Of a DNA stretch of 64,000 nt, positions 1 to 64,000 are shown in pieces. The translations under genes were made by a program, and so were the position numbers. A model generated the notes under the pieces. That model saw only the letters and a list, made by a program, of their open reading frames with translations, made no database searches and was not told where the DNA came from. Each line of letters starts with the position of its first letter. Within the stretch, counting starts at the first letter, position 1. The DNA is from Chitinophaga pinensis. Lineage in GTDB: Bacteria; Bacteroidota; Bacteroidia; UKL13-3. The stretch lies in contig CAMARW010000001.1 in the NCBI GenBank assembly GCA_945860865.1, positions 462,294-526,293 of the forward strand, given 5' to 3'.

Positions 1-2101
1 TGTAGTCAGAAACTTTATTATTGCCTCTATTATTTTTGGTGTGGTAGGCATGTTGGTGGGGTTAATGGCTGCCATACAACTTTATTACCCAGCCTTTAAT
101 TTTAATTTACCATATACTTCATTTGGTAGAATAAGGCCTTTACATACCAATGCAGTAATTTTTGCCTTTGTGGGTAATGCCATTTTTGCTGGTATATATT
201 ATTCTTTACAACGTTTGTGTAAAGCAAGATTATTCAGCGATTTTCTTAGCAATTTCCATTTTTGGGGCTGGCAAACAATTATACTAGCCGCCGCTATTAC
301 CTTACCTTTAGGATTAACAACTTCCAAAGAATATGCAGAATTAGAATGGCCAATTGATATTGCTATAGCTTTAGTTTGGGTTGCATTTGGGGTTAACATG
401 ATAGGTACTATAATTAAACGCAGAGAACGCCATATGTATGTGGCCATTTGGTTTTACTTGGCTACTTTTTTAACAGTTGCTGTACTCCATATTGTAAATT
501 CTTTTGAATTACCGGTTAGTTTATTTAAAAGTTATTCGCTTTATGCAGGTGTTCAAGATGCCTTGGTTCAGTGGTGGTACGGACATAATGCGGTTGCCTT
601 TTTTTTAACCACTCCCTATTTGGGAATGATGTATTATTATTTGCCAAAGGCTGTTAATCGTCCGATTTACTCTTATAAATTATCTATTTTACATTTTTGG
701 ACATTAATATTTTTATACATTTGGGCAGGTCCACATCATCTATTGTATTCTAGTTTACCAGATTGGGCTCAATCTCTAGGTGTAGTATTTTCAATTATGC
801 TAATAGCACCATCTTGGGGAGGTATGATAAATGGTTTACTTACTTTGAGAGGTGCATGGGACAGGGTAAGGGATGAGCCTGTACTGAAGTTTTTTGCAGT
901 GGGGGTAACTGCCTATGGGATGGCTACTTTTGAGGGACCCTTATTAAGTTTAAAAAATGTAAATGCCATAGCACATTTTACAGACTGGATTGTAGCGCAC
1001 GTGCATACTGGTGCTTTAGGTTGGAATGGTTTAATGACATTTGGTATGTTTTATTGGTTGGTTCCTAGGATTTATGGCACAAAGTTATATTCAAATAAAT
1101 TGGCTAATACCCATTTTTGGATTTCTACTTTAGGTATTTTATTTTATGCCATTCCTATGTATTGGAGTGGATTTGCTCAAGGTATGATGTGGAAAGAGTT
1201 TTTACCAGAAGGTATGTTAAAGTACCCTAATTTCTTGGAAACTACCTTGCAAATTATTCCTATGCATGTGATGCGTTCTATTGGCGGTACTTTGTTTTTG
1301 AGCGGATTGTTTGTTATGATTTACAATTTAACTAAAACTGCATTAGCAGGTAAGTTAATAGCAAATGAAGCAGCTTCTGCGCCCGCGTTAGAGAAAAATT
1401 ATACACCTCAAGGTGCTAATTCATATTGGCATAAAATTTTTGAACGTAAGCCAATTGCTTTTGCCGTTTTAACAGTAATTGCGGTGCTAATTGGTGGTAT
1501 GGTTGAGATTATTCCCATGCTTACTATTAAATCTAATGTAGTTACCATTAGCAGCGTAAAGCCTTATACGCCGCTTGAATTACAAGGTAGAGATATATAC
1601 ATACGAGAAGGTTGTGTGGGTTGTCATTCTCAAATGATTAGGCCTTTTAGGAGCGAAACAGAGCGTTACGGAGAATACTCAAAAGCCGGGGAATATGTTT
1701 ACGACCATCCTTTCTTGTGGGGCTCTAAACGAACGGGTCCAGATTTAATGCGTTTGGGAGGTAAATATCCAAACAGCTGGCATTACAATCATATGATTGC
1801 CCCAAGGTCGATGTCGCCAGGCTCTATTATGCCTGCCTACCCATGGCTGGCAGAAGATAACTTAAACACTAGCAATACAGCTGATAAAATAAATGCCATG
1901 CGGGCATTAGGAGTTCCATACGAAAAAGGATTCGACCAAATAGCTGAAGCACATTTAATGGAACAAGCTAAAAAAATAGCAGGTGATTTAACCAAAGAGG
2001 GTTACCCCATAGATGCTAATAAAGAAATTATTGCCCTTATTGCCTATATGCAGAGATTGGGTACAGATATTAAACTAAGTAAAACAGCAAGTAATAAATA
2101 A
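1..2101 (+). CDS. ccoNO: cbb3-type cytochrome c oxidase, fused CcoN-CcoO subunit (5' end outside window)
   Basis: Catalytic subunit of the high-affinity cbb3 terminal oxidase of the inner membrane. The reading frame is open from base 2, and the residues before the first internal Met (VVRNFIIASIIFG) match the usual CcoN start region, so the gene begins upstream of the window; 699 residues are visible. About the first 470 are the multi-helix CcoN part with conserved His residues for haem and CuB (WWYGHNAV, GPHHLLYSSLPDW, HVHTGALGW). From about residue 490 a single helix leads into a CcoO-type domain with one haem c site (GCVGCHSQMIRPF). The N-O fusion is a common Bacteroidota arrangement. It is followed 4 bp later by the ccoQ-like gene and heads an operon reaching about 5745. 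Confidence 0.96.
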   Translation, partial: VVRNFIIASIIFGVVGMLVGLMAAIQLYYPAFNFNLPYTSFGRIRPLHTNAVIFAFVGNAIFAGIYYSLQRLCKARLFSDFLSNFHFWGWQTIILAAAITLPLGLTTSKEYAELEWPIDIAIALVWVAFGVNMIGTIIKRRERHMYVAIWFYLATFLTVAVLHIVNSFELPVSLFKSYSLYAGVQDALVQWWYGHNAVAFFLTTPYLGMMYYYLPKAVNRPIYSYKLSILHFWTLIFLYIWAGPHHLLYSSLPDWAQSLGVVFSIMLIAPSWGGMINGLLTLRGAWDRVRDEPVLKFFAVGVTAYGMATFEGPLLSLKNVNAIAHFTDWIVAHVHTGALGWNGLMTFGMFYWLVPRIYGTKLYSNKLANTHFWISTLGILFYAIPMYWSGFAQGMMWKEFLPEGMLKYPNFLETTLQIIPMHVMRSIGGTLFLSGLFVMIYNLTKTALAGKLIANEAASAPALEKNYTPQGANSYWHKIFERKPIAFAVLTVIAVLIGGMVEIIPMLTIKSNVVTISSVKPYTPLELQGRDIYIREGCVGCHSQMIRPFRSETERYGEYSKAGEYVYDHPFLWGSKRTGPDLMRLGGKYPNSWHYNHMIAPRSMSPGSIMPAYPWLAEDNLNTSNTADKINAMRALGVPYEKGFDQIAEAHLMEQAKKIAGDLTKEGYPIDANKEIIALIAYMQRLGTDIKLSKTASNK

Positions 2102-2105
2102 TATT

Positions 2106-2267
2106 ATGTTCAAACAACATATTCAAAGTATGGTTGGAATTGAGTCGGGTTACTTAATATTCTCGCTTACTGTATTTCTGAGTTTCTTTTTGGGAGTGCT
2201 CTGGTGGGTGGTAAAAGTGGATAAAAACTATATTAAGGATATGGAACAAAAACCATTCGAAAATTAA
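2106..2267 (+). CDS. ccoQ: small CcoQ/FixQ-like cbb3 oxidase subunit
   Basis: A 53-codon gene lying exactly between ccoNO and ccoP (4-bp gaps on both sides). It starts MFKQHIQSMVGIESGYL and has one predicted transmembrane helix (about residues 17-38, rich in Leu/Phe and ending in WW). A short charged tail ends in KPFEN. Size, single helix and position match CcoQ/FixQ, which stabilises the oxidase complex. The sequence is too short for family assignment by motif, so the call rests on context. Confidence 0.8.
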   Translation: MFKQHIQSMVGIESGYLIFSLTVFLSFFLGVLWWVVKVDKNYIKDMEQKPFEN

Positions 2268-2271
2268 AATT

Positions 2272-3141
2272 ATGATGAAGCAAAAATTATTTTATTTGTC
2301 GGCTTTTATTTTATTGACCGGCACAATATCTGCGCAAAATTTAAATGCGCCTGCAGCAGAACAAAACATCATCGGGCTTTCCAGTATTTTGATTGCCGTT
2401 AATGCAATACTGCTACTATCTGTTTTATTTTTGTTAGGTACTTTAACAACGGCTATTCAAAAATTGCGCACAGGCGAAACAGACAAGGTGCAATTGAGTT
2501 GGTGGGATAAATTTGTGGCTTTAAAATCGGATAAAACAGAGGAAGAATTGAGGCTCGACGAAGATTTTGATGGTATACACGAATTGGATAACCCTACCCC
2601 ACCTTGGTTCAACTTTATTTTTTATACCTCAATTCTTGCCGCAGTTTTGTATTTATTAAATTACCATGTTTTAAAGTTTGGCAGTTTACAAGAAGCAGAA
2701 TATACAGCCGAGGTAGCTCAATCTAAACTAGAGGTTGATGCCTATTTAAAATCTTCGGGTAATTTGGTAGATGAAAATAATGTAGCTTTTGTTTTGGATA
2801 AAAAATTATTGGCCGATGGGCAAACTTTGTTTGCTGAAAAATGCGCAGTTTGTCATTTAGCGGATGGGGGCGGAGTTGTAGGTCCTAATTTAACAGATGC
2901 CTATTGGATTAATGGTGGAGATATTCAATCTATCTTTAAGACCATAAAATATGGTGTACCTGCTAAAGGAATGATTGCTTGGCAAAATACTTTTAGCGGC
3001 AAACAAATGGAAGCTTTGGCTTCCTATGTAAAAACACTTCAAGGAACCACGCCTGCCGTTGGCAAAGAGCCGCAAGGGGAGCTTTATAAAGAAGCAGATT
3101 CTTTAATGCCCAAATCCATGGTATCTCAAGCGGTAAATTAA
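2272..3141 (+). CDS. ccoP: cbb3-type cytochrome c oxidase subunit CcoP (mono-haem)
   Basis: Membrane-anchored cytochrome c subunit that passes electrons to CcoO/CcoN. 289 residues: N-terminal signal or anchor, a hydrophobic segment at about 35-60, the conserved cytoplasmic stretch DEDFDGIHELDNPTPPWF, a second membrane helix, then a periplasmic cytochrome c domain with one haem motif (CAVCH) and a downstream Met ligand region (GVPAKGMIAW). Classical proteobacterial CcoP has two CxxCH motifs; only one is present here, and no second degenerate one is visible. Two adjacent Met codons (2272, 2275) could both serve as the start. Confidence 0.95.
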   Translation: MMKQKLFYLSAFILLTGTISAQNLNAPAAEQNIIGLSSILIAVNAILLLSVLFLLGTLTTAIQKLRTGETDKVQLSWWDKFVALKSDKTEEELRLDEDFDGIHELDNPTPPWFNFIFYTSILAAVLYLLNYHVLKFGSLQEAEYTAEVAQSKLEVDAYLKSSGNLVDENNVAFVLDKKLLADGQTLFAEKCAVCHLADGGGVVGPNLTDAYWINGGDIQSIFKTIKYGVPAKGMIAWQNTFSGKQMEALASYVKTLQGTTPAVGKEPQGELYKEADSLMPKSMVSQAVN

Positions 3142-3214
3142 TGATTAGAAAATTTAATAATAAAAGTTTGGTGGTCTATTGTCAAATTGTCAAACCTTTA
3201 TTATTTATACAGGT

Positions 3215-4627
3215 ATGGAAAGAGATAATTCTAAAGTAAACGAACTTTTTAGAGATGAGCTAGGTAATTTAGATAAAAAGGGGAAACGTTTATGGATATT
3301 TCCTAAGAAACCTAAAGGACAGTTTTATAATTATAGAACATGGTTTAGTTGGTTTTTAATGACCCTTATGTTTGCTGGGCCATACTTAAAATTTGAAGGA
3401 AAGCCTTTGTTATTACTCAATGTTTTAGAGCGAAAGTTTATCATATTTGGGATGGTTTTTTGGCCGCAAGATCTCAATATTTTTGCCATTTTGATGTTGT
3501 CTTTTATTTTGTTTATTGTATTGTTTACTGTTTTATTTGGCCGAGTTTGGTGCGGTTGGGCTTGTCCGCAAACCATTTTTATGGAAATGCTCTTTCGCAA
3601 AATTGAGTATTTTATTGACGGTGATTCTACTCAGCAAAAAAAGTTAGCCGACCAAGATTGGAATGCAAAAAAAATAGCGAAAAGAAGCATTAAACATCTC
3701 TTGTTTTGGGTGCTCTCCTTTGTTATCGCCAATACTTTTTTAGGTTATATTATTGGCATAGATCAACTCAAATTACTCATTTATGATGGCCCTTTTGCCC
3801 ATGTTGGAAAACTATCTTCTCTGCTCATTTTTACAAGCGTATTTTATTTTGTTTTTGCCCACCTGCGCGAGTTAGTGTGTATCTTCATTTGCCCATATGG
3901 GCGCTTGCAAGGACTTATGCTCGATAAAAACTCAATGGTGGTTGCTTATGATTTTGTGCGCGGCGAGCCAAGGGGAAAGCTGAAAAAGGATGCACCAAAA
4001 GATAAAGGAGATTGCATTGATTGTAAACTGTGTGTGAATGTTTGTCCAACTGGCATAGATATAAGAAATGGCACGCAACTAGAATGTATAAATTGCACGG
4101 CCTGCATAGACGCTTGCGATGAGGTTATGCTTAAAATTGAAAAGCCTAAAGGACTTATTCGCTTTGCTTCGTTTAATAATATTACGGAGGGTAAAAAACT
4201 TGGTCTGAACCTAAGAAATGGGTCTTACACATTAGTTTTGTTGGGCTTGTTTAGCGTTTTTCTCTATATGTTAATTACCAGAAAACAAATTGAAACAACC
4301 TTACTTAGAACGCCTGGTATGCTTTTTCAAAAACAGGTAGATGGCAGAATAAGCAACCTGTATAGTATTGAGTTTGTAAATAAAACCTTTAATGAATTAC
4401 CCATTGAAATTAAATTGGTTGAACCCAAAGGTGAAATTAAATTAATTGATGGGATACAAATTCTTGTGCATAAAGAGAGTATTAGCAAAACTTCATTTTT
4501 TTTAATTAGAGATGCCAAAGCAATCACTAAAATTACAACACCAGTTGTTATTGAAATTATAAGTAATGGTAAGCTTATTGAAACAATGCAATCATCTTTT
4601 AATGGCCCAGTATTACCTGTAGAATAA
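3215..4627 (+). CDS. ccoG: cytochrome c oxidase accessory protein CcoG (FixG family, polyferredoxin)
   Basis: Membrane iron-sulfur protein needed for cbb3 oxidase assembly, linked to copper reduction for the CuB centre. The start is set at ATG 3215 (MERDNSKVNELF); the frame also has a TTG 36 bases upstream, but the residues it would add look non-homologous. 470 residues: N-terminal tail, membrane helices including the GRVWCGWACPQTIFMEM motif, ferredoxin-type cysteine clusters (CIDCKLCVNVCPTG and CINCTACIDACDE) at about residues 260-310, a last helix, and an Ig-like C-terminal periplasmic domain. It sits between ccoP and ccoH. Confidence 0.95.
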   Translation: MERDNSKVNELFRDELGNLDKKGKRLWIFPKKPKGQFYNYRTWFSWFLMTLMFAGPYLKFEGKPLLLLNVLERKFIIFGMVFWPQDLNIFAILMLSFILFIVLFTVLFGRVWCGWACPQTIFMEMLFRKIEYFIDGDSTQQKKLADQDWNAKKIAKRSIKHLLFWVLSFVIANTFLGYIIGIDQLKLLIYDGPFAHVGKLSSLLIFTSVFYFVFAHLRELVCIFICPYGRLQGLMLDKNSMVVAYDFVRGEPRGKLKKDAPKDKGDCIDCKLCVNVCPTGIDIRNGTQLECINCTACIDACDEVMLKIEKPKGLIRFASFNNITEGKKLGLNLRNGSYTLVLLGLFSVFLYMLITRKQIETTLLRTPGMLFQKQVDGRISNLYSIEFVNKTFNELPIEIKLVEPKGEIKLIDGIQILVHKESISKTSFFLIRDAKAITKITTPVVIEIISNGKLIETMQSSFNGPVLPVE

Positions 4628-4636
4628 TAAATATAT

Positions 4637-5056
4637 ATGAAAATTAATTGGGGAGGTAAATTATTAATAATAGCACTTATGTTTATGCTTTTTGTGGTAA
4701 GCATGGTAGTGGTTATTTCTAAGCAGGATATGCCTTTGGTAGAACAAGATTATTACGAGCGTAGTTTAAATTACCAAAAGGAAATTGATAACCATGCCAA
4801 TATTGATACCAGTGTGCAGGTTAATCTAGTATCAACCAATTTAGAAGTTTCGTCTAGCACAAATTTATCGGGCGTAAAGGTTAAATTTTACCGTCCGTCT
4901 AATCTAGAATTAGACAAAGATTTTGTGATAGATATTTTAGCGGGCAAAAAAGAGGTGTACGACTTATCTCATTTGCATTCTGGCAAATGGGTACTATCTG
5001 TAGTATGGATGAAGGCTGATAAAGAGTTTAAGATTAGCAAAAATTTTGAACGTTAA
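4637..5056 (+). CDS. ccoH: FixH/CcoH family cbb3 oxidase assembly protein
   Basis: 139-residue membrane protein with one N-terminal helix (about residues 8-28) and a periplasmic beta-rich domain. The motif VEQDYYERSLNYQKEID after the helix is typical of FixH. CcoH/FixH binds assembling CcoN/CcoP and helps mature the oxidase. The stop codon overlaps the start of the next gene by one base (TAATG), implying translational coupling. Confidence 0.9.
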   Translation: MKINWGGKLLIIALMFMLFVVSMVVVISKQDMPLVEQDYYERSLNYQKEIDNHANIDTSVQVNLVSTNLEVSSSTNLSGVKVKFYRPSNLELDKDFVIDILAGKKEVYDLSHLHSGKWVLSVVWMKADKEFKISKNFER

Positions 5057-5745
5057 TGTTAATATTAACTGCATTTTTAACCGGTATATTGGGCAGTTTT
5101 CACTGTGCAGGAATGTGTGGCCCGATTGCTTTTGCCTTGCAAGGAAAGAAAGAACAAGGTTGGCTATTTTATGCAGGCCGATTGCTTTATAATTTTGGGC
5201 GAATTCAAAGTTATGCCTTGCTGGGGATTGTTTCTGGGGCCTTTGGATTAGGAGTAAAGTTAGCAGGTATTCAACAAGGATTGAGTATTTTTATAGGAAT
5301 TCTAATTATTTTTTCGGTAGTGTATACCCGCTGGTTTGGCAGAGGTAATAGGTTTTCAACATTTTCTTTATTGCCTGCTAATTTTATTGTAAAATTGTTT
5401 CACTCTAAAAGCATTTGGGCAGCTTATATAATTGGCGTTTTAAACGGCTTTTTGCCTTGCGGGTTTGTTTACATTGCAATATTGGGCGCAACTGTTACAC
5501 AAGGTATTTGGGAGGGAGCTTTGTTTATGGCTTGTTTTGGATTGGGTACTTTACCAATGATGTATGGAATTTCTATTGTTGGTCAGTTTTTAAACCAAAA
5601 CATACGCAGCAAATTCGTTAAATTAAGTCAAGTTTTTGCCCTATTAATTGCCCTATTATTTATACTTCGTGGCTTAAATTTAGGTATTCCGTTTGTTAGT
5701 CCAAAATTGGTTCAGCCACAGAATTTAATAGAAAACTGCGAATAG
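5056..5745 (+). CDS. sulfite exporter TauE/SafE-type (DsbD-like) membrane protein
   Basis: 229-residue polytopic protein with about six hydrophobic segments. The first carries FHCAGMCGPIAFAL, the Cys pair motif of the SafE/DsbD-like family; a second half has LNGFLPCGFVYIAI. In Bacteroidota this family member regularly closes the cco operon and is thought to act in metal or thiol handling during cbb3 oxidase assembly. That role is inferred from position; the substrate is not visible. It overlaps ccoH by one base. A 94-bp gap with no terminator I could see separates it from the next gene. Confidence 0.85.
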   Translation: MLILTAFLTGILGSFHCAGMCGPIAFALQGKKEQGWLFYAGRLLYNFGRIQSYALLGIVSGAFGLGVKLAGIQQGLSIFIGILIIFSVVYTRWFGRGNRFSTFSLLPANFIVKLFHSKSIWAAYIIGVLNGFLPCGFVYIAILGATVTQGIWEGALFMACFGLGTLPMMYGISIVGQFLNQNIRSKFVKLSQVFALLIALLFILRGLNLGIPFVSPKLVQPQNLIENCE

Positions 5746-5839
5746 GTTGCAGACCTTGTTTGGTTTAGATTTATTTAATCTATTACTTTGAATGCTCAAC
5801 TTGTAATTTTTAAAGTGCAAACTTCAATCTTTTTTACAT

Positions 5840-6955
5840 ATGTTTCGCCTGCTTATTGATGATGAAATTTTTATTTATCAGCGCTTTGGGGGTGTTTCGC
5901 GCATTTTTTCTGAGCTATTGAAGCGCTTGCCACAAGAAAAAGACGTAGACCTTGTTTTTAGCTCAACTTACTCTGAAAATGAATATTTAAACAATTTGGG
6001 TCTTACCCTTTTGCCTCCTTTTTTAAAGGGTATTTCTTTTCCTTTGAAGGGTAAAATTACCAGAGCCTTGCTCAAATTAATAAATCATAAACGAGTAAAT
6101 CAGCGGCTGTTAAAGGGTAAAATTACTGTTTTTCATCCCAGTTTTTATGAGCATTATTACCTGGGTGCTTTGCAAAAATCGAATACGAAATTAGTTTTCA
6201 CAGTGCATGATTTAATCCATGAAAAATTTCCTGTAAATGCTTCTGATCAATTAATGGCTGCTAAAAAAGCAGCAAATATTGCTATTGCGCACAAGATTAT
6301 TGTGGTTTCTGAACACACCAAAAAAGATTTATTAGCGCAATATCCTCTGCTTGAACCCAGCAAAATTGAAGTAATTTATCTTTCCCACTCGCTGCCAACC
6401 TTGGCCGAACCTATTGCAGACTTGCCCGAAACATATATTTTGTTTGTAGGTGAAAGGGCGGGGTATAAAAATTTTGAACAGCTCTTGCAGGTTTTTGTAG
6501 AGATAAGTAAGGATTACCCAAATTTGCATTTGTTTTGTGCTGGAAGCAGGCCCTTTTCTGCTGATGAGAAAAAAGTAATAAGGGATAATTCTTTAGAAAA
6601 TAGGGTGAAGCAAAAAGCTTTAACAGAGCGTCAGCTAAAATTTGCTTATGAAAAGGCGCTTTTTTTTGTTTTTCCTTCCTTATATGAAGGTTTTGGAATT
6701 CCCGTGCTAGAGGCATTTGCCTGCCAAACTCCTGTTCTAATAAGTAATCGTTCTAGCTTGCCAGAGGTTGCTGGAGGTGCAGCTTGCCTTTTTAACCCAA
6801 ATGATAAAAATGATTTGAGTTTGCAAATGAAATCTTTGTTAAATGATGTTAATTTGCGCAAAAAATTTGTAGCATTGGGAAATACTAGGGTGAAAGATTT
6901 TAGTTGGGAAAAGCATTATGCTTTAACCTTAGCGGTCTATCGTTCGTTAATTTAA
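5840..6955 (+). CDS. glycosyltransferase family 4 (GT-B fold)
   Basis: 371-residue cytoplasmic or membrane-associated glycosyltransferase. The N-terminal half has the acceptor-side start MFRLLIDDEIFIYQRFGGVSRIFSELL. The C-terminal half has the nucleotide-sugar binding pattern PSLYEGFGIPVLEAFACQTP (E-x7-E) and ILFVGERAGYKNFEQLL. This is the GT4 pattern seen in O-antigen or capsule synthesis enzymes, using an activated sugar donor with retention of configuration. Donor and acceptor cannot be told. It is followed 7 bp later by the amidotransferase gene, so the two may be co-transcribed although their functions differ. Confidence 0.88.
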   Translation: MFRLLIDDEIFIYQRFGGVSRIFSELLKRLPQEKDVDLVFSSTYSENEYLNNLGLTLLPPFLKGISFPLKGKITRALLKLINHKRVNQRLLKGKITVFHPSFYEHYYLGALQKSNTKLVFTVHDLIHEKFPVNASDQLMAAKKAANIAIAHKIIVVSEHTKKDLLAQYPLLEPSKIEVIYLSHSLPTLAEPIADLPETYILFVGERAGYKNFEQLLQVFVEISKDYPNLHLFCAGSRPFSADEKKVIRDNSLENRVKQKALTERQLKFAYEKALFFVFPSLYEGFGIPVLEAFACQTPVLISNRSSLPEVAGGAACLFNPNDKNDLSLQMKSLLNDVNLRKKFVALGNTRVKDFSWEKHYALTLAVYRSLI

Positions 6956-6962
6956 AAAAAAA

Positions 6963-7541
6963 TTGAAGGTTTTACTCATAGATAATTACGATTCATTTAC
7001 GCACATCTTGGGTGATTATTTCGCTCAATTGGGTGTAAATTGCCTGGTAATTAGGAACGATGAGGCAAAACTAATGAAATTAAACCCGAAAGATTTTGAT
7101 GCGTTGGTAATTAGTCCTGGACCAGAAACACCAAAAAAAGCGGGTTATTTGATGCAAATCATACCACAATGGATAACAGCTTTGCCAGTTTTGGGTGTTT
7201 GTTTAGGGCACCAAGCCATTGGAGAATTTTTTGGGGCTAATTTGGTTCAGGCAAAAAGGCCTAGACATGGAAAAGTTGATAAAATGGAACATTTGGGTGG
7301 TGTTTTGTTTGAAAAAATGCCAAATCATTTTTTTGGAACACGGTATCATTCGCTTATTTTGAAAAATTTACCCGAAGAATTGAGGGTCAATTGTTGGTGT
7401 GAAGATGAGGTAATGGGCTTGCAACATAAAAGCTTGCCAATATTTGGCCTTCAGTTTCACCCCGAGAGTTGTGAAACGCAATTTGGGCTGGTGATGATAA
7501 AAAACTTTATAGATTTGTCGAAAAATTTAAGGCAAATCTAA
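6963..7541 (+). CDS. pabA: class I glutamine amidotransferase, anthranilate/aminodeoxychorismate synthase component II
   Basis: 192 residues, whole-length match to the TrpG/PabA family, which releases ammonia from glutamine for anthranilate or 4-amino-4-deoxychorismate synthesis. Visible features: N-terminal LLIDNYDSFTHIL, nucleophile elbow GVCLGHQ (Cys80), and the His-Glu pair in LQFHPESCETQFG. The likely start is TTG 6963, because the conserved family start (KVLLIDNYDSF) begins at once and no ATG is available. No component I gene lies nearby, so a folate (pabA) or tryptophan (trpG) role cannot be separated; the isolated location favours pabA or a shared subunit. Confidence 0.85.
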   Translation: MKVLLIDNYDSFTHILGDYFAQLGVNCLVIRNDEAKLMKLNPKDFDALVISPGPETPKKAGYLMQIIPQWITALPVLGVCLGHQAIGEFFGANLVQAKRPRHGKVDKMEHLGGVLFEKMPNHFFGTRYHSLILKNLPEELRVNCWCEDEVMGLQHKSLPIFGLQFHPESCETQFGLVMIKNFIDLSKNLRQI

Positions 7542-7576
7542 GTTTTGTATATATTTGACTAAGAATAATAATTTGA

Positions 7577-8344
7577 ATGGAGTATAATATTTGCAAGGAA
7601 GGAAAATTTAGTTACATTGATGAGGGTGAAGGAGAGGTGCTTATATTATTGCATGGACTCTTTGGTGCATTAAGTAATTGGAAAGATGTTTTAAATCATT
7701 TTAGTAAAAGTCACCGGGTGATTATTCCGTTGATGCCTATTTTTGAAATGAATATTCTTAAGTTGAGTGTGGAAGGCCTCGCTAATTTCATTCATGACTT
7801 TATAGAATTTAAAGGATTTACCAAGGTTAATTTAATAGGCAATTCGCTTGGCGGACATGTTGCTTTAGTTTATATTAAAAAGCATCAAGAAAAAGTTCAA
7901 ACTCTGTTATTAACGGGTAGTTCTGGTTTGTATGAAAACGCTTTTGGAGCATCCTATCCTAGAAAAGGAGACAAGCAATATTTAAGAGATAGAATAGGTT
8001 TAACTTTTTATGATCCTTCTACAACCACAGATGAATTGGTGGATGAAGTATATGGAATTATTCAAGACAAGGGAAAGCTTTTGCGAATTTTAACAATGGC
8101 AAAATCGGCCATTAGGCATAACATGCGCAAAGATATTCCTGATTTTAAAATGCCAGTTTGCTTAATATGGGGTAAACAAGACACCGTAACCCCTCCTGAG
8201 GTTTGTATGGAGTTTAATAGTTTATTTCCAGATTCAGAAATGCATTTAATAGACAAATGTGGGCATGCACCAATGATGGAGCAACCTGCTGTTTTTAACG
8301 AACTTGCAGATCAATTCTACAAAAAACATATTGTAAAAACTTAA
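7577..8344 (+). CDS. alpha/beta hydrolase
   Basis: 255 residues with a complete alpha/beta-hydrolase set: oxyanion motif LLHGLFGALSNW at about 25-36, nucleophile elbow GNSLGG at about residue 95, acid in WGKQDTVTP, and His in DKCGHAPMMEQP near the C terminus. There is no signal peptide, so it is cytoplasmic. The substrate is unknown. In many Bacteroidota genomes a hydrolase of this kind sits upstream of a CBS protein and NAD kinase, as here. Its stop codon overlaps the start of the CBS gene by one base (TAATG). Confidence 0.88.
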   Translation: MEYNICKEGKFSYIDEGEGEVLILLHGLFGALSNWKDVLNHFSKSHRVIIPLMPIFEMNILKLSVEGLANFIHDFIEFKGFTKVNLIGNSLGGHVALVYIKKHQEKVQTLLLTGSSGLYENAFGASYPRKGDKQYLRDRIGLTFYDPSTTTDELVDEVYGIIQDKGKLLRILTMAKSAIRHNMRKDIPDFKMPVCLIWGKQDTVTPPEVCMEFNSLFPDSEMHLIDKCGHAPMMEQPAVFNELADQFYKKHIVKT

Positions 8345-9006
8345 TGTTCGCTAATCAATTTATTTCTGATGAAATTTTTCCCTTAAAGAGGTTAGATTCT
8401 GTTGCCTCTGCAGAAGTATTTATGCAAGATTGCATGGTAAAAGAATTGCCGGTAGTTGATGGCGGAAAAATAATTGGAATGGTAAGCGAGTCTATTTTGC
8501 AAAATACAAATAAATCAAAGGTTGAAGATTGCATGAACACCCAATTGGATGTTTATACCATCAATGAATTTGCGCATTATTTTGAACTTTGGCAGCGATT
8601 TGATTTTTCAAAATTTGATAGTTTAACCCTTGTCAATGATGAGCAACAATTTAAAGGAATAGTATCAGTTAAAGATATAATGAAGCATTCCTATGCCAAT
8701 TTAGCTTTGGCCCAAGAGGGTTCTTTCTTAGTTATTGAGGTTTCTGCCATCCAATATTCTTTGGCAGAAATTGCAAGAATTTGCGAAAGTAACGATGCTA
8801 AAATCTTACATTTGATGATAGAATCTCAAGGCGGGGAAGCAAAATTGCTGCATGTTTCTTTAAAATTAAATAAGATATATCTCAACCATGTAATAGCTAG
8901 TTTAGAACGTTTTGGGTATCATATAATTAAAACGAATAGCCCGCTTAATCCCACTCAAAGCCTAGACGAAAGGTATAATTGGTTACTCAAATATCTAAAT
9001 ACATAA
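8344..9006 (+). CDS. CBS domain-containing protein
   Basis: 220-residue cytoplasmic protein. The first 120 residues form a CBS pair (VMQDCMVKELPVVDGGKIIGMVSE-like repeat, then a second repeat ending FKGIVSVKDIM); CBS pairs bind adenosyl ligands such as AMP, ATP or SAM. The C-terminal half (VIEVSAIQYSLAEIARICESNDAKIL) resembles an ACT-like regulatory fold. It is translationally coupled to the hydrolase gene and lies 1 bp before nadK, so a nucleotide-sensing role connected with NAD kinase is plausible but is inference. Confidence 0.85.
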   Translation: MFANQFISDEIFPLKRLDSVASAEVFMQDCMVKELPVVDGGKIIGMVSESILQNTNKSKVEDCMNTQLDVYTINEFAHYFELWQRFDFSKFDSLTLVNDEQQFKGIVSVKDIMKHSYANLALAQEGSFLVIEVSAIQYSLAEIARICESNDAKILHLMIESQGGEAKLLHVSLKLNKIYLNHVIASLERFGYHIIKTNSPLNPTQSLDERYNWLLKYLNT

Positions 9007-9007
9007 A

Positions 9008-9901
9008 ATGAAATTAGCAATATTTGGTAAACATTTTAAAGAAGATAAATTTGAAGATATTCAAAAATTCTTTGATGTACTCATTAACCAAGGGATTTCT
9101 TTTACTATTTATAGAAAATATTACGAAGACTGCCTTAGAAATGGTCTGCACCTGCCATTAAACCTCAAAGTATATAACGATTACGAAGATTTTGATGCAG
9201 GTAATACAGATTTTTTTATCAGCATTGGTGGAGATGGAACTATCCTAAATAGTTTAGAAATTATTAGACAGCATGCTGTACCAGTAGTTGGTATAAATAC
9301 GGGCAGATTGGGTTTCTTAGCTGGAGTTGCGTCTGCAGATGCAGATAAATTATTAGCTCAATTACACAATGGTGCATACACAATTGATAAAAGAACGCTA
9401 CTAGAACTAAGTTCAAATAAAAACATGTTTGGTGGCGTTAAGTATGCGCTCAACGATTTTGTAGTGCATAAAAAAGATAGCTCTAGCATGATAACAATCC
9501 ATACTTACATAAACGGAGAGTTCTTGAACTCCTATTGGAGTGATGGACTAATTATTTCAACGCCCACTGGATCTACTGGTTATAATTTAAGTTGTGGAGG
9601 CCCAATATTGTATCCTAGTTCCCAGAGTTTTGTAATTACCCCAATTGCGCCTCACAACTTAAACGTGAGACCAATGATAGTTTCAGATCAAAACGTAATT
9701 TCATTTGAAGTGGAGGGCAGGAGTTCAACCTTTTTGGCTACTCTTGATTCTCGTTCAGAAAGCATCAATACCAACACACAAATAGCTGTTAAAAAAGCTG
9801 ATTTCTGCTTGAACCTAATAAGATTAGATGGCGATAATTATTTAAAAACCCTGCGAGAAAAACTTATGTGGGGATTTGACAATAGAAATTTTAGAAACTA
9901 G
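9008..9901 (+). CDS. nadK: NAD kinase
   Basis: 297 residues. Phosphorylates NAD to NADP using ATP, a cytoplasmic essential step. Family motifs are present: ISIGGDGTILNSLE (GGDG catalytic loop), VGINTGRLGFLA, and the NE/D-rich and glycine-rich segments SDGLIISTPTGSTGYNLSCGGPIL. Length matches bacterial NadK. It ends a run of tightly spaced genes from 7577; the 117-bp gap that follows holds the promoter of the envelope block. Confidence 0.97.
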   Translation: MKLAIFGKHFKEDKFEDIQKFFDVLINQGISFTIYRKYYEDCLRNGLHLPLNLKVYNDYEDFDAGNTDFFISIGGDGTILNSLEIIRQHAVPVVGINTGRLGFLAGVASADADKLLAQLHNGAYTIDKRTLLELSSNKNMFGGVKYALNDFVVHKKDSSSMITIHTYINGEFLNSYWSDGLIISTPTGSTGYNLSCGGPILYPSSQSFVITPIAPHNLNVRPMIVSDQNVISFEVEGRSSTFLATLDSRSESINTNTQIAVKKADFCLNLIRLDGDNYLKTLREKLMWGFDNRNFRN

Positions 9902-9983
9902 TTTGTATTAAACTTGTTTTGGGGCATTAAAAGTTAATTTTACTTATTTTTTTGTATCATTTTCAGAATACTACGCGTTATTC

Positions 9984-10013
9984 TTGCGGGTTTCCTAAAA
10001 ATCAGTATTTTTG
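9984..10013 (+). promoter_or_regulatory. Bacteroidota-type promoter for porG-like gene
   Basis: TTG at 9984-9986, then 19 bases, then TATTTTTG at 10006-10013, matching the TTG-N19-TAnnTTTG consensus. The box ends only 5 bases before ATG 10019, so the transcript should have almost no leader. Confidence 0.65.
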
Positions 10014-10018
10014 CTTTT

Positions 10019-10948
10019 ATGGATAGTTTAAAAAGAAAATTATTATTCGTTTCTGTACTCTTTAGTAGTTTGATTGTTAATGCGCAACAAGTTGAAGTTG
10101 GGCTTATGTTGGGAGCGTCTAACTACTTGGGAGATTTGAGTAATGAAACATTTGTAATGAAAGAGTCTCATTTCTCTGGTTCATTATTTGGACGATACAA
10201 CTTTTCTCCTCGTTTTGCGCTCAAAGGAAATTTTGGGTATGCAAGGGTTTCAGGTGACGACAAAAACTTTGTCTCCGAAAAAAGAGATTATGTGCTTAAT
10301 CAAGTTCTTACTCCAGATTTTGAGTTTAATAAGGCCAGAAACCTAAATTTCTTCTCAGATATTTATGAGTTTTCGCTTCACGGAGAATTTAATTTATTGC
10401 CAAATGATTTAAATTCATACAGCGCAAGGCCTTTTATACCCTATGTTTTCTTGGGTATAGGTATTTTTAATTTTAATCCCAAAACCACTTACAATAACAA
10501 TACGGTAGAATTACAGCCTGTTGCAACAGAAGGTCAAGGATCAACAACTTACAATGATTTTAAACCTTACAACCTTACTTCTATTTGTATTCCTATTGGA
10601 TTAGGTTTTAGACAAAAGATTGCAGATGATTTCTTTTTGGGTATAGAAGGTGGGTTTAGGTTTACAAGAACTAATTATTTGGATGATGTGGGTGGGGTAT
10701 ATGGCAGTCGTTCTGTTATTAGCGGTGCAACCGGCAGAACAGGCTTGCACTTATCTGATCGTTCTTGGGAGTTGGCTCCAAGCCTAGATCCTATGAATAA
10801 TCCAAATCCATTGTCTGAGGCCTATCTTTTTAATGAAAACGATAAAAGAAGTGTGAAAGAGACATTTAAAAACGACATGTATTTTATGGTAGGTATTACA
10901 CTTTCATATACATTACGTTTTAGAGGTCAGGGCTGTCCTCAATTTTAA
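10019..10948 (+). CDS. porG: PorG-like outer-membrane beta-barrel (DUF6089), first copy
   Basis: 309 residues: signal peptide (MDSLKRKLLFVSVLFSSLIVNAQQ), then alternating beta strands starting VEVGLMLGASNYLGDLS and ending in a strand with aromatic residues (YTLRFRGQGCPQF). The start VG--LG-SNYLGDL and the Cys near the C terminus are typical of the DUF6089 barrel whose Porphyromonas member PorG is a T9SS outer-membrane component. Its position just before uppS-bamA-skp-skp matches the PorG neighbourhood in Porphyromonas. A second, related copy follows after 5 bp. The extracellular-loop regions are long and differ between the copies. Confidence 0.82.
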   Translation: MDSLKRKLLFVSVLFSSLIVNAQQVEVGLMLGASNYLGDLSNETFVMKESHFSGSLFGRYNFSPRFALKGNFGYARVSGDDKNFVSEKRDYVLNQVLTPDFEFNKARNLNFFSDIYEFSLHGEFNLLPNDLNSYSARPFIPYVFLGIGIFNFNPKTTYNNNTVELQPVATEGQGSTTYNDFKPYNLTSICIPIGLGFRQKIADDFFLGIEGGFRFTRTNYLDDVGGVYGSRSVISGATGRTGLHLSDRSWELAPSLDPMNNPNPLSEAYLFNENDKRSVKETFKNDMYFMVGITLSYTLRFRGQGCPQF

Positions 10949-10953
10949 AATGC

Positions 10954-11742
10954 ATGAAATACTGGCTATTATTTATCTTCTTATTTTTTAGCATCCTGAG
11001 TCAAGCACAAAAAACAGAATTAGGTTTTCAGGTTGGATCAAGCACTTATTATGGTGATTTAGCTCCTACTGTTAGCTTTAATGAGGTGCACGCGGCGGGT
11101 GGTATTTTTTTGCGCAGAAATTTAAATAATACTTGGGCCATCAAAACAGAATTAAATAGGTATACAGTTTCAGGTAACGATAATAATTTTAGCTATAATG
11201 CTGCCAGAAATTTGAGTTTCCAAAGTCATATCAATGAGGCCGCAATGGTGGTAGAATTTAACTACTTAAAGTATGGTCCTTACGTTTTAGATAAAAAGTA
11301 CACTTCCTATGTATATGTAGGTGTGGCAGGATTTCAATATAACCCGCAAGCCCAATTGCGCGGGGTTTGGTACGATTTAAGTGATTACAGAACAGAAGGA
11401 GTTTCATATAGTGAATTAGCGATGGCCATTCCGTTTGGAATTGGTTTTAAATACATGGCCAGTAAGAAATTTGCATTCGAGTGTCAATTTGGTTTTAGGA
11501 GAACTTTTACAGACTACTTAGATGATGTAAGCACTGTATACCCAGATGTAGTTGACAGATTTGAGCAAAGCGGCTTAATTGGCGCCACATTAACAGATAG
11601 ATCTATAGAAAATAATGGTTTACCTACCTACAAAAAAGGGTATAAAAGGGGTAATCCAAACACCAAAGATTGGTATATGAGTTTTACTCTTGGTTGTGCC
11701 ATACGTTTAAATACAAGAACTAAATGCGCGCGATTTTTTTAA
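10954..11742 (+). CDS. PorG-like outer-membrane beta-barrel (DUF6089), second copy
   Basis: 262 residues, signal peptide ending SQA/QKT, then TELGFQVGSSTYYGDLAP, the same opening pattern as the preceding gene. Shared blocks with copy one include RNLNFFS/RNLSFQS, the conserved FG(F/G)RRTFTDYLDDVSTVY (copy one: RFTRTNYLDDVGGVY), LTDRS, and a C-terminal strand with a terminal Cys-x-x-Phe. It is therefore a tandem duplicate that has diverged. It is likely cotranscribed with the first copy and with uppS (27 bp to the uppS ATG). Whether both copies serve T9SS or one has a new partner is open. Confidence 0.8.
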   Translation: MKYWLLFIFLFFSILSQAQKTELGFQVGSSTYYGDLAPTVSFNEVHAAGGIFLRRNLNNTWAIKTELNRYTVSGNDNNFSYNAARNLSFQSHINEAAMVVEFNYLKYGPYVLDKKYTSYVYVGVAGFQYNPQAQLRGVWYDLSDYRTEGVSYSELAMAIPFGIGFKYMASKKFAFECQFGFRRTFTDYLDDVSTVYPDVVDRFEQSGLIGATLTDRSIENNGLPTYKKGYKRGNPNTKDWYMSFTLGCAIRLNTRTKCARFF

Positions 11743-11769
11743 TAGGGGTTGGCAAGCGGAAAGAATAAC

Positions 11770-12513
11770 ATGAATTTGAAAGAGAAGTTAAATGCAGATA
11801 AGATCCCTCAGCACATTGCCATAATAATGGATGGTAATGGGAGATGGGCAAAGGGTAAAGGAAAGTTCAGGATTTTTGGCCACCAAAATGGTGTTTCAAC
11901 AGTAAAAACCATTACAGAAGCTTGTGCAGAAATTGGTGTTAAATATTTAACTTTATATGCCTTCTCAACAGAAAATTGGAGCAGACCTGCCATTGAAGTT
12001 AGGGCACTTATGGAACTATTAGTTGATACCATGCGCAAAGAACTTCCAACGCTCATGAAAAACGGTATCAAGCTTTCTTTTATTGGCAACCAAAATGATT
12101 TGCCAGAAAAATGCCAAAAGCAAATCCAAGTAACTATGGAAGAAACCAAAAATAATACCCGTATGAATTTGGTATTGGCCTTGAGTTACAGCGCCAAATG
12201 GGATTTGGTTCAGGCAGTAAAAAATATTAGCCAAGATACAGTAGATGGTAAAATTAAGGTAGCCGAAATAAACGATAAATTAATAGACTCTTACCTATCT
12301 ACCCACTGGATGCCGCATCCAGAATTATTAATTCGAACTAGCGGCGAAAAAAGAATAAGTAACTTTTTGTTATGGGAAATCGCTTATAGTGAGCTATATT
12401 TTATCGAAAAATTATGGCCCGATTTTACTAAAGATGATTTGTATGATGCGATTTATGATTTTCAAAACAGAGAAAGACGTTTTGGCAAAACCAGTGAGCA
12501 ATTAAGTAATTGA
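11770..12513 (+). CDS. uppS: isoprenyl transferase (undecaprenyl diphosphate synthase)
   Basis: 247 residues from ATG 11770 (MNLKEKLNADKIPQH); a TTG seven codons earlier is less likely. Adds isopentenyl units in cis to make the C55 lipid carrier for peptidoglycan and polysaccharide export. Visible motifs: IAIIMDGNGRWAK with catalytic Asp21, FGHQNGV, LYAFSTENWSRP, LALSYSAKWD, and RTSGEKRISNFLLWEIAYSE near the C terminus, all in family order. It sits between porG-like genes and bamA with a 1-bp gap to bamA. Confidence 0.96.
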   Translation: MNLKEKLNADKIPQHIAIIMDGNGRWAKGKGKFRIFGHQNGVSTVKTITEACAEIGVKYLTLYAFSTENWSRPAIEVRALMELLVDTMRKELPTLMKNGIKLSFIGNQNDLPEKCQKQIQVTMEETKNNTRMNLVLALSYSAKWDLVQAVKNISQDTVDGKIKVAEINDKLIDSYLSTHWMPHPELLIRTSGEKRISNFLLWEIAYSELYFIEKLWPDFTKDDLYDAIYDFQNRERRFGKTSEQLSN

Positions 12514-12514
12514 T

Positions 12515-15076
12515 ATGAACCAAAAGAGCCTTAATTTGATAGTTGCTTGTGTGCTTTTTGCAACTCAATTTGTAATTGCCCAAAATGCTACAGCCCAAGA
12601 CGATACGCTTTCTAACAAAGTAAAGGACCCCTATTTTACAATGAATTACAATAATCCGCGCCAATATGTTATTGGTGGTGTAGATATTGTTGGAACTGAA
12701 TATTATGACAAAGCAGTGCTTGTTGTACTAAGTGGTTTGCAAGTGGGCCAAAAAATTAGAATTCCATCCGAAGATATTGCCAAAGCAATTGGTAATCTTT
12801 GGAAACAAAAGTTGTTTGAGGATGTGAGATTATTGGTGAAAAAAATAGAAGATGATGCCATTTTCTTTGAAATTCATGTGAAAGAAAAAGCACGTTTGTC
12901 TAATTTTACCATCAAAGGATTAAAGAAAAGTAAAGCAGAAGAACTAAGAGAGGCTTTAACTTTAAAAGCAGGACAAATAGTTACGGAAAATGTATTAAAC
13001 AGCACCAATAGAGAGATTAAACTATTCTATGAAGAAAAGGGATTTTTAGATGCTTACGCTACTTTTGAGCAAATACCTGATGATGTTAAAAGAAATACCG
13101 TAAAGCTCAGAATAAATGTAGACAGGGGTAATAAAATACCTATCTCTCAATTAACCTTTTCGGGCAATACCGCAGTAGAATCTTCCAAAATTAGGAAGGT
13201 AATGAAAGACACCAAGCCAAAGCGCTTTTTCTTTACCAAATCAAGGTATATTGAGGATAAATATGTTGAAGACAAACAGAAAATAATAGACAAGTATTTG
13301 TCTATGGGATACAGAGATATTCAGGTTATTTCTGATTCTATTTGGCGTGATAAAAAAGGGGTGAGATTACATATTAACCTTTTTGAGGGGAAAAAATATT
13401 ACTTTAGAAATCTAAATTTTGTAGGCAACGCCAAATACAAATCAGAAGATTTACATAAAATTTTACGTATTAGAGCTGGCGATATTTACGACCAATCTAT
13501 TCTAGACCAAAGATTAAATATGAGTCAGGATGGGGGCGATATTAGCACGCTTTACATGGATGATGGCTATTTGTTTTTTAGGGTTGAACCGATAGAAGTA
13601 TTAATTGAAAATGATTCTATTGATATAGAGATTAGAATTGCTGAAGGCACCCAAGCTTATATTAATTCTGTAACTGTTAAAGGTAATTCTAAAACTAGCG
13701 ACCATGTGATTTTACGTGAATTACGCACCAAACCGGGCATGTTATTTAGTAGGAGTGATGTAACTCGTTCTCTGCGTGAGCTCTCGCAAATTGGATATTT
13801 TAATCCAGAAGCATTAAATGTAAATCCTGTTCCCAATCCGGTTACAGGAACAGTAGATATTGAGTATAAAGTAGAGGAAAGACCCAACGATCAGATTGAG
13901 TTAAGTGGAGGTTGGGGTGCAGGTTTTGTGGTTGGAACTTTGGGTTTAACCTTAAATAATTTTTCGGCGAGAAAAGCCGTGGAGGCAAAAAACTGGGCAC
14001 CCATTCCAAGTGGAGACGGGCAAAGACTTTCATTGCGTGCACAAACCAATGGCACGTTTTTTCAATCTTATTCGGCCAGTTTCACAGAACCTTGGTTGGG
14101 TGGTAAAAGACCCAATGCTTTAACTGTTTCTGTTTTTCATTCTATACAATCTAATGGTAGGCAAGGAGAGTTGCGCTCTGGCTTGTATACCACCGGCGCC
14201 ATGATTGGCTTAGGAAAAAGATTGCGTTGGCCAGACGATTTTTTTACCCTTCATTATCAATTGGGCTATCAACTTTATAATAATGATCCAGATATTGCAG
14301 GCAACGTGTTTTGGTCTACCATTCCAACCGGTAAATCCAATAATTTAAGTTTTAAAGTAACTATCGGTAGAAACTCTTCTAACCAATTAATCTATCCAAG
14401 TGCGGGTTCAAACATTAATGTTTCTATGCAATTTACACCGCCTTATTCTATGATTTCAGGGAAAGATTATACCAATGCAGATGCCATTGATAAAACCAAA
14501 TGGCTCGAATTTTACAAATGGAAATTTGATGCTACTTGGTTTAATAAATTAGCGGGCGAAAAACGTCCGCTGGTATTAATGACACGCGTTAACTTTGGTT
14601 ACATTGGCGCTTTTAATCAAGCCAAAGGCATAACTCCTTTTGAACGATTTTGGGTAGGTGGTTCAGGTTTAACGGGTTTTAACTTGGATGGTAGAGAGTT
14701 GGTGGCCTTGCGCGGATACCAAGATAATTCATTAACTCCTTTTGCCTTAAATCCGCTTACAGGTTCTGTGCAGCAAACAGGAGCTTCTATTTACAACAGA
14801 TACACCATGGAGTTAAGGTATCCCATTTCTTTAAATCCACAAGCCACTGTATTTCCATTAGTATTTGCAGAGGCAGGTGGTACTTGGCTCGACCCAAAGA
14901 AATTTAATCCTTTTGAGGTAAACAGATCGTATGGTGTAGGTGTACGCATATTTTTACCTATGTTTGGTATGATTGGCTTAGATTATGGCTGGGGAATTGA
15001 TTTGCCGCCTAATCATCCTAACCCTGCAAACATAAATGGTGGTAATTTCCACTTTTTATTGGGACAACAATTTTAA
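12515..15076 (+). CDS. bamA: outer membrane protein assembly factor BamA
   Basis: 853 residues. Omp85-family insertase that folds beta-barrel proteins into the outer membrane. Signal peptide to about residue 27, a run of POTRA domains (about 50-470; for example ISQLTFSGNTAVESSKIRKVM and YINSVTVKGNSKTSDHVILREL), then a 16-strand barrel domain. The barrel has the conserved (V/I)RG loop equivalent LRGYQ in the Tyr-Gln-rich region around residue 735, and the C-terminal strand ends LLGQQF with terminal Phe. Downstream are two periplasmic Skp-like chaperones that deliver its clients. Confidence 0.96.
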   Translation: MNQKSLNLIVACVLFATQFVIAQNATAQDDTLSNKVKDPYFTMNYNNPRQYVIGGVDIVGTEYYDKAVLVVLSGLQVGQKIRIPSEDIAKAIGNLWKQKLFEDVRLLVKKIEDDAIFFEIHVKEKARLSNFTIKGLKKSKAEELREALTLKAGQIVTENVLNSTNREIKLFYEEKGFLDAYATFEQIPDDVKRNTVKLRINVDRGNKIPISQLTFSGNTAVESSKIRKVMKDTKPKRFFFTKSRYIEDKYVEDKQKIIDKYLSMGYRDIQVISDSIWRDKKGVRLHINLFEGKKYYFRNLNFVGNAKYKSEDLHKILRIRAGDIYDQSILDQRLNMSQDGGDISTLYMDDGYLFFRVEPIEVLIENDSIDIEIRIAEGTQAYINSVTVKGNSKTSDHVILRELRTKPGMLFSRSDVTRSLRELSQIGYFNPEALNVNPVPNPVTGTVDIEYKVEERPNDQIELSGGWGAGFVVGTLGLTLNNFSARKAVEAKNWAPIPSGDGQRLSLRAQTNGTFFQSYSASFTEPWLGGKRPNALTVSVFHSIQSNGRQGELRSGLYTTGAMIGLGKRLRWPDDFFTLHYQLGYQLYNNDPDIAGNVFWSTIPTGKSNNLSFKVTIGRNSSNQLIYPSAGSNINVSMQFTPPYSMISGKDYTNADAIDKTKWLEFYKWKFDATWFNKLAGEKRPLVLMTRVNFGYIGAFNQAKGITPFERFWVGGSGLTGFNLDGRELVALRGYQDNSLTPFALNPLTGSVQQTGASIYNRYTMELRYPISLNPQATVFPLVFAEAGGTWLDPKKFNPFEVNRSYGVGVRIFLPMFGMIGLDYGWGIDLPPNHPNPANINGGNFHFLLGQQF

Positions 15077-15085
15077 GCTCATAAC

Positions 15086-15682
15086 ATGAAAAAGTATATT
15101 GTTTTAATAGTATTATTGGTTTTTGGCTTCACCCAATCTAATGCGCAGCGTTTTGCCTATGTGGATATAGATTATATACTGGATATGTTGCCAGACTATA
15201 AATCTGCACAGAAGCAACTAGATTTAATTGCCGAAACATGGCAGAAGGAGGCGGAAGAGAAAAAAACGGAAATTGACAAAATGTTGCAAGAATTTCAGGT
15301 AGAGCAAATTTTATTAACTGCCGAACTTAAAAAGAAAAAAGAAACTGATATCAAATTAAAAGAAGCTGAACTTAAAGAGTTTATGAATAAAAAGTTTGGT
15401 TATGAAGGTGAATTATTTAAAAAAAGACAAGAATTGGTGAAGCCAATTCAAGATAAAGTTTTTGATGCTTGCCAAAACATTGCAAAAAAAAGTGCCCTAG
15501 ACTTTATATTTGCCAAAGGAGGAGAAATGATCATGATGTACAGCAACGCTAGGTACGATAAAAGCGATGAGGTATTGATAGAGTTGGGAGTAAATGTTAC
15601 CAAGAATAAAGGTAACACACCTGATCAAAATTCAAATCCAGACAATTCCTCTTCACCTCGCCCAGGCGGATTAAGGAGGTAA
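15086..15682 (+). CDS. OmpH/Skp-family periplasmic chaperone, first copy
   Basis: 198 residues: signal peptide (MKKYIVLIVLLVFGFTQSNAQ), the Skp-type start RFAYVDIDYILDMLPDYKSAQKQLD, then a long Lys/Glu-rich coiled coil (about 60-130), and the small beta part (DFIFAKGGEMIMMYSN). A Pro/Ser/Asn-rich tail of about 25 residues follows, which is not part of the Skp fold. It holds unfolded outer-membrane proteins for BamA, whose gene ends 9 bp upstream. Confidence 0.92.
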   Translation: MKKYIVLIVLLVFGFTQSNAQRFAYVDIDYILDMLPDYKSAQKQLDLIAETWQKEAEEKKTEIDKMLQEFQVEQILLTAELKKKKETDIKLKEAELKEFMNKKFGYEGELFKKRQELVKPIQDKVFDACQNIAKKSALDFIFAKGGEMIMMYSNARYDKSDEVLIELGVNVTKNKGNTPDQNSNPDNSSSPRPGGLRR

Positions 15683-15728
15683 TTGGCACGATTTTAGAAT
15701 ACGAAATAATAATAAAAATAAAAGAAAA

Positions 15729-16241
15729 ATGAAGAACATGTTAAAATCAATGGTTGCTCTATTTGCCGTTTTAATATTGGCGAGCAGCAACGTAAATGCT
15801 CAAAAGTTTGGTTATGTAGACTTGCAAGAATTAATGCAGTTAATGCCCGAATACAAAAAAGCTAACACAGATATGGAAGCTTTTGGAAAATCATTAGAAG
15901 ATGAGTTGAAAAAATTAAGTGATGAGTTTCAAAAAAAGGTAGCCGATTACCAAAAAGTAGAAAAAACTTTAAATGAAGCTATCAGAGATTTAAAGCAAAA
16001 GGAATTGCAAGATATGCAGAGCCGTATTCAGGAGTTTCAACAAGCTGCTCAAGAAAATATCCGTAAAAAAGAAGCAGATTTGTTAAAGCCAATCATCGAA
16101 AAAGCAAAAACTGCTATTAGTCAGGTTGCCAAAGAAGGCTCATATAGCTATATTTTTGATAGCAGTGTAGCTGGGTTTCTATACAAACCAGAAGGCGATA
16201 ACGTTTTGGGTTCAGTAAAAAAGAAATTAGGCATTTTATAG
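15729..16241 (+). CDS. OmpH/Skp-family periplasmic chaperone, second copy
   Basis: 170 residues: signal peptide ending NVNAQ, KFGYVDLQELMQLMPEYKKANTDME, coiled coil rich in Lys, Glu and Gln to about residue 130, and the terminal core motif YIFDSSVAGFLYKPEGDNV. It is a tandem paralogue of the preceding gene without the low-complexity tail. A strong intrinsic terminator lies 18 bp after its stop codon and ends the porG-to-skp transcription unit. Confidence 0.93.
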   Translation: MKNMLKSMVALFAVLILASSNVNAQKFGYVDLQELMQLMPEYKKANTDMEAFGKSLEDELKKLSDEFQKKVADYQKVEKTLNEAIRDLKQKELQDMQSRIQEFQQAAQENIRKKEADLLKPIIEKAKTAISQVAKEGSYSYIFDSSVAGFLYKPEGDNVLGSVKKKLGIL

Positions 16242-16258
16242 TTATTAAAATTACTGAG

Positions 16259-16296
16259 AAAAGCCGATACCTATTTGGGTATCGGCTTTTTTTTTT
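16259..16296 (+). terminator. intrinsic terminator after skp genes
   Basis: Perfect 13-bp stem AAAAGCCGATACC / GGTATCGGCTTTT with a 6-base loop, followed by a T run to 16296. It separates the envelope operon from murI, whose start codon is only 13 bases further on. Confidence 0.93.
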
Positions 16297-16309
16297 ATCT
16301 TGCCCTATT

Positions 16310-17149
16310 ATGAACCATACTTTTAAAGCAAATCAACCCATCGGAATTTTTGATTCTGGCATTGGCGGATTAACCGTTGCCCGTGCCATTACCAAGTTAT
16401 TACCCAACGAGCAAATAATCTATTTTGGTGATACAGCCCACATGCCCTATGGTGAGAAAAGTGCAGAGGCCATAAAGCATTATTCAATTAAAATTGCTGA
16501 TTTTTTAAAGTTTAAGAACTGTAAAATGATAGTAATTGCCTGCAATACTGCTTCTGCTGCAGCCTATAGAAGTGTTGTGAAAAGTACAGGTATGAAAGAT
16601 TTAGTGGTAAATGTTATAGACCCTGCAGTAGAGTATGTGGTAAAAAACCATTTTAGGCAAAAGGTGGGTGTTATTGCCACTAAAAGAACCATTAGCTCTA
16701 ATGTATATGCCAAGCGTATTGAAGCTTTAGACCCTGTTTCAGATGTGGTGCAATTGGCTACTCCTTTGCTAGCTCCAATGATTGAAGAAGGTTTTTACAA
16801 TAATAAAATCTCGCAAACGATAATTAACAGCTATCTATCTAAATCAAAATTGAGTAAAATAGATGCCTTAATATTAGGCTGCACACATTACCCACTTATT
16901 AAAACTGAAATTCAAAAGTTTTATGGAAAATCTGTAGAAATTATTGATAGCAGCGAAATAGTGGCCCAGCATGTAAAGGTGGTTTTAGAACGAAATTTGC
17001 TTTTAAACGAGTTACAACCTAGTCGTTTTACCTTTGGCAAAAAATCGCAGTTTTTCGTGAGCGATTTTACCCAAAGCTTCGAAGAAACCAGTAAGATTTT
17101 CTTCGACGAAAAAGTAAAATTGAAACAGTTTAATATCTGGGAAGAGTAG
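16310..17149 (+). CDS. murI: glutamate racemase
   Basis: 279 residues. Makes D-glutamate for peptidoglycan. Motifs: IGIFDSGIGGLTVARAI (catalytic Asp/Ser region), YFGDTAHMPYGEKS, IACNTASAAA with the first catalytic Cys, and LILGCTHYPLI with the second catalytic Cys. It starts 13 bp after the terminator tail. A degenerate -7 box (TATCTTG at 16296-16302) lies 7 bases before the ATG, suggesting its own near-leaderless promoter. Confidence 0.96.
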   Translation: MNHTFKANQPIGIFDSGIGGLTVARAITKLLPNEQIIYFGDTAHMPYGEKSAEAIKHYSIKIADFLKFKNCKMIVIACNTASAAAYRSVVKSTGMKDLVVNVIDPAVEYVVKNHFRQKVGVIATKRTISSNVYAKRIEALDPVSDVVQLATPLLAPMIEEGFYNNKISQTIINSYLSKSKLSKIDALILGCTHYPLIKTEIQKFYGKSVEIIDSSEIVAQHVKVVLERNLLLNELQPSRFTFGKKSQFFVSDFTQSFEETSKIFFDEKVKLKQFNIWEE

Positions 17150-17178
17150 CTTACAAATTTGTTTGATGTGATATCAAC

Positions 17179-18843
17179 CTAAGACAAATTCACAATTTCA
17201 CCGTCTACAAAATCTATGATGTTGGCGGCGGGTTCTTTAGGTAAGCCTGGCATGCGCATAATTTCGCCGGCTACTGCTACCACAAAGCCTGCTCCGTTGT
17301 TTAATACCAAGTTTTCTATGTGTATGTTAAAGCCTTCGGCAGCACCTACCAATGCGACATTATCTGTAAAGCTAAATTGTGTTTTGGCTATACAAACTGG
17401 CATCGCATCGCCTCCTAATTCTTTGATTTTTTTAAGGGCTGTTTTGGCGTTCTTGCCAAAAGTTATACCGCTGCCTTTATAAATTTTGGTGACAATCTTT
17501 TTAATTTTTTCTTCTATTGGGTCAGCCATATCATAAGTATGTATAATAGGTTTAGACGGATTGTTCTCCACAATCTCAACCACCTTTTTGGCTAAGGCTA
17601 CTGCGCCATCTCCGCCATTGGCAAACCCTTCATTAATGGCAAAATGTGCGCCTTTCTCCTTGCACCAATTTTCTATGTAACTAATTTCTTCTTCGGTATC
17701 AAAGCCAAATTTGTTTAAAGCCAATACAACAGTTTGTCCAAATTGTTGCAAGTTTTCTATGTGGCGTTCTACGTTTTTAATCCCTGCTTTTAGTCCTTCT
17801 AAGTTGGGTTGCTTTATTAATTTCTCATCTACCTTTCCATGTAATTTAATAGACTGCGTGGTGGTAACTAAAACCGTTGCCTTTGGCGCAATGCCTGCGG
17901 CCCTGCACTTTATGTTTAAGAATTTTTCGCCCCCTAAATCGCTGCCAAAGCCGGCTTCTGTTACGGCATATTCTCCATATTGCATAGCAGCTTTGGTGGC
18001 CATAATGCTGTTGCATCCGTGCGCAATATTAGCAAAGGGGCCGCCATGTATAAAAGCTGCGCCGCCCTCTATCGTCTGAACCAAATTTGGGTTCACGGCA
18101 TCTTTTAATAAAGTAACAATAGCACCTGCTACACCTAAGTCTTTCACATAAAAAGGCGTACCATCGTATTTGTATCCAATTAAAATATTTTCTATGCGTT
18201 TTCTTAAATCATCCATAGATGTAGCCAAGCAGAAAATGGCCATAATTTCGCTGGCGGGCGTAATATCAAAACCCGTTTCTGTAGGAATACCATTGCTGCT
18301 TCCATTAAGGCCACTAAGCATATAACGCAGACTCCTGTCGTTTACATCTAATACCCTGCGCCAAACTATTTGCTTTAAGCCATTAGGGTTATTTTTATTA
18401 AAATATTGGTAATTATCAATTAAAGCAGCCAAGGTATTATTGGCAGAAGTTATCGCATGAAAATCGCCCGTAAAATGGAGGTTAATATCTTCCATGGGCA
18501 ATACCTGCGAATAGCCACCGCCTGCGGCACCACCTTTCATACCAAAAACAGGCCCCAAGCTAGGTTCACGTAAAGCTACAATGGCTTTTTTGCCAATTTT
18601 ATTTAAGCCCTGAGCTAAAGCAACCGAGGTAGTTGTTTTACCAGACCCGCTTTTGTTTGGAGTGGTTGCCGTAACCAAAATTAAATTACTTTGAGCAATT
18701 TTTGCTTCATCCATTTTGAAAGCAACTTTGGCTTTGTATTTACCATATTGCTCCAACTGGTCTTCGTTTACACCAATTTTAGCTGCAATGTTTTGAATAG
18801 GTTCAAGCTTTACTTCACGCGCAATTTCAATGTCTGATTTCAT
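17179..18843 (-). CDS. fhs: formate--tetrahydrofolate ligase
   Basis: 554 residues from the ATG at 18843 (MKSDIEIAREVKLEP); an upstream in-frame Met would add 18 residues unlike the family. ATP-dependent formation of 10-formyl-THF from formate, feeding purine and one-carbon metabolism. Family motifs: ATP site TPNKSGSGKTTTSVALAQGL, REPSLGPVFGMKGGAAGGG, LHFTGDFHAI, and KFLNIKCRAAG. It faces murI in a convergent arrangement with a 29-bp gap. rocD lies upstream on the same strand with a 74-bp gap. Confidence 0.96.
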   Translation of the reverse strand: MKSDIEIAREVKLEPIQNIAAKIGVNEDQLEQYGKYKAKVAFKMDEAKIAQSNLILVTATTPNKSGSGKTTTSVALAQGLNKIGKKAIVALREPSLGPVFGMKGGAAGGGYSQVLPMEDINLHFTGDFHAITSANNTLAALIDNYQYFNKNNPNGLKQIVWRRVLDVNDRSLRYMLSGLNGSSNGIPTETGFDITPASEIMAIFCLATSMDDLRKRIENILIGYKYDGTPFYVKDLGVAGAIVTLLKDAVNPNLVQTIEGGAAFIHGGPFANIAHGCNSIMATKAAMQYGEYAVTEAGFGSDLGGEKFLNIKCRAAGIAPKATVLVTTTQSIKLHGKVDEKLIKQPNLEGLKAGIKNVERHIENLQQFGQTVVLALNKFGFDTEEEISYIENWCKEKGAHFAINEGFANGGDGAVALAKKVVEIVENNPSKPIIHTYDMADPIEEKIKKIVTKIYKGSGITFGKNAKTALKKIKELGGDAMPVCIAKTQFSFTDNVALVGAAEGFNIHIENLVLNNGAGFVVAVAGEIMRMPGLPKEPAANIIDFVDGEIVNLS

Positions 18844-18917
18844 AATTTGTTTGGTATTGGTTAGGTCAAAGTAATGTTTAAAATACGAAAATAACAAAGG
18901 CTAAATGGTCTGGTAAA

Positions 18918-20159
18918 TTATTGTAAATTCAGTATGGTTTTTTCTATGATATCGCAGGCCTCGTTTACTTGCGTTTCATTAATAACCAGTGGTGGGGCAA
19001 AACGGATAATATCGCCATGTGTTTGCTTGGCCAATAAGCCATTTTTTTTGAGTGCTTTGCAAACATCGTAGGCTGTTTTGCCATTGCCAAAAGGTTTAAT
19101 GATAATGGCATTTAACAATCCACGACCTCTTACTAAACTAATTAAGGGAGATTTTTCTTTGAGTTTTTCCATACGGGCCCTAAAAATTTCGCCCATTTTA
19201 AATGCATTTTCTGCTAAATTTTCGTCAACCAAAACTTGTAAAGCGCTTATGGCAACGGCACAAGCCAATGGGTTTCCACCGTAGGTTGAGCCATGTTCGC
19301 CCGGTTTAACGGTTAGCATTACCTCATTACTACCCAATACCGCCGAAACCGGCAAGGTGCCTCCCGACAGGGCTTTGCCTAAAATTAATAAATCTGGTTT
19401 TACATTTTCATAATCGCAAGCCAACATTTTACCTGTTCTGCATAAGCCTGTTTGCACCTCATCTGCAATCATTAACACATTGTATTGGCTACATAATGCT
19501 CTTACACCTTTTAAATATCCTTCATCTGGCACCACCACGCCTGCTTCACCTTGAATAGGTTCAAACATAAAGGCTGCGATATTGGGGTTGGCTTTTAATG
19601 CCTCTTCTAATGCGCTTAAATTATTGTATGGTATGAGGCTGAACCCTGGCATAAAGGGTCCGAAGCGCTCATAACTGCTGGGATCGTTACTAGAGCTGAT
19701 AGCCGCCATGGTTCTACCCCAAAAGTTACCTTCCACAAACAGCACATGGGCTTGGTTATCGGCCACTTTTTTAACATCATAGGCCCATCTTCTGGCAAGT
19801 TTGATGGCAGTTTCGCCTCCTTCTACACCCGTGTTCATAGGTAATACTTTATCATAACCAAAATAGGCTGTTATGTATTTTTCATATTCGCCTAAAAGGT
19901 TGTTGTGAAATGCTCTACTAGTTAGGGTAAGTTTACTGGCTTGCGTTACCAGCGCTTGTATAATTTGTGGGTGACAATGGCCTTGGTTTACAGCGCTGTA
20001 AGCAGAAAGGAAATCGAGGTATTGTTTGCCTTCCACATCCCAAACATAAACACCTTCGCCTTTTTCTATTACAACTGGTAGGGGGTGATAATTATGCGCA
20101 CCGTGCTCTTCTTCTAAATCTATATAGTATTGTGCAGATTTTTGTCCTTGTTCATCCAT
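18918..20159 (-). CDS. rocD: ornithine aminotransferase (class III PLP transaminase)
   Basis: 413 residues from the ATG at 20159 ([16 protein letters not shown]). The frame stays open 15 codons further upstream, but that part runs into a strong hairpin at 20181-20232, so the shorter start is preferred. Converts ornithine and 2-oxoglutarate to glutamate semialdehyde and glutamate. Motifs: [48 protein letters not shown] lysine in [10 protein letters not shown], and [15 protein letters not shown]. The N-terminal [20 protein letters not shown] matches ornithine aminotransferases rather than acetylornithine ones. Confidence 0.93.
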
Positions 20160-20180
20160 GCTCCAAAGGTAATACCTAAA

Positions 20181-20232
20181 CCCCCAACAAACAAAAAGCC
20201 CCAATTTCTTGGAGCTTTTTGTTTGTTGGGGG
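20181..20232 (-). terminator. long perfect hairpin between TonB receptor gene and rocD
   Basis: 19-bp perfect inverted repeat (CCCCCAACAAACAAAAAGC at 20181-20199; its complement at 20214-20232). The 14-base loop contains a further CCAA/TTGG pair. On the minus strand it follows the TonB receptor gene and precedes rocD, so it can end TonB-receptor transcription. It also overlaps the only in-frame extension of rocD. Confidence 0.75.
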
Positions 20233-20251
20233 TATCCGTTTCTTTTAGTTT

Positions 20252-20416
20252 TTAATAATACGTTTGGTTTGCTAGATTTCCATTTATTTCACCCTGCATG
20301 CTAATTTTTACTTTACCTGTAATATCTATTACTTCAGCTTTAATGGTTTTACTTGTATTGCTAGAAATTATGCTAATATTATTGGTAAATGGGTTAGGAC
20401 TAATAAAACCCAAAAC
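20252..20416 (-). pseudogene. T9SS type A sorting-domain remnant, in frame after the TonB receptor stop
   Basis: Reading on past the receptor stop codon in the same frame gives 54 codons before a new stop. They contain SPNPFTNNISI, then KAEVIDITGKVKI, then NLANQTYY and stop. This is the layout of a T9SS C-terminal sorting domain (PNP start, DxxGK middle, L-xx-G-x-Y end), but it stops where the last strand should follow. Similar blocks end the intact T9SS protein at 46005-47306 (SPNPFANAIKL, VEIVDLTGKVLI). TonB receptors do not normally carry this domain, so I read it as a leftover of another gene. Confidence 0.6.
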
Positions 20417-20432
20417 TTAAAACTTAACACTC
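20412..20432. repeat. degenerate 7-bp tandem repeat (AAMACTT family)
   Basis: Three consecutive heptamers: AAAACTT, AAAACTT, AACACTC. They overlap the last codons and the stop codon of the TonB receptor gene. The same heptamer family occurs at 60889-60923 (opposite strand) and at 61987-62014. Confidence 0.6.
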
Positions 20433-23299
20433 ACCCCCAACATTATATGTCTTTGTTGTAAAAAGCGGGCAGGGTTGTTGGGTGGCGGACCAGCATTGCC
20501 CAATCTAGGGTCAATAAACCTTGGGTCGACCCAAGAGTCTGGAACATTATCGCCAAAACGGTAAGCCCTACCAGTAACGGGATTAATGATAGAGGCATTT
20601 TGGTTGTTGAATAAATTGGTAATTTGAAGGTTAAAGCCAATGGTGCTTTTGCTTGTTTTCCACCATTTGGTGAAGGTAAAATCTGCCCAAAACCAATCGG
20701 TGCCAATTTCGCTCCAACGGGCATTGGGGTCGGGGTTTTCTACATAAATAGGTCTTTGTGTATTGGGGTCAATTCTATCAAAAATAAAGGGTGTATACCT
20801 GACGCCAGAGCGCCAAACAGTTTCAAAATAAAAGCTCATGTTGTTGAGCCATTTGTAGCCAAACAAACCATTTTTCTTTTCTATTTTAAACACATGGTTT
20901 GTTTTAAAATCAAAGGGAACATCCCAAGGCAAAAAATATTCTTTGGTGTCTTCTGTATTTCCGGTGGCCAAAATATCTTTGAGGGCTTCATTAGCCGATG
21001 CGGATTGACCGGTGCTAACCATGTAGGTAAAAGAGGCCTGACCTTGGTAGAAATTGCCGATGCGTTTGATGTAGTTTACCTCTAAGCCACGAGTTCTGGC
21101 ATAGTCTGAATTAATGCGCATGGTTCTGCTCACTTCTCTTCCCGTAACATCTTTAATGATGATGGAAGTGGTGGTTACAAAATCATATTTGTCTTTAAAG
21201 AAGGCAGAGAAATTGAGTGCATCGTTGCCTGTAAGTTGAAACTTTAATCCCAGTTCATAGCTAATATCTACCTCTGGGTTTAAGTTAGGGTTTCCAACCC
21301 TCGAAAGCGTAGATCTGTCTTGGTATAATGGGTTCAGGCCGGGATATATAAAACTTGGATGGGGCAGGATGGTGGTATGACCATAGTTAAAATACAACAT
21401 TTTGTTTTCGGCAATGGGGAAAGTAGCGTTAATTTTTGGCAAGAATCTAAATTTATAACGTAAATCTCCAATTTGGGTAGAGCTGTTTAGGTAGTCTTTG
21501 CGCACTGACTCTAAGATAGGTGAACGAGGGTCGTTCACGGCGTCGTCTATAAACTTACCCGGTGCCCAGTATTCAAAACGCCCGCCAATATTAGCAATTA
21601 GGCCCTTGTATTTAATCTGGTCGCTTACAAAAAGCCCACCTCTTCTAGGGTTTACTTTCCATAAATCGCTTTGCTGCCCCAATCTAAATGTTTGCGAAAA
21701 AGAGCCGTCTGCTAGTTGAATAGGCGCACCAATCCACGGGCGAACAATATCTATCCAAAGCATTTCTTGGAACTTCATTTCAAAACCGAAAGTAAGTTTA
21801 TTAAGAGAGTTTTTGCTTACATAATTTCCGGTTGCCTTGGCCACATACTCTTCTAAATAATGGTGATGCCACAAAGAAGCTATACCATTATTATTGATAA
21901 AACCAGATGGTGGATTTATGAATACAACACTATCTGAAGCGGTTGGCGGAAAAGCTTCGGTAGGGAATTGATTGATAGATTCTGCATCAAAAATTTGATC
22001 TACATTACTTGGTCGCCAATTTCTGCCATTGGCATCTGCCCTAAGTTCTACAAACAACCTACTTAAAGTGGCATTGTAATTTAGTCTTTTGTTTACGGAA
22101 TGCTTAAAATTAAGCATGTGCAAATAAGATTGGTGGCTAAATGTATTAGCATTATCCATTTGCTGACTAAAATTATATTGAAAACCGGGTTGAAATGGCG
22201 CATCATTGCCAAAAATGCGCAGCATGTTTACGTCTTGGTTTACGGTTATGCTTCTGAGTACACTGGCTGTTAAAATTTTGCCTTTGCTAAAATCGTAACT
22301 CAACTTAAAAAAACCACTCCACCTATTGTCTTGGAAGGGTGTCCAATTAGTTGGGTGATACCCTTGTTCTTTTAAAATAGAAGATTCAATTTGATTGGCG
22401 GGATTTTTATAAAACTCATCAGTAAAGGCGGCCCTTAAAGCCATGTTTGCTTTGAGTTTGGTGCCTAATTTTTCTTTAAATAAAGGTGAACCAATGTTTA
22501 ACTCTGCCACTTGGCTATTCCAAGAGCTTAATTTGTCTTTATTAAACCCAAAGTTATCTCTTTTATAATTGGCCGAAATTTCAAAATTGTTACCAGCTGT
22601 TTTGGTTCTGGCACTTACCACACCTGCGGTAGCATCACCAATCTCTGCACCAATACCACCTGTTGTAATATCTATCTCACCAATGGCATTTGCGCCAATA
22701 TCTAAACCAAATCCGGTGCCTGCCATAGGGTCTGTTACAGAAACACCGTCAATATAAGTTCCAGTTTCGTAAGTTCTACTACCTCTAATACTTACTCCCG
22801 CTGGCGATTGTATAACACCTGGCTGGGTATTAATAATAGATTGCAATTGGCGAGCAGGGGCTAGTTCAATGTTTTCTTGACTAATCGTGTTTATACTCTG
22901 TCCTTTCTCAATATCTACCAGCGGTTTTTTGCCTAAAATAACTACTTCATCCATGTTGGCACTGGCTTCTTGCATTTGAAAAAGACCTAAGTCTTTGCTC
23001 TCACCAGCTTTAATTTTAATGCCCGTTTGTATTATTTTCTTATAACCAATATACGAAATTTCAATATTATATTCTCCTGGTTTTATACCTTTTAATGTAA
23101 ATTTTCCATTGGCATCTGAGGATGTTCCAATAGCGGTTCCTTTAATTAAAACGGTTACGCCAATGAGCTCACTTTGGTCCTTTTTATCAATAATGCGGCC
23201 ACTCATGGAAGCATTTTGTTGCGCCAATACCCAAAAAGGTGAACCTAATAAAATTAGGTTCAAAATGATTGTCAATAAAATACCTTCTTTTTTTGCCAT
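20417..23299 (-). CDS. TonB-dependent outer-membrane receptor with carboxypeptidase-like regulatory domain
   Basis: 960 residues: signal peptide (to about 27), a CarboxypepD-reg-like beta domain (MSGRIIDKKDQSELIGVTVLIKGT, about 32-110), a plug domain (QLQSIINTQPGVIQSPAGVSIRGSRTYETGTYIDGV, about 150-230), and a 22-strand barrel ending LGVSVKF with the terminal Phe. It takes up a bulky or scarce ligand using TonB energy. No SusD partner is adjacent, so a polysaccharide-utilisation role is not supported; the ligand is unknown. The 3' end overlaps a 7-bp repeat and is followed in frame by a T9SS remnant. A 238-bp AT-rich gap with no recognised element lies upstream. Confidence 0.92.
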   Translation of the reverse strand: MAKKEGILLTIILNLILLGSPFWVLAQQNASMSGRIIDKKDQSELIGVTVLIKGTAIGTSSDANGKFTLKGIKPGEYNIEISYIGYKKIIQTGIKIKAGESKDLGLFQMQEASANMDEVVILGKKPLVDIEKGQSINTISQENIELAPARQLQSIINTQPGVIQSPAGVSIRGSRTYETGTYIDGVSVTDPMAGTGFGLDIGANAIGEIDITTGGIGAEIGDATAGVVSARTKTAGNNFEISANYKRDNFGFNKDKLSSWNSQVAELNIGSPLFKEKLGTKLKANMALRAAFTDEFYKNPANQIESSILKEQGYHPTNWTPFQDNRWSGFFKLSYDFSKGKILTASVLRSITVNQDVNMLRIFGNDAPFQPGFQYNFSQQMDNANTFSHQSYLHMLNFKHSVNKRLNYNATLSRLFVELRADANGRNWRPSNVDQIFDAESINQFPTEAFPPTASDSVVFINPPSGFINNNGIASLWHHHYLEEYVAKATGNYVSKNSLNKLTFGFEMKFQEMLWIDIVRPWIGAPIQLADGSFSQTFRLGQQSDLWKVNPRRGGLFVSDQIKYKGLIANIGGRFEYWAPGKFIDDAVNDPRSPILESVRKDYLNSSTQIGDLRYKFRFLPKINATFPIAENKMLYFNYGHTTILPHPSFIYPGLNPLYQDRSTLSRVGNPNLNPEVDISYELGLKFQLTGNDALNFSAFFKDKYDFVTTTSIIIKDVTGREVSRTMRINSDYARTRGLEVNYIKRIGNFYQGQASFTYMVSTGQSASANEALKDILATGNTEDTKEYFLPWDVPFDFKTNHVFKIEKKNGLFGYKWLNNMSFYFETVWRSGVRYTPFIFDRIDPNTQRPIYVENPDPNARWSEIGTDWFWADFTFTKWWKTSKSTIGFNLQITNLFNNQNASIINPVTGRAYRFGDNVPDSWVDPRFIDPRLGNAGPPPNNPARFLQQRHIMLGVSVKF

Positions 23300-23537
23300 G
23301 GTTAATTCGGGGGTGAAAATAGTTTAATTTCAGAAAAAATAAATATTGCATCTACATTCTTGTAACTAAGCTTAATATTTTGCAATAAAATTGTCATTAA
23401 AAATTAAGCCTTTCTGGCTGAACCTATTCTATTTACTTAAAAAAATATTAAAATGTAATGAAATTATGAACTTTTTTAAAAAATAGTAGATTTCTGTAAA
23501 TCTTGTTCTTACATTGCACTACTAAACATAATCTAAA

Positions 23538-26500
23538 ATGAAAAGAATTTCTTTACTCATTACTTTCTTTTTGATGGCTTTTTGGGGCAATACACAGCAA
23601 TTGTTTACAGAGAACTTCAGCTATACTGCAGGTCAGGCTCTAGGTGTTAATACATGGACACAAAACGGTGGCGGACCTGGAACCAACATTGTTGTAGATT
23701 CTCTAGGATTAACGTATGCTGGGTATGTATTATCTGGGGTTGGTAATGGTGCCTATTTGCAAAGCAATGGTAGAGATTATTACAAACAATTAGGTACTGC
23801 CTACAATACAGGAAGCATATATTATTCTTTGTTAATTAAACCCGATACGGCCAGAACAGGAGATTATTGTTTTGGTTTATTTACCTCCACCAATGTTGCA
23901 AATTACTTTGCACGTTTGTACGTAAGGCAAGCAGGAACGGGTTTTTACAGGTTAGGTATTAGCAAAGGAAATGAAACACCAGTTTATGCGGCAGATTCTT
24001 TTCCTATGAGCACCGTTTCTTTGGTTGTGGCCAAGTATACTTTTAATAATGGATCGGCTACCAACGATTTGGTTTCTATGTATCAATTCACCTCTGGGTT
24101 TCCAACAACAGAGCCAAGCACGCCAACAGTTAGTGCCACCAGTGTAGGTTCGCAAGACATGACTAATTTTGGGATTGTAGGTCTGCGCCAAGGTTCTGCC
24201 GTTTCTTCACCAGCGGTAAAATTAGATGGAATTAGGATTGGCCAAACTTGGGCAGATTTAAATGCTGTTACCACCAATAGGCCAGGCAGATTGCAGTTTG
24301 TTTTTGCCGGAAATATTACAGCTACTACAGTAAGATTACAGTTTAATAAACCTGCCAATTATAATAATGCACTGCATACAGTGCTTATTTTCTTAAAACG
24401 TGGAAATTCGATTATTGCTAACGACCCAGTTAGGTCTGCGGCCTACTACCAAGCCGATAATAATTTTGCTGGAAATGGAACAGCCTTTGAATACGATACC
24501 GCCAAATGCGTATACAATGGAGATGGAAATTTGGTAAATGTAACCGGTTTGCTTCCGCAAACAAGATACATTGCTATGGGTTTTTGTGTGTCTGATGGCG
24601 ATTCTCTGTATTCTGATTCTACTGTTTCGGCTTCGTTTGTTACCACTTCTACCGCACCCGGACAAGCATTTGGGTTTCAGTTTACCGCTACTTCAACTAA
24701 TTCTATTCGTTTAAACTGGACAAGAAATCCTAACTATAATGTAACTAACCATACAACGGTTGTGTTTTTAAAAGAACTGGCCCCAATCACTACAGGAGTT
24801 AACAATTATAATCCTTATTTATATTTTCCCGATACTAACTTTACCCAACCCAGCACGGCTTATCAAAATGATCCTGCTGCCAAATGTATTTTTAATGGGG
24901 ATACCACTTTTGTAAATGTATCTGGACTAAAAGCGGGCACGCGTTATTATGCTTACTTGTTGGGTGCTAGTGTTGCAGATTCAGTTTATTCTAATGGTTC
25001 ACTTGTAAATGGTTTTACTTTGAGTAATGGTCCGGCTGCAATTACTCAATTTAGGTTTACAGGTAGGTTAGAAAATAATTCAACAGTTTCTTGGGTAAAG
25101 CCTGCTGGATACAATAATGCTACCCACGATATTCTGGTGTTTATGCGCAAAGACACTTTAAACCTTTCCTTTGGTTCAGGCACAAAAGACCCTAATACCT
25201 ATACTGCAGACTCTGTTTTTGGGGGAGGTACTGCTTTTGAATTTGATCCTTTGGCTAGGTGTATTTATAGAGGTGATGCCAACAGTGTGAATGTTTCTAA
25301 TTTGGTAATTAATTCAAGGTATTATTTGGTTGGGTATGCGGTACGTACAGATTCTGGTTATTATTCTATTCAGAATATTATCAATAACAGAACTATGCTC
25401 GATACCAATACCAGCCTTGTAGCCGCAGGAAGCGGAAGCACCAGTATCACGGTTTCTTGGGTAAAGCCTGCTAATTATGTTAATGGTACACATACCACTG
25501 TTATATTCTTAAAAGCCAACTCTGCGGTTACCCCGGGTAATCCAGTGAGAAATGTTTTACGTTATACTGCCAATCAAAATTTTGGATCAGGCACGCGATA
25601 TGAAAATGATAACAATGCTTTTTGTGTGTATAGAGGAACGGGCAATTCTGTTATTATAAATAATTTGGTTTTTGGTACCAATTACCATGTATTAATATAC
25701 AGTGTAAGGCAAGCAGATTCTGTTTATAGTAGACCCAATGCAGCTATTGCTACACCGCTTACACCGGCTGCTGTTAACTTTATTGGCCCTTACGTAAAAA
25801 CAAATTTAACTACAGGTGTTATAGATTCTACAGGTAAACGAAGCACCTTTAGGGCCGTTGTTTATGGCGGAAATAACAGAACGGTAGGCGTGCAATTTGT
25901 AATGCGCGACGTAACAGGCGGTATATCTGTGCTACAAACCAATAAGAATTTTGGATATACAGTGAAGGAAGGCGATAGTGTGCAGGTTTCTGGAATAGTA
26001 ACTCAAATCAATGGTTTAGCAACTATTAGTACGCTCGATACCATTATATTATTAGGTTCGGGCATGAATATTCAAAAGCCTAAAAGTTTTATCAAGCCAG
26101 CAGAGGATACAGAGAATGATTTAATTAATTTTGATAGGGTTACCATTTTATCTACGGTTACAAATTGGCCTGCTAATGGTACCATTATTGCTCAAAATAA
26201 TTATACAGGCGATACGGTTCGTATAAGGCTTTTCTCTACCTCTGGTTTAAGTGGCAGACCAGTGCCAACGGGTGAGTTTTCTGTAACGGGTATGGGCTAT
26301 CAACAAAGTACTTCTATGAATGCGCCTTTTGCTTTTAATGGATATTCGGTTGTGCCGCGTCGTTTATCAGATATCTCTTTAAATACCGGCGATACCATTG
26401 CTAATTTTCCGCTACTTGCTCCTTCGTTTTTAGAGCCTGTTGAGGTAAATGTAGATACTGCTCGTAGGTTAAATTTTGCTTGTGGCGCAGCCAAAATTGT

Positions 26501-27011
26501 AAGGGGTGTGGGTAGCGTAAAGTATGGTATTTTAATTGATGAATCTAATGGAGATTTTTCAGTTCCTTTAGCTTTGTTTGTTAGCAATAACGCAGGCTTA
26601 GACACAACTGGAAGTGTTAGTTTTGGCGAAATTGGCGCGATGGTGCCTTGGTTAAATGAGGGCGATACGGTATACCTAAAAGTGAGAATGTTAGCTTCCT
26701 TTAATACGGTGGTGAAATTATCGGTTCAAGAAAAATTAATAAAAGTATACAAAACCAGATTGGTTGGTTTTGGAGAATTGCGCACGCAAATTGCAGTGCA
26801 AGTGTATCCAAATCCTGCTAGTAACTGGGTTAAAATAGAAACGGCTGAGCCTATACAACAATTGTATTTAATAGATATGATGGGTAAGCTTGTTTTAGCG
26901 GCTCAAAATGTGTCTGAAATAGATGTTTCGGATTATGCCAATGGTACCTATGTATTGCAGGTGCAAACAGCAAAAGGCATGGCCACAAAGCGAATTCAAA
27001 TTAATCATTAA
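23538..27011 (+). CDS. large T9SS-secreted multidomain surface protein
   Basis: 1157 residues. Signal peptide (to about 19), a lectin/LamG-like N-terminal region (about 22-235, ENFSYTAGQALG), then four homologous Fn3-like repeats of about 125 residues (roughly 245-750). Each repeat has a W/N-x-P--YN---H--(V/I)(V/I)F(L/M) block, an AF(E/Q)-D---(K/R)C(I/V)(Y/F)-G block, and a DS(V/L)YS end. Next come an OB-fold-like stretch (about 760-960) as seen beside secreted nucleases, an unassigned beta region, and a T9SS sorting domain (VQVYPNPASNWVKIE, LVLAAQNV, YANGTYVLQVQT). No catalytic motif is visible; adhesion or binding is the likely role. Confidence 0.85.
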   Translation: MKRISLLITFFLMAFWGNTQQLFTENFSYTAGQALGVNTWTQNGGGPGTNIVVDSLGLTYAGYVLSGVGNGAYLQSNGRDYYKQLGTAYNTGSIYYSLLIKPDTARTGDYCFGLFTSTNVANYFARLYVRQAGTGFYRLGISKGNETPVYAADSFPMSTVSLVVAKYTFNNGSATNDLVSMYQFTSGFPTTEPSTPTVSATSVGSQDMTNFGIVGLRQGSAVSSPAVKLDGIRIGQTWADLNAVTTNRPGRLQFVFAGNITATTVRLQFNKPANYNNALHTVLIFLKRGNSIIANDPVRSAAYYQADNNFAGNGTAFEYDTAKCVYNGDGNLVNVTGLLPQTRYIAMGFCVSDGDSLYSDSTVSASFVTTSTAPGQAFGFQFTATSTNSIRLNWTRNPNYNVTNHTTVVFLKELAPITTGVNNYNPYLYFPDTNFTQPSTAYQNDPAAKCIFNGDTTFVNVSGLKAGTRYYAYLLGASVADSVYSNGSLVNGFTLSNGPAAITQFRFTGRLENNSTVSWVKPAGYNNATHDILVFMRKDTLNLSFGSGTKDPNTYTADSVFGGGTAFEFDPLARCIYRGDANSVNVSNLVINSRYYLVGYAVRTDSGYYSIQNIINNRTMLDTNTSLVAAGSGSTSITVSWVKPANYVNGTHTTVIFLKANSAVTPGNPVRNVLRYTANQNFGSGTRYENDNNAFCVYRGTGNSVIINNLVFGTNYHVLIYSVRQADSVYSRPNAAIATPLTPAAVNFIGPYVKTNLTTGVIDSTGKRSTFRAVVYGGNNRTVGVQFVMRDVTGGISVLQTNKNFGYTVKEGDSVQVSGIVTQINGLATISTLDTIILLGSGMNIQKPKSFIKPAEDTENDLINFDRVTILSTVTNWPANGTIIAQNNYTGDTVRIRLFSTSGLSGRPVPTGEFSVTGMGYQQSTSMNAPFAFNGYSVVPRRLSDISLNTGDTIANFPLLAPSFLEPVEVNVDTARRLNFACGAAKIVRGVGSVKYGILIDESNGDFSVPLALFVSNNAGLDTTGSVSFGEIGAMVPWLNEGDTVYLKVRMLASFNTVVKLSVQEKLIKVYKTRLVGFGELRTQIAVQVYPNPASNWVKIETAEPIQQLYLIDMMGKLVLAAQNVSEIDVSDYANGTYVLQVQTAKGMATKRIQINH

Positions 27012-27047
27012 CAAAAAAGGCGGTCCAATTGGGTCGCCTTTTTTTTG
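27012..27047. terminator. bidirectional terminator between convergent genes
   Basis: AAAAAAGGCG (27013-27022) pairs with CGCCTTTTTT (27035-27044), with an inner CCAATTGG core. A/T runs on both sides serve the plus-strand T9SS gene and the minus-strand oxidase gene, which converge here. Confidence 0.8.
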
Positions 27048-27056
27048 ATATAATTT

Positions 27057-28175
27057 TTAGCCTTGAGCCAGTTTTACCGCTCTTCGGGCAATCATGCTTC
27101 CTAGCGCTACACCCATGCCATTTAAACGCAGCGCTATAGTTTGTCGCTCACTAATGTTTTGCACCAATGGTGTTTTGTTTGAACCAAAGGCCATAATGCC
27201 GCTCCAAGTATGTGCAATTTCATAGTTAGTATTTGGCAAAATGAGATCCTGAAGGTAGTAGTTTAGTTGGGCTAAAATCTTTTGGTTTGAACCAAATGCC
27301 AGCGTATTTTCTGTTTCAAAATCTAGGTTTCTGCCGCCACCAAAAATGATTCTGTTTTCAAAGTTTCTAAAATAATAATATCCTTCATCAAAAAAGAATG
27401 TACCTTTTACTTTTAGGTTGGGAATAGGCGCGGTAACTAGTACTTGTCCGCGACCAGGTTCTAAAGTTACATGCGGCAATAGTTGTTTGGCAAAGGCATT
27501 GGTGCAAATAAAAAGATGTTGAGCGGTAAAGCAAATAGAGGTGGTTTGCACGCTCACCTGCTGCGTATTTTCTGTTATAGATAACACTGCTGCACCCGTA
27601 ATAATTTGCACGCCCAATTGGGCCGCATATTGTTGCAGGGCAAGCATCATTTGGCCAGTATTAATCTGACCTTCCACTTCATTTTTAACGCAAGTATCCA
27701 CCAAGTTTTGGTTCAGCCCGTAGGTTTTTGCGGCGGCTGTTTGAACCGAAAAAATGGGCTTGTTAAAAAGGGGTAACAAGAGCTTGTTCATATCATGAAG
27801 CTTATTTAGAAAAGTATTATTTTGGTGTTTTAACAACAACTCAAATCCGCCATTTCCTTCAAATTGAATAGCGGCATCGCCCAATCTTTTCCTCAAAATT
27901 TGCAATCCTTGCCACCTGTCTTGCACCAATTGTAAGAATGCGATTTCTCCCATGAGCTTAATATCTTCAAGGTTTTCTGAGAGCGAGCCAATGCAGGCAA
28001 ACCCCGCATTTTTGGTAGAAGCACCTGTGGGTAACAAGCCGCGCTCTAGCACCAAAACAGATTTGTTTGGATGGTTTTCTTTGAGTTCACAAGCTACAGA
28101 CAAGCCGGTAATGCCTGCCCCAATGATGATATAATCGTAATTGCAAAAAGTATTTTTTTCCCAAAAGCTTAGCAT
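27057..28175 (-). CDS. FAD-dependent oxidoreductase (DAO family)
   Basis: 372 residues. N-terminal dinucleotide-binding motif YDYIIIGAGITGLSVACEL, then LVLERGLLPTGASTKNAGFACIGS, the usual second FAD-contact region of D-amino-acid/glycine oxidase relatives. A substrate domain follows, with the C-terminal FAD closure RLNGMGVALGSMIARRAVKLA. It presumably oxidises an amine or amino acid in the cytoplasm; the substrate is not evident. The sequence TWSGIMAFGSNKTPLV near the end is typical of the gamma-glutamylputrescine oxidase/DAO-like subset, which is only a hint. It stands alone, converging with the T9SS gene. Confidence 0.85.
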   Translation of the reverse strand: MLSFWEKNTFCNYDYIIIGAGITGLSVACELKENHPNKSVLVLERGLLPTGASTKNAGFACIGSLSENLEDIKLMGEIAFLQLVQDRWQGLQILRKRLGDAAIQFEGNGGFELLLKHQNNTFLNKLHDMNKLLLPLFNKPIFSVQTAAAKTYGLNQNLVDTCVKNEVEGQINTGQMMLALQQYAAQLGVQIITGAAVLSITENTQQVSVQTTSICFTAQHLFICTNAFAKQLLPHVTLEPGRGQVLVTAPIPNLKVKGTFFFDEGYYYFRNFENRIIFGGGRNLDFETENTLAFGSNQKILAQLNYYLQDLILPNTNYEIAHTWSGIMAFGSNKTPLVQNISERQTIALRLNGMGVALGSMIARRAVKLAQG

Positions 28176-28572
28176 GTGGAGGATGGTTTATTACAAGTTA
28201 ATAATCTATAATTTTTTGCTGTGCAATCTTATGCAGAAAAATATTATTTAGCGCAAAAATTCCTATTATTGTATTGCTGTCAGGCCAATAAAACACCATA
28301 TAACAAATTCCAGCAGGGCAAATTTAGCTTTTAGAAACTAAGATGCGCAAATAGGCCGTTGGCTGCAACCGCAGGAACCATCAACGTATTTAGCCATGAG
28401 TAACAACAGGGTTTGGTTTTCATGTTGCCCATAAAAATAAACGCCTACATTAGTTTATCCCAATTGCTGGCTTATCTTTGCGGCACGGTTTTATAATTTT
28501 TAACAAAACCATTGCAGAGTAGCTAGCTTAGATTCATTATTTTTGTGGGCCCCATTCTGCCCAACAATTTTT
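28176..28572. other. 397-bp intergenic region between divergent genes, with a GC-richer tract
   Basis: The outer parts are AT-rich. Roughly 28340-28430 is clearly richer in G+C than its flanks and holds overlapping tiny reading frames. On plus, 28396-28434 encodes 12 residues ending FSCCP and stop. On minus, 28331-28432 encodes 33 residues including KPCCYSWLNTL, and 28338-28397 encodes 19 residues including three Cys. None has a recognised homologue or clear ribosome binding site. No known riboswitch class was recognised. The promoter of rhlE lies at the right end. Confidence 0.4.
28512..28545 (+). promoter_or_regulatory. candidate rhlE promoter
   Basis: TTG at 28512-28514 and TATTTTTG at 28538-28545, spacing 23 bases (upper end of the usual range), 27 bases before ATG 28573. 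A second -7-like box, TATCTTTG, is at 28473-28480 without a well-placed TTG. Confidence 0.45.
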
Positions 28573-29826
28573 ATGACAACATTTGATCAGCTCAACTTGG
28601 TTGAGCCTATTTTAAGAGCTTTAAAAGCCGAAGGTTACACCACACCAACTCCCATTCAACAGCAAGCTATTCCTATTTTACTGCAAGGCAAAGACCTCCT
28701 AGGTTGTGCCCAAACTGGAACCGGAAAAACCGCCGCATTTGCTATTCCTATTCTGCAATTACTCTATAAACAAGAGCAAAAAAGCCCAAGTAAGCGCCGC
28801 AGAATAAAAGCACTCATTCTTACGCCAACGCGTGAATTGGCCATTCAAATTGAAGAAAGTTTTAATTCCTATGGCAAACATACGGGCTTAAAACCTACCG
28901 TTATTTTTGGAGGCGTTTCGCAACACAGTCAGGTAGATAGGCTGAACCGAGGCATAGATATTCTGATAGCTACCCCAGGCCGCTTACTCGATTTAATGCA
29001 ACAAGGTTTTGTACATTTAAACGAGCTACAATTTTTTGTTTTGGATGAGGCAGATCGCATGCTCGATATGGGTTTTGTAAACGATGTAAAAAAGGTAATT
29101 GCTAAATTACCACATAAGCGACATTCCTTGTTTTTTTCGGCTACCATGCCACCCATTATTCAAAGTTTGGCAGACAGCATTTTACATCAGCCATCTAAAA
29201 TTGAGGTTACACCTGTTTCTTCTACCGCAGATACCATTGTGCAATCGTTATTTTATGTAAGTAAAACAGACAAAAAACGCTTACTGATTCACCTGCTTCA
29301 AACAGAAAAAATTAATTCGGTATTGGTTTTCACAAGAACCAAACACGGCGCAGATAGGGTAGTGAAGGATCTGGATAAAGCAGGTATAAAAGCAGCAGCC
29401 ATTCACGGCAATAAATCCCAAAACGCTCGTCAGGCTGCCCTCAGCGATTTTAAAACAGGTAAAATAAAAGTACTCTTAGCAACAGATATTGCCTCCCGTG
29501 GAATTGATATTGATGCCCTCTCTCATGTAATTAATTTTGAGTTACCAAATATTCCAGAAACCTATGTGCACCGCATAGGCAGAACTGGTCGCGCTGGCTT
29601 TAATGGTATTGCCTTTTCTTTCTGCGACGAAGAAGAATTTGGAGAATTAAAAGACATTCAAAAACTTATAGGTAAGCAAATTCCTGTAAATGAAAGTCAC
29701 CCTTTTGTATTAGATACGCGTTATGTAGAAAGCGTGCCAGCTTCGGTTCGAACCAAACCTAAAAAGCAATTACCACCGCATAACAGACCCACAAGTAGGA
29801 AACCTGCGCATAAAAGGAAAGTATAA
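28573..29826 (+). CDS. rhlE: DEAD-box ATP-dependent RNA helicase
   Basis: 417 residues from ATG 28573 ([17 protein letters not shown]); an upstream TTG in frame would place the promoter box inside the gene. Unwinds structured RNA, for example in ribosome assembly and RNA decay. Ordered motifs: Q motif ([20 protein letters not shown]), [12 protein letters not shown], Ia PTRELAIQ, Ib [67 protein letters not shown]. The basic C-terminal tail ([10 protein letters not shown]) is typical of the RhlE group. Its 15-bp gap to gpmI is convergent. Confidence 0.95.
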
Positions 29827-29840
29827 TTTTGCTTATTAAA

Positions 29841-31370
29841 TCAATTATTTATTAGCAGTTCACCAGTCATTTCTGCTGGCAAAGGAATACCCATTAAGCA
29901 TAAAGCTGTGGGGGCTAAATCGGCTAGTTTACCATTTTTAATTTGATATTTTGGAGTGGGTTCAACCAGAATTAACGGAACAACATTGGTAGTATGGGCC
30001 GTATTGGGTGAACCATCCTCCTCATTAATCATATACTCGCCATTACCGTGATCGGCTGTAACTAATAAAGTGTATCCATTTTTTAGTGCTGCATTTACTA
30101 TGCGGCCTAAACAATCATCAACCTTTTCTATGGCTTTAATTTCTGCTGCCACCACACCTGTATGGCCCACCATATCTGGATTAGCAAAATTAACACACAT
30201 AAAATCGGCCTCATTTTTTTCAATTTCAGCGAGGGTAAAAGCACATACTTGCTCGGCACTCATTTCGGGTTGTAAATCGTAGGTAGCTACTTTTGGCGAT
30301 GGCGCCATGTGCCTAGTTTCACCCTCAAACGGCGCTTCTTGTCCACCGCTAAAAAAGAACGTAACATGCGGATATTTCTCCGTTTCTGCAATACGCACTT
30401 GTTTCTTACCATGCGCAGCAAGCACTTCTCCCAAAGTATTATTTAGCTCAATATCCGGAAAAACCACACCAATATTTTTAAACGTTTTATCGTAATCTGT
30501 AAGCGTTACATAATGCAAGTTAAGCGCTTTCATATCTTGGTCTAGAAAATCTTGCTGTGTAAGCGCCATTGTAATTTCTCTACCCCTGTCTGTTCTAAAA
30601 TTAAAGTTTATAACCACATCGCCTTCCGCTATTTGCGCTAGTGGTTTTTGGTTTGAACCCACACAAATAATAGGTTTTAAAAATTCATCGGTTTCGCCGG
30701 CAGCATATCGTTGGTTTATGGTTGTAAATACATCACTTGTAAATTCGCCCGAAGCCTTTACCATGGCATCGTAGGCAATTTTTACACGCTCCCAACGCTT
30801 ATCTCTGTCCATAGCAAAATAACGTCCGGTTACACTGGCCAATTTTCCATGGGTTTGTTTTAAATGCGCCTGCACATCGCTTAAATAATTTAGGCCTCCT
30901 TTTGGGTCTGTATCTCTGCCATCTGTGAAAGCATGTAAGAAAAAATTATCGAAATTATGCTGTGCCAAAAAGTTACACAAACCTTTTAAATGATCAATAC
31001 TGCTGTGCACTCCACCATCACTCACAAGGCCAATAAGGTGAATTTTTTTACCCTTACTTTTGGCATACTCCAAGGCATTTAACAAAACTTGATTTTTGTT
31101 TACCTCCCCCAAAGCAAACGACTTATTAATGAGCACCAACTGTTGGTAAACTACTCTTCCGGCGCCTATATTCATATGACCCACTTCTGAGTTTCCCATT
31201 TGCCCATCGGGCAAACCCACCCACTCGCCACTTGTGTGTAACTGGCTATGCGGATAAGTGGTAATTAACTTATTAAATTGAGGTTTATTGGCCAAATTGA
31301 TAGCATTTCCTTGGTAAGGTTTTCCAATACCCCAGCCATCTAAAATGAGTAGAATAACGCGATTGTTCAT
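29841..31370 (-). CDS. gpmI: 2,3-bisphosphoglycerate-independent phosphoglycerate mutase
   Basis: 509 residues. Interconverts 3- and 2-phosphoglycerate in glycolysis and gluconeogenesis using two Mn ions and a phosphoserine intermediate. Visible: LILDGWGIG (metal Asp), GQMGNSEVGHMNIGAGR with nucleophile Ser61, SDGGVHSSIDHL, FTDGRDTDP, GRYFAMDRDKRWERV, NFANPDMVGHTG, and VTADHGNGEYM. All family blocks are present at the usual spacing. Start MNNRVILLILDGWG fits the family exactly. Confidence 0.97.
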   Translation of the reverse strand: MNNRVILLILDGWGIGKPYQGNAINLANKPQFNKLITTYPHSQLHTSGEWVGLPDGQMGNSEVGHMNIGAGRVVYQQLVLINKSFALGEVNKNQVLLNALEYAKSKGKKIHLIGLVSDGGVHSSIDHLKGLCNFLAQHNFDNFFLHAFTDGRDTDPKGGLNYLSDVQAHLKQTHGKLASVTGRYFAMDRDKRWERVKIAYDAMVKASGEFTSDVFTTINQRYAAGETDEFLKPIICVGSNQKPLAQIAEGDVVINFNFRTDRGREITMALTQQDFLDQDMKALNLHYVTLTDYDKTFKNIGVVFPDIELNNTLGEVLAAHGKKQVRIAETEKYPHVTFFFSGGQEAPFEGETRHMAPSPKVATYDLQPEMSAEQVCAFTLAEIEKNEADFMCVNFANPDMVGHTGVVAAEIKAIEKVDDCLGRIVNAALKNGYTLLVTADHGNGEYMINEEDGSPNTAHTTNVVPLILVEPTPKYQIKNGKLADLAPTALCLMGIPLPAEMTGELLINN

Positions 31371-31494
31371 GTGGGCAAAATTATTCTATTAAAAATTAAA
31401 AAGGTAATTTATATTAGTGGGGTCAAAAACAAATAAAATAGATGGCATTGTTTTTGGTTAGAATCTAAACACACACAATTTGATATTAAATCAT

Positions 31495-31878
31495 ATGAAA
31501 AAGATAGCTTTACTCCTTGTTACCCTCATTAGCTTTTCGTTCCTTGTTAAAGCAGATCCTTTCGATGATATGATGCAATCTATGAAAAGCTCACAAACAA
31601 TAGGTTTAACTAAGTTTTTTAGCAGCAGTGTAGAGCTTACTTTATTAGAAAATGAAGGGATTTATAGCAAGCAGCAAAGTGAGCAAATGATTAAAAACTT
31701 TTTTGTTCAGCATCCACCCAAAAATGTAAATTTACAACACAAAGGTAGTTCGGCGCAAGGAGCCAAATATGCAATAATCACTTATGAAGCGAGTAATGGC
31801 AAATTTAGGGTCTATATTTTTATGAAAGACAACGGCCAAGGACTACAAGTAAACGAATTCCGCATAGAACGGGAGTAG
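31495..31878 (+). CDS. DUF4783 exported protein
   Basis: 127 residues from ATG 31495 (MKKIALLLVTLISFSFLVKA signal peptide); a Met five codons upstream is less likely because it would lengthen the signal-peptide head. The mature part (DDMMQSMKSSQTIGLTKFFSSSVELTLLENEGIYSKQQSEQMIKNFF) matches the NTF2-like DUF4783 family found across Bacteroidota, of unknown function. It converges with thyA (25-bp gap). Confidence 0.82.
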   Translation: MKKIALLLVTLISFSFLVKADPFDDMMQSMKSSQTIGLTKFFSSSVELTLLENEGIYSKQQSEQMIKNFFVQHPPKNVNLQHKGSSAQGAKYAIITYEASNGKFRVYIFMKDNGQGLQVNEFRIERE

Positions 31879-31903
31879 TTTTTTTTGATTTTGAAATTCT
31901 CAA

Positions 31904-32698
31904 CTACACCGCCACAGGCGCTTTAATAGCAGGGTGCGGATGATAATCTTGGATGGTAAAATCTTCGAATTTAAAATCGAAAATAGATTGAACAGCCGGG
32001 TTTATTTGCAACGTTGGGTAAGGTTTTGGTTCTCGGCTTAATTGCAACTCTACCTGTTCAAAGTGGTTGCTGTAAATGTGTGCGTCGCCAAAGGTGTGAA
32101 TAAAATCACCCACTTCTAAATTACATACTTGCGCAATCATGTGTGTTAAAAAGGCATAACTGGCAATATTAAAAGGCACCCCTAAAAACATATCGGCGCT
32201 ACGCTGGTACAATTGACAACTTAATTTGCCATTGGCCACATAGAATTGAAAAAAAGCATGACAAGGCATGAGGGCCATTTTATTTAAATCGGCCACATTC
32301 CAAGCGCTTACAATCATGCGCCTGCTATCTGGATTTTTCTTAATGGTTTCAATTACCTCGCTCAATTGATCAATGCAGGTGCCATCTGCCGCTGGCCAAG
32401 AGCGCCATTGGTAGCCATAAACCGGACCTAAATCTCCGTTTTCATTGGCCCATTCATCCCAAATGCTTACGCCATTTTCTTTGAGGTATTGCGTATTGGT
32501 TTCGCCTTTTATGAACCAAAGTAATTCGTGGATAATAGACTTTAAATGAACTTTCTTTGTGCTTATTAAAGGAAATCCTTCTTGCAAATTAAAACGCAAT
32601 TGTGCCCCAAAAATGCTGCGCGTACCCGTTCCTGTTCTATCAGCTTTAAAAGTACCCGTTTCATAGATATGCTTTAACAATTGCTCGTATTGGTTCAT
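31904..32698 (-). CDS. thyA: thymidylate synthase
   Basis: 264 residues, the same length as the E. coli enzyme. Methylates dUMP to dTMP with methylene-THF. Nucleophile Cys146 in [27 protein letters not shown] at the phosphate-binding N terminus, [21 protein letters not shown], and [12 protein letters not shown] are all intact. The C terminus ends IKAPVAV as expected for closure of the active site. It is divergent from the NlpE/META gene with an 86-bp shared upstream region. Confidence 0.98.
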
Positions 32699-32784
32699 TT
32701 TATAAAAATTTGTACTTGCAATTATAAGGTGTTTTTTGAAAAGTTATTTGTATTTTCCACCCAAAATTAAGCACAGCATTTAAT

Positions 32785-33555
32785 ATGAAAAAATTACTAC
32801 TATTCGCTCTTAGTCTGATTGTTTTGAACCCAATTTTTGCCCAAAAGAAAAAAGACAAAAAAAATCCTTGGCTAAGTGTTGCACCTGCAACCGCAGTTAA
32901 AGATTGGGAAGGTGTATATATGGGCGTGGTGCCATGCGCAGACTGCGAAGGCATACAAACCATGATTAAATTGAACAAAGACAATAGCTACACCATTCAA
33001 ACCAAATATTTAGGAAAAGGTACAGAAATTTTTGAAGATAAAGGCAAGATTAGTTGGGATAAGAATGGATTTTTGTTGCTTTTATTATCAGGAGACGACT
33101 CCTCTTTAGTTAAATTATCACTAAACGAATTAACTTTATTAGATAAAGAAGGAAAACCTGTGGTTGGGCAATATGCTAGCTATTGCATACTAAAGAAAGA
33201 AAAATTATTAATTACAGAGAAATATTGGAAACTAATAGAGCTTAATGGAAAGCCACTGCCAAGCATAAAAAGAGAAAAAGAGCCCTTTTTGGTGCTTAAA
33301 GATAAGGGCAAAAACTTTGGTGGCCATGGTGGTTGTAATACCCTCCTTGGAAAATACGAATTAGGTGAGCGCAATAAAATTGCCTTCAGCGATCTGGTAA
33401 CTACCATGATGGCTTGCGAAGATAGCGATACCGAATTAGCCCTAAGAGATGCCTTAGAAAGCACAGACCATTATGTAATTGATGGTGATTTTTTAAAATT
33501 AGAAGACGCAAGAAATAAAGTAAACGCAAAATTTTTGAGGGTTTACCTAAAATAA
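32785..33555 (+). CDS. NlpE-like plus META domain exported protein
   Basis: 256 residues: signal peptide (MKKLLLFALSLIVLNPIFAQ), a Lys-rich linker, an NlpE N-terminal-like domain (about 30-135; WEGVYMGVVPCADCEGIQTMIKL with the CxxC of the family), then a META (HslJ-like) domain (about 145-256; YWKLIELNGKPL, GHGGCNTLLGKYEL, TTMMAC). There is no lipobox, so it is periplasmic rather than lipid-anchored. NlpE relatives sense envelope or copper stress and META proteins give stress resistance. The combined domain order is common in Bacteroidota; its exact role is unknown. Confidence 0.85.
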   Translation: MKKLLLFALSLIVLNPIFAQKKKDKKNPWLSVAPATAVKDWEGVYMGVVPCADCEGIQTMIKLNKDNSYTIQTKYLGKGTEIFEDKGKISWDKNGFLLLLLSGDDSSLVKLSLNELTLLDKEGKPVVGQYASYCILKKEKLLITEKYWKLIELNGKPLPSIKREKEPFLVLKDKGKNFGGHGGCNTLLGKYELGERNKIAFSDLVTTMMACEDSDTELALRDALESTDHYVIDGDFLKLEDARNKVNAKFLRVYLK

Positions 33556-33587
33556 GATAAAAATTTCAATTTTTTACCCCACACACA

Positions 33588-33618
33588 TTTGCAAAGCAGG
33601 CAGGAATAAATACTTTTG
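33588..33618 (+). promoter_or_regulatory. consensus promoter for pdhC
   Basis: TTTG at 33588-33591, 19-base spacer, TACTTTTG at 33611-33618. This is the best match in the window to the Bacteroidota primary-sigma consensus, 25 bases upstream of the pdhC start. Confidence 0.7.
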
Positions 33619-33643
33619 CAAAGTATAAAAACGAAGAAATACA

Positions 33644-34879
33644 ATGGCTGAAGTAATTAATATGCCCAAAATGAGTGATACAATGACCGAAGGTGTGATT
33701 GTATCTTGGTTAAAAAAAGTGGGCGACGATATAAAACCGGGTGATATTTTAGCAGAAGTGGAAACCGACAAGGCTACCATGGAACTAGAAAATTTTGTAA
33801 AAGGCACGCTTTTACATATTGGTATTCCTGCAGGTGGTTCTGTACCCGTAGATGCACTTATTGCTATTGTAGGTCAGAAAGGCGAAGACATTAGTGCCCT
33901 TTTAAACGCGCCAGCTCAAAAAGCTTCGGCCGAACCTAAACTTGAAGAAGCTTCAATGCCAACAACAAGTGCTGAGGTAGCAGCTAATCCAGCGGCCGAA
34001 CCTGCAAGTTTGGGTTCAGACAGCCGTGTAAAAGCCTCTCCTTTGGCCAAATCTATAGCCAAAGAAAAAGGCATAGATTTAAGTGTTGTTGCAGGTAGTG
34101 GCGATAATGGGAGAATTATTAAAAAGGATATTGAGAACTTTGTTCCAGCTGCTAAAAATACACAAACAATTGCGGCATTGCCACAAATTGTAGCAAAGGA
34201 AAGTTATACAGAAGTTGGTGTTAGTCAGATGCGCAAGGTTATTGCCCGCCGATTAAGTGAAAGCAAGCACACTGCACCTCATTTTTATTTAACTATGTCT
34301 ATTAACATGGATAAAACTATTGCCGCACGCAAGCAAATGAATGAATACAGCGATGTTAAAATCTCTGTAAACGATATAATCGTGAAGGCTGTGGCTCTTT
34401 CATTACGCAAGAATCCAGCTGCCAACTCATCTTGGTTAGGCGATAAAATTAGATACAACAACCACATTCATATTGGGGTTGCCGTTGCCATTGAAGATGG
34501 ACTAATTGTACCAGTAGTTAAATTTGCCGATAATAAAAGCTTAGCTCATATAAGTACCGAGGTAAAACAATTGGCAGAAAAAGCAAAAAGCAAAAAACTG
34601 CAACCCAATGAGTTTGAGGGCAACACTTTTACCATTTCTAACCTAGGCATGTTTGGAATTGACCAATTTACCGCCATTATAAACTCGCCCGATGCTTGTA
34701 TTTTAGCTGTAGGTGCGGCTAAAGAAACGGTGGTGGCAGAAAACGGACAAATGAAGATAAGCCAAATAATGAAAGTAACATTAAGTTGCGATCATAGAGT
34801 GGTTGATGGCGCAGTAGGATCTGCCTTCTTAGCAACCTTAAAAGATTTACTTGAAAACCCAGTGAAAATGTTGGTTTAA
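33644..34879 (+). CDS. pdhC: pyruvate dehydrogenase complex dihydrolipoyl acetyltransferase (E2)
   Basis: 411 residues: one lipoyl domain (1-75) with the lipoyl Lys43 in EVETDKATMELENF, an Ala/Pro/Glu-rich linker, the E3/E1-binding domain (about 127-163, KASPLAKSIAKEKGIDLSVV), and the acyltransferase core (about 185-411) with catalytic His in SCDHRVVDGAVGSAFL. Transfers the acetyl group from E1 to CoA. There is a single lipoyl domain, and the start MAEVINMPKMSDTM is pyruvate-type. E1 and E3 genes are not in the window. A consensus promoter is directly upstream. It converges with the MocR gene. Confidence 0.93.
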   Translation: MAEVINMPKMSDTMTEGVIVSWLKKVGDDIKPGDILAEVETDKATMELENFVKGTLLHIGIPAGGSVPVDALIAIVGQKGEDISALLNAPAQKASAEPKLEEASMPTTSAEVAANPAAEPASLGSDSRVKASPLAKSIAKEKGIDLSVVAGSGDNGRIIKKDIENFVPAAKNTQTIAALPQIVAKESYTEVGVSQMRKVIARRLSESKHTAPHFYLTMSINMDKTIAARKQMNEYSDVKISVNDIIVKAVALSLRKNPAANSSWLGDKIRYNNHIHIGVAVAIEDGLIVPVVKFADNKSLAHISTEVKQLAEKAKSKKLQPNEFEGNTFTISNLGMFGIDQFTAIINSPDACILAVGAAKETVVAENGQMKISQIMKVTLSCDHRVVDGAVGSAFLATLKDLLENPVKMLV

Positions 34880-34924
34880 TGCCAATGTTTTCAATCTGTT
34901 TTACCGCCACTATTTATTGACGCT

Positions 34925-36418
34925 TTAATTCAGATTTTCTAAGATCTGACGCATCCTTACTAACTTGTTTTTAACAACAGCCTTCGACACAGAACTATGG
35001 CCAATAATTAAACCTTTGTAATTTGGCGTGCCGAACGAACATGCTTGTAGAGAGTGAACACTTATATTGTTCTGAGTTAATGTTGTAATTATTCTTTTTT
35101 CATCAAAACTCTTTTCTTGAATAGTTATTAAAGATTGTAATCCAAGCATTTTTTGAGGTAGTATTTCCAGACCCATGTTGTTAAAGATTGTCTGAAAAGA
35201 CTGCTTAAAAAACACCTCCCTTTCAGCTACTGTTTCTATCAAATTAATGATATGATTTTGCAGATATTTTTTTTCGATAAATTGGTTCAGCACATATTGA
35301 ATAGAAGGCGCTACGAAACGATGAGAATGTTTTAACATAATTTCTATAGGATTAATAAAATGCTTGGGAACCACCATATAGCCTATGCGAATAGATGGAT
35401 GCAATATTCTATTAAAAGTGCCGAGATAAATAGTTCTTTGTTCTTTATCTAGGGTATAAATTGTAGGCATTGCATTTGAGGAATTATTTAACTCATGCTC
35501 GTAATCATTTTCTATAATAAGCGATTTATTTTTAGATGCAAAATTTAGTAATTCTTCTCTTCGTTTCATAGACATTTGTTGGCCCATTGGATATTGACAG
35601 GAAGGAGTAACATGTATTAATTGTGGTTTTACTTTATTTTGCTCTAAATGAGAAACCATCATTCCTTCTTCATCTAATGGAGCAGCTTCAATATTTGCTA
35701 ATAAACCTGTAAAAATGGCTTTCACATTTGGGAAAGTTGGATCTTCTAGTGCTATCTTATCTGCTGGATTTAAAAAGATTGTTCCTAATAAATATAAAGA
35801 CTGTAAAGAGCCTGAAACTATAATCACTTGAGATGGCTCACAATGTAAATTGCGACTTAAGTTTAAATAATTACTAATATTTTCCTTTAATCTTGAGATG
35901 CCTGAAGAAGGAGAATAAGCCAGGTTCGAAAACTTTATTTCTTTCCAATACATGTCTGATAACTTTTTCCATTGCTTTACTGGAAAAATATCTAATGGGG
36001 GTAAGCCTGGACTAAAAGCAGTTTCTTGTTGACTACTAGAAATTGGTTTTGAACCAATTTGAATAAATGATTTGCCAATTTTTGAAAGAGATGGATAAAT
36101 ATTAGCCTTAAATTCTGTTTTTAGAGGTAAAACAGACTCCCTAGATTTTACAATATAACCTGAGCCAGGGATAGAAATAATTAATTCATCTAACAATAAA
36201 ATATCATATACCCGCAAAATTGTACTGCGCGACACTTTAAGGGAATGAGCTAAAGTACGCGTAGGTGGCATTACTGTTTTTGCAGGAATCTCTAATTTCA
36301 TAATCATTCTGCTCAAAAGTTTATATATAATCACATATTTTTTTTCTCTATACTTTTCTGCTTCATTATCAATTTGAACCAAATATTCGTTTAGTATTTT
36401 TTTTATAAGTATGGGCAT
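34925..36418 (-). CDS. MocR/GabR-type transcription regulator lacking the PLP lysine
   Basis: 497 residues from ATG 36418 (MPILIKKILNEYLVQ); the frame is open 20 codons upstream, but that part crosses the intergenic operator and promoter region. N-terminal winged helix of the GntR type (about 28-92; PTRTLAHSLKVSRSTILRVYDILLLDELI, GSGYIV), linker, then a fold-type I aminotransferase-like domain (about 135-497) with ENDYEHEL, the Asp that contacts the PLP ring. At the usual Schiff-base Lys site (GTFSK in family members) it reads GTFNR, codon 35408-35410 AGA, so Arg337 replaces Lys. It is divergent from the lamin-tail/iadA operon, which it probably controls. Confidence 0.88.
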   Translation of the reverse strand: MPILIKKILNEYLVQIDNEAEKYREKKYVIIYKLLSRMIMKLEIPAKTVMPPTRTLAHSLKVSRSTILRVYDILLLDELIISIPGSGYIVKSRESVLPLKTEFKANIYPSLSKIGKSFIQIGSKPISSSQQETAFSPGLPPLDIFPVKQWKKLSDMYWKEIKFSNLAYSPSSGISRLKENISNYLNLSRNLHCEPSQVIIVSGSLQSLYLLGTIFLNPADKIALEDPTFPNVKAIFTGLLANIEAAPLDEEGMMVSHLEQNKVKPQLIHVTPSCQYPMGQQMSMKRREELLNFASKNKSLIIENDYEHELNNSSNAMPTIYTLDKEQRTIYLGTFNRILHPSIRIGYMVVPKHFINPIEIMLKHSHRFVAPSIQYVLNQFIEKKYLQNHIINLIETVAEREVFFKQSFQTIFNNMGLEILPQKMLGLQSLITIQEKSFDEKRIITTLTQNNISVHSLQACSFGTPNYKGLIIGHSSVSKAVVKNKLVRMRQILENLN

Positions 36419-36485
36419 AATTGGTATGATTATTATAATTAAATTGGCATGCCAAATATATAATTTAGCAGAATACATTTGAGAT
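36419..36485. promoter_or_regulatory. divergent operator/promoter region of the mocR and lamin-tail/iadA operons
   Basis: Perfect 12-bp palindrome TTGGCATGCCAA at 36444-36455. A 10-bp direct repeat AATTGG(T/C)ATG lies at 36419-36428 and 36442-36451, offset 23 bp. Plus-strand -7 box TACATTTG at 36474-36481, 30 bases before the 36512 start, has no TTG at normal spacing. Minus-strand -7 box TATATTTG (complement of 36453-36460) overlaps the palindrome. The layout suggests autorepression of the regulator and activator-dependent transcription of the operon. Confidence 0.5.
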
Positions 36486-36511
36486 AAATTATATCAAATA
36501 AATTAAGCATC

Positions 36512-38437
36512 ATGAATAAAATTTACCTGATACTCTTTTTAATTTTGAGTGCCCACTCATATACAAGCGCACAACTTATAATAAATGAAGTTTTATACGA
36601 TCCCTCAAATACTGCACTTGAAGGAGATGCCAATGGAGACAGTATATACAGTCAAACTGAGGATGAATTTATTGAATTTGTTAATACTGGAATAACTCCT
36701 TTGAATGTAAGTGGGTATCAAATAATAGACGATTCTGCTAACAATACCATAGTTTTTACTATCCCTAACGGAACTATAATTCCACCCAATGGTGCATTAG
36801 TTATTTTTGGTGGCGGTAATCCAAGAGGCTTATTTGGCGGGGCTACTGTATTAGCAGATACAGGCGCTGGGCTAAACCTAAATAATTCTGGAGAAATCAT
36901 TTTAATTAAAAACGCATTAGGTCAAACCATACTTAGATTTAATTCTGATGAGTTGTCTAATAATCCCAATGAATCATATACGCGATCGCCAGATTTGACT
37001 GGTAATTTTGTACAGCATACAGTGGTTAATAGCAGAAAATTTTCTCCTGGAACAAAGCTAAATGGAACACCGTTCATTACTGGATTTCCTAAACAAATTA
37101 CCTTTAAAGTAGATTTAAGTAAGCAAGTTCAAAGCATAGACAGTGTGTTTATAAGCGGCAATTTTAATTCATATTGTTTGTCATGCACACCGCTAACAGA
37201 TATCAATAATAATCGCGTTTTTGAGGCTTCTATTTCAAGTTTATTAGATACCTTTTACTACCAGTTTGTTTACAAAATAGAAAATTCTTACATAGAAGAA
37301 GGCCTAGTTTTAAGTGCTTGTACCCAAGAAGTAAATGGAAAACAAATGCGCTTTTTGAAAGTGGGTTCAGACAGTATTTTAGGAGCAGTATGTTTGGCAG
37401 AATGTATGGCTTGTAAACCAGAATTATCTTTAAAGGGTGTTACAGATTTTATTACTCCAGAGCGAGGTAATAGCGGGAAAGCCATTCATTTATTTGCAGA
37501 TTCTACTATTTCTAATTTAAGTATATATGGTTTGGGAGTTGCCAATAATGGAGGTGGTACAGATGGGCAAGAGTATCGTTTCCCTGCTATTTCTGTTTTG
37601 GCGGGCACGCATATCTTACTTGCGAGAGATACCTCAGCCCTTCTGCCGTATTTTGGTGAATGTAAAGAGAATTTTGGTTTATTTTTAATAGACAACCTAG
37701 GAATAGTAAATCAAAATGGTAATGATGCCATAGAGCTTTTTAGAGCAGGTTCTGCCATTGAAACCTACGGAAATGTAAATGAGGATGGAACGGGTAAAAC
37801 ATGGGAATACACGGGTGCTTGGGCATATAAAACGAATACAGGAATTTGGATAAATGGCCAAATTAATTGCACAGACAGTACAGAAACTATATACGATAGT
37901 GAGTGTATTTACCCTATTTGTGCTGATGTAAAAATAACTCAAATTACAGTAAACAGTAGTAGCAATACAATTTCTACGCCAGCTGGTACGCTTAGTTTAA
38001 GCGCTCAAATATTGCCTGCAAATGCGCCCAACAAATCCATTGTTTGGAGTGTTGATTCGCCCAATATAGCGAGTATAAATAATAATGGAATTTTAACAGC
38101 AATTGCCAATGGCGTGGTGGTAGTAAAAGCAAGTTCTACGGATGGTTCTGGTGTTTTTGGAACTAAAACAATAACCATTAGTGGTCAGTCTAATGCAATA
38201 CAGCCTGCACAAGATATTATTTTTTCTGTGCACCCAAACCCTGCTAAAGATTTTATTTACATTACATCTTCTATATCTCCAACAGCCTACGTTATCACCG
38301 ATATGCTTGGTAGCACCAAAGAAAATGCCTCTTTGCAAAACAGAGAAATTAGCCTAAAGGAACTTGGTTCAGGCATCTATTTTATGGATATATACTTTGG
38401 TGAAAGCTTGCAAAGAATTAAGATAATTAAGCACTAA
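36512..38437 (+). CDS. T9SS-secreted lamin-tail-domain protein
   Basis: 641 residues. Signal peptide to about 20. Lamin-tail domain (about 21-185; LIINEVLYDPSNTALEGD, EDEFIEFVN, SPGTKLNGTPF). Starch-binding-like beta domain with five or more Cys (about 190-300; VFISGNFNSY, CTQEV, CLAECMAC). A second lamin-tail-like domain (about 305-465; IELFRAG, GTGKTWEYTGAWAYKTNTG). BIG2-type Ig domain (about 470-555; VWSVDSPNIASINNNGILTAI). T9SS sorting domain to the end (FSVHPNPAKDFIYI, SGIYFMDIYF). It is surface-exposed; no catalytic motif is seen. First gene of a tightly packed seven-gene operon. Confidence 0.85.
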   Translation: MNKIYLILFLILSAHSYTSAQLIINEVLYDPSNTALEGDANGDSIYSQTEDEFIEFVNTGITPLNVSGYQIIDDSANNTIVFTIPNGTIIPPNGALVIFGGGNPRGLFGGATVLADTGAGLNLNNSGEIILIKNALGQTILRFNSDELSNNPNESYTRSPDLTGNFVQHTVVNSRKFSPGTKLNGTPFITGFPKQITFKVDLSKQVQSIDSVFISGNFNSYCLSCTPLTDINNNRVFEASISSLLDTFYYQFVYKIENSYIEEGLVLSACTQEVNGKQMRFLKVGSDSILGAVCLAECMACKPELSLKGVTDFITPERGNSGKAIHLFADSTISNLSIYGLGVANNGGGTDGQEYRFPAISVLAGTHILLARDTSALLPYFGECKENFGLFLIDNLGIVNQNGNDAIELFRAGSAIETYGNVNEDGTGKTWEYTGAWAYKTNTGIWINGQINCTDSTETIYDSECIYPICADVKITQITVNSSSNTISTPAGTLSLSAQILPANAPNKSIVWSVDSPNIASINNNGILTAIANGVVVVKASSTDGSGVFGTKTITISGQSNAIQPAQDIIFSVHPNPAKDFIYITSSISPTAYVITDMLGSTKENASLQNREISLKELGSGIYFMDIYFGESLQRIKIIKH

Positions 38438-38450
38438 TAAACAAGGTAAA

Positions 38451-39410
38451 ATGACTCATTTTAAAACACTAGGTTTGTTGCTATCAACTGTATTGTTGTG
38501 TCTATTTGGATGCAAAACAGAAGATGTAAAACCCATTATAAATACCAATAACAATAGTCTTGTTAAGCTAAGCGTAAGTAGCAATACTCTTTCAGAGGAT
38601 GCTGGGGTAACACAGCTTATAGTGAGTTTAAATGAACTATCGTCGGGCGACGTAAAAGTTTATTTTAAATTCAGCGGTACTGCAAGTAATGGGGTAGATT
38701 ATACCTGCAATGATCAAATTACGATTAGTGCCGGAAGCCTGCAAAATCAGAGCAGTTTATTGAGTATACAAGATACACTCAAAGAAAGCAATGAAACCAT
38801 TGTAATTAGCATAGATTCGGTTGTGGGTGGTTTGGAAGATGGTAGTCAATCTGTAGTAATTACCCTAGAAGACGATGATTCTAATTTGGGAGGTAATTTA
38901 ATTATAAATGAAGTATTGTACGACCCATCTAATAATGGTTTGGAAGGCGATGCGAATGGAGATGGCGTTTATGCACAAAATGAAGATGAGTTTATAGAAT
39001 TTTTCAATAATTCATCTAAGCCAATAAACATAGGAGGCTTTAAAATTTATGATGCTACCGGATTAACCAATAGAGTGCCTAGGCATGTGGTTGCAAGTGG
39101 AACAATCATTGCGCCCAACAAAGCTTATGTGGTATTTGGCGGTGGAACATTAACGGGTATTTTCGGAAACGCAACGGTTGAAAAATCAACTACAGGCGAT
39201 TTAAATCTTAATAATGCAGGTGATTTTATAACGGTTGAAGACAGTTTAGGATTAGTAGTAGTAACATTTGATATTACTCCTTTATCTGATAATCCCAATG
39301 AATCTTACACGCGTGATCCAGACATAACGGGTGGTTTTGTGCAACACGGCGGACTTTCGAATGGATTTAAATTTTCGCCCGGTACAAGAAATAATAGAAC
39401 AGCATTTTAA
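38451..39410 (+). CDS. lipoprotein with Calx-beta and lamin-tail domains
   Basis: 319 residues. Lipoprotein signal with lipobox LFGC (Cys21), Calx-beta-like domain (about 38-145; LSEDAGVTQLIVSLNELSSGDVKVYFKFSG, NETIVISIDSV), then a lamin-tail domain (about 148-315) closely similar to the first domain of the preceding protein: INEVLYDPSNNGLEGDANGDG, EDEFIEFFNN, NPNESYTRDPDITG, KFSPGTRNNRTAF. It ends right after that domain with no T9SS signal, so it is lipid-anchored. The shared DANGD-x-x-Y-x-Q-x-EDEF stretch could bind a cation. It is a paralogue of its neighbour by partial duplication; 7 bp to dcuC. Confidence 0.83.
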   Translation: MTHFKTLGLLLSTVLLCLFGCKTEDVKPIINTNNNSLVKLSVSSNTLSEDAGVTQLIVSLNELSSGDVKVYFKFSGTASNGVDYTCNDQITISAGSLQNQSSLLSIQDTLKESNETIVISIDSVVGGLEDGSQSVVITLEDDDSNLGGNLIINEVLYDPSNNGLEGDANGDGVYAQNEDEFIEFFNNSSKPINIGGFKIYDATGLTNRVPRHVVASGTIIAPNKAYVVFGGGTLTGIFGNATVEKSTTGDLNLNNAGDFITVEDSLGLVVVTFDITPLSDNPNESYTRDPDITGGFVQHGGLSNGFKFSPGTRNNRTAF

Positions 39411-39417
39411 ACCTACG

Positions 39418-40797
39418 ATGATGGCTTATTTTGGATTAATTTTATCGATACTCGTTATTGCGATAGTTGTTAAGCTGTTGGTAAAAGAAATTTTTCCGCA
39501 AGCTGTATTGCTGCTTGCAGGGCTTCTAATGATTTTTGTGGCTCATTTATTTCCAGATTTTTTTACTAAAAATTTGGAGCAAAACAACAACCCACTATTT
39601 GATACATTTGAATTCTTAAATAAATCATTCTCTTCCATTAATGCAGGGGTTGGATTAATGATTATGGCCATTGGAGGATTTGTGGCCTATTCAGATAAAA
39701 TTGGTGCTTCAGAAGCCATGGTAAATATAGCTTTAAAGCCGCTTTCCTTTTTTAAGAAGTACCCCAATTTTGCTTCTGTTTTGGTTATTCCAATTGGTCA
39801 ACTCATTTTTATTTGTGTGCCTTCTGCTGCTGGTATGGGCTTATTAATGATGGCATCTGTTTTTCCAATTATGGTTAATTTAGGAGTAAGTAGGTTAGCA
39901 GCCGTTTCTATTATAACAGGTTGTACTTCCTTTTGTATTGGTCCGGCTTCTGTAATTACAGCCTCTGCCACTCAAATTGCTAAAATAGATACAGTACCTT
40001 ATTTTATAGATATGCAAATACCTATTGCCATTATCTTGAACCTAGTATTGATGCTTTCTTACTTTTTTGTCAATAAATATTTCGATAAAAAACTGCCAAA
40101 AGAGGAAGTAATCCATACCAATATTTCAAAGGAGGCAGGTAGTAAAGCGCCAGCGTATTATGCTATTATTCCTATTTTGCCTTTGATGTTATTGCTTTCG
40201 TTTTCGGGTGTTTTTCAGATATTTCCCCTCGACCTAAAAATTGAAACCACCACTGCCATGTTTTTTAGTTTATTGGTAGGTATGGTCTTTGAGCTTATTA
40301 GAAAAAGAGATATTAAGGCAGTTTTAAGTGGATTAAAAACTTTTTTCGACGGCATGGGAGATATGTTTAAATCGGTAGTAACTTTAATAGTTTCGGCCGA
40401 AATTTTTGCAGGTGGATTAATCTCTTTTGGGTTTATAGACGGCCTAATTAACCTTTCTCAAAATTTAGGAATAGGTGCTTTAGGAATTGGAGTGCTTATG
40501 ACCATACTTATATTTTTGGCTGCTATGCTTATGGGAAGTGGAAACGCAGCCTTCTTCGCATTTGGTCCGCTTATACCAAACGTGGCCGCAAAATTTGGCG
40601 TAAAAGCTACCTCTATTTTATTACCCATGAACCTATCTGCTTCTATGGGAAGAGCTATTAGTCCTATTGCAGGAGTTTTAATTGCCACTGCAAGTGTGGC
40701 AAAAGTGCCAGTAGTAGATGTAGTAAAACGCAATTTAATTCCTGTTTTTTCCGTACTAATTACCTTATTAATATATCATTTCGGATTATGCTTTTAA
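39418..40797 (+). CDS. dcuC: DcuC-family C4-dicarboxylate transporter
   Basis: 459 residues from ATG 39418 (MMAYFGLILSILVIAIVV); an in-frame upstream ATG would overlap the previous gene and add unrelated residues. About 11-12 membrane helices. Conserved stretches: GVGLMIMAIGGFVAYSDKIGASEAMV, CVPSAAGMGLLMMASVFPIMVNLGVSRLAAVSII, FCIGPASVITASA, and LMGSGNAAFFAFGPLIPNVAAKFG near the C terminus. Length is close to E. coli DcuC. Family members carry succinate, fumarate or aspartate across the inner membrane. The iadA start codon lies inside its last codons, so import or export of the Asp released by IadA is the natural reading. Confidence 0.88.
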   Translation: MMAYFGLILSILVIAIVVKLLVKEIFPQAVLLLAGLLMIFVAHLFPDFFTKNLEQNNNPLFDTFEFLNKSFSSINAGVGLMIMAIGGFVAYSDKIGASEAMVNIALKPLSFFKKYPNFASVLVIPIGQLIFICVPSAAGMGLLMMASVFPIMVNLGVSRLAAVSIITGCTSFCIGPASVITASATQIAKIDTVPYFIDMQIPIAIILNLVLMLSYFFVNKYFDKKLPKEEVIHTNISKEAGSKAPAYYAIIPILPLMLLLSFSGVFQIFPLDLKIETTTAMFFSLLVGMVFELIRKRDIKAVLSGLKTFFDGMGDMFKSVVTLIVSAEIFAGGLISFGFIDGLINLSQNLGIGALGIGVLMTILIFLAAMLMGSGNAAFFAFGPLIPNVAAKFGVKATSILLPMNLSASMGRAISPIAGVLIATASVAKVPVVDVVKRNLIPVFSVLITLLIYHFGLCF

Positions 40798-41927
40798 TAA
40801 AAAATGCCTTTACCTATGCACCTAATTTCTTAGGTAAAAAAGATATTTTTATCGTTCATGGGAAAATTGCGGCTATCGAAAATGTGATAGATTTACCCTC
40901 GCTTAAATGCCAAGTTTGGGATGCACAAGGAAAAATTATTACGCCTGGATTTATAGATCAACACATACATATTACAGGTGCGGGTGGCAAACATGGCTTT
41001 GGTTCTATGACGCCCGAAATAGCCTGCAGTGAATTGGTTCAAACCGGATCTACCACGGTGGTTGGCTTATTGGGAACAGATGGTGCAACACGCAGTATAA
41101 AAAGTTTGTTTGCCAAAACAAAAGCGCTTACTAGTGAAGGATTATCGGCCTATATGTTTACGGGTTTTTATGGACTTGAACCAACCTTTATTACCAACTC
41201 CTTACAAGATGATATGATGTTTATTGAGCCCGTTTTAGGCTGTAAGGTGGCGATATCAGACATTCGTTCTGATTACCCAACAGATTTGGAATTGGTGCGA
41301 CTCCTTCGTCAAGTTTTGGTAGGTGGCATGCTGGCTAATAAAAAGGGTGTTTTGCATTTGCACTTGGGTAATTTAGACTGCAAAATGGATTGTTTATTTA
41401 GATTGGTAAACGATTATCAATTTCCTATTTCACACATTTCGCCAACGCATGTAGGAAGAACCAAAGCACTTTTTGAGGAGGCCATACAATTTGCTTTATT
41501 AGGCGGTTCCATTGATATTACAACAGGTGCCTCTAAATATGCAGAGCCCTATCAATCTGTTTTATATGCGCTCGATAAGGGAGTTTCGGATGATCTACTT
41601 ACATTTAGTTCGGATGGAAATGCAGGTTTAGATAAGTTAGACGAAAATAAAAAACTTATTGGTTTTAGAAAGGCACCTATCAATCAAAATTATCTTCAAT
41701 TTAGGGAGCTTTCTAATACGGGTGGGTTGCCAATAGAAGTGGCACTAAAGCCTATTACAAGCAATCCTGCTAGGAATTTGGGACTTAAAAATAAAGGGAT
41801 AATTGCCGTGGGTGCTGATGCAGATTTTTGCGCTTTAACAGAAGATTTAACCTTAACTGATGTAATTGCTAGAGGACAAATAATGATGGAAGATTCGGAA
41901 GTAAAAGTTAAAGGTCATTTTGAATAA
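40788..41927 (+). CDS. iadA: isoaspartyl (beta-aspartyl) dipeptidase
   Basis: 379-residue cytoplasmic amidohydrolase that splits beta-Asp-X dipeptides. Metal ligands and substrate residues map onto the E. coli enzyme: His59/His61 in GFIDQHIHITGAGGKHG, carboxylated Lys153 in GCKVAISDIRSDYP, His192 in LHLHLGN, His221 and Arg224 in SPTHVGR, and catalytic Asp276 in FSSDGNAGL. The C-terminal block PITSNPARNLGLKNKGIIAVGADADF is typical of the superfamily. It overlaps dcuC by 10 bases. An isoaspartyl dipeptidase between a dicarboxylate carrier and a porin/peptidase set indicates a dedicated peptide pathway rather than protein repair. Confidence 0.93.
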   Translation: MLLIKNAFTYAPNFLGKKDIFIVHGKIAAIENVIDLPSLKCQVWDAQGKIITPGFIDQHIHITGAGGKHGFGSMTPEIACSELVQTGSTTVVGLLGTDGATRSIKSLFAKTKALTSEGLSAYMFTGFYGLEPTFITNSLQDDMMFIEPVLGCKVAISDIRSDYPTDLELVRLLRQVLVGGMLANKKGVLHLHLGNLDCKMDCLFRLVNDYQFPISHISPTHVGRTKALFEEAIQFALLGGSIDITTGASKYAEPYQSVLYALDKGVSDDLLTFSSDGNAGLDKLDENKKLIGFRKAPINQNYLQFRELSNTGGLPIEVALKPITSNPARNLGLKNKGIIAVGADADFCALTEDLTLTDVIARGQIMMEDSEVKVKGHFE

Positions 41928-41930
41928 ATT

Positions 41931-43235
41931 ATGAAGCAAATACATGTTATTTTATCTGTTTTTTTGCTTTGCTTTTACATTCAAGTAAGTGCTCAAAATC
42001 CCATTTTAAATTCGTATAAACTGGGTGAAGGAATTACTTTTTCTGATAAAGAAAAATCGAGTATAACCTTATCTGGATTTATACAACCCTTCATGGAAAT
42101 TAGGTCGTACAACGCAGATAGCGCTTTAGATTCGTATACCCGTTTTAGAATGCGCCGCTTGCGATTTAGAATTGCAGGAGATTTGCCTAAATATAAAATA
42201 AGCTATCGCTTTCAAGCCGATTTGAGTGGCACACCCGAAGTGGGTGATTCAACAGGTAATTCACTTTTTGATGCTTGGGTAGCTTATACACCCATTTCTA
42301 ATGTGGAGATAAAATTTGGACAAAGCAGCAATTTTACAGAAAATAGAGAAATACTCATGAGTTCAAATAGTCTTCAATTGGTAGAGAGAAGCAGATTAAC
42401 CTCTGCCTTTGCAGTGCCGCGAGAAGTGGGTTTGTTTATTTCTACAGATTTTAAAATAGGTAATTCGTTTTTTGTTGAACCAAATTTTTCTATAACCAAT
42501 GGCGATGGAGGAAATGTTATGGGGAACGATTTTGGTGGCTTTAAATATGGCGCTAGGATAGACTTTACACCCTTTGGTAAATTTGTAAACCTGGGTAAAT
42601 TTAGACAAGGCGACCATGTGAGAGAATTAACCCCTAAGTTAATTTTTGGCGTAAATTTTAGTTACATAGATGGCGTAAGCAGCAGAAGAGGGGAAGCCAG
42701 CGGAACCATCTTATATTTAAATAGAAATATGGAAACAAGCTTACCCAATTATAGAAAAATGGGGGCTGATTTTTTGTTTAAATACCAAGGATTTAGCTTG
42801 CTCGGAGAATTTATGAACGGGCATGCAAGCGTTCCTAACGACATTGTATTTAGGGTGAGAGAAAATGGAACTATCACCAATTCTTTCGACATTGAAGGTA
42901 GACAAGATATGCCCAATTATATCAGAAATAGAATGATTATTGGGAGTGTTTACAATATACAAGGGGGCTATAATTTTAAACGAAAATTTTCTATCGATGC
43001 AAGATTTACCCACTTTGATGCAGCACAATATTCCTTTTTAAACAATAATACCATTTACAATCGTCCTAATTATTATACGATAGGTATAACCAAGTTCTTT
43101 AGCAGAAATCACGGACTAAAAATACAGGCCGCTCACACTATGGTGAAAGCGGGTTCTGGAGCTTTAGATATAAAAGGAAATGCTATTAAGCAATACGAAA
43201 ATATCACACATGTAATGGCTACTTATTCTTTTTAA
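41931..43235 (+). CDS. porin, O/P family, first copy
   Basis: 434 residues. Signal peptide to about 22, then an outer-membrane barrel of the OprO/OprP (phosphate-selective porin-like) type: ITLSGFIQPFMEIRSY, RFRMRRLRFRIAGDLPKYKISYRFQADLSG, DAWVAYTPISNVEIKFGQ, and a final strand HVMATYSF with terminal Phe. Ligand preference cannot be read from the sequence; phosphate is not implied. It is the same family as the gene at 44764, with matching blocks (GQ---F--NRE, LQ--(E/N)RS, REVGL/REFGL). Gaps of 3 and 2 bp to its neighbours place it in the operon. Confidence 0.86.
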   Translation: MKQIHVILSVFLLCFYIQVSAQNPILNSYKLGEGITFSDKEKSSITLSGFIQPFMEIRSYNADSALDSYTRFRMRRLRFRIAGDLPKYKISYRFQADLSGTPEVGDSTGNSLFDAWVAYTPISNVEIKFGQSSNFTENREILMSSNSLQLVERSRLTSAFAVPREVGLFISTDFKIGNSFFVEPNFSITNGDGGNVMGNDFGGFKYGARIDFTPFGKFVNLGKFRQGDHVRELTPKLIFGVNFSYIDGVSSRRGEASGTILYLNRNMETSLPNYRKMGADFLFKYQGFSLLGEFMNGHASVPNDIVFRVRENGTITNSFDIEGRQDMPNYIRNRMIIGSVYNIQGGYNFKRKFSIDARFTHFDAAQYSFLNNNTIYNRPNYYTIGITKFFSRNHGLKIQAAHTMVKAGSGALDIKGNAIKQYENITHVMATYSF

Positions 43236-43237
43236 AT

Positions 43238-44767
43238 ATGAAACAGTTAGCTTCTATTTTTATCCTATTGGTATTGCTAAGTTTTACCCATAACTTTAAT
43301 CCGCAATCAAAAGAAATTACCCAAAAGTATTTTCCAGATTTTGATTATGAAATAAATACACCTGCTTTTACAAAGAAAAAGGGCTTCACTAATTACAATG
43401 AACTAATGGACTTCCTGAACCAACTTCAAGCAAGTAATTCTGATAAAATGCAAATTACATTTATTGGAGAAAGTCAGTTAGGTAAAAAAGTGCCTTTTGT
43501 TAAAATTAGTAAAGCAAACAATCAGCCTAAATTAAAAGTATGGTTTCAGGGTGGTTTGCATGGAAATGAAATGGCCAGTACAGAATGTGTTTTATTCTTA
43601 TTAGATAAAATCTTAAACGACCCTAAACTAGCGTATTTGTTAGATAAAATTGATATTGCTTTTGTGCCTATGGCCAATATAGATGGCTACGAAAAACAAG
43701 ATAGATACGCTGCCAACGGACTAGATTTGAATCGAGACCAAACCAAACTCATCATCAAAGAAAGTAAGTTTTTAAAACAGTGTTTCAGCGATTTTAATCC
43801 GCATGTTGCCATCGATTTTCACGAATATAATCCTTACAGAAAAGACTTTGCTCAACTAGGAAATAACGGGGTTACTTCGAGGTATGATGTAATGTTTATG
43901 AGCTCAGGAAATTTGAATGTACCTCAAAAACTAAGAGATTTTACCAATGAAGTATTTATTAAAGATGCCCAAAAAGCGCTTTCCCAATTAAATTTGAGCT
44001 TTCAAGAGTACAGCACCACCCACGTAGAATTGGGCGAATTACATTTTAGTCAGGGCTCTAACAATGCACGCTCTAGTGCCACCTCTTACGCCCTGGCAAA
44101 TACCGTTTCTACCTTGATAGAAATTCGCGGCGTTGGTATAGATAGAACCTCTTTTAAAAGGAGAATTTATACAGGTTATGCCATCGGATTATCTTATTTA
44201 GAAACGGCTTATCAAAATTTCAATCAAGTTTTAGAGGTTCTAAACAATGCAAACAAGGAAGCTAAATTGGCCATAGTAAGCAGTAAAAAAGAATCAAGCA
44301 AACAACAAATGAAATTCATAAGTTTAGAAGATAATGAAGAAGTAAGTATTGAAGTGCTTGTTAAAAATGCGAGTAAAAGCAGCCCAACCTTAAGCAGAAT
44401 GTATCCTCATGCCTATCTAATTTTGCCAGATAATGAAGCCGTTGTTTCGCGCTTAAAGATTTTAGGAATAAAGGTAGATACTTTGCAAAATGACACCCTT
44501 ATTTCGGTAGAATCTTATTTAATAAATGCCTACAAGAAAGGGAATACCCTAGAAGAGGGTGTTTATTTACAAGACGTAAAAGCAGATTTGGTTCAAGAAA
44601 ATATAAGATTTGTTAAAGGAACCTTTTGGGTTGGGCTGAACCAAGAAAACGCCAATTTAGCTATTGAAGTATTAGAACCAGAAGCCCCAAATAGCTTTGT
44701 TTTAAACAGTATTATCCCTGCTCAATTGGGCAGTAAACTTCCCATTTATAGATTTGTACAGAAATGA
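43238..44767 (+). CDS. M14-family zinc carboxypeptidase, exported
   Basis: 509 residues. N-terminal signal-like helix (about 1-17). Peptidase domain about 45-325 with Zn ligands His108 and Glu111 (GGLHGNEMAS) and His195 (AIDFHEYNPY), carboxylate-binding Asn165-Arg166 in GLDLNRDQT, and catalytic Glu295 in TLIEIRGVG: a full M14 set, so it should be active. About 180 further residues form a C-terminal beta-rich region of unknown role. It removes C-terminal residues from peptides, probably in the periplasm. It sits between the two porins and overlaps the second by 4 bases (ATGA). Confidence 0.9.
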   Translation: MKQLASIFILLVLLSFTHNFNPQSKEITQKYFPDFDYEINTPAFTKKKGFTNYNELMDFLNQLQASNSDKMQITFIGESQLGKKVPFVKISKANNQPKLKVWFQGGLHGNEMASTECVLFLLDKILNDPKLAYLLDKIDIAFVPMANIDGYEKQDRYAANGLDLNRDQTKLIIKESKFLKQCFSDFNPHVAIDFHEYNPYRKDFAQLGNNGVTSRYDVMFMSSGNLNVPQKLRDFTNEVFIKDAQKALSQLNLSFQEYSTTHVELGELHFSQGSNNARSSATSYALANTVSTLIEIRGVGIDRTSFKRRIYTGYAIGLSYLETAYQNFNQVLEVLNNANKEAKLAIVSSKKESSKQQMKFISLEDNEEVSIEVLVKNASKSSPTLSRMYPHAYLILPDNEAVVSRLKILGIKVDTLQNDTLISVESYLINAYKKGNTLEEGVYLQDVKADLVQENIRFVKGTFWVGLNQENANLAIEVLEPEAPNSFVLNSIIPAQLGSKLPIYRFVQK

Positions 44768-46002
44768 AAAATACCATAAAATCAACCTTCGTTTTAGCAC
44801 TGCTTGTTTTGCCTTTTGCCTATTCCTTAAATGCTCAAACAGCAGAAAATACCGGGCAAATTAAAGAGGAATATCATTTAAGTAAAGGACTTAAATTTAA
44901 CCTGAACAATGGTGCTTATCAATTTGGAATAGGAGGGCTTATACAACCTTCTATTCAGTTAAATAGAGATACCGCAGGCGCAAATAAGTTTGGTTTAAAT
45001 TCTTATAGAACGTTTTTTAACTTATCTGGCAAAGCGCTCAAGGAGAAAGTGTCGTTTTTTGTGCAAACAGATTTTAATTTAACCAGTCCGCTCATGGATG
45101 CATGGGTTGCCTACCAAGCAGCACCTTTTCTGAAAATTACCTTGGGTCAACAATTAACTTTTGCCAACAATAGAGAAATGGCCTTAATGGAAGGCAACTT
45201 GCAGTTTTTAAATAGGAGTCTTTTAAGCAGACAATACGCCAATACCGGTAGAGAGTTTGGACTTTATGTAAACGCAAATTTTAAAATTAAAAATATGGTA
45301 TTTGAGCCAGGTATAGCCATAACATCTGGTGATGGAAGAAATTCTTTTGGTGCTAGTCCTACCGATTTTGATTTAGGTGGATTTAAATATGCAGGTAGAT
45401 TAGATTGGTATCCTTTTGGTAAATTTTCTGACCCAAATAATTTACTTGTGGCCGACATTACAGCTGAGGAAAAGTTTAAGCTTGTTTTGGGAGCCGCAGC
45501 AAGTGTAAATAGGGGAGCTAGCGACATGCATGGAGAAGGGCATGGTAATTTTTTAATGTACAACCCACAAGGGAAATTGCAACTTCCAGATTATAGAAAG
45601 CTCTATTTTGATGCCTTGGCCAAATACAAAGGCTTTTCATTATTGGGCGAATATGTAGTAGCTACAGGAAAAGTTTCGCAAGGAACTTTTAGAGATGTAA
45701 CCGGATTAAACCGCCTAAACCCAGGTGAGATTAGTGAGTTTTTAGCGCTTGGTTCAGGCATAAATACCCAGCTTGGCTATGTGTTTAAAAAATCTATTGG
45801 AGTAGATATGAGGTATGCTTTTGTGAGTGGTGAGTTTGCTAACAATGCAAAAAGTTTGGTAGAAGAAAAAAGTGAGTTAGCGGTGGGCTTAACCAAGTAT
45901 ATCGATAAGAATAATTTAAAAATTAATACATCGATTGCTCAGATAAATACCAGCACTAACTCAACTTTATTTGCTTCTTTTTGGGTTCAACTTATGTTTT
46001 AA
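44764..46002 (+). CDS. porin, O/P family, second copy
   Basis: 412 residues. Signal peptide to about 25, then FGIGGLIQPSIQLNRDTAG, SYRTFFNLSGKALKEKVSFFVQTDFNLTSPLMDAWVAYQAAPFLKITLGQQLTFANNREMALMEGNLQFLNRS, and the terminal barrel strand ASFWVQLMF. It shares about six blocks with the 41931 porin and is a diverged tandem copy, with the peptidase gene between them. The start codon overlaps the peptidase stop. Last gene of the operon: it ends 2 bases from the convergent T9SS gene, so no separate terminator space exists. Confidence 0.85.
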   Translation: MKNTIKSTFVLALLVLPFAYSLNAQTAENTGQIKEEYHLSKGLKFNLNNGAYQFGIGGLIQPSIQLNRDTAGANKFGLNSYRTFFNLSGKALKEKVSFFVQTDFNLTSPLMDAWVAYQAAPFLKITLGQQLTFANNREMALMEGNLQFLNRSLLSRQYANTGREFGLYVNANFKIKNMVFEPGIAITSGDGRNSFGASPTDFDLGGFKYAGRLDWYPFGKFSDPNNLLVADITAEEKFKLVLGAAASVNRGASDMHGEGHGNFLMYNPQGKLQLPDYRKLYFDALAKYKGFSLLGEYVVATGKVSQGTFRDVTGLNRLNPGEISEFLALGSGINTQLGYVFKKSIGVDMRYAFVSGEFANNAKSLVEEKSELAVGLTKYIDKNNLKINTSIAQINTSTNSTLFASFWVQLMF

Positions 46003-46004
46003 AA

Positions 46005-47306
46005 CTAATTGAACTTTACAATTCTTTTGGTTTGAACCGAACCGCCTTGGGTAATGTTAATGAAGTAAACTCCATTAGTTAAATGGTCTGTTTTGATTTC
46101 GGCCATTTGATTGCTTAAAGTTTCAGTGATTAATACTTTACCTGTTAAATCAACAATTTCAACCTTCTCTATAGTGTTAACACTGTTAAGTTTAATTGCA
46201 TTTGCAAATGGATTTGGACTTAGCTCTACTGCACCTATTTCACTTGTTACAGAAACTATTGGCGAATACTCATATTTTCCATCGAAGTCTATTTGTTTTA
46301 ACCTGTATAAAGCAGATTCTTCACCCGAAACTAAATAGGTATACGACTGAATTTTATCTGAATTGCCGAAGCCTTTTACAAAATCTAAAGTTTCAAAGTT
46401 TTCACCATCTAAGCTGCGTTCAACTTCAAAACCTTTGTTGTTTCTTTCTTGGGCTGTTCTCCAGATTAATTGTGTGCCTACACCTGGATTAATTACGCCA
46501 CTAAAGTTAACCAAATTTACAGGCAGAGGTCCGTTAGCCCAAGAGTTTGAAACCCTTATTCCATCTATTACACCATTCATGGTTCCAACAGTTCCTTGTC
46601 TAATGGCAACAGAATTAAATACAGCTAAATCTGCAGTACCGTGATCTGGGGCAATAATAGTGGCAGTGGTTGGCTCTAAAGAAGGGATACCACTAGTAAA
46701 AATATAAGCAGATGCAGTATCAGAAAATGCAGAATTAAAGCTATACTTTACTACTACCAATATAGTTGAATCTAATTTATAATCTAATGCAGAATAAGCA
46801 GGAGCTGCGTTTGAGCCCTTATTTATTCCAATTTTATATGTACCAGTTGTAGAGCCATCCCTGAGAAATATACGCGTTCTGAAAGCAGTAATAAATGACG
46901 TATCCATAATGTGAAAGAAATAATCACCAACGGTGCCACCTGAAGCTGTCATTTTTAATAAAAAAGATACATATACATTTCCCGAGTTGATAGTTTGCAC
47001 ATTTCTATGCGCATCTTCAGCACTCGCAGATAAGAATGTAAATCCAGCAGATCCTCCCAAGCCTGAAGAATTATACCCTGCATAAGATAGGGAAGTACCT
47101 AAATACTTTAACGGATTTCCGGTGCCACTATGCCTGCGCCATCTTTGACTACCTAATGTAGGATTTCCTCCAAAACTTGGATTGCAAAGAGTGTCTGCTG
47201 ATGTTCCAGTGATAGCTCCATAGGAATAATTTTCAATAACAGTTTGTGCATTGCTATAAAATGCACTAGCTAAAAATAATACGATAAGTAAAAATTTGTT
47301 TTTCAT
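46005..47306 (-). CDS. T9SS-secreted protein with lectin-like N-terminal domain
   Basis: 433 residues. Signal peptide to about 20. An N-terminal domain (about 22-255; IENYSYGAITGTSADTL) resembles that of the large protein at 23538: matching blocks are G-(V/I)YYS/VYVSFLLK, TGTYKIGINKG, FTSG(I/F)PS/T-EPTT, and AIRQG----V-DGIR(V/I)S--WA. A linker PLPVNLVNFSG and an Fn3-like part (WRTAQERNNKGFEVERSLDG) follow. The T9SS sorting domain is at about 360-433 (ELSPNPFANAIKL, VEIVDLTGKVLI, NGVYFINIT, KRIVKF). Surface protein without a visible catalytic site. Confidence 0.85.
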   Translation of the reverse strand: MKNKFLLIVLFLASAFYSNAQTVIENYSYGAITGTSADTLCNPSFGGNPTLGSQRWRRHSGTGNPLKYLGTSLSYAGYNSSGLGGSAGFTFLSASAEDAHRNVQTINSGNVYVSFLLKMTASGGTVGDYFFHIMDTSFITAFRTRIFLRDGSTTGTYKIGINKGSNAAPAYSALDYKLDSTILVVVKYSFNSAFSDTASAYIFTSGIPSLEPTTATIIAPDHGTADLAVFNSVAIRQGTVGTMNGVIDGIRVSNSWANGPLPVNLVNFSGVINPGVGTQLIWRTAQERNNKGFEVERSLDGENFETLDFVKGFGNSDKIQSYTYLVSGEESALYRLKQIDFDGKYEYSPIVSVTSEIGAVELSPNPFANAIKLNSVNTIEKVEIVDLTGKVLITETLSNQMAEIKTDHLTNGVYFINITQGGSVQTKRIVKFN

Positions 47307-47337
47307 TTTTTATGTGGTTTAAGTTGTTTTTCTATTT

Positions 47338-48249
47338 TTAGGGATATAATAAATTCGAAGCGTAAATAGATGCAACAGCATTATCATGGCCTACATTTTT
47401 CATAATTTGGTATTTCCAGTTGAACGCAAAACCTTGGTTTAAACAAGTATTTCTACTTTGCAAATAAAAATAATTTGCCCGAGTTAACCTATTTATTCCT
47501 TGCATATCTACTATATCATTTCTTCTCAAATCTGCTGCATTTGGATTGTTATCATTCTCTCCTACAATTATAAACACATTTTTTGAGAATAATGTTTGAA
47601 ATGAATAGTTTTGAACTGGGGAGTCTTTAATGCCATAAGGAAAGCGGAGGCTTGAATCTACCATTGTATACCATCCAGCTGCCGAAATAACTGCATTTTT
47701 AATTTTGCTTTGTGGCTTAAATAATAAAAATCGCTGCGCAAATTGAGCTCCTGCCGAATGTCCAAAAATATCATAAGTTAGTACCTGCGATTGAATGCTA
47801 GACTTAACATATTCAAACATAGGGTCAAGCACAGAGAATGTCCATTCTTCCTCTTTATTTAGGCTTGCCGCACTGGGGTTGTCACCGTCTACAAAAACAT
47901 TTCCCAAATTATAAGCATCGCCGCCAGGGAAGTCGTTCTCACTAAATTCTGGTACCAACACAATGCAATTTTTTCCTAAGTTCTGAAAAGCATTTCTTGT
48001 GGCTGAACCTATTCTTTCTGTGCCATGAAAAGCAAATAAAATCGGTGTTTTGGCATTAGCGCCCGGAGGAATATAAAAATAAACAGTGATTGGTTTTTCT
48101 TTAAATGGGGCATAGCCTGTATATACAAAAGAACCACTTCCATTTAGCCTACTCAAATCTAATTGGTCATCGGAGTTGATAATGGGCGCCTTTTCAACAC
48201 ATGCCGAAAAAAAGAAAAAATATAGCAGATAAACCAAGCCGTTTTTCAT
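47338..48249 (-). CDS. lipoprotein alpha/beta hydrolase (PHB depolymerase/esterase-like)
   Basis: 303 residues. Lipoprotein signal with lipobox FFSAC (Cys17). Alpha/beta-hydrolase features: TPILFAFHGTERIG, nucleophile elbow FGHSAGAQFAQRF (Ser about 170), acid region VGENDNNPNAADLR, and His in KNVGHDNAVASIY near the end. Probably an envelope-anchored esterase; substrate unknown. I checked whether GHSAGA could be a cyanophycinase-like (S51) site, but the whole fold order is that of an alpha/beta hydrolase. Gap of 31 bp to the T9SS gene downstream on the same strand. Confidence 0.82.
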   Translation of the reverse strand: MKNGLVYLLYFFFFSACVEKAPIINSDDQLDLSRLNGSGSFVYTGYAPFKEKPITVYFYIPPGANAKTPILFAFHGTERIGSATRNAFQNLGKNCIVLVPEFSENDFPGGDAYNLGNVFVDGDNPSAASLNKEEEWTFSVLDPMFEYVKSSIQSQVLTYDIFGHSAGAQFAQRFLLFKPQSKIKNAVISAAGWYTMVDSSLRFPYGIKDSPVQNYSFQTLFSKNVFIIVGENDNNPNAADLRRNDIVDMQGINRLTRANYFYLQSRNTCLNQGFAFNWKYQIMKNVGHDNAVASIYASNLLYP

Positions 48250-48356
48250 GAAGTAAAATTACCTCAAATCAGTCGCCTAAAAGCATACCAATTTGCACTT
48301 ATTTAGCAAGCCAATTTAATACGCTACATGCTGGAAGTTATAAATAGATGCCTGAT

Positions 48357-49664
48357 TTACAAATAAAAACTTGTAATAATAAATCCACACAACACTGTTA
48401 CAAATGTCATAACCAAGCCCGGAACCATAAAACTATGATTAAAAAGATATTTGCCCACGCGGGTAGTTCCTGTTTTATCAAAGTTCATGGCAGCCACTAA
48501 AGTTGGGTAACTTGGAATCACAAAATCGCCACAAACTGCCGGATAAATGGCCAATAAATTGGCAGGCAATATGCCCAATTTAACCCCCAAAGGCATTACC
48601 GCTTTTACGGTTGCGGCCTGACTAAACAATAAAGCCGCCATAAAAAACACCGCTATGGCAAATACCCAAGTATGATCGGCAACTACGCCCTTTAAACTCT
48701 CAGATAAGAATACTTCGTTGGCATTTATAAACGTATTGCTCATCCAAACAACACCAAAAATAGAAACAATAGCCTCGGTACCTGCCGTAAATATGCTGCT
48801 TTTTGCAATTTGGTTTGCTTTGGCTGAACCTAATAAAACATTAATTAGAACCACAGTTAACATAATTAATTCTATGGTTTGAATCATGCTTACTTTTCTC
48901 AATGAAGGAATTAATCCGAATAATACAATAAGAAACACGCCTGATAGAAACACGCCTACACTGGCTTTTGCTCGCCAAGAGTGATTTTTTGTTTGGTCTA
49001 CAGTATCCGAAAATGCAAGTGCTTTCGAAAACTCAGGGTCTTTTAATTTTTCAAGGTAAACGGGGTCTTTATCTAAATCTTTGCCCATAAAATGGGCCGC
49101 TATAGCTCCCGCAAATAGCCCAATTAAACTAGCAGGTAAAACCACTATCACTATGTCTATTAGTCCAATGGTATTTCCAGCTATTCCCTGTAATTCGGAC
49201 AACATCCCAACCGTGGCTGCTGTTATCGGACTAGCTACGATTCCAAAATGGGAGGCTACTACAGAAATGCTTAGTGGGCGTTCTGGACGAACTCCCTTTT
49301 TAGCAGAAACCTCTGCAATAATGGGCAATAAAGAATAACTAATATGGGCTGTGCCCGCCAATAAGGTAAATACAAAAGTTACTAAGGGTGCAATAAATGT
49401 AATGGATTGTGGTTTTTTACGAATAATAGTTTCTGCCACGCTCACGAGATAATCCATGCCTCCACTCACTTGTAACGAGGCTGCCGCTGTAACTACACAT
49501 AAAATAATGAGCATTACATCTACAGGAGGACTACCAACCGGAAGGTTGAAAATATAAACATAAATTAAAGTGCCCAAAGCGCCCATTATTCCCATTCCTA
49601 TACCTTTGAGCTGAGAGCCAACCAGTATAAGGGCTAGTAATATAATAAGTTGAATCCAAAACAT
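48357..49664 (-). CDS. dcuB: anaerobic C4-dicarboxylate transporter, DcuA/DcuB family
   Basis: 435 residues from the ATG at 49664 (MFWIQLIILLALILVGSQ); 11 upstream in-frame codons are soluble in character and unlikely to belong. About 10-11 helices. Family signatures: SLQVSGGMDYLVSVAE, LLAGTAHISYSLLPIIAEVSAKKGVRPERPLSISVVASHFGIVASPITAA, LLFSQAATVKAVMPLG, and IPSYPTLVAAMNFDKTGTTRVGKYLFNHSFMVPGL, the last closer to DcuB. Exchanges aspartate, malate or fumarate with succinate across the inner membrane. It is unrelated in family to the DcuC-type carrier 8 kb away. Confidence 0.9.
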   Translation of the reverse strand: MFWIQLIILLALILVGSQLKGIGMGIMGALGTLIYVYIFNLPVGSPPVDVMLIILCVVTAAASLQVSGGMDYLVSVAETIIRKKPQSITFIAPLVTFVFTLLAGTAHISYSLLPIIAEVSAKKGVRPERPLSISVVASHFGIVASPITAATVGMLSELQGIAGNTIGLIDIVIVVLPASLIGLFAGAIAAHFMGKDLDKDPVYLEKLKDPEFSKALAFSDTVDQTKNHSWRAKASVGVFLSGVFLIVLFGLIPSLRKVSMIQTIELIMLTVVLINVLLGSAKANQIAKSSIFTAGTEAIVSIFGVVWMSNTFINANEVFLSESLKGVVADHTWVFAIAVFFMAALLFSQAATVKAVMPLGVKLGILPANLLAIYPAVCGDFVIPSYPTLVAAMNFDKTGTTRVGKYLFNHSFMVPGLVMTFVTVLCGFIITSFYL

Positions 49665-49772
49665 GCAATTAGATTTAAAACCACAATAATGGTGCAAATT
49701 ATTTATAAACTATAATCAAATTTAGTACGAGGTAATTTTTAAATTTGTACTTGCTATTAGCAACCATAAACT

Positions 49773-50738
49773 ATGCAACCTACCTTAAAAACAAGCCATA
49801 ATCTAACAATACAAAACAAAGCCATCATAGATCTTGGTACCAACACCTTTCATTTGCTTATTGGCTCCGCGCTTGAGGGAGAAATAGTAGAATTATACCA
49901 ACAACAAATTCCGGTTATGATTGGCGCAGGTGTTATTAATGAAGGTTTTATAACTATACAAGCATACCAAAGAGGTATGCAAGCTTTGACTGAATTTAAT
50001 GCCTCTATTAAGAAATACAGGGTGTCAAAAATAGTAGCCACCGGAACTTCTGCTATTAGAAATGCAAAAAATGGAGAACAATTTCTTGCAGAAATAAAAA
50101 CGCGCTTTGGGTATGATGTGCAGCATATTTCTGGCGATAGGGAGGCAGAGCTAATTTATAAAGGGGTTTCCAAATCATTTCATTTTCCTGCTGAACCTGT
50201 TGTGGTAATGGATATTGGAGGAGGCAGCGTAGAACTTATTATTGGGATACAAAATACCATCCTTTGGAAACAAAGTTTTGAGGTAGGAGCCGCACGTTTA
50301 TTGGAGAGATTTAATCCCTCTAATCCCATAAAAAAAGAGGAAATTAATCAAATAGAAGACTATTTAACAAGCACCTTTAAGCCCTTTGCGGCGGCCTTGG
50401 TTCAGGCTAAAATGGGTGGTAAAACTTGCCAATTTTTAGTGGGTTCGGCAGGTAGTTTTGACACGTTGTTAGATGTTTTAGAAGCAGATTTAAAACGCAA
50501 ATCTGCTCAAGTTTCTAGCCAAGCTTTTGCAGTAAAGGAGGCAGATGCTGAGTTATTTTACCAAACTGTTATTTATAGCTCACAAGTAGACCGCGAAAAA
50601 ATGAATGGCCTCTTGCCGTTTAGGGTAGATATGATTGTGGTTGCCATTATTCTTATGCGCCATATTGCCAAAAATTATGGCCTGAACCAAATAATTTGCA
50701 GCAAATATGCACTCAAAGAGGGTTTACTATTAGTATAA
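49773..50738 (+). CDS. ppx: Ppx/GppA family phosphatase
   Basis: 321 residues of the sugar-kinase/HSP70 actin-like fold: NKAIIDLGTNTFHLLIG (phosphate-1 loop), VATGTSAIRNAKNG, ISGDREAELIYKGV, and VVMDIGGGSVELIIG (phosphate-2 loop). It hydrolyses polyphosphate or pppGpp. It consists of the two catalytic domains only, with no C-terminal HD-like extension, the short form common in Bacteroidota. The gap of 127 bp to glnN contains a 17-bp odd-centre palindrome at 50753-50769. Confidence 0.9.
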   Translation: MQPTLKTSHNLTIQNKAIIDLGTNTFHLLIGSALEGEIVELYQQQIPVMIGAGVINEGFITIQAYQRGMQALTEFNASIKKYRVSKIVATGTSAIRNAKNGEQFLAEIKTRFGYDVQHISGDREAELIYKGVSKSFHFPAEPVVVMDIGGGSVELIIGIQNTILWKQSFEVGAARLLERFNPSNPIKKEEINQIEDYLTSTFKPFAAALVQAKMGGKTCQFLVGSAGSFDTLLDVLEADLKRKSAQVSSQAFAVKEADAELFYQTVIYSSQVDREKMNGLLPFRVDMIVVAIILMRHIAKNYGLNQIICSKYALKEGLLLV

Positions 50739-50752
50739 TTATAGCGCAATAT

Positions 50753-50769
50753 TTTGGGTTGAACCCAAA
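50753..50769. repeat. intergenic palindrome TTTGGGTT-G-AACCCAAA
   Basis: Two perfect 8-base arms around one G, between ppx and glnN. It contains the half-site motif GGTT/AACC that recurs across the window. It could be an operator for glnN or one of the dispersed near-palindromes. Confidence 0.5.
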
Positions 50770-50865
50770 CATGGAAAAAGTTGCGGATTAAATGTTTACA
50801 TTTTTCTTTCACAGAAATAATTGGAGTATTATCTTCGAACCCGAAAATAAAAACCAACAAGCGCT

Positions 50866-53049
50866 ATGCTAAGTTCACGCTCAAAAGCCCTCGAAACAGT
50901 ACAAAGTAGGAAAACAGTATCTGTTACACCACCCTCTATTCGTATTTCAGAATACTTTAACTCTAATGTTTTTACAGATTCTTCGATGATGGAATTTCTA
51001 TCAAAAGAAGCTTACAAGGCAGTTTCAGCAGCCATTAAAAACGGTGATAAAATAGATCGTTCTATGGCCGACCAAGTAGCAACGGGTATGAAAAACTGGG
51101 CTATTTCTAAAGGAGTAAGTCATTATACACACTGGTTTCAGCCCTTAACAGGTGCTACAGCAGAAAAGCATGATTCGTTTTTTGAACCTACCGAAGACGG
51201 AAGGGCAATTGAGAAATTTGCAGGTGGCGCTTTGGTTCAGCAAGAACCAGATGCTTCTAGCTTTCCTAATGGCGGCATTCGTAATACTTTTGAAGCCCGC
51301 GGATATACCGCATGGGATCCCTCTTCACCGGCTTTTATTATGGAGGGCCACAATGCCAAAACATTATGTATTCCTACCATTTTTGTTTCTTATACAGGTG
51401 AGGCCTTAGATTATAAAGCTCCACTTTTAAAAGCATTACATGCGGTAGAAAAATCTGTAGTAAATGTAGTAAGTGCTTATTTTGATAAAAGCGTTACAAA
51501 AGCTTGGGCCTCTTTGGGTATTGAGCAAGAATATTTCTTAGTAGATGAAGCCATGTGCGTAGCTCGCCCAGATTTAATGTTAACGGGTAGAACCTTAATT
51601 GGTTTGTCTCCAGAAAAAGGACAGCAATTGGAAGACCATTATTTTGGTTCTATTCCTCCTCGCGTTTACGATTTTATGGTGGATTATGAAACAGAATGTT
51701 ACAAATTGGGTATACCTTTAAAAACCCGCCACAATGAGGTTGCCCCTTCTCAATATGAATGTGCGCCCAATTTTGAAGAAGTAAATTTAGCGATAGACCA
51801 CAATCAATTGCTAATGGACGTGATGGAAAAAGTAGCCATACGCCATAAGTTTAAAGTATTGTTGCATGAAAAACCTTTTGCAGGCATTAATGGTAGTGGT
51901 AAACATAATAATTGGAGTTTAATTACTAATAACGGCACTAACTTATTGGCGCCAACCCAAAATCCACAAGAAAATTTACAATTCTTAACGTTCTTTGTTA
52001 ATGTAATTAAGGCAGTGCATGATCATGCAGATTTAATGCGTGCCTCTATTGCTTCTGCCGGAAATGAGCACCGTTTAGGTGCCAACGAAGCTCCACCAGC
52101 TATTATGAGTATTTTTATTGGTAGCCAAATGACCGAAGTTTTAGAAAGTTTATTGAACAATAAATCTACTAAAAATACCAGCAAAGCAGCTTCCATTAAT
52201 GTAAAGAAAATTCCAGAAATTTTATTGGATAATACAGATAGAAATAGAACTTCTCCTTTTGCTTTTACCGGTAATAAATTTGAATTTAGAGCTGTTGGTT
52301 CAAGCGCTAATAGTGCCAATGCCATGATAGTAATGAATACCATTATGGCCGATCAGCTTGTTCAGTTTAAAGCAGATACAGATGCCCTAATTAAAAAAGG
52401 TAAGAAGAAAGAAGACGCCATTTTAGAAGTGCTAAAGGGTTATTACAAAGCTAGCAAGAAAATCTTGTTTGAAGGCAATGGATACGGCGATGAATGGGTA
52501 AAAGAAGCAGCTAAACGCGGCTTAAATAATATTAAAAGTACGCCAGAAGCCCTAAATGCTTACATTAGCAAGCCTAGTAAAGATTTATTTGTAAGAAATG
52601 AAATTTTTAATGAGGTAGAACTCAATGCGCGTTACGAAATAATGCAGGAATTATACGTAAAGAAAATTGATATTGAAGCCAAATTGTTAGCACAGTTAGC
52701 AACCAGTCATGTTATACCTGCTGGAATTGCCTACCAACGTAACCTAGCAGAAAATGTAAAAGCCATGAAAGATGCTGGCTTAAGCAAACAAGATACTGAA
52801 ATACAAATTAATTTAATTAAAGAATTGGGCGGGCACATTAAAAATATTAGTGTAAATGTAACCAAACTATTGGCTGAGTTAGATAAAGCGCACCATTTAG
52901 ATAGCACTTATAAAACTGCATCAGCATTTTCAAACAAAATTAAACCATTGTTCGAACCCATTAGAAACAGCAGCGATGCCTTAGAGTTTTTGGTAGATGA
53001 TGAGTTGTGGAAATTGCCAAAATACAGAGAAATGCTTTTTGTTAAATAA
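50866..53049 (+). CDS. glnN: glutamine synthetase type III
   Basis: 727 residues, the length of the GSIII class and far longer than GSI. ATP-dependent synthesis of glutamine from glutamate and ammonia. Visible: FEARGYTAWDPSSPAFIMEG, GIEQEYFLVD, metal/substrate region TRHNEVAPSQYECAP, HEKPFAGINGSGKHNNWS, GNEHRLGANEAPPAI, and NRTSPFAFTGNKFEFRAVGSS. These are the GSIII signature regions in order. The C-terminal third is helical, as in GSIII. A long perfect hairpin follows the gene. Confidence 0.96.
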   Translation: MLSSRSKALETVQSRKTVSVTPPSIRISEYFNSNVFTDSSMMEFLSKEAYKAVSAAIKNGDKIDRSMADQVATGMKNWAISKGVSHYTHWFQPLTGATAEKHDSFFEPTEDGRAIEKFAGGALVQQEPDASSFPNGGIRNTFEARGYTAWDPSSPAFIMEGHNAKTLCIPTIFVSYTGEALDYKAPLLKALHAVEKSVVNVVSAYFDKSVTKAWASLGIEQEYFLVDEAMCVARPDLMLTGRTLIGLSPEKGQQLEDHYFGSIPPRVYDFMVDYETECYKLGIPLKTRHNEVAPSQYECAPNFEEVNLAIDHNQLLMDVMEKVAIRHKFKVLLHEKPFAGINGSGKHNNWSLITNNGTNLLAPTQNPQENLQFLTFFVNVIKAVHDHADLMRASIASAGNEHRLGANEAPPAIMSIFIGSQMTEVLESLLNNKSTKNTSKAASINVKKIPEILLDNTDRNRTSPFAFTGNKFEFRAVGSSANSANAMIVMNTIMADQLVQFKADTDALIKKGKKKEDAILEVLKGYYKASKKILFEGNGYGDEWVKEAAKRGLNNIKSTPEALNAYISKPSKDLFVRNEIFNEVELNARYEIMQELYVKKIDIEAKLLAQLATSHVIPAGIAYQRNLAENVKAMKDAGLSKQDTEIQINLIKELGGHIKNISVNVTKLLAELDKAHHLDSTYKTASAFSNKIKPLFEPIRNSSDALEFLVDDELWKLPKYREMLFVK

Positions 53050-53064
53050 ACACATTTTACCTAA

Positions 53065-53113
53065 GCACCTAACAAAAATAGGCACCATTTTGGTGCCTAT
53101 TTTTGTTAGGTGC
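53065..53113 (+). terminator. 23-bp perfect hairpin after glnN
   Basis: Arms 53065-53087 and 53091-53113 are exact reverse complements (beginning GCACCTAACAAAAATAGG), with a 3-base loop TTT. There is a T-rich tract inside the right arm but no long T run after it. Probably a terminator or mRNA 3'-end stabiliser; it could act in both directions. Confidence 0.8.
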
Positions 53114-53326
53114 AATTCAAAAAGCATTATAAAAGGTATTAATGTGAAATGATTAAAATTATTTAAACAGGCAGGCAACATGTTAAGTGGTTGATTGTCA
53201 AATTTTAAATGCATATTAAATATAAAGAATTCTTAATTTTTAACATTTTTTAACTAAAAGTGACGGTTAAATTACAAAATTTAATAAACTTGCATTAAAT
53301 AAGTTAAATCAGAAAATCCATTATTC

Positions 53327-55396
53327 ATGAAGAATAGATACATTCTTTTTCCATTGATTGTAAGTTTTGTCTTACTCACATTAATGAGTGCATGCGGACC
53401 TAAAAAAGGGTCGATTACTGCCGCTAGAGAGGCCTATTTAAAGAAAGAATATTTTGTTTCGGGCACTAACTACCGAAAAGTATATTCTAATACCAAAAAC
53501 AAGCAAGAAAAAATTGAATCAGCTAACAAAGCTGCTGAATGTTATTGGCTGATGAACGACATGAAAAATGCCGAAAGTTGGTACCGTAAAGCCATTAAAG
53601 TGGATGCAACCAATACAGAAAACCAATTGCGGTTGGCCAAAACATTAAAGAATAATCAAAAATTTGAGGAGGCTATTGTTGAATTTAAAAACTATCAAAA
53701 GCTTACGCAAGAAAATTCGACAGCAGTTGAAAGACAAATTAAAGGATGTGAAAACGCCTTGAAATGGAAAAACGAAAAAACGCGTTACAATGTAGAAAAT
53801 GTAAAGGGTTTAAATACTCGTTGGCAAGATTTTGCTCCACAATGGTTTAAGAAAGATCAGCTTTATTTTACATCTGATAGAGAAAAAGGCGTAAGTGGCA
53901 GCTCTGTTTATGGTTGGACGGGCAATGGCTACACAGATTTATACACCACTACCTATAAAGTAGACAAGAAAAATGCAAATAATATTGCTTACCAAGCCCC
54001 CGTACTGGTAGATAAAGACAAATTGAATGGCAAGTTAAACGACGGATCTATTGCCTTTGATTCAAGATTTTCTACTGCCTATGTTACACGTTGTAACTAC
54101 GATAATGGCGGCAAAGGTAAAAGTTGCAGAATTTACCAATCTTCGCTAACAGGTAGCGAATGGTCTGATCCAGAAGCACTCCCATTTAGTACAGACTCTT
54201 TTAATTGTGGCCATCCTTCGTTAAGTAAAGACAACCAGTTAATGTACTTTAGTTCTGATATGCCTGGTGGTTTTGGTGGAAAAGATATCTACGTTGTAAG
54301 CTACAGTAAGCGATCTAAATCTTGGGACGAACCCGTAAATTTAGGTCCGGTTATAAACACCGAAGACGATGAAATGTACCCAACCATTCATGAAGATGGA
54401 ACTTTATATTTTGCCTCTAACGGCCATGTTGGTTTGGGTGGTACAGATATCTTTATGAGCAAAGGTAGCGGTAAAGATTGGGGTGAACCTATTAATATGA
54501 AATCACCTATTAACTCTCATGGTGACGATTTTGCTGTTATTTTTGGTAAAGACAAAGAAAGCGGATATTTTAGTTCTAATCGCGATGGGGGTAAGGGGCA
54601 AGATGATATTTACCGTTTTAGCATGAACCCATTGGTGTTCACTTTAAGTGGTGTAGTAAGAAATGCAAAAACCAAAGCCATTATGCCTAATGTTTATGTA
54701 AATATTACTTCGAGCAGTGATACAGGTAAAATAGTACTAAAAACAGATCAATTAGGTTCCTATAAGATTGTTTTAAAACAAAGAACCGACTACGAATTAT
54801 TTGCCTCGCGTAGCATGTTTTATGATTCTAAATTAGAAGAACAAACTACCAAGGGTTTGGAACAATCTGCTGATTTGGTTCAAGACTTTGAGTTAAATTC
54901 TTTAGGTTTGGAAACATTTACTTTACGTGGTATTTTATATGATTTAAACCGTGCAGAAATTCGTCCGGATGCTGCCTTAATTCTCGATTCATTGGTATTG
55001 GTATTGAATAAATATCCAAGTTTAAAAATTGAGTTGGGTTCTCATACAGATTGTAGAGCAGATTCATTATATAACATTGAACTATCTCAAAGACGTGCCG
55101 ATTCTGCGGTAGCTTATTTATTAAGACAAGGCATAGATTCTTTAAGACTAGAATCGAGGGGTTATGGTGAAAATGAACTTGAAGTAAAAGAATGTGCGTG
55201 CGAAGGTCCGAATGAAAGAGCACAAGGCTTAAAATGTTCCGAAGCACAGCACCAATTGAATAGAAGAACTACTGTAAAAGTATTAGATATCTATTGGGAA
55301 AAGCCAAAACCAATTATAGTGGCTCCACCTAAAACGCCAGGTAAGCCAGGAGCAAAACCAGCGCCGGGCAGAGCTGTGCCAGCACCTAAAAGGTAG
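53327..55396 (+). CDS. porE: PorE-like lipoprotein: TPR, beta-propeller, regulatory domain and OmpA domain
   Basis: 689 residues. Lipobox LMSAC (Cys22/23). TPR-type helices (about 30-150). PD40/WD40 beta-propeller blades (about 165-440; SKDNQLMYFSSDMPGGFGGKDIYVVSY, EDGTLYFASNGHVGLGGTDIFM, GYFSSNRDGGKGQDDIYRF). Carboxypeptidase-regulatory beta domain (about 445-515). OmpA peptidoglycan-binding domain (about 530-650; LGSHTDCRADSLYNIELSQRRADSAVAYL, NRRTTVKV). Pro/Lys-rich tail. This is the domain order of T9SS component PorE, which links peptidoglycan and the T9SS rings. A paralogue lacking the lipobox follows. The 277-bp gap upstream holds the glnN hairpin and AT-rich DNA. Confidence 0.82.
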   Translation: MKNRYILFPLIVSFVLLTLMSACGPKKGSITAAREAYLKKEYFVSGTNYRKVYSNTKNKQEKIESANKAAECYWLMNDMKNAESWYRKAIKVDATNTENQLRLAKTLKNNQKFEEAIVEFKNYQKLTQENSTAVERQIKGCENALKWKNEKTRYNVENVKGLNTRWQDFAPQWFKKDQLYFTSDREKGVSGSSVYGWTGNGYTDLYTTTYKVDKKNANNIAYQAPVLVDKDKLNGKLNDGSIAFDSRFSTAYVTRCNYDNGGKGKSCRIYQSSLTGSEWSDPEALPFSTDSFNCGHPSLSKDNQLMYFSSDMPGGFGGKDIYVVSYSKRSKSWDEPVNLGPVINTEDDEMYPTIHEDGTLYFASNGHVGLGGTDIFMSKGSGKDWGEPINMKSPINSHGDDFAVIFGKDKESGYFSSNRDGGKGQDDIYRFSMNPLVFTLSGVVRNAKTKAIMPNVYVNITSSSDTGKIVLKTDQLGSYKIVLKQRTDYELFASRSMFYDSKLEEQTTKGLEQSADLVQDFELNSLGLETFTLRGILYDLNRAEIRPDAALILDSLVLVLNKYPSLKIELGSHTDCRADSLYNIELSQRRADSAVAYLLRQGIDSLRLESRGYGENELEVKECACEGPNERAQGLKCSEAQHQLNRRTTVKVLDIYWEKPKPIIVAPPKTPGKPGAKPAPGRAVPAPKR

Positions 55397-55418
55397 ATAT
55401 TAAAAAAATAAACACCCG

Positions 55419-55471
55419 CAAAGGCACAAAGTAGCGAAGTATTTTCGTTAAACTTTGTGCCTTTGTTTTTT
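55419..55471 (+). terminator. intrinsic terminator after porE-like gene
   Basis: CAAAGGCACAAAGT (55419-55432) pairs with ACTTTGTGCCTTTG (55452-55465), with an inner CGAA/TTCG pair and a T run after the right arm. Confidence 0.85.
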
Positions 55472-55522
55472 AGGCAAACCTAGTTGGGTGTCTAATTGTC
55501 TTATTAAAAATTACCAATTGCC

Positions 55523-57478
55523 ATGAAATTCTTTGTTAAAATATTTGTGATATGCTTATTGTTTGCCAATCCTAATAAAATTTGGGCACAAGAGAAACAA
55601 GCAAAGCCCTATCAATTAGATTTGGATAAAGCAGATTATGCCTTTAAAGCAAAAAAATATAATACCGCTGCGCAGTTGTACCAAAAGGTGTATCCTAAAA
55701 TAAAAGACGAGGAAGAAAAGCAACAAATACTTTTTAGCATAGCAGAAAGCTATAGAAATAGCAATAATTTTAAAAAAGCATTGCAGTGGTTTGAAGAAGT
55801 GGTTAATAGCAAATATCCAGACCCAGCCATTTTATTTAGTTACGGTCAATTACTCAAAAACTTTGAGCGTTATGATGAAGCAGGTAGGGCCTTTTATGAT
55901 TATTCTTTCGAAATTCCAGCAGATAAAAAAGGGAAATTAGCCCAGCAATCATGCCTATTTGCCGCCAATTTAAAAGCTAATCCAAAGAAATTTAAAGTAG
56001 AAAACATGGGAGGCATTAATACCAACCAAAGTGAATATGCCCCATTTTATGTTCAGGGTAAACTTGTTTTCTCTTCTACCAGAAAAGAGGCGCAAGGGAG
56101 CGAAATATTTGAGTGGACGGGCCAAAAATATTCAGACTTATTTGTAAGTACTTTAAGCAATAAAGTTTATGGAAAACCGCAAGCGTTAAAAGCGCTAAAT
56201 ACTAATTTTAATGAAGGTGTGGCTTGGTTCGACCCAAATTATACTACCAGTTATTTTACACAATGTAACGGGGTGGATGGGAAAGGAATTAACTGCAAAA
56301 TTTATGTAAGTTATTTTCAAAATGGTAATTGGATTGAGCCCAAACCTTTGCCTTTTAATAGTGATAGTTTTAGTATTGGTCACCCTGCTTTTTCTGCCGA
56401 TGGTAAACGCTTATTTTTTACCAGCGATATGCCCGGAACCTTTGGTGGTAAAGACATTTGGTATATTTCTTATGATGCCGTTAAAGACCAATGGGGAACA
56501 CCCCAAAATGCCGGGATAAACATAAATAGTACAGAAGATGATATGTTTCCATATGTAGCAGAAGATGGCACTTTGTATTTTGCTTCTAAAGGTCGAATGG
56601 GAATGGGAGGCTTTGATTTATTTGAAACAAAAGATAGTGCCGAAACTTTTGCATTGGCACAAAATTTAGGTTCGCCCATAAATTCTGGTGGCGACGATTT
56701 TAGCATTAGCTTTATAACCAAAGCAGAACGCCAAGCAGCGCAACCATATGCCTTCTTTTGCTCTAACAGAGAAGGAGGTATGGGTGATGATGATATATAT
56801 AGTTTGGCAGATAAACCCATTGTTATTCTTGTAAAAGCCTTTGTTTATGATAGAGAAAGCAAGCAGGCCATTAGTGGGGCTTTGTTAAAAATACAAAGTA
56901 ATTTGGGTAAAAAATTGCCTGAACCTAAAACCAATGATAAAGGAATAGCCATATTAGATATTCCTTTAAATGATTTATGGATGCTGGGTGCCAGTAAAGA
57001 TAAATATTTGAGCAGCGCAAGCATACCAATTGATACCAGAAATATACTTCAAGATACCAGTATAGAAATTAGCATAGCATTAGATTTGGTGCCTTCCGAA
57101 GACATGGAAATTACCATGCAGGGTATTTATTACGATTTAGATAAATGGGATGTAAGGCCAGATGCACGAAAAATACTTGATTCTTTGGCCAGTATCTTAA
57201 ACAACAATACCAATTTGGTAATAGAACTGGCTTCGCATACAGATAGCAGAGCGCCAGCTCCTTATAATTTAGAACTATCCAAGAAAAGAGCACAAAGCTG
57301 CGTTAATTATTTAGCGCAAAAAGGCATTCAGAAGGAACGCTTATTGGCTATTGGCTATGGAGAAACTAAGCTGGTAAACGATTGTAGCGATGAGGTAGAT
57401 TGTTCAGAAGAAGAGCACCAACAAAACAGAAGAACTACGGTAAGAATTGTAAAAAGCGATTTTAAACCAAAACGCTAG
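55523..57478 (+). CDS. PorE-like paralogue with Sec signal peptide: TPR, beta-propeller, OmpA domain
   Basis: 651 residues with the same domain order as the preceding gene: signal peptide ending IWAQ without a lipobox, TPR-like helices (about 35-145), propeller (about 165-430; FSADGKRLFFTSDMPGTFGGKDIWYISY, EDGTLYFASKGRMGMGGFDLFE), regulatory beta domain (about 435-520), and OmpA domain (about 535-645; LASHTDSRAPAPYNLELSKKRAQSCVNYL, NRRTTVRIV). Loss of the lipid anchor implies a periplasmic protein held by peptidoglycan. It is separated from the first copy by a terminator, so the two may be independently expressed. Confidence 0.82.
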   Translation: MKFFVKIFVICLLFANPNKIWAQEKQAKPYQLDLDKADYAFKAKKYNTAAQLYQKVYPKIKDEEEKQQILFSIAESYRNSNNFKKALQWFEEVVNSKYPDPAILFSYGQLLKNFERYDEAGRAFYDYSFEIPADKKGKLAQQSCLFAANLKANPKKFKVENMGGINTNQSEYAPFYVQGKLVFSSTRKEAQGSEIFEWTGQKYSDLFVSTLSNKVYGKPQALKALNTNFNEGVAWFDPNYTTSYFTQCNGVDGKGINCKIYVSYFQNGNWIEPKPLPFNSDSFSIGHPAFSADGKRLFFTSDMPGTFGGKDIWYISYDAVKDQWGTPQNAGININSTEDDMFPYVAEDGTLYFASKGRMGMGGFDLFETKDSAETFALAQNLGSPINSGGDDFSISFITKAERQAAQPYAFFCSNREGGMGDDDIYSLADKPIVILVKAFVYDRESKQAISGALLKIQSNLGKKLPEPKTNDKGIAILDIPLNDLWMLGASKDKYLSSASIPIDTRNILQDTSIEISIALDLVPSEDMEITMQGIYYDLDKWDVRPDARKILDSLASILNNNTNLVIELASHTDSRAPAPYNLELSKKRAQSCVNYLAQKGIQKERLLAIGYGETKLVNDCSDEVDCSEEEHQQNRRTTVRIVKSDFKPKR

Positions 57479-57517
57479 TTAATTACTTTTATCTGCTGTG
57501 CTTACAGAGTAATTAAT

Positions 57518-57525
57518 TACTTTTG
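57518..57525 (+). promoter_or_regulatory. -7 box just upstream of purM
   Basis: TACTTTTG at 57518-57525, 8 bases before ATG 57534. No clear TTG at -33. It implies a leader of only a few bases. Confidence 0.4.
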
Positions 57526-57533
57526 CAGCTAAT

Positions 57534-58700
57534 ATGAGCTCAGATAAATACATGAAACGCGGTGTTTCTTCGCAAAAAGAAGACGTGCATGCTGCCATTA
57601 AAAACATTGATAAAGGTTTATTTCCACAAGCATTTTGCAAGGTTGTGCCCGATTATTTAGGTGGTAGTGATGCCCATTGCAACCTCATGCATGCCGATGG
57701 CGCTGGTACTAAATCATCTTTGGCGTATTTATATTGGAAAGAAACAGGCGATTTAAACGTTTGGAAAGGCATAGCACAAGATGCTATTGTGATGAATCTA
57801 AACGATTTGCTTTGCACAGGCGTATATCAAAATATTACACTTTCTTCTACTATCGGGAGGAATAAAAATCTTATTCCGGGCGAGGTAATTGCCGCAATTA
57901 TTGCAGGCACAGAAGAGTTTATTGAAATGCTTCACAGTTATGGAGTTGCCGTGCACTCCACTGGTGGAGAAACCGCAGATGTAGGCGATTTGGTTAGAAC
58001 CATTATTGTAGACTCAACAGTTACGGCTAGGGCTAAAAGAAGCGAAATTATATCTAACCACAACATAAAACCGGGTGATGTAATTGTAGGTTTTGCCTCT
58101 TACGGACAAGCTACCTACGAAATTCAATACAATGGTGGTATGGGAAGTAATGGTTTAACCATGGCACGCCACGATGTTTTGAGTAGCTATTATAAACAAG
58201 TTTCGGAGAGTTTTGACCCCTTAGTGCCCGATGAATTAGTTTACACTGGCGGATTAAAACTTACAGATCAATTGCCCAATCACCCCTTAAATGTAGGCCA
58301 AATGATTCTTTCTCCAACCCGAACATTTAGTCCGATGATAAAAACAGTTTTAGAGAATCATTTACAAGAGATACATGGCATGGTGCATTGCACAGGCGGC
58401 GGACAAACCAAGGTTTTACATTTTATAAATGAACACCGCATTGTAAAAGATAATTTATTTGCTACCCCACCGCTTTTTGAAATGATTCAAAATCAATCAG
58501 GAACCAGTTGGCAAGAGATGTATAAAGTGTTTAACATGGGTAATTTATTAGAATTTTACACCGATGAAAATACCGCCGAATCATTGATTGCTATCGCTAA
58601 GTCGTTTAATATTGAAGCACAAATAATTGGTAGGGTTGAGCCAAGTATTAAAAAAGAAGTGATTTTGAAACATGAACAAGACACCTTTATTTATTCTTAA
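57534..58700 (+). CDS. purM: phosphoribosylformylglycinamidine cyclo-ligase (AIR synthase), Bacteroidota type
   Basis: 388 residues of the PurM/PurL ATP-binding fold: KRGVSSQKEDVHAAIKNIDKG, HADGAGTKSSLAYLYWKETGDLNVWKGIAQDAIVMNLNDLLCTG, HSTGGETADVGDLVRT, VIVGFASYGQATYE, and MVHCTGGGQTKVL. It closes the imidazole ring to give AIR in purine synthesis. It is longer than the E. coli enzyme (345 residues) and of the divergent Bacteroidota type; the first motif with Lys-Glu-Asp-Val at the N terminus is typical of that type. Start MSSDKYMKRG agrees with the family. Confidence 0.82.
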   Translation: MSSDKYMKRGVSSQKEDVHAAIKNIDKGLFPQAFCKVVPDYLGGSDAHCNLMHADGAGTKSSLAYLYWKETGDLNVWKGIAQDAIVMNLNDLLCTGVYQNITLSSTIGRNKNLIPGEVIAAIIAGTEEFIEMLHSYGVAVHSTGGETADVGDLVRTIIVDSTVTARAKRSEIISNHNIKPGDVIVGFASYGQATYEIQYNGGMGSNGLTMARHDVLSSYYKQVSESFDPLVPDELVYTGGLKLTDQLPNHPLNVGQMILSPTRTFSPMIKTVLENHLQEIHGMVHCTGGGQTKVLHFINEHRIVKDNLFATPPLFEMIQNQSGTSWQEMYKVFNMGNLLEFYTDENTAESLIAIAKSFNIEAQIIGRVEPSIKKEVILKHEQDTFIYS

Positions 58701-58795
58701 ATTAACAATTTTTATTTTTAAAATAGCTATTTTGCATGCTGCTTATTTTTGTAAAGCACAGTAGTAAAACCTGAAAAAATCTAACTATACAGTCT

Positions 58796-59815
58796 ATGAA
58801 AATACTCGTTACAGGCGGAACCGGATACATTGGTTCTCATACCCTTGTAGAATTAATAAAAGTAGGATATGATGTGCTTGCTATTGATAATTTCGATAAT
58901 TCGTACCCCAGCGTATTAGATAACTTAACTACCATTACGGGTAAAACCATCGCATTTGAAAAAGTAGATATCCGCGATAAAGTTGCGCTAAAAAAATATA
59001 TTCAAGCAAACCCTGGCATTGAAGCGGTAATACATTTTGCGGCTAACAAAGCCGTTGGCGAGAGTGTTGCATTACCACTAAAATACTATGAAAATAATGT
59101 GGGTGGAACGGTAAATTTATTAGAGGTTTTGCAAGAGGCCAATATCAATCAAATTGTATTTTCTTCTTCGTGCACGGTTTATGGCGAAGCTACTCCTCCA
59201 GTGAATGAAAATGCGCCTATACCGGTGGCCCAATCTCCTTATGGCAATTCGAAACAAATTTGTGAAGAGATATTGAAAGACCAAAGTAATGCAAGTGATT
59301 TAAAAGTTGTTGCCTTGCGTTATTTCAACCCAGTTGGGGCACATGAAAGTGCTTTAATTGGCGAATTACCCATTGGTGTTCCCAATAATTTGGTTCCTTT
59401 TATTACCCAAACAGCCATAGGGAAAAGAGAAGTACTAACCGTATTTGGTGATGATTACCCAACCCCAGATGGCACCTGTATCAGAGATTATATTCATGTA
59501 GTAGATTTAGCGTTAGCGCACGTAGCGGCCATTAATTATTTGGCTCAGAAAAAATATACAGAAGCCTTTTCGGTATTTAATATTGGTACTGGTAAAGGAA
59601 ATTCTGTTTTAGAGGTAATTAAAACTTTTGAAGCCGTAAGCAAGGTAAAGTTAAATTATAAAATTGGTCCACGCCGCGCTGGTGATGTAATACAAGTATA
59701 TGCAGCCTGCGATAAAGCAGCTAATGAATTGGGCTGGAGAACCCAAAAATCTTTAGAAGAATGTATGTTGAGTGCCTGGGAATGGGAAAAGGCAATTGCT
59801 TCAAGTGGTAAATAA
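58796..59815 (+). CDS. galE: UDP-glucose 4-epimerase
   Basis: 339-residue extended SDR. NAD site TGGTGYIGSHTLVELI, active-site Ser/Tyr/Lys as SSSCTVYG and SPYGNSKQ, NPVGAHESALIGE, and RDYIHVVDLA. Interconverts UDP-glucose and UDP-galactose, and possibly the GlcNAc forms. First of the polysaccharide-precursor genes; 18 bp to rfbB suggests joint transcription. Confidence 0.95.
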   Translation: MKILVTGGTGYIGSHTLVELIKVGYDVLAIDNFDNSYPSVLDNLTTITGKTIAFEKVDIRDKVALKKYIQANPGIEAVIHFAANKAVGESVALPLKYYENNVGGTVNLLEVLQEANINQIVFSSSCTVYGEATPPVNENAPIPVAQSPYGNSKQICEEILKDQSNASDLKVVALRYFNPVGAHESALIGELPIGVPNNLVPFITQTAIGKREVLTVFGDDYPTPDGTCIRDYIHVVDLALAHVAAINYLAQKKYTEAFSVFNIGTGKGNSVLEVIKTFEAVSKVKLNYKIGPRRAGDVIQVYAACDKAANELGWRTQKSLEECMLSAWEWEKAIASSGK

Positions 59816-59833
59816 TTAAATTGAATAAAACTG

Positions 59834-60889
59834 ATGAATAGAAAAGTATTAATTACCGGAGGAGCCGGTTTTATTGGGTCGCATGTGGTGCGATTGTTTG
59901 TTAACAAATACCCAAATTACGAGATTCATAACCTAGATAAGCTTACTTATGCAGGTAATTTAAAAAACATAACCGATATTGAAAAGGCAGCAAACTATCA
60001 ATTTCATAAAATAGATTTAGTAGATGCAGCTGCACTTACCAATCTATTCAATACCCACCAGTTTGATTCTGTTATTCACCTTGCCGCTGAAAGTCATGTA
60101 GACCGCAGCATTACCAACCCATTAGAGTTTGTTATGACCAATGTGGTGGGCACAGTAAACTTGTTAAATGCTGCCAAAGAATGTTGGAAAGGCAATATGG
60201 AAGGCAAGCGTTTCTACCACGTTTCTACCGATGAGGTATACGGTAGCTTGCACGATGGCGGCTTCTTTTATGAAGATACTGCCTACGATCCACAATCGCC
60301 ATACTCTGCCAGTAAAGCCAGCTCAGACCATTTTGTAAGGGCTTACCACAATACCTACAAAATGCCAGTTGTTATTAGCAATTGCTCTAATAATTATGGT
60401 CCGAACCAATTCCCTGAAAAGCTCATTCCTTTATTCATAAACAATATTAGAAACAACAAACCACTGCCTGTATACGGCAAAGGAGAAAACGTAAGAGATT
60501 GGTTGTATGTTGTAGACCATGCAAGAGCTATCGACGATGTTTTTCACAAAGGCAAAAACGGCGAAACCTACAATATTGGTGGCTTTAATGAGTGGACAAA
60601 CTTAGATTTGATAAAGGTTATTTGCAAAACTGCAGATAGGTTGTTGGGTAGAGCAGAAGGAGAATCAGAAAAATTGATAACCTATGTTACAGATAGAGCT
60701 GGACATGATTTGCGCTATGCCATTGATGCCAACAAAATAATGGAAGAATTGGGCTGGGAGCCAAGCTTACAGTTTGAAGAAGGCATAGAGAAAACCATAA
60801 ATTGGTACTTAGAAAACCAGCAATGGATGGATGAGGTAACGAGTGGAGACTATGCGAAGTATTATGATACAATGTATTTAAGTAGATAG
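59834..60889 (+). CDS. rfbB: dTDP-glucose 4,6-dehydratase
   Basis: 351-residue extended SDR: TGGAGFIGSHVVRLF, HLAAESHVDRSI, VSTDEVYGSLHDGG (catalytic Asp/Glu region), YSASKASSDH (Tyr/Lys), NNYGPNQFPEKLIPLFI, and RDWLYVVDHARAID. Makes dTDP-4-keto-6-deoxyglucose, the branch point for rhamnose and other deoxysugars. The stop codon's last base begins a 7-bp tandem repeat array. rfbA follows after 200 bp, but rfbC and rfbD are not in the window. Confidence 0.96.
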   Translation: MNRKVLITGGAGFIGSHVVRLFVNKYPNYEIHNLDKLTYAGNLKNITDIEKAANYQFHKIDLVDAAALTNLFNTHQFDSVIHLAAESHVDRSITNPLEFVMTNVVGTVNLLNAAKECWKGNMEGKRFYHVSTDEVYGSLHDGGFFYEDTAYDPQSPYSASKASSDHFVRAYHNTYKMPVVISNCSNNYGPNQFPEKLIPLFINNIRNNKPLPVYGKGENVRDWLYVVDHARAIDDVFHKGKNGETYNIGGFNEWTNLDLIKVICKTADRLLGRAEGESEKLITYVTDRAGHDLRYAIDANKIMEELGWEPSLQFEEGIEKTINWYLENQQWMDEVTSGDYAKYYDTMYLSR

Positions 60890-60923
60890 TGTTAAGTTTT
60901 AAGTGTTAAGTTTTAAGTGTTGC
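60889..60923. repeat. degenerate 7-bp tandem repeat array (GTKTTAA)
   Basis: Five consecutive heptamers starting at the last base of the rfbB stop codon: GTGTTAA, GTTTTAA, GTGTTAA, GTTTTAA, GTGTTGC. They are the complement of the AAMACTT family found at 20412 and 61987. Confidence 0.85.
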
Positions 60924-61041
60924 GCTGACTTAGATTTAAGTATTTATTGATAATTAAATAAATCAATTAAATTGCAGATTGAAATCCTTAACAACTAAAA
61001 TAGAGTATAAAAAACTAAATCTAGAAATTAGGACTCAAATT

Positions 61042-61069
61042 ATGGACTATGGTCTATGGTCTATGGACT
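61042..61069. repeat. degenerate 7-bp tandem repeat array (ATGGWCT)
   Basis: Four consecutive heptamers in the order ATGGACT, ATGGTCT, ATGGTCT, ATGGACT, 20 bases upstream of the rfbA start. The rest of 60890-61089 is AT-rich with no reading frame or promoter I can support. Confidence 0.85.
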
Positions 61070-61089
61070 AAAAAACCAAATACCAAACA

Positions 61090-61950
61090 ATGAAAGGAAT
61101 TATATTAGCTGGAGGAAGCGGTACAAGACTGCATCCATTAACAATAGCTGTAAGCAAGCAGTTAATGCCTGTTTACGATAAACCTATGATTTATTATCCG
61201 CTAAGCACATTGATGTTGGCTGGCATCAGAGAAATACTCATTATTTCTACGCCACATGATTTGCCTGGTTTTAAAAAATTATTGGGCGATGGCTCTCAAA
61301 TTGGATGCAGGTTTGAATATGCCGAACAACCTTCGCCAGATGGTTTAGCCCAAGCATTTATTATTGGTGCAGATTTTATTGGTTCAGACAAAGTGGCTTT
61401 GGTTTTAGGGGATAATATTTTTTATGCAGCCGGTTTAAGCCAATTGTTACAAAGCAATAACGACCCAGAAGGCGGTGTAGTTTTTGCCTACCATGTAAAT
61501 GATCCAGAGCGTTATGGCGTGGTGGAGTTCGACGAAAACATGAAAGCTTTAAGCATTGAAGAAAAGCCCTTGCAGCCTAAATCTAGTTATGCCGTTCCTG
61601 GATTGTATTTTTACGATAATTCTATTGTGGCAATTGCCGCCAATATTAAACCTTCGCCTAGGGGCGAGTTAGAAATAACCGACGTAAACAAAGAATATTT
61701 GGCCGCCGGAAAGTTAAAAGTTGGCGTTTTACAACGCGGAACCGCTTGGTTAGATACCGGCACCTTTGAATCTTTGATGCAAGCCGGACAATTTGTGCAG
61801 GTAATAGAAGAAAGACAAGGATGGAAAATTGGTTGCATTGAAGAAGTAGCCTACCGCATGGGTTGGCTAGATAAAGCCGGTTTAGAACGCGAAGCCAAAA
61901 AATACCTCAAAAGCGGATACGGCGTTTATTTGATGAACCTTTTGAAATAA
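61090..61950 (+). CDS. rfbA: glucose-1-phosphate thymidylyltransferase
   Basis: 286 residues. Makes dTDP-glucose from dTTP and glucose-1-phosphate. Nucleotide-binding start [65 protein letters not shown], and [10 protein letters not shown] are all in place. It supplies the substrate of RfbB. It is flanked on both sides by 7-bp tandem repeats, which is unusual within what is normally a compact operon. Confidence 0.97.
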
Positions 61951-61983
61951 TTACGAATTATAAATTACGAATTACGAATTATT
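61949..61983. repeat. degenerate 7-bp tandem repeat array (AATTACG)
   Basis: Five consecutive heptamers beginning at the second base of the rfbA stop codon: AATTACG, AATTATA, AATTACG, AATTACG, AATTATT. Confidence 0.85.
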
Positions 61984-61986
61984 TTT

Positions 61987-62014
61987 AACACTTAACACTT
62001 AAAACTTAACACCC
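61987..62014. repeat. degenerate 7-bp tandem repeat array (AAMACTT)
   Basis: Four consecutive heptamers, AACACTT, AACACTT, AAAACTT, AACACCC, ending exactly at the start codon of the next gene (62015). Same family as 20412-20432 and the complement of 60889-60923. Confidence 0.85.
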
Positions 62015-62992
62015 ATGAACATACAACACGAAGCACTAAAGCAATTTAACTATCAAATAAATTATGCCATAAACAACTACAGCGCGCACGGAATGAGTTG
62101 TGGACAGTTTAATAATATCCTTATTGGTGGCTTGGGAGGCAGTGGTATTGGCGGCCGATTGGTTAAGAACATTTTTGCCAATGATTTTCCATTGCCTGTA
62201 GAAGTGGTGGCAGATTATACCTTGCCCGCTTATGTAAACGATAAAACTCTGGTTATTCTGGGTTCATACAGCGGTAATACAGAAGAAACTTTAGCCATGT
62301 TTGAGGAAGTGCTTGAGCGCGGTAGCCAAATGATTATTTTAACTAGCGGTGGTAAACTAGGTGAATTGGCCAAAGAAAATAAATTAAAAACTTACCACAT
62401 TGAGCCAGGTTTTCAACCTCGTATGGCCCTTGGATTTTCGCTCACGTATTTAATTCAAATTATGGGCGACCTAATGGGAACACCAAAAAGTGAAGAATTG
62501 AAAACAGTAGCAAGTTTATTTGAAGATTGCACGGCATATCACCAAGAAGCCGAAGAAGTTTATAATGCGATTCAATCGCGCGCTAAGGCTAAATTTGTAG
62601 TGTTAAGTGATGGTCCGTTTGAAGCCGTGGCCACCCGTTTTGCCCAGCAAGTGCAGGAAAATGCCAAGCACGAGTGTTTTACACATGTTTTGCCTGAACA
62701 CAACCACAATGCGATAGAAAGCTATTATGGCACACTAGATACGGTTTTCTTTTTCTTAGATTCAAACTCAAATGCAAGAGTAACTACTCGATTTGATTTT
62801 TTGGTGGGTTTATTAGAAGTAGAGAACCACAAAATTATTGAAATTGGCGTTGAAAAATTCACTTTGGCTAGTGTTTACCAAACCATTCACAGATTAGATT
62901 GGATAAGCTTATTGGTAGCAGACGCCCGCAAGGTGGATTCCTTGAACGTTCCTAATATTGCTTCTCTTAAAGAATACTTAGCAAACGCATAA
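62015..62992 (+). CDS. bifunctional phosphoglucose/phosphomannose isomerase
   Basis: 325 residues with two SIS domains: GGLGGSGIGGRLVKNIF, VILGSYSGNTEETLAMFEE, and the C-terminal isomerase part with HNHNAIESYYG (catalytic His region). It resembles archaeal-type PGI/PMI enzymes that interconvert glucose-6-P or mannose-6-P with fructose-6-P, supplying hexoses for nucleotide sugars. There is no room for a separate leader: the repeat array ends at its ATG. Its stop lies 1 bp before the CpsB-like gene. Confidence 0.88.
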   Translation: MNIQHEALKQFNYQINYAINNYSAHGMSCGQFNNILIGGLGGSGIGGRLVKNIFANDFPLPVEVVADYTLPAYVNDKTLVILGSYSGNTEETLAMFEEVLERGSQMIILTSGGKLGELAKENKLKTYHIEPGFQPRMALGFSLTYLIQIMGDLMGTPKSEELKTVASLFEDCTAYHQEAEEVYNAIQSRAKAKFVVLSDGPFEAVATRFAQQVQENAKHECFTHVLPEHNHNAIESYYGTLDTVFFFLDSNSNARVTTRFDFLVGLLEVENHKIIEIGVEKFTLASVYQTIHRLDWISLLVADARKVDSLNVPNIASLKEYLANA

Positions 62993-62993
62993 T

Positions 62994-63752
62994 TTGTCAT
63001 TATTTAACAAAATATTCGGCACAAAAGGAATACCATCCAACACGGGTATTCCTTTTGTAAACCCCATTCATGTAGAGTTTCACTCGCACCTTATATTTGG
63101 GGTTGATGACGGCTGTGAAACCATAGACCAAAGCATTGAATTACTGCGCGATTTTGAACAATTAGGCATGAAAAAGGTAGTTACTACTCCACATGTAATG
63201 TCTGATTTTTACAAAAATAGTAAAGAAAATATCTATCCCCTCCGCGATCAAATTAGGCAACGTTTAAAGGAAGAAAACATACAAATAGAATTTGATGCCG
63301 CAGCAGAATACATGATTGACGATGGATTTGAAAAAAAGATAGCGGCAGGAGATTTACTCACCTTTGGAAAAGACAATAAACACATTTTAATTGAATTGCC
63401 TTTTATGAGCGAACCGCCCAATCTCAATGCTTGCTTGTTTGAACTCCAAATAGCAGGATATATTCCTGTGTTGGCGCATCCAGAAAGGTATTTATACTAT
63501 GCCAACGACCGTGAAAAATACATAGGTTTAAAAGAACGTGGTATTTTATTGCAATTAAATATACTCAGTTGCGTGGGTTATTATTCTAAGCCTGTGGCTG
63601 ATGCAGCAGAATATTTAGTGCTTAATAATTTAATAGATTTAGTTGGTTCAGACACGCACCACAAGCGCCACATGCAGATTTTACCTGATGCCATTCAGCA
63701 TAAAATTTATAGAAAAGTTTGTGAAGCCGAATTATTAAATAATTATTTATAA
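62994..63752 (+). CDS. CpsB/YwqE-type PHP-domain tyrosine-protein phosphatase
   Basis: 252 residues, probably from TTG 62994. PHP-type metal motifs: EFHSHLIFGVDDGCETIDQSI, TTPHVMSDFY, EYMIDDGF, LAHPERYLYYAND, and GSDTHHKRH. This family removes phosphate from the tyrosine kinases that control chain length in capsule and exopolysaccharide export. The position at the end of a nucleotide-sugar cluster fits. The kinase is not in the window. Confidence 0.87.
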   Translation: MSLFNKIFGTKGIPSNTGIPFVNPIHVEFHSHLIFGVDDGCETIDQSIELLRDFEQLGMKKVVTTPHVMSDFYKNSKENIYPLRDQIRQRLKEENIQIEFDAAAEYMIDDGFEKKIAAGDLLTFGKDNKHILIELPFMSEPPNLNACLFELQIAGYIPVLAHPERYLYYANDREKYIGLKERGILLQLNILSCVGYYSKPVADAAEYLVLNNLIDLVGSDTHHKRHMQILPDAIQHKIYRKVCEAELLNNYL

Positions 63753-63761
63753 ATGATAGGG

Positions 63762-63769
63762 TAAATTTG
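63762..63769 (+). promoter_or_regulatory. -7 box upstream of the DUF3887 gene
   Basis: TAAATTTG at 63762-63769, 7 bases before ATG 63777. No convincing TTG at -33. Confidence 0.35.
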
Positions 63770-63776
63770 CCCCATC

Positions 63777-64000
63777 ATGAAAAAATACTTAATCTTTTTT
63801 ATTGGTTTATTTTATTTTGGTTTGAACCAAGCCTTTGCCCTAACCTATGCCCAAACAGAGGCCAAAGGACAAGAAATAATAAACCTAATGGCAACTAAAC
63901 AATATGAAGCCATTAGTAAACAAGTAGATTCTTTGTATCAAAGTAGTTACCCTGCCTATGTTTTGGAGAAGGATTGGGCAGAACTTACTGGCACCTATGG
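63777..64000 (+). CDS. exported protein with N-terminal DUF3887-like domain (3' end outside window)
   Basis: 74 codons visible from ATG 63777. Signal peptide (MKKYLIFFIGLFYFGLNQAFA), then QEIINLMATKQYEAISKQVDSLYQ and VLEKDWAELTGTYG, the usual pattern of the DUF3887 domain found in front of serine hydrolases or alone. The remainder lies beyond the right edge, so the enzyme part, if any, cannot be seen. Confidence 0.65.
   Translation, partial: MKKYLIFFIGLFYFGLNQAFALTYAQTEAKGQEIINLMATKQYEAISKQVDSLYQSSYPAYVLEKDWAELTGTY

Follow-up and report, generated by a model that had tools for sequence, protein, structure and literature searches.

A conserved MocR-linked gene set in Bacteroidota that probably serves to scavenge an extracellular beta-linked polyanion

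PahZ1-type poly(aspartic acid) hydrolases are known from the degradation of synthetic polyaspartate, and we did not find a natural substrate for them in the literature. PahZ1 of Pedobacter KP-2 cuts the beta-amide bonds between aspartate units in thermal polyaspartate. Both known producers, the other being Sphingomonas KT-1, were isolated from river water, and the enzyme has relatives among the PHB depolymerases, a group of esterases (PMC4456602). Isoaspartyl dipeptidases of the M38 family, such as EcIadA, CpIadA, LmIadA and FiBAP, split beta-aspartyl bonds. In LmIadA E77, T106 and R233 are given as substrate-binding (PMC10206079). In FiBAP the equivalent Glu is assigned to acid-base catalysis, in CpIadA the E80Q mutant was needed for trapping ligand, and in EcIadA Y137F brings a loss of about three orders of magnitude (PMC7774594). 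A utilisation locus described for cyanophycin holds genes for cyanophycinase, IadA and a transporter (PMC10206079). GabR of the MocR type has Lys312 as its internal aldimine residue (PMC6917764). Polysaccharide utilisation loci of Bacteroidota bring together surface proteins, outer-membrane transport, a secreted depolymerase and one regulator.

The locus examined here is like each of these systems in some respects and differs from each. It lies in a window of 64,000 nucleotides, by which we mean the whole stretch of DNA that was analysed. An earlier note on the window had described seven tightly spaced genes divergent from a MocR-type regulator. All eight genes are where it placed them, and their families were upheld by a Pfam/NCBIfam profile search of the cluster proteins. 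The limits it drew (34925-46002) contain these genes but are too narrow, because the set also takes in the convergent pair at 46005-48249:

34925..36418, minus strand: MocR-type regulator; the ORF reaches 36478, conserved start 36418; GabR Schiff-base Lys replaced by Arg (GTFNR)
36421..36450, plus strand: operator-like direct repeat TTGGTAT-N16-TTGGCAT, between MocR and the operon
36512..38437, plus strand: LTD1, with an LTD domain, a second repeated domain (aa ~300-470), Big_2 and a T9SS sorting tail; acidic, pI 4.7
38451..39410, plus strand: LTD2, lipoprotein with Calx-beta and LTD domains; acidic, pI 4.3
39418..40797, plus strand: DcuC C4-dicarboxylate carrier; the ORF opens at 39331, start per relatives 39418/39421
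40788..41927, plus strand: IadA homologue; Glu77 to Lys, G74A, R83M, S289G, metal ligands intact
41931..43235, plus strand: Por1, outer-membrane porin, fold nearest OprP/OprO; pI 9.5; conserved Arg cluster R73/R75/R76
43238..44767, plus strand: secreted M14 zinc carboxypeptidase-like protein; H108/E111/H195/R166/E295 invariant
44764..46002, plus strand: Por2, second porin; pI 9.3
46005..47306, minus strand: secreted protein with T9SS tail, in the transcription unit of the PahZ1 homologue
47338..48249, minus strand: PahZ1-type poly(aspartic acid) hydrolase homologue; lipoprotein-like signal; Ser165-Asp233-His288
48285..48314, minus strand: operator-like copy TTGGCTT-N16-TTGGTAT with a degenerate first half, 65 bp before the PahZ1 homologue; in relatives the repeat at this place is exact

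The opening of the DcuC ORF falls inside LTD2. With the start aligned in relatives, the gaps between the operon genes are 13, 7-10, -10, 3, 2 and -4 bp. MocR probably starts at 36418 and not at 36478, judging by the start codon that aligns among relatives. This gives a MocR-LTD1 intergenic region of 93 bp, which contains the conserved operator-like repeat. Neither the gene list nor the Pfam search gave a SusC/SusD pair in the window cluster. Here it departs from polysaccharide utilisation loci, having OprP/OprO-like porins instead.

The gene arrangement is far beyond chance, because the same order recurs in relatives and, shortened, in other groups. The IadA homologue is present in 13 of the 64 family genomes. 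The M14 orthologue (12 genomes) and the PahZ1 homologue (10 genomes) occur only among these 13, with no match for either in the rest of the 64. Fisher's test for co-occurrence with the cluster gives p = 4e-12 for M14 and 2e-9 for PahZ1, with phylogeny ignored. The 3 cluster genomes that lack PahZ1 have completeness of 65-81%. The order LTD1-LTD2-DcuC-IadA-Por1-M14-Por2, with MocR divergent, is intact in every family locus long enough to judge, at protein identities of 51-79%. The cluster block behaves as something gained or lost whole. Free variation of the neighbours, which the earlier note had named as a ground for refuting its idea, is thus not seen in relatives, and this upholds the idea of a regulated uptake and degradation module.

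A shorter form of the cluster is found in Flavobacterium and Lutibacter, in a MAG of the Cytophagaceae and in three genomes from further families. Flavobacterium and Lutibacter retain DcuC-IadA-Por1-M14-Por2 and an LTD lipoprotein, and this core with an LTD protein is kept class-wide. Across the phylum (395 genomes) only 3 genomes outside the family have a close IadA homologue; all of them have the cluster, and in all of them the hydrolase adjoins MocR. In the Cytophagaceae MAG (L023) the hydrolase lies within the operon and has a C-terminal extension resembling a T9SS tail. MocR is not adjacent to the Flavobacterium and Lutibacter copies. The Lutibacter carriers have no PahZ1 anywhere in the genome. 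In Flavobacterium succinicans, of which the cultured strain LMG 10402 carries the core, PahZ1 is unlinked to the cluster copy. The substrate of the core may therefore be one that is used without PahZ1.

The PahZ1 homologue is a secreted alpha/beta-hydrolase from the same phylum as the Pedobacter enzyme. It matches two PDB entries for poly(aspartic acid) hydrolase-1, 6ve6 (E=1e-52, 37% identity) and 9o7u (E=3e-46, 33% identity), and the PHB-depolymerase-like LpqC (3d0k) at E=3e-27 and 25% identity. Its Ser-Asp-His triad is conserved in 30/30 aligned hydrolase rows. In the tree the hydrolase falls on the PahZ1 side with respect to LpqC, at a weakly supported fork (59/88) where LpqC is a long branch. 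The known PahZ1 enzymes are tied only to thermal polyaspartate, whereas the window homologue lies in a conserved MocR-linked set with porins, M14, the IadA homologue and DcuC. The T9SS-tail protein encoded after it was considered as strictly cluster-specific. This was rejected, since paralogues are widespread and the orthologue (at least 52% identity) alone tracks the cluster. Another PahZ1 locus (L089) joins PahZ1 with the second domain of LTD1, a DASS carrier and SusC/SusD; that domain also recurs in L078 and L080. A distant variant (L097, L098, L100) has an LTD-type protein with PahZ1-like, M20/M42-like and M14 proteins, and L100 also has AbgT and a Na+/H+ antiporter by Pfam. Plasmid records, searched for a PahZ1 locus with annotation, gave eight distant matches, and the one annotated neighbourhood that was read was uninformative.

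The intergenic sequences suggest how the two transcription units are joined. When the MocR/LTD1 regions are aligned, a direct repeat of 23-bp period stands out, AATTGGTAT. Among 43 long related loci, 775 kb in total, there are 16 instances of TTGGYAT-N16-TTGGYAT: 9 in the MocR/LTD1 region and 7 about 50-90 bp before the PahZ1 homologue. The exact repeat is found nowhere else in these loci, and shuffled sequences gave 0. A genome-wide scan with looser spacing gave both sites in four genomes (G005, G014, G018, G036) and, in G352, the one on the PahZ1 side, along with scattered background matches. Read on the other strand, the repeat core gives ATACCA, the half-site of B. subtilis GabR. MocR would bind the direct repeats before both units. 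We argue that the operon and the PahZ1 unit are probably one regulon for an extracellular beta-linked polyanion, because within the family PahZ1 is restricted to cluster genomes and the repeat is conserved before both units. DcuB (48357-49697) was considered as a further member, but this found no support: it has no copy of the repeat in front of it, and relatives do not have it close to the cluster.

MocR itself has the GntR wHTH (PF00392) and aminotransferase-like (PF00155) domains, matches GabR (4n0b) at E=3e-36, and shares with GabR an intergenic direct repeat and a divergent position from its probable target genes. It differs at the PLP-binding lysine. The GTFSK of GabR is GTFNR in 13/13 genomes with a full-length copy, so that the PLP Schiff-base Lys312 is Arg. 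With the PLP-binding Lys replaced, amine sensing via PLP by the usual internal-aldimine route seems unlikely.

The IadA homologue also departs from the known enzymes. It scores 361.8 bits against the TIGR01975 cut-off of 331.25. The binuclear metal ligands H68, H70, K162, H201, H230 and D285 are all present, with the Lys162-type centre of the known enzymes, and Thr106, Arg169 and Arg233 are retained. The position of E. coli IadA Glu77, however, is Lys in 21/21 genomes, of which 20 gave a full sequence and one (L025) a partial one. All full-length copies also have Ala for Gly74, Met for Arg83 and Gly for Ser289. The cluster branch is supported 100/100 in the tree, and all four changes are fixed on it. 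The canonical and cyanophycin-linked IadAs compared keep Glu77. In studies of the E. coli enzyme this Glu contacts the α-amine of the substrate. The losses of Glu77 and of the PLP Lys both touch amine recognition. From the intact metal site and the changed substrate site we conclude that the homologue probably retains activity, though hardly that of a usual isoaspartyl dipeptidase. The earlier claim that it cleaves beta-Asp-X is thus doubtful, even though the profile cut-off and the metal ligands speak for it.

The outer-membrane and transport proteins would fit an acidic substrate. The best fold matches of Por1 are the phosphate and polyphosphate porins OprP/OprO (TM about 0.6), and its alignment has invariant Args. 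Por1 and Por2 have no Pfam match; Por1 is by its fold a candidate OprP/OprO-type anion porin, and Por2 may be another. Both are basic and the LTD proteins are very acidic. The structure model of M14 (PF00246; pLDDT 90) shows a carboxypeptidase A fold, and its catalytic residues are invariant. A nearly invariant Arg278, which by residue counting along the sequence falls near the expected S1' position, would fit an acidic terminal residue. DcuC is over its NCBIfam equivalog cut-off. Unrelated C4-dicarboxylate carriers lie near other cluster copies, DASS in L079 and L080 and the DctA type in L023 and L086, and DcuB is such a carrier beside the cluster in the window. The acidic, beta-linked character that had been proposed for the substrate gains support from the PahZ1 homologue and the anion-type porin.

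We argue that the best reading, and a reasonably probable one, is a MocR-controlled regulon that scavenges an extracellular anionic polymer or oligomer in which C4-dicarboxylate units are beta-linked, resembling either poly-beta-aspartate or poly-beta-malate. By homology, the polymer would be bound at the surface by the LTD proteins and the T9SS-tail protein, and its beta-bonds would be cut outside by the secreted PahZ1 homologue. Oligomers would enter via the two porins and have their carboxyl end trimmed by a periplasmic M14. DcuC would carry C4 acids or short units over the inner membrane, and the IadA homologue would split the last beta-linkage inside. MocR would sense an intermediate of the pathway and act on the repeats of both units. 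In this scheme we infer the substrate, the direction of transport, the cellular locations, the binding of MocR to the repeats and the sign of regulation. What supports the reading is the gene order, the all-or-none inheritance, the PahZ1 matches, the repeat, the fold of Por1, the C4-dicarboxylate carriers and the L089 locus. Counting against it, the sole known substrate of PahZ1 is synthetic, LpqC also matches the hydrolase, PahZ1 is absent from Lutibacter and unlinked in Flavobacterium succinicans, MocR is not beside the Flavobacterium and Lutibacter copies, and the repeat before PahZ1 in the window has one degenerate half. The substrate class is fairly supported. As to the unit within it, an aspartate amide (L-, D- or N-blocked) is quite conceivable, a malate ester is a possibility to be taken seriously, and something else is rather doubtful. 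The known activity of PahZ1 and the peptidase families speak for poly-beta-aspartate. The carrier types speak for poly-beta-malate, as does the fact that the IadA homologue and MocR have both lost residues that recognise amines.

One can imagine a scenario where the locus scavenges isoaspartyl peptides: beta-Asp peptides from aged protein are imported, M14 trims them and IadA frees Asp. The profile match, the metal ligands and the three retained residues speak for this scenario. There is also a canonical Glu77 IadA beside a DcuC-family carrier in Photobacterium (L133). This shows that the IadA-DcuC pairing is older than the residue change or arose more than once, so an aspartyl substrate remains plausible. 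However, the Photobacterium enzyme is the nearest canonical relative (46%) and keeps all four residues that are changed on the cluster branch. Tyr137 is Tyr or Phe in the cluster homologues, and the five copies with Phe carry the replacement that cripples EcIadA (PMC7774594). An IaaA-type beta-aspartyl peptidase is already encoded at another place in the genome, and the scenario leaves the linked PahZ1 unexplained. We consider it unlikely. The cyanophycin form of the idea, in which the source would be beta-Asp-Arg, is far less probable still, and we reject cyanophycin as the substrate. The known utilisation locus does share the scavenging logic, a transporter and a last step that splits the beta-linkage. 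But the same genome holds CphA (TIGR02068), cyanophycinase (TIGR02069) and the IaaA-type peptidase (a match below its equivalog cut-off) in a separate locus at C1:104-112 kb, about 390 kb from the cluster. Its sole cyanophycinase copy is there, at C1:109 kb beside CphA. The cluster has a PahZ1 type and not a cyanophycinase, which is absent from all cluster copies, and the IadAs that adjoin cyanophycinase in the phylum form a distinct branch that retains Glu77.

A more specific form of our best reading is the use of poly-beta-malate or malyl-oligomers, an ester polymer whose malate would pass through the C4-dicarboxylate transporters. PahZ1-type enzymes would then depolymerise polymalate in nature, and what were once an isoaspartyl dipeptidase and a PLP-sensing MocR would, by losing the residues that recognise amines, have been re-tooled for a hydroxy-acid unit in place of an amino-acid one. 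Both amine-linked features are gone, and the DctA-like carriers near the cluster are a better match to DctA than to GltP. The kinship of PahZ1 with esterases (PMC4456602) points the same way, and bacteria living on polymalate are known (PMC9210645). On the other hand, M14 and IadA are peptidase families, and the polymalate hydrolase of Comamonas is described as a 43 kDa protein without serine-esterase activity, unlike PahZ1 (PMC9210645). It must be noted that a lost residue is no proof that the substrate has changed to a different kind; an aspartyl substrate that is N-blocked or D-isoaspartyl could account for the loss as well. We hold the malate form only tentatively. In the literature we found neither a bacterial polymalate-hydrolase gene nor an LTD/IadA locus.

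In sum, about ten probably jointly controlled genes of a freshwater bacterium look suited to degrading and consuming a polyanion. They place a PahZ1-type enzyme in a conserved natural gene set and a probable regulon whose other members are open to assay, and they may reveal what the 'polyaspartate-degrading' enzyme family does naturally. They also add a branch of MocR proteins that lacks the PLP lysine. A gene that passes the curated isoaspartyl dipeptidase model may sit in a branch that lacks a substrate-site residue, and automatic annotation as isoaspartyl dipeptidase is probably misleading in the cluster branch. If the substrate is polymalate, these would be candidate bacterial genes for its use.

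Immediately upstream of the PahZ1 unit (the poly(aspartic acid) hydrolase homologue and its T9SS-tail neighbour) lies a carrier gene in the window:

48357-49697, (-) strand, DcuA/DcuB-type anaerobic C4-dicarboxylate carrier

The operator-like repeat TTGGTAT-N16-TTGGTAT is absent before this gene, and in relatives the gene is not close to the cluster.

PahZ1 is also found in other arrangements. An alternative locus (L089, genome G116, 9732-19413) has PahZ1 with a SusC/SusD-like pair, a DASS carrier and a lipoprotein in which the LTD1 second domain occurs twice. There is no IadA homologue in this locus. A third arrangement (L097, L098, L100) has its gene set in other orders: an LTD protein, TonB-like and porin-like genes, a PahZ1-like enzyme, an M20/M42-like peptidase, a distant M14, an antiporter and an RpiR-like regulator. 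Genome G108 has a diverged second PahZ1 copy at the cluster's far end (L078 1-1324; L104), adjoining a protein with four LTD1 second domains.

Directly upstream of the DcuC-IadA-Por1-M14-Por2 core in Lutibacter (L022, 722-7082) are genes for a TonB receptor, a lipoprotein with DUF5689 and LTD domains, and an endonuclease/exonuclease/phosphatase protein. A Bacteroidota-type DcuC-IadA(Lys77) pair with a T9SS-type protein occurs on a contig assigned to a Klebsiella pneumoniae MAG (L025), which is probably a binning error.

Outside the window, the genome it comes from has a cyanophycin locus (L105, G000:C1 ~104000-112000) with genes for CphA, a cyanophycinase and a beta-aspartyl peptidase of the IaaA type. 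The relative G005 likewise has a cyanophycin locus (L106).
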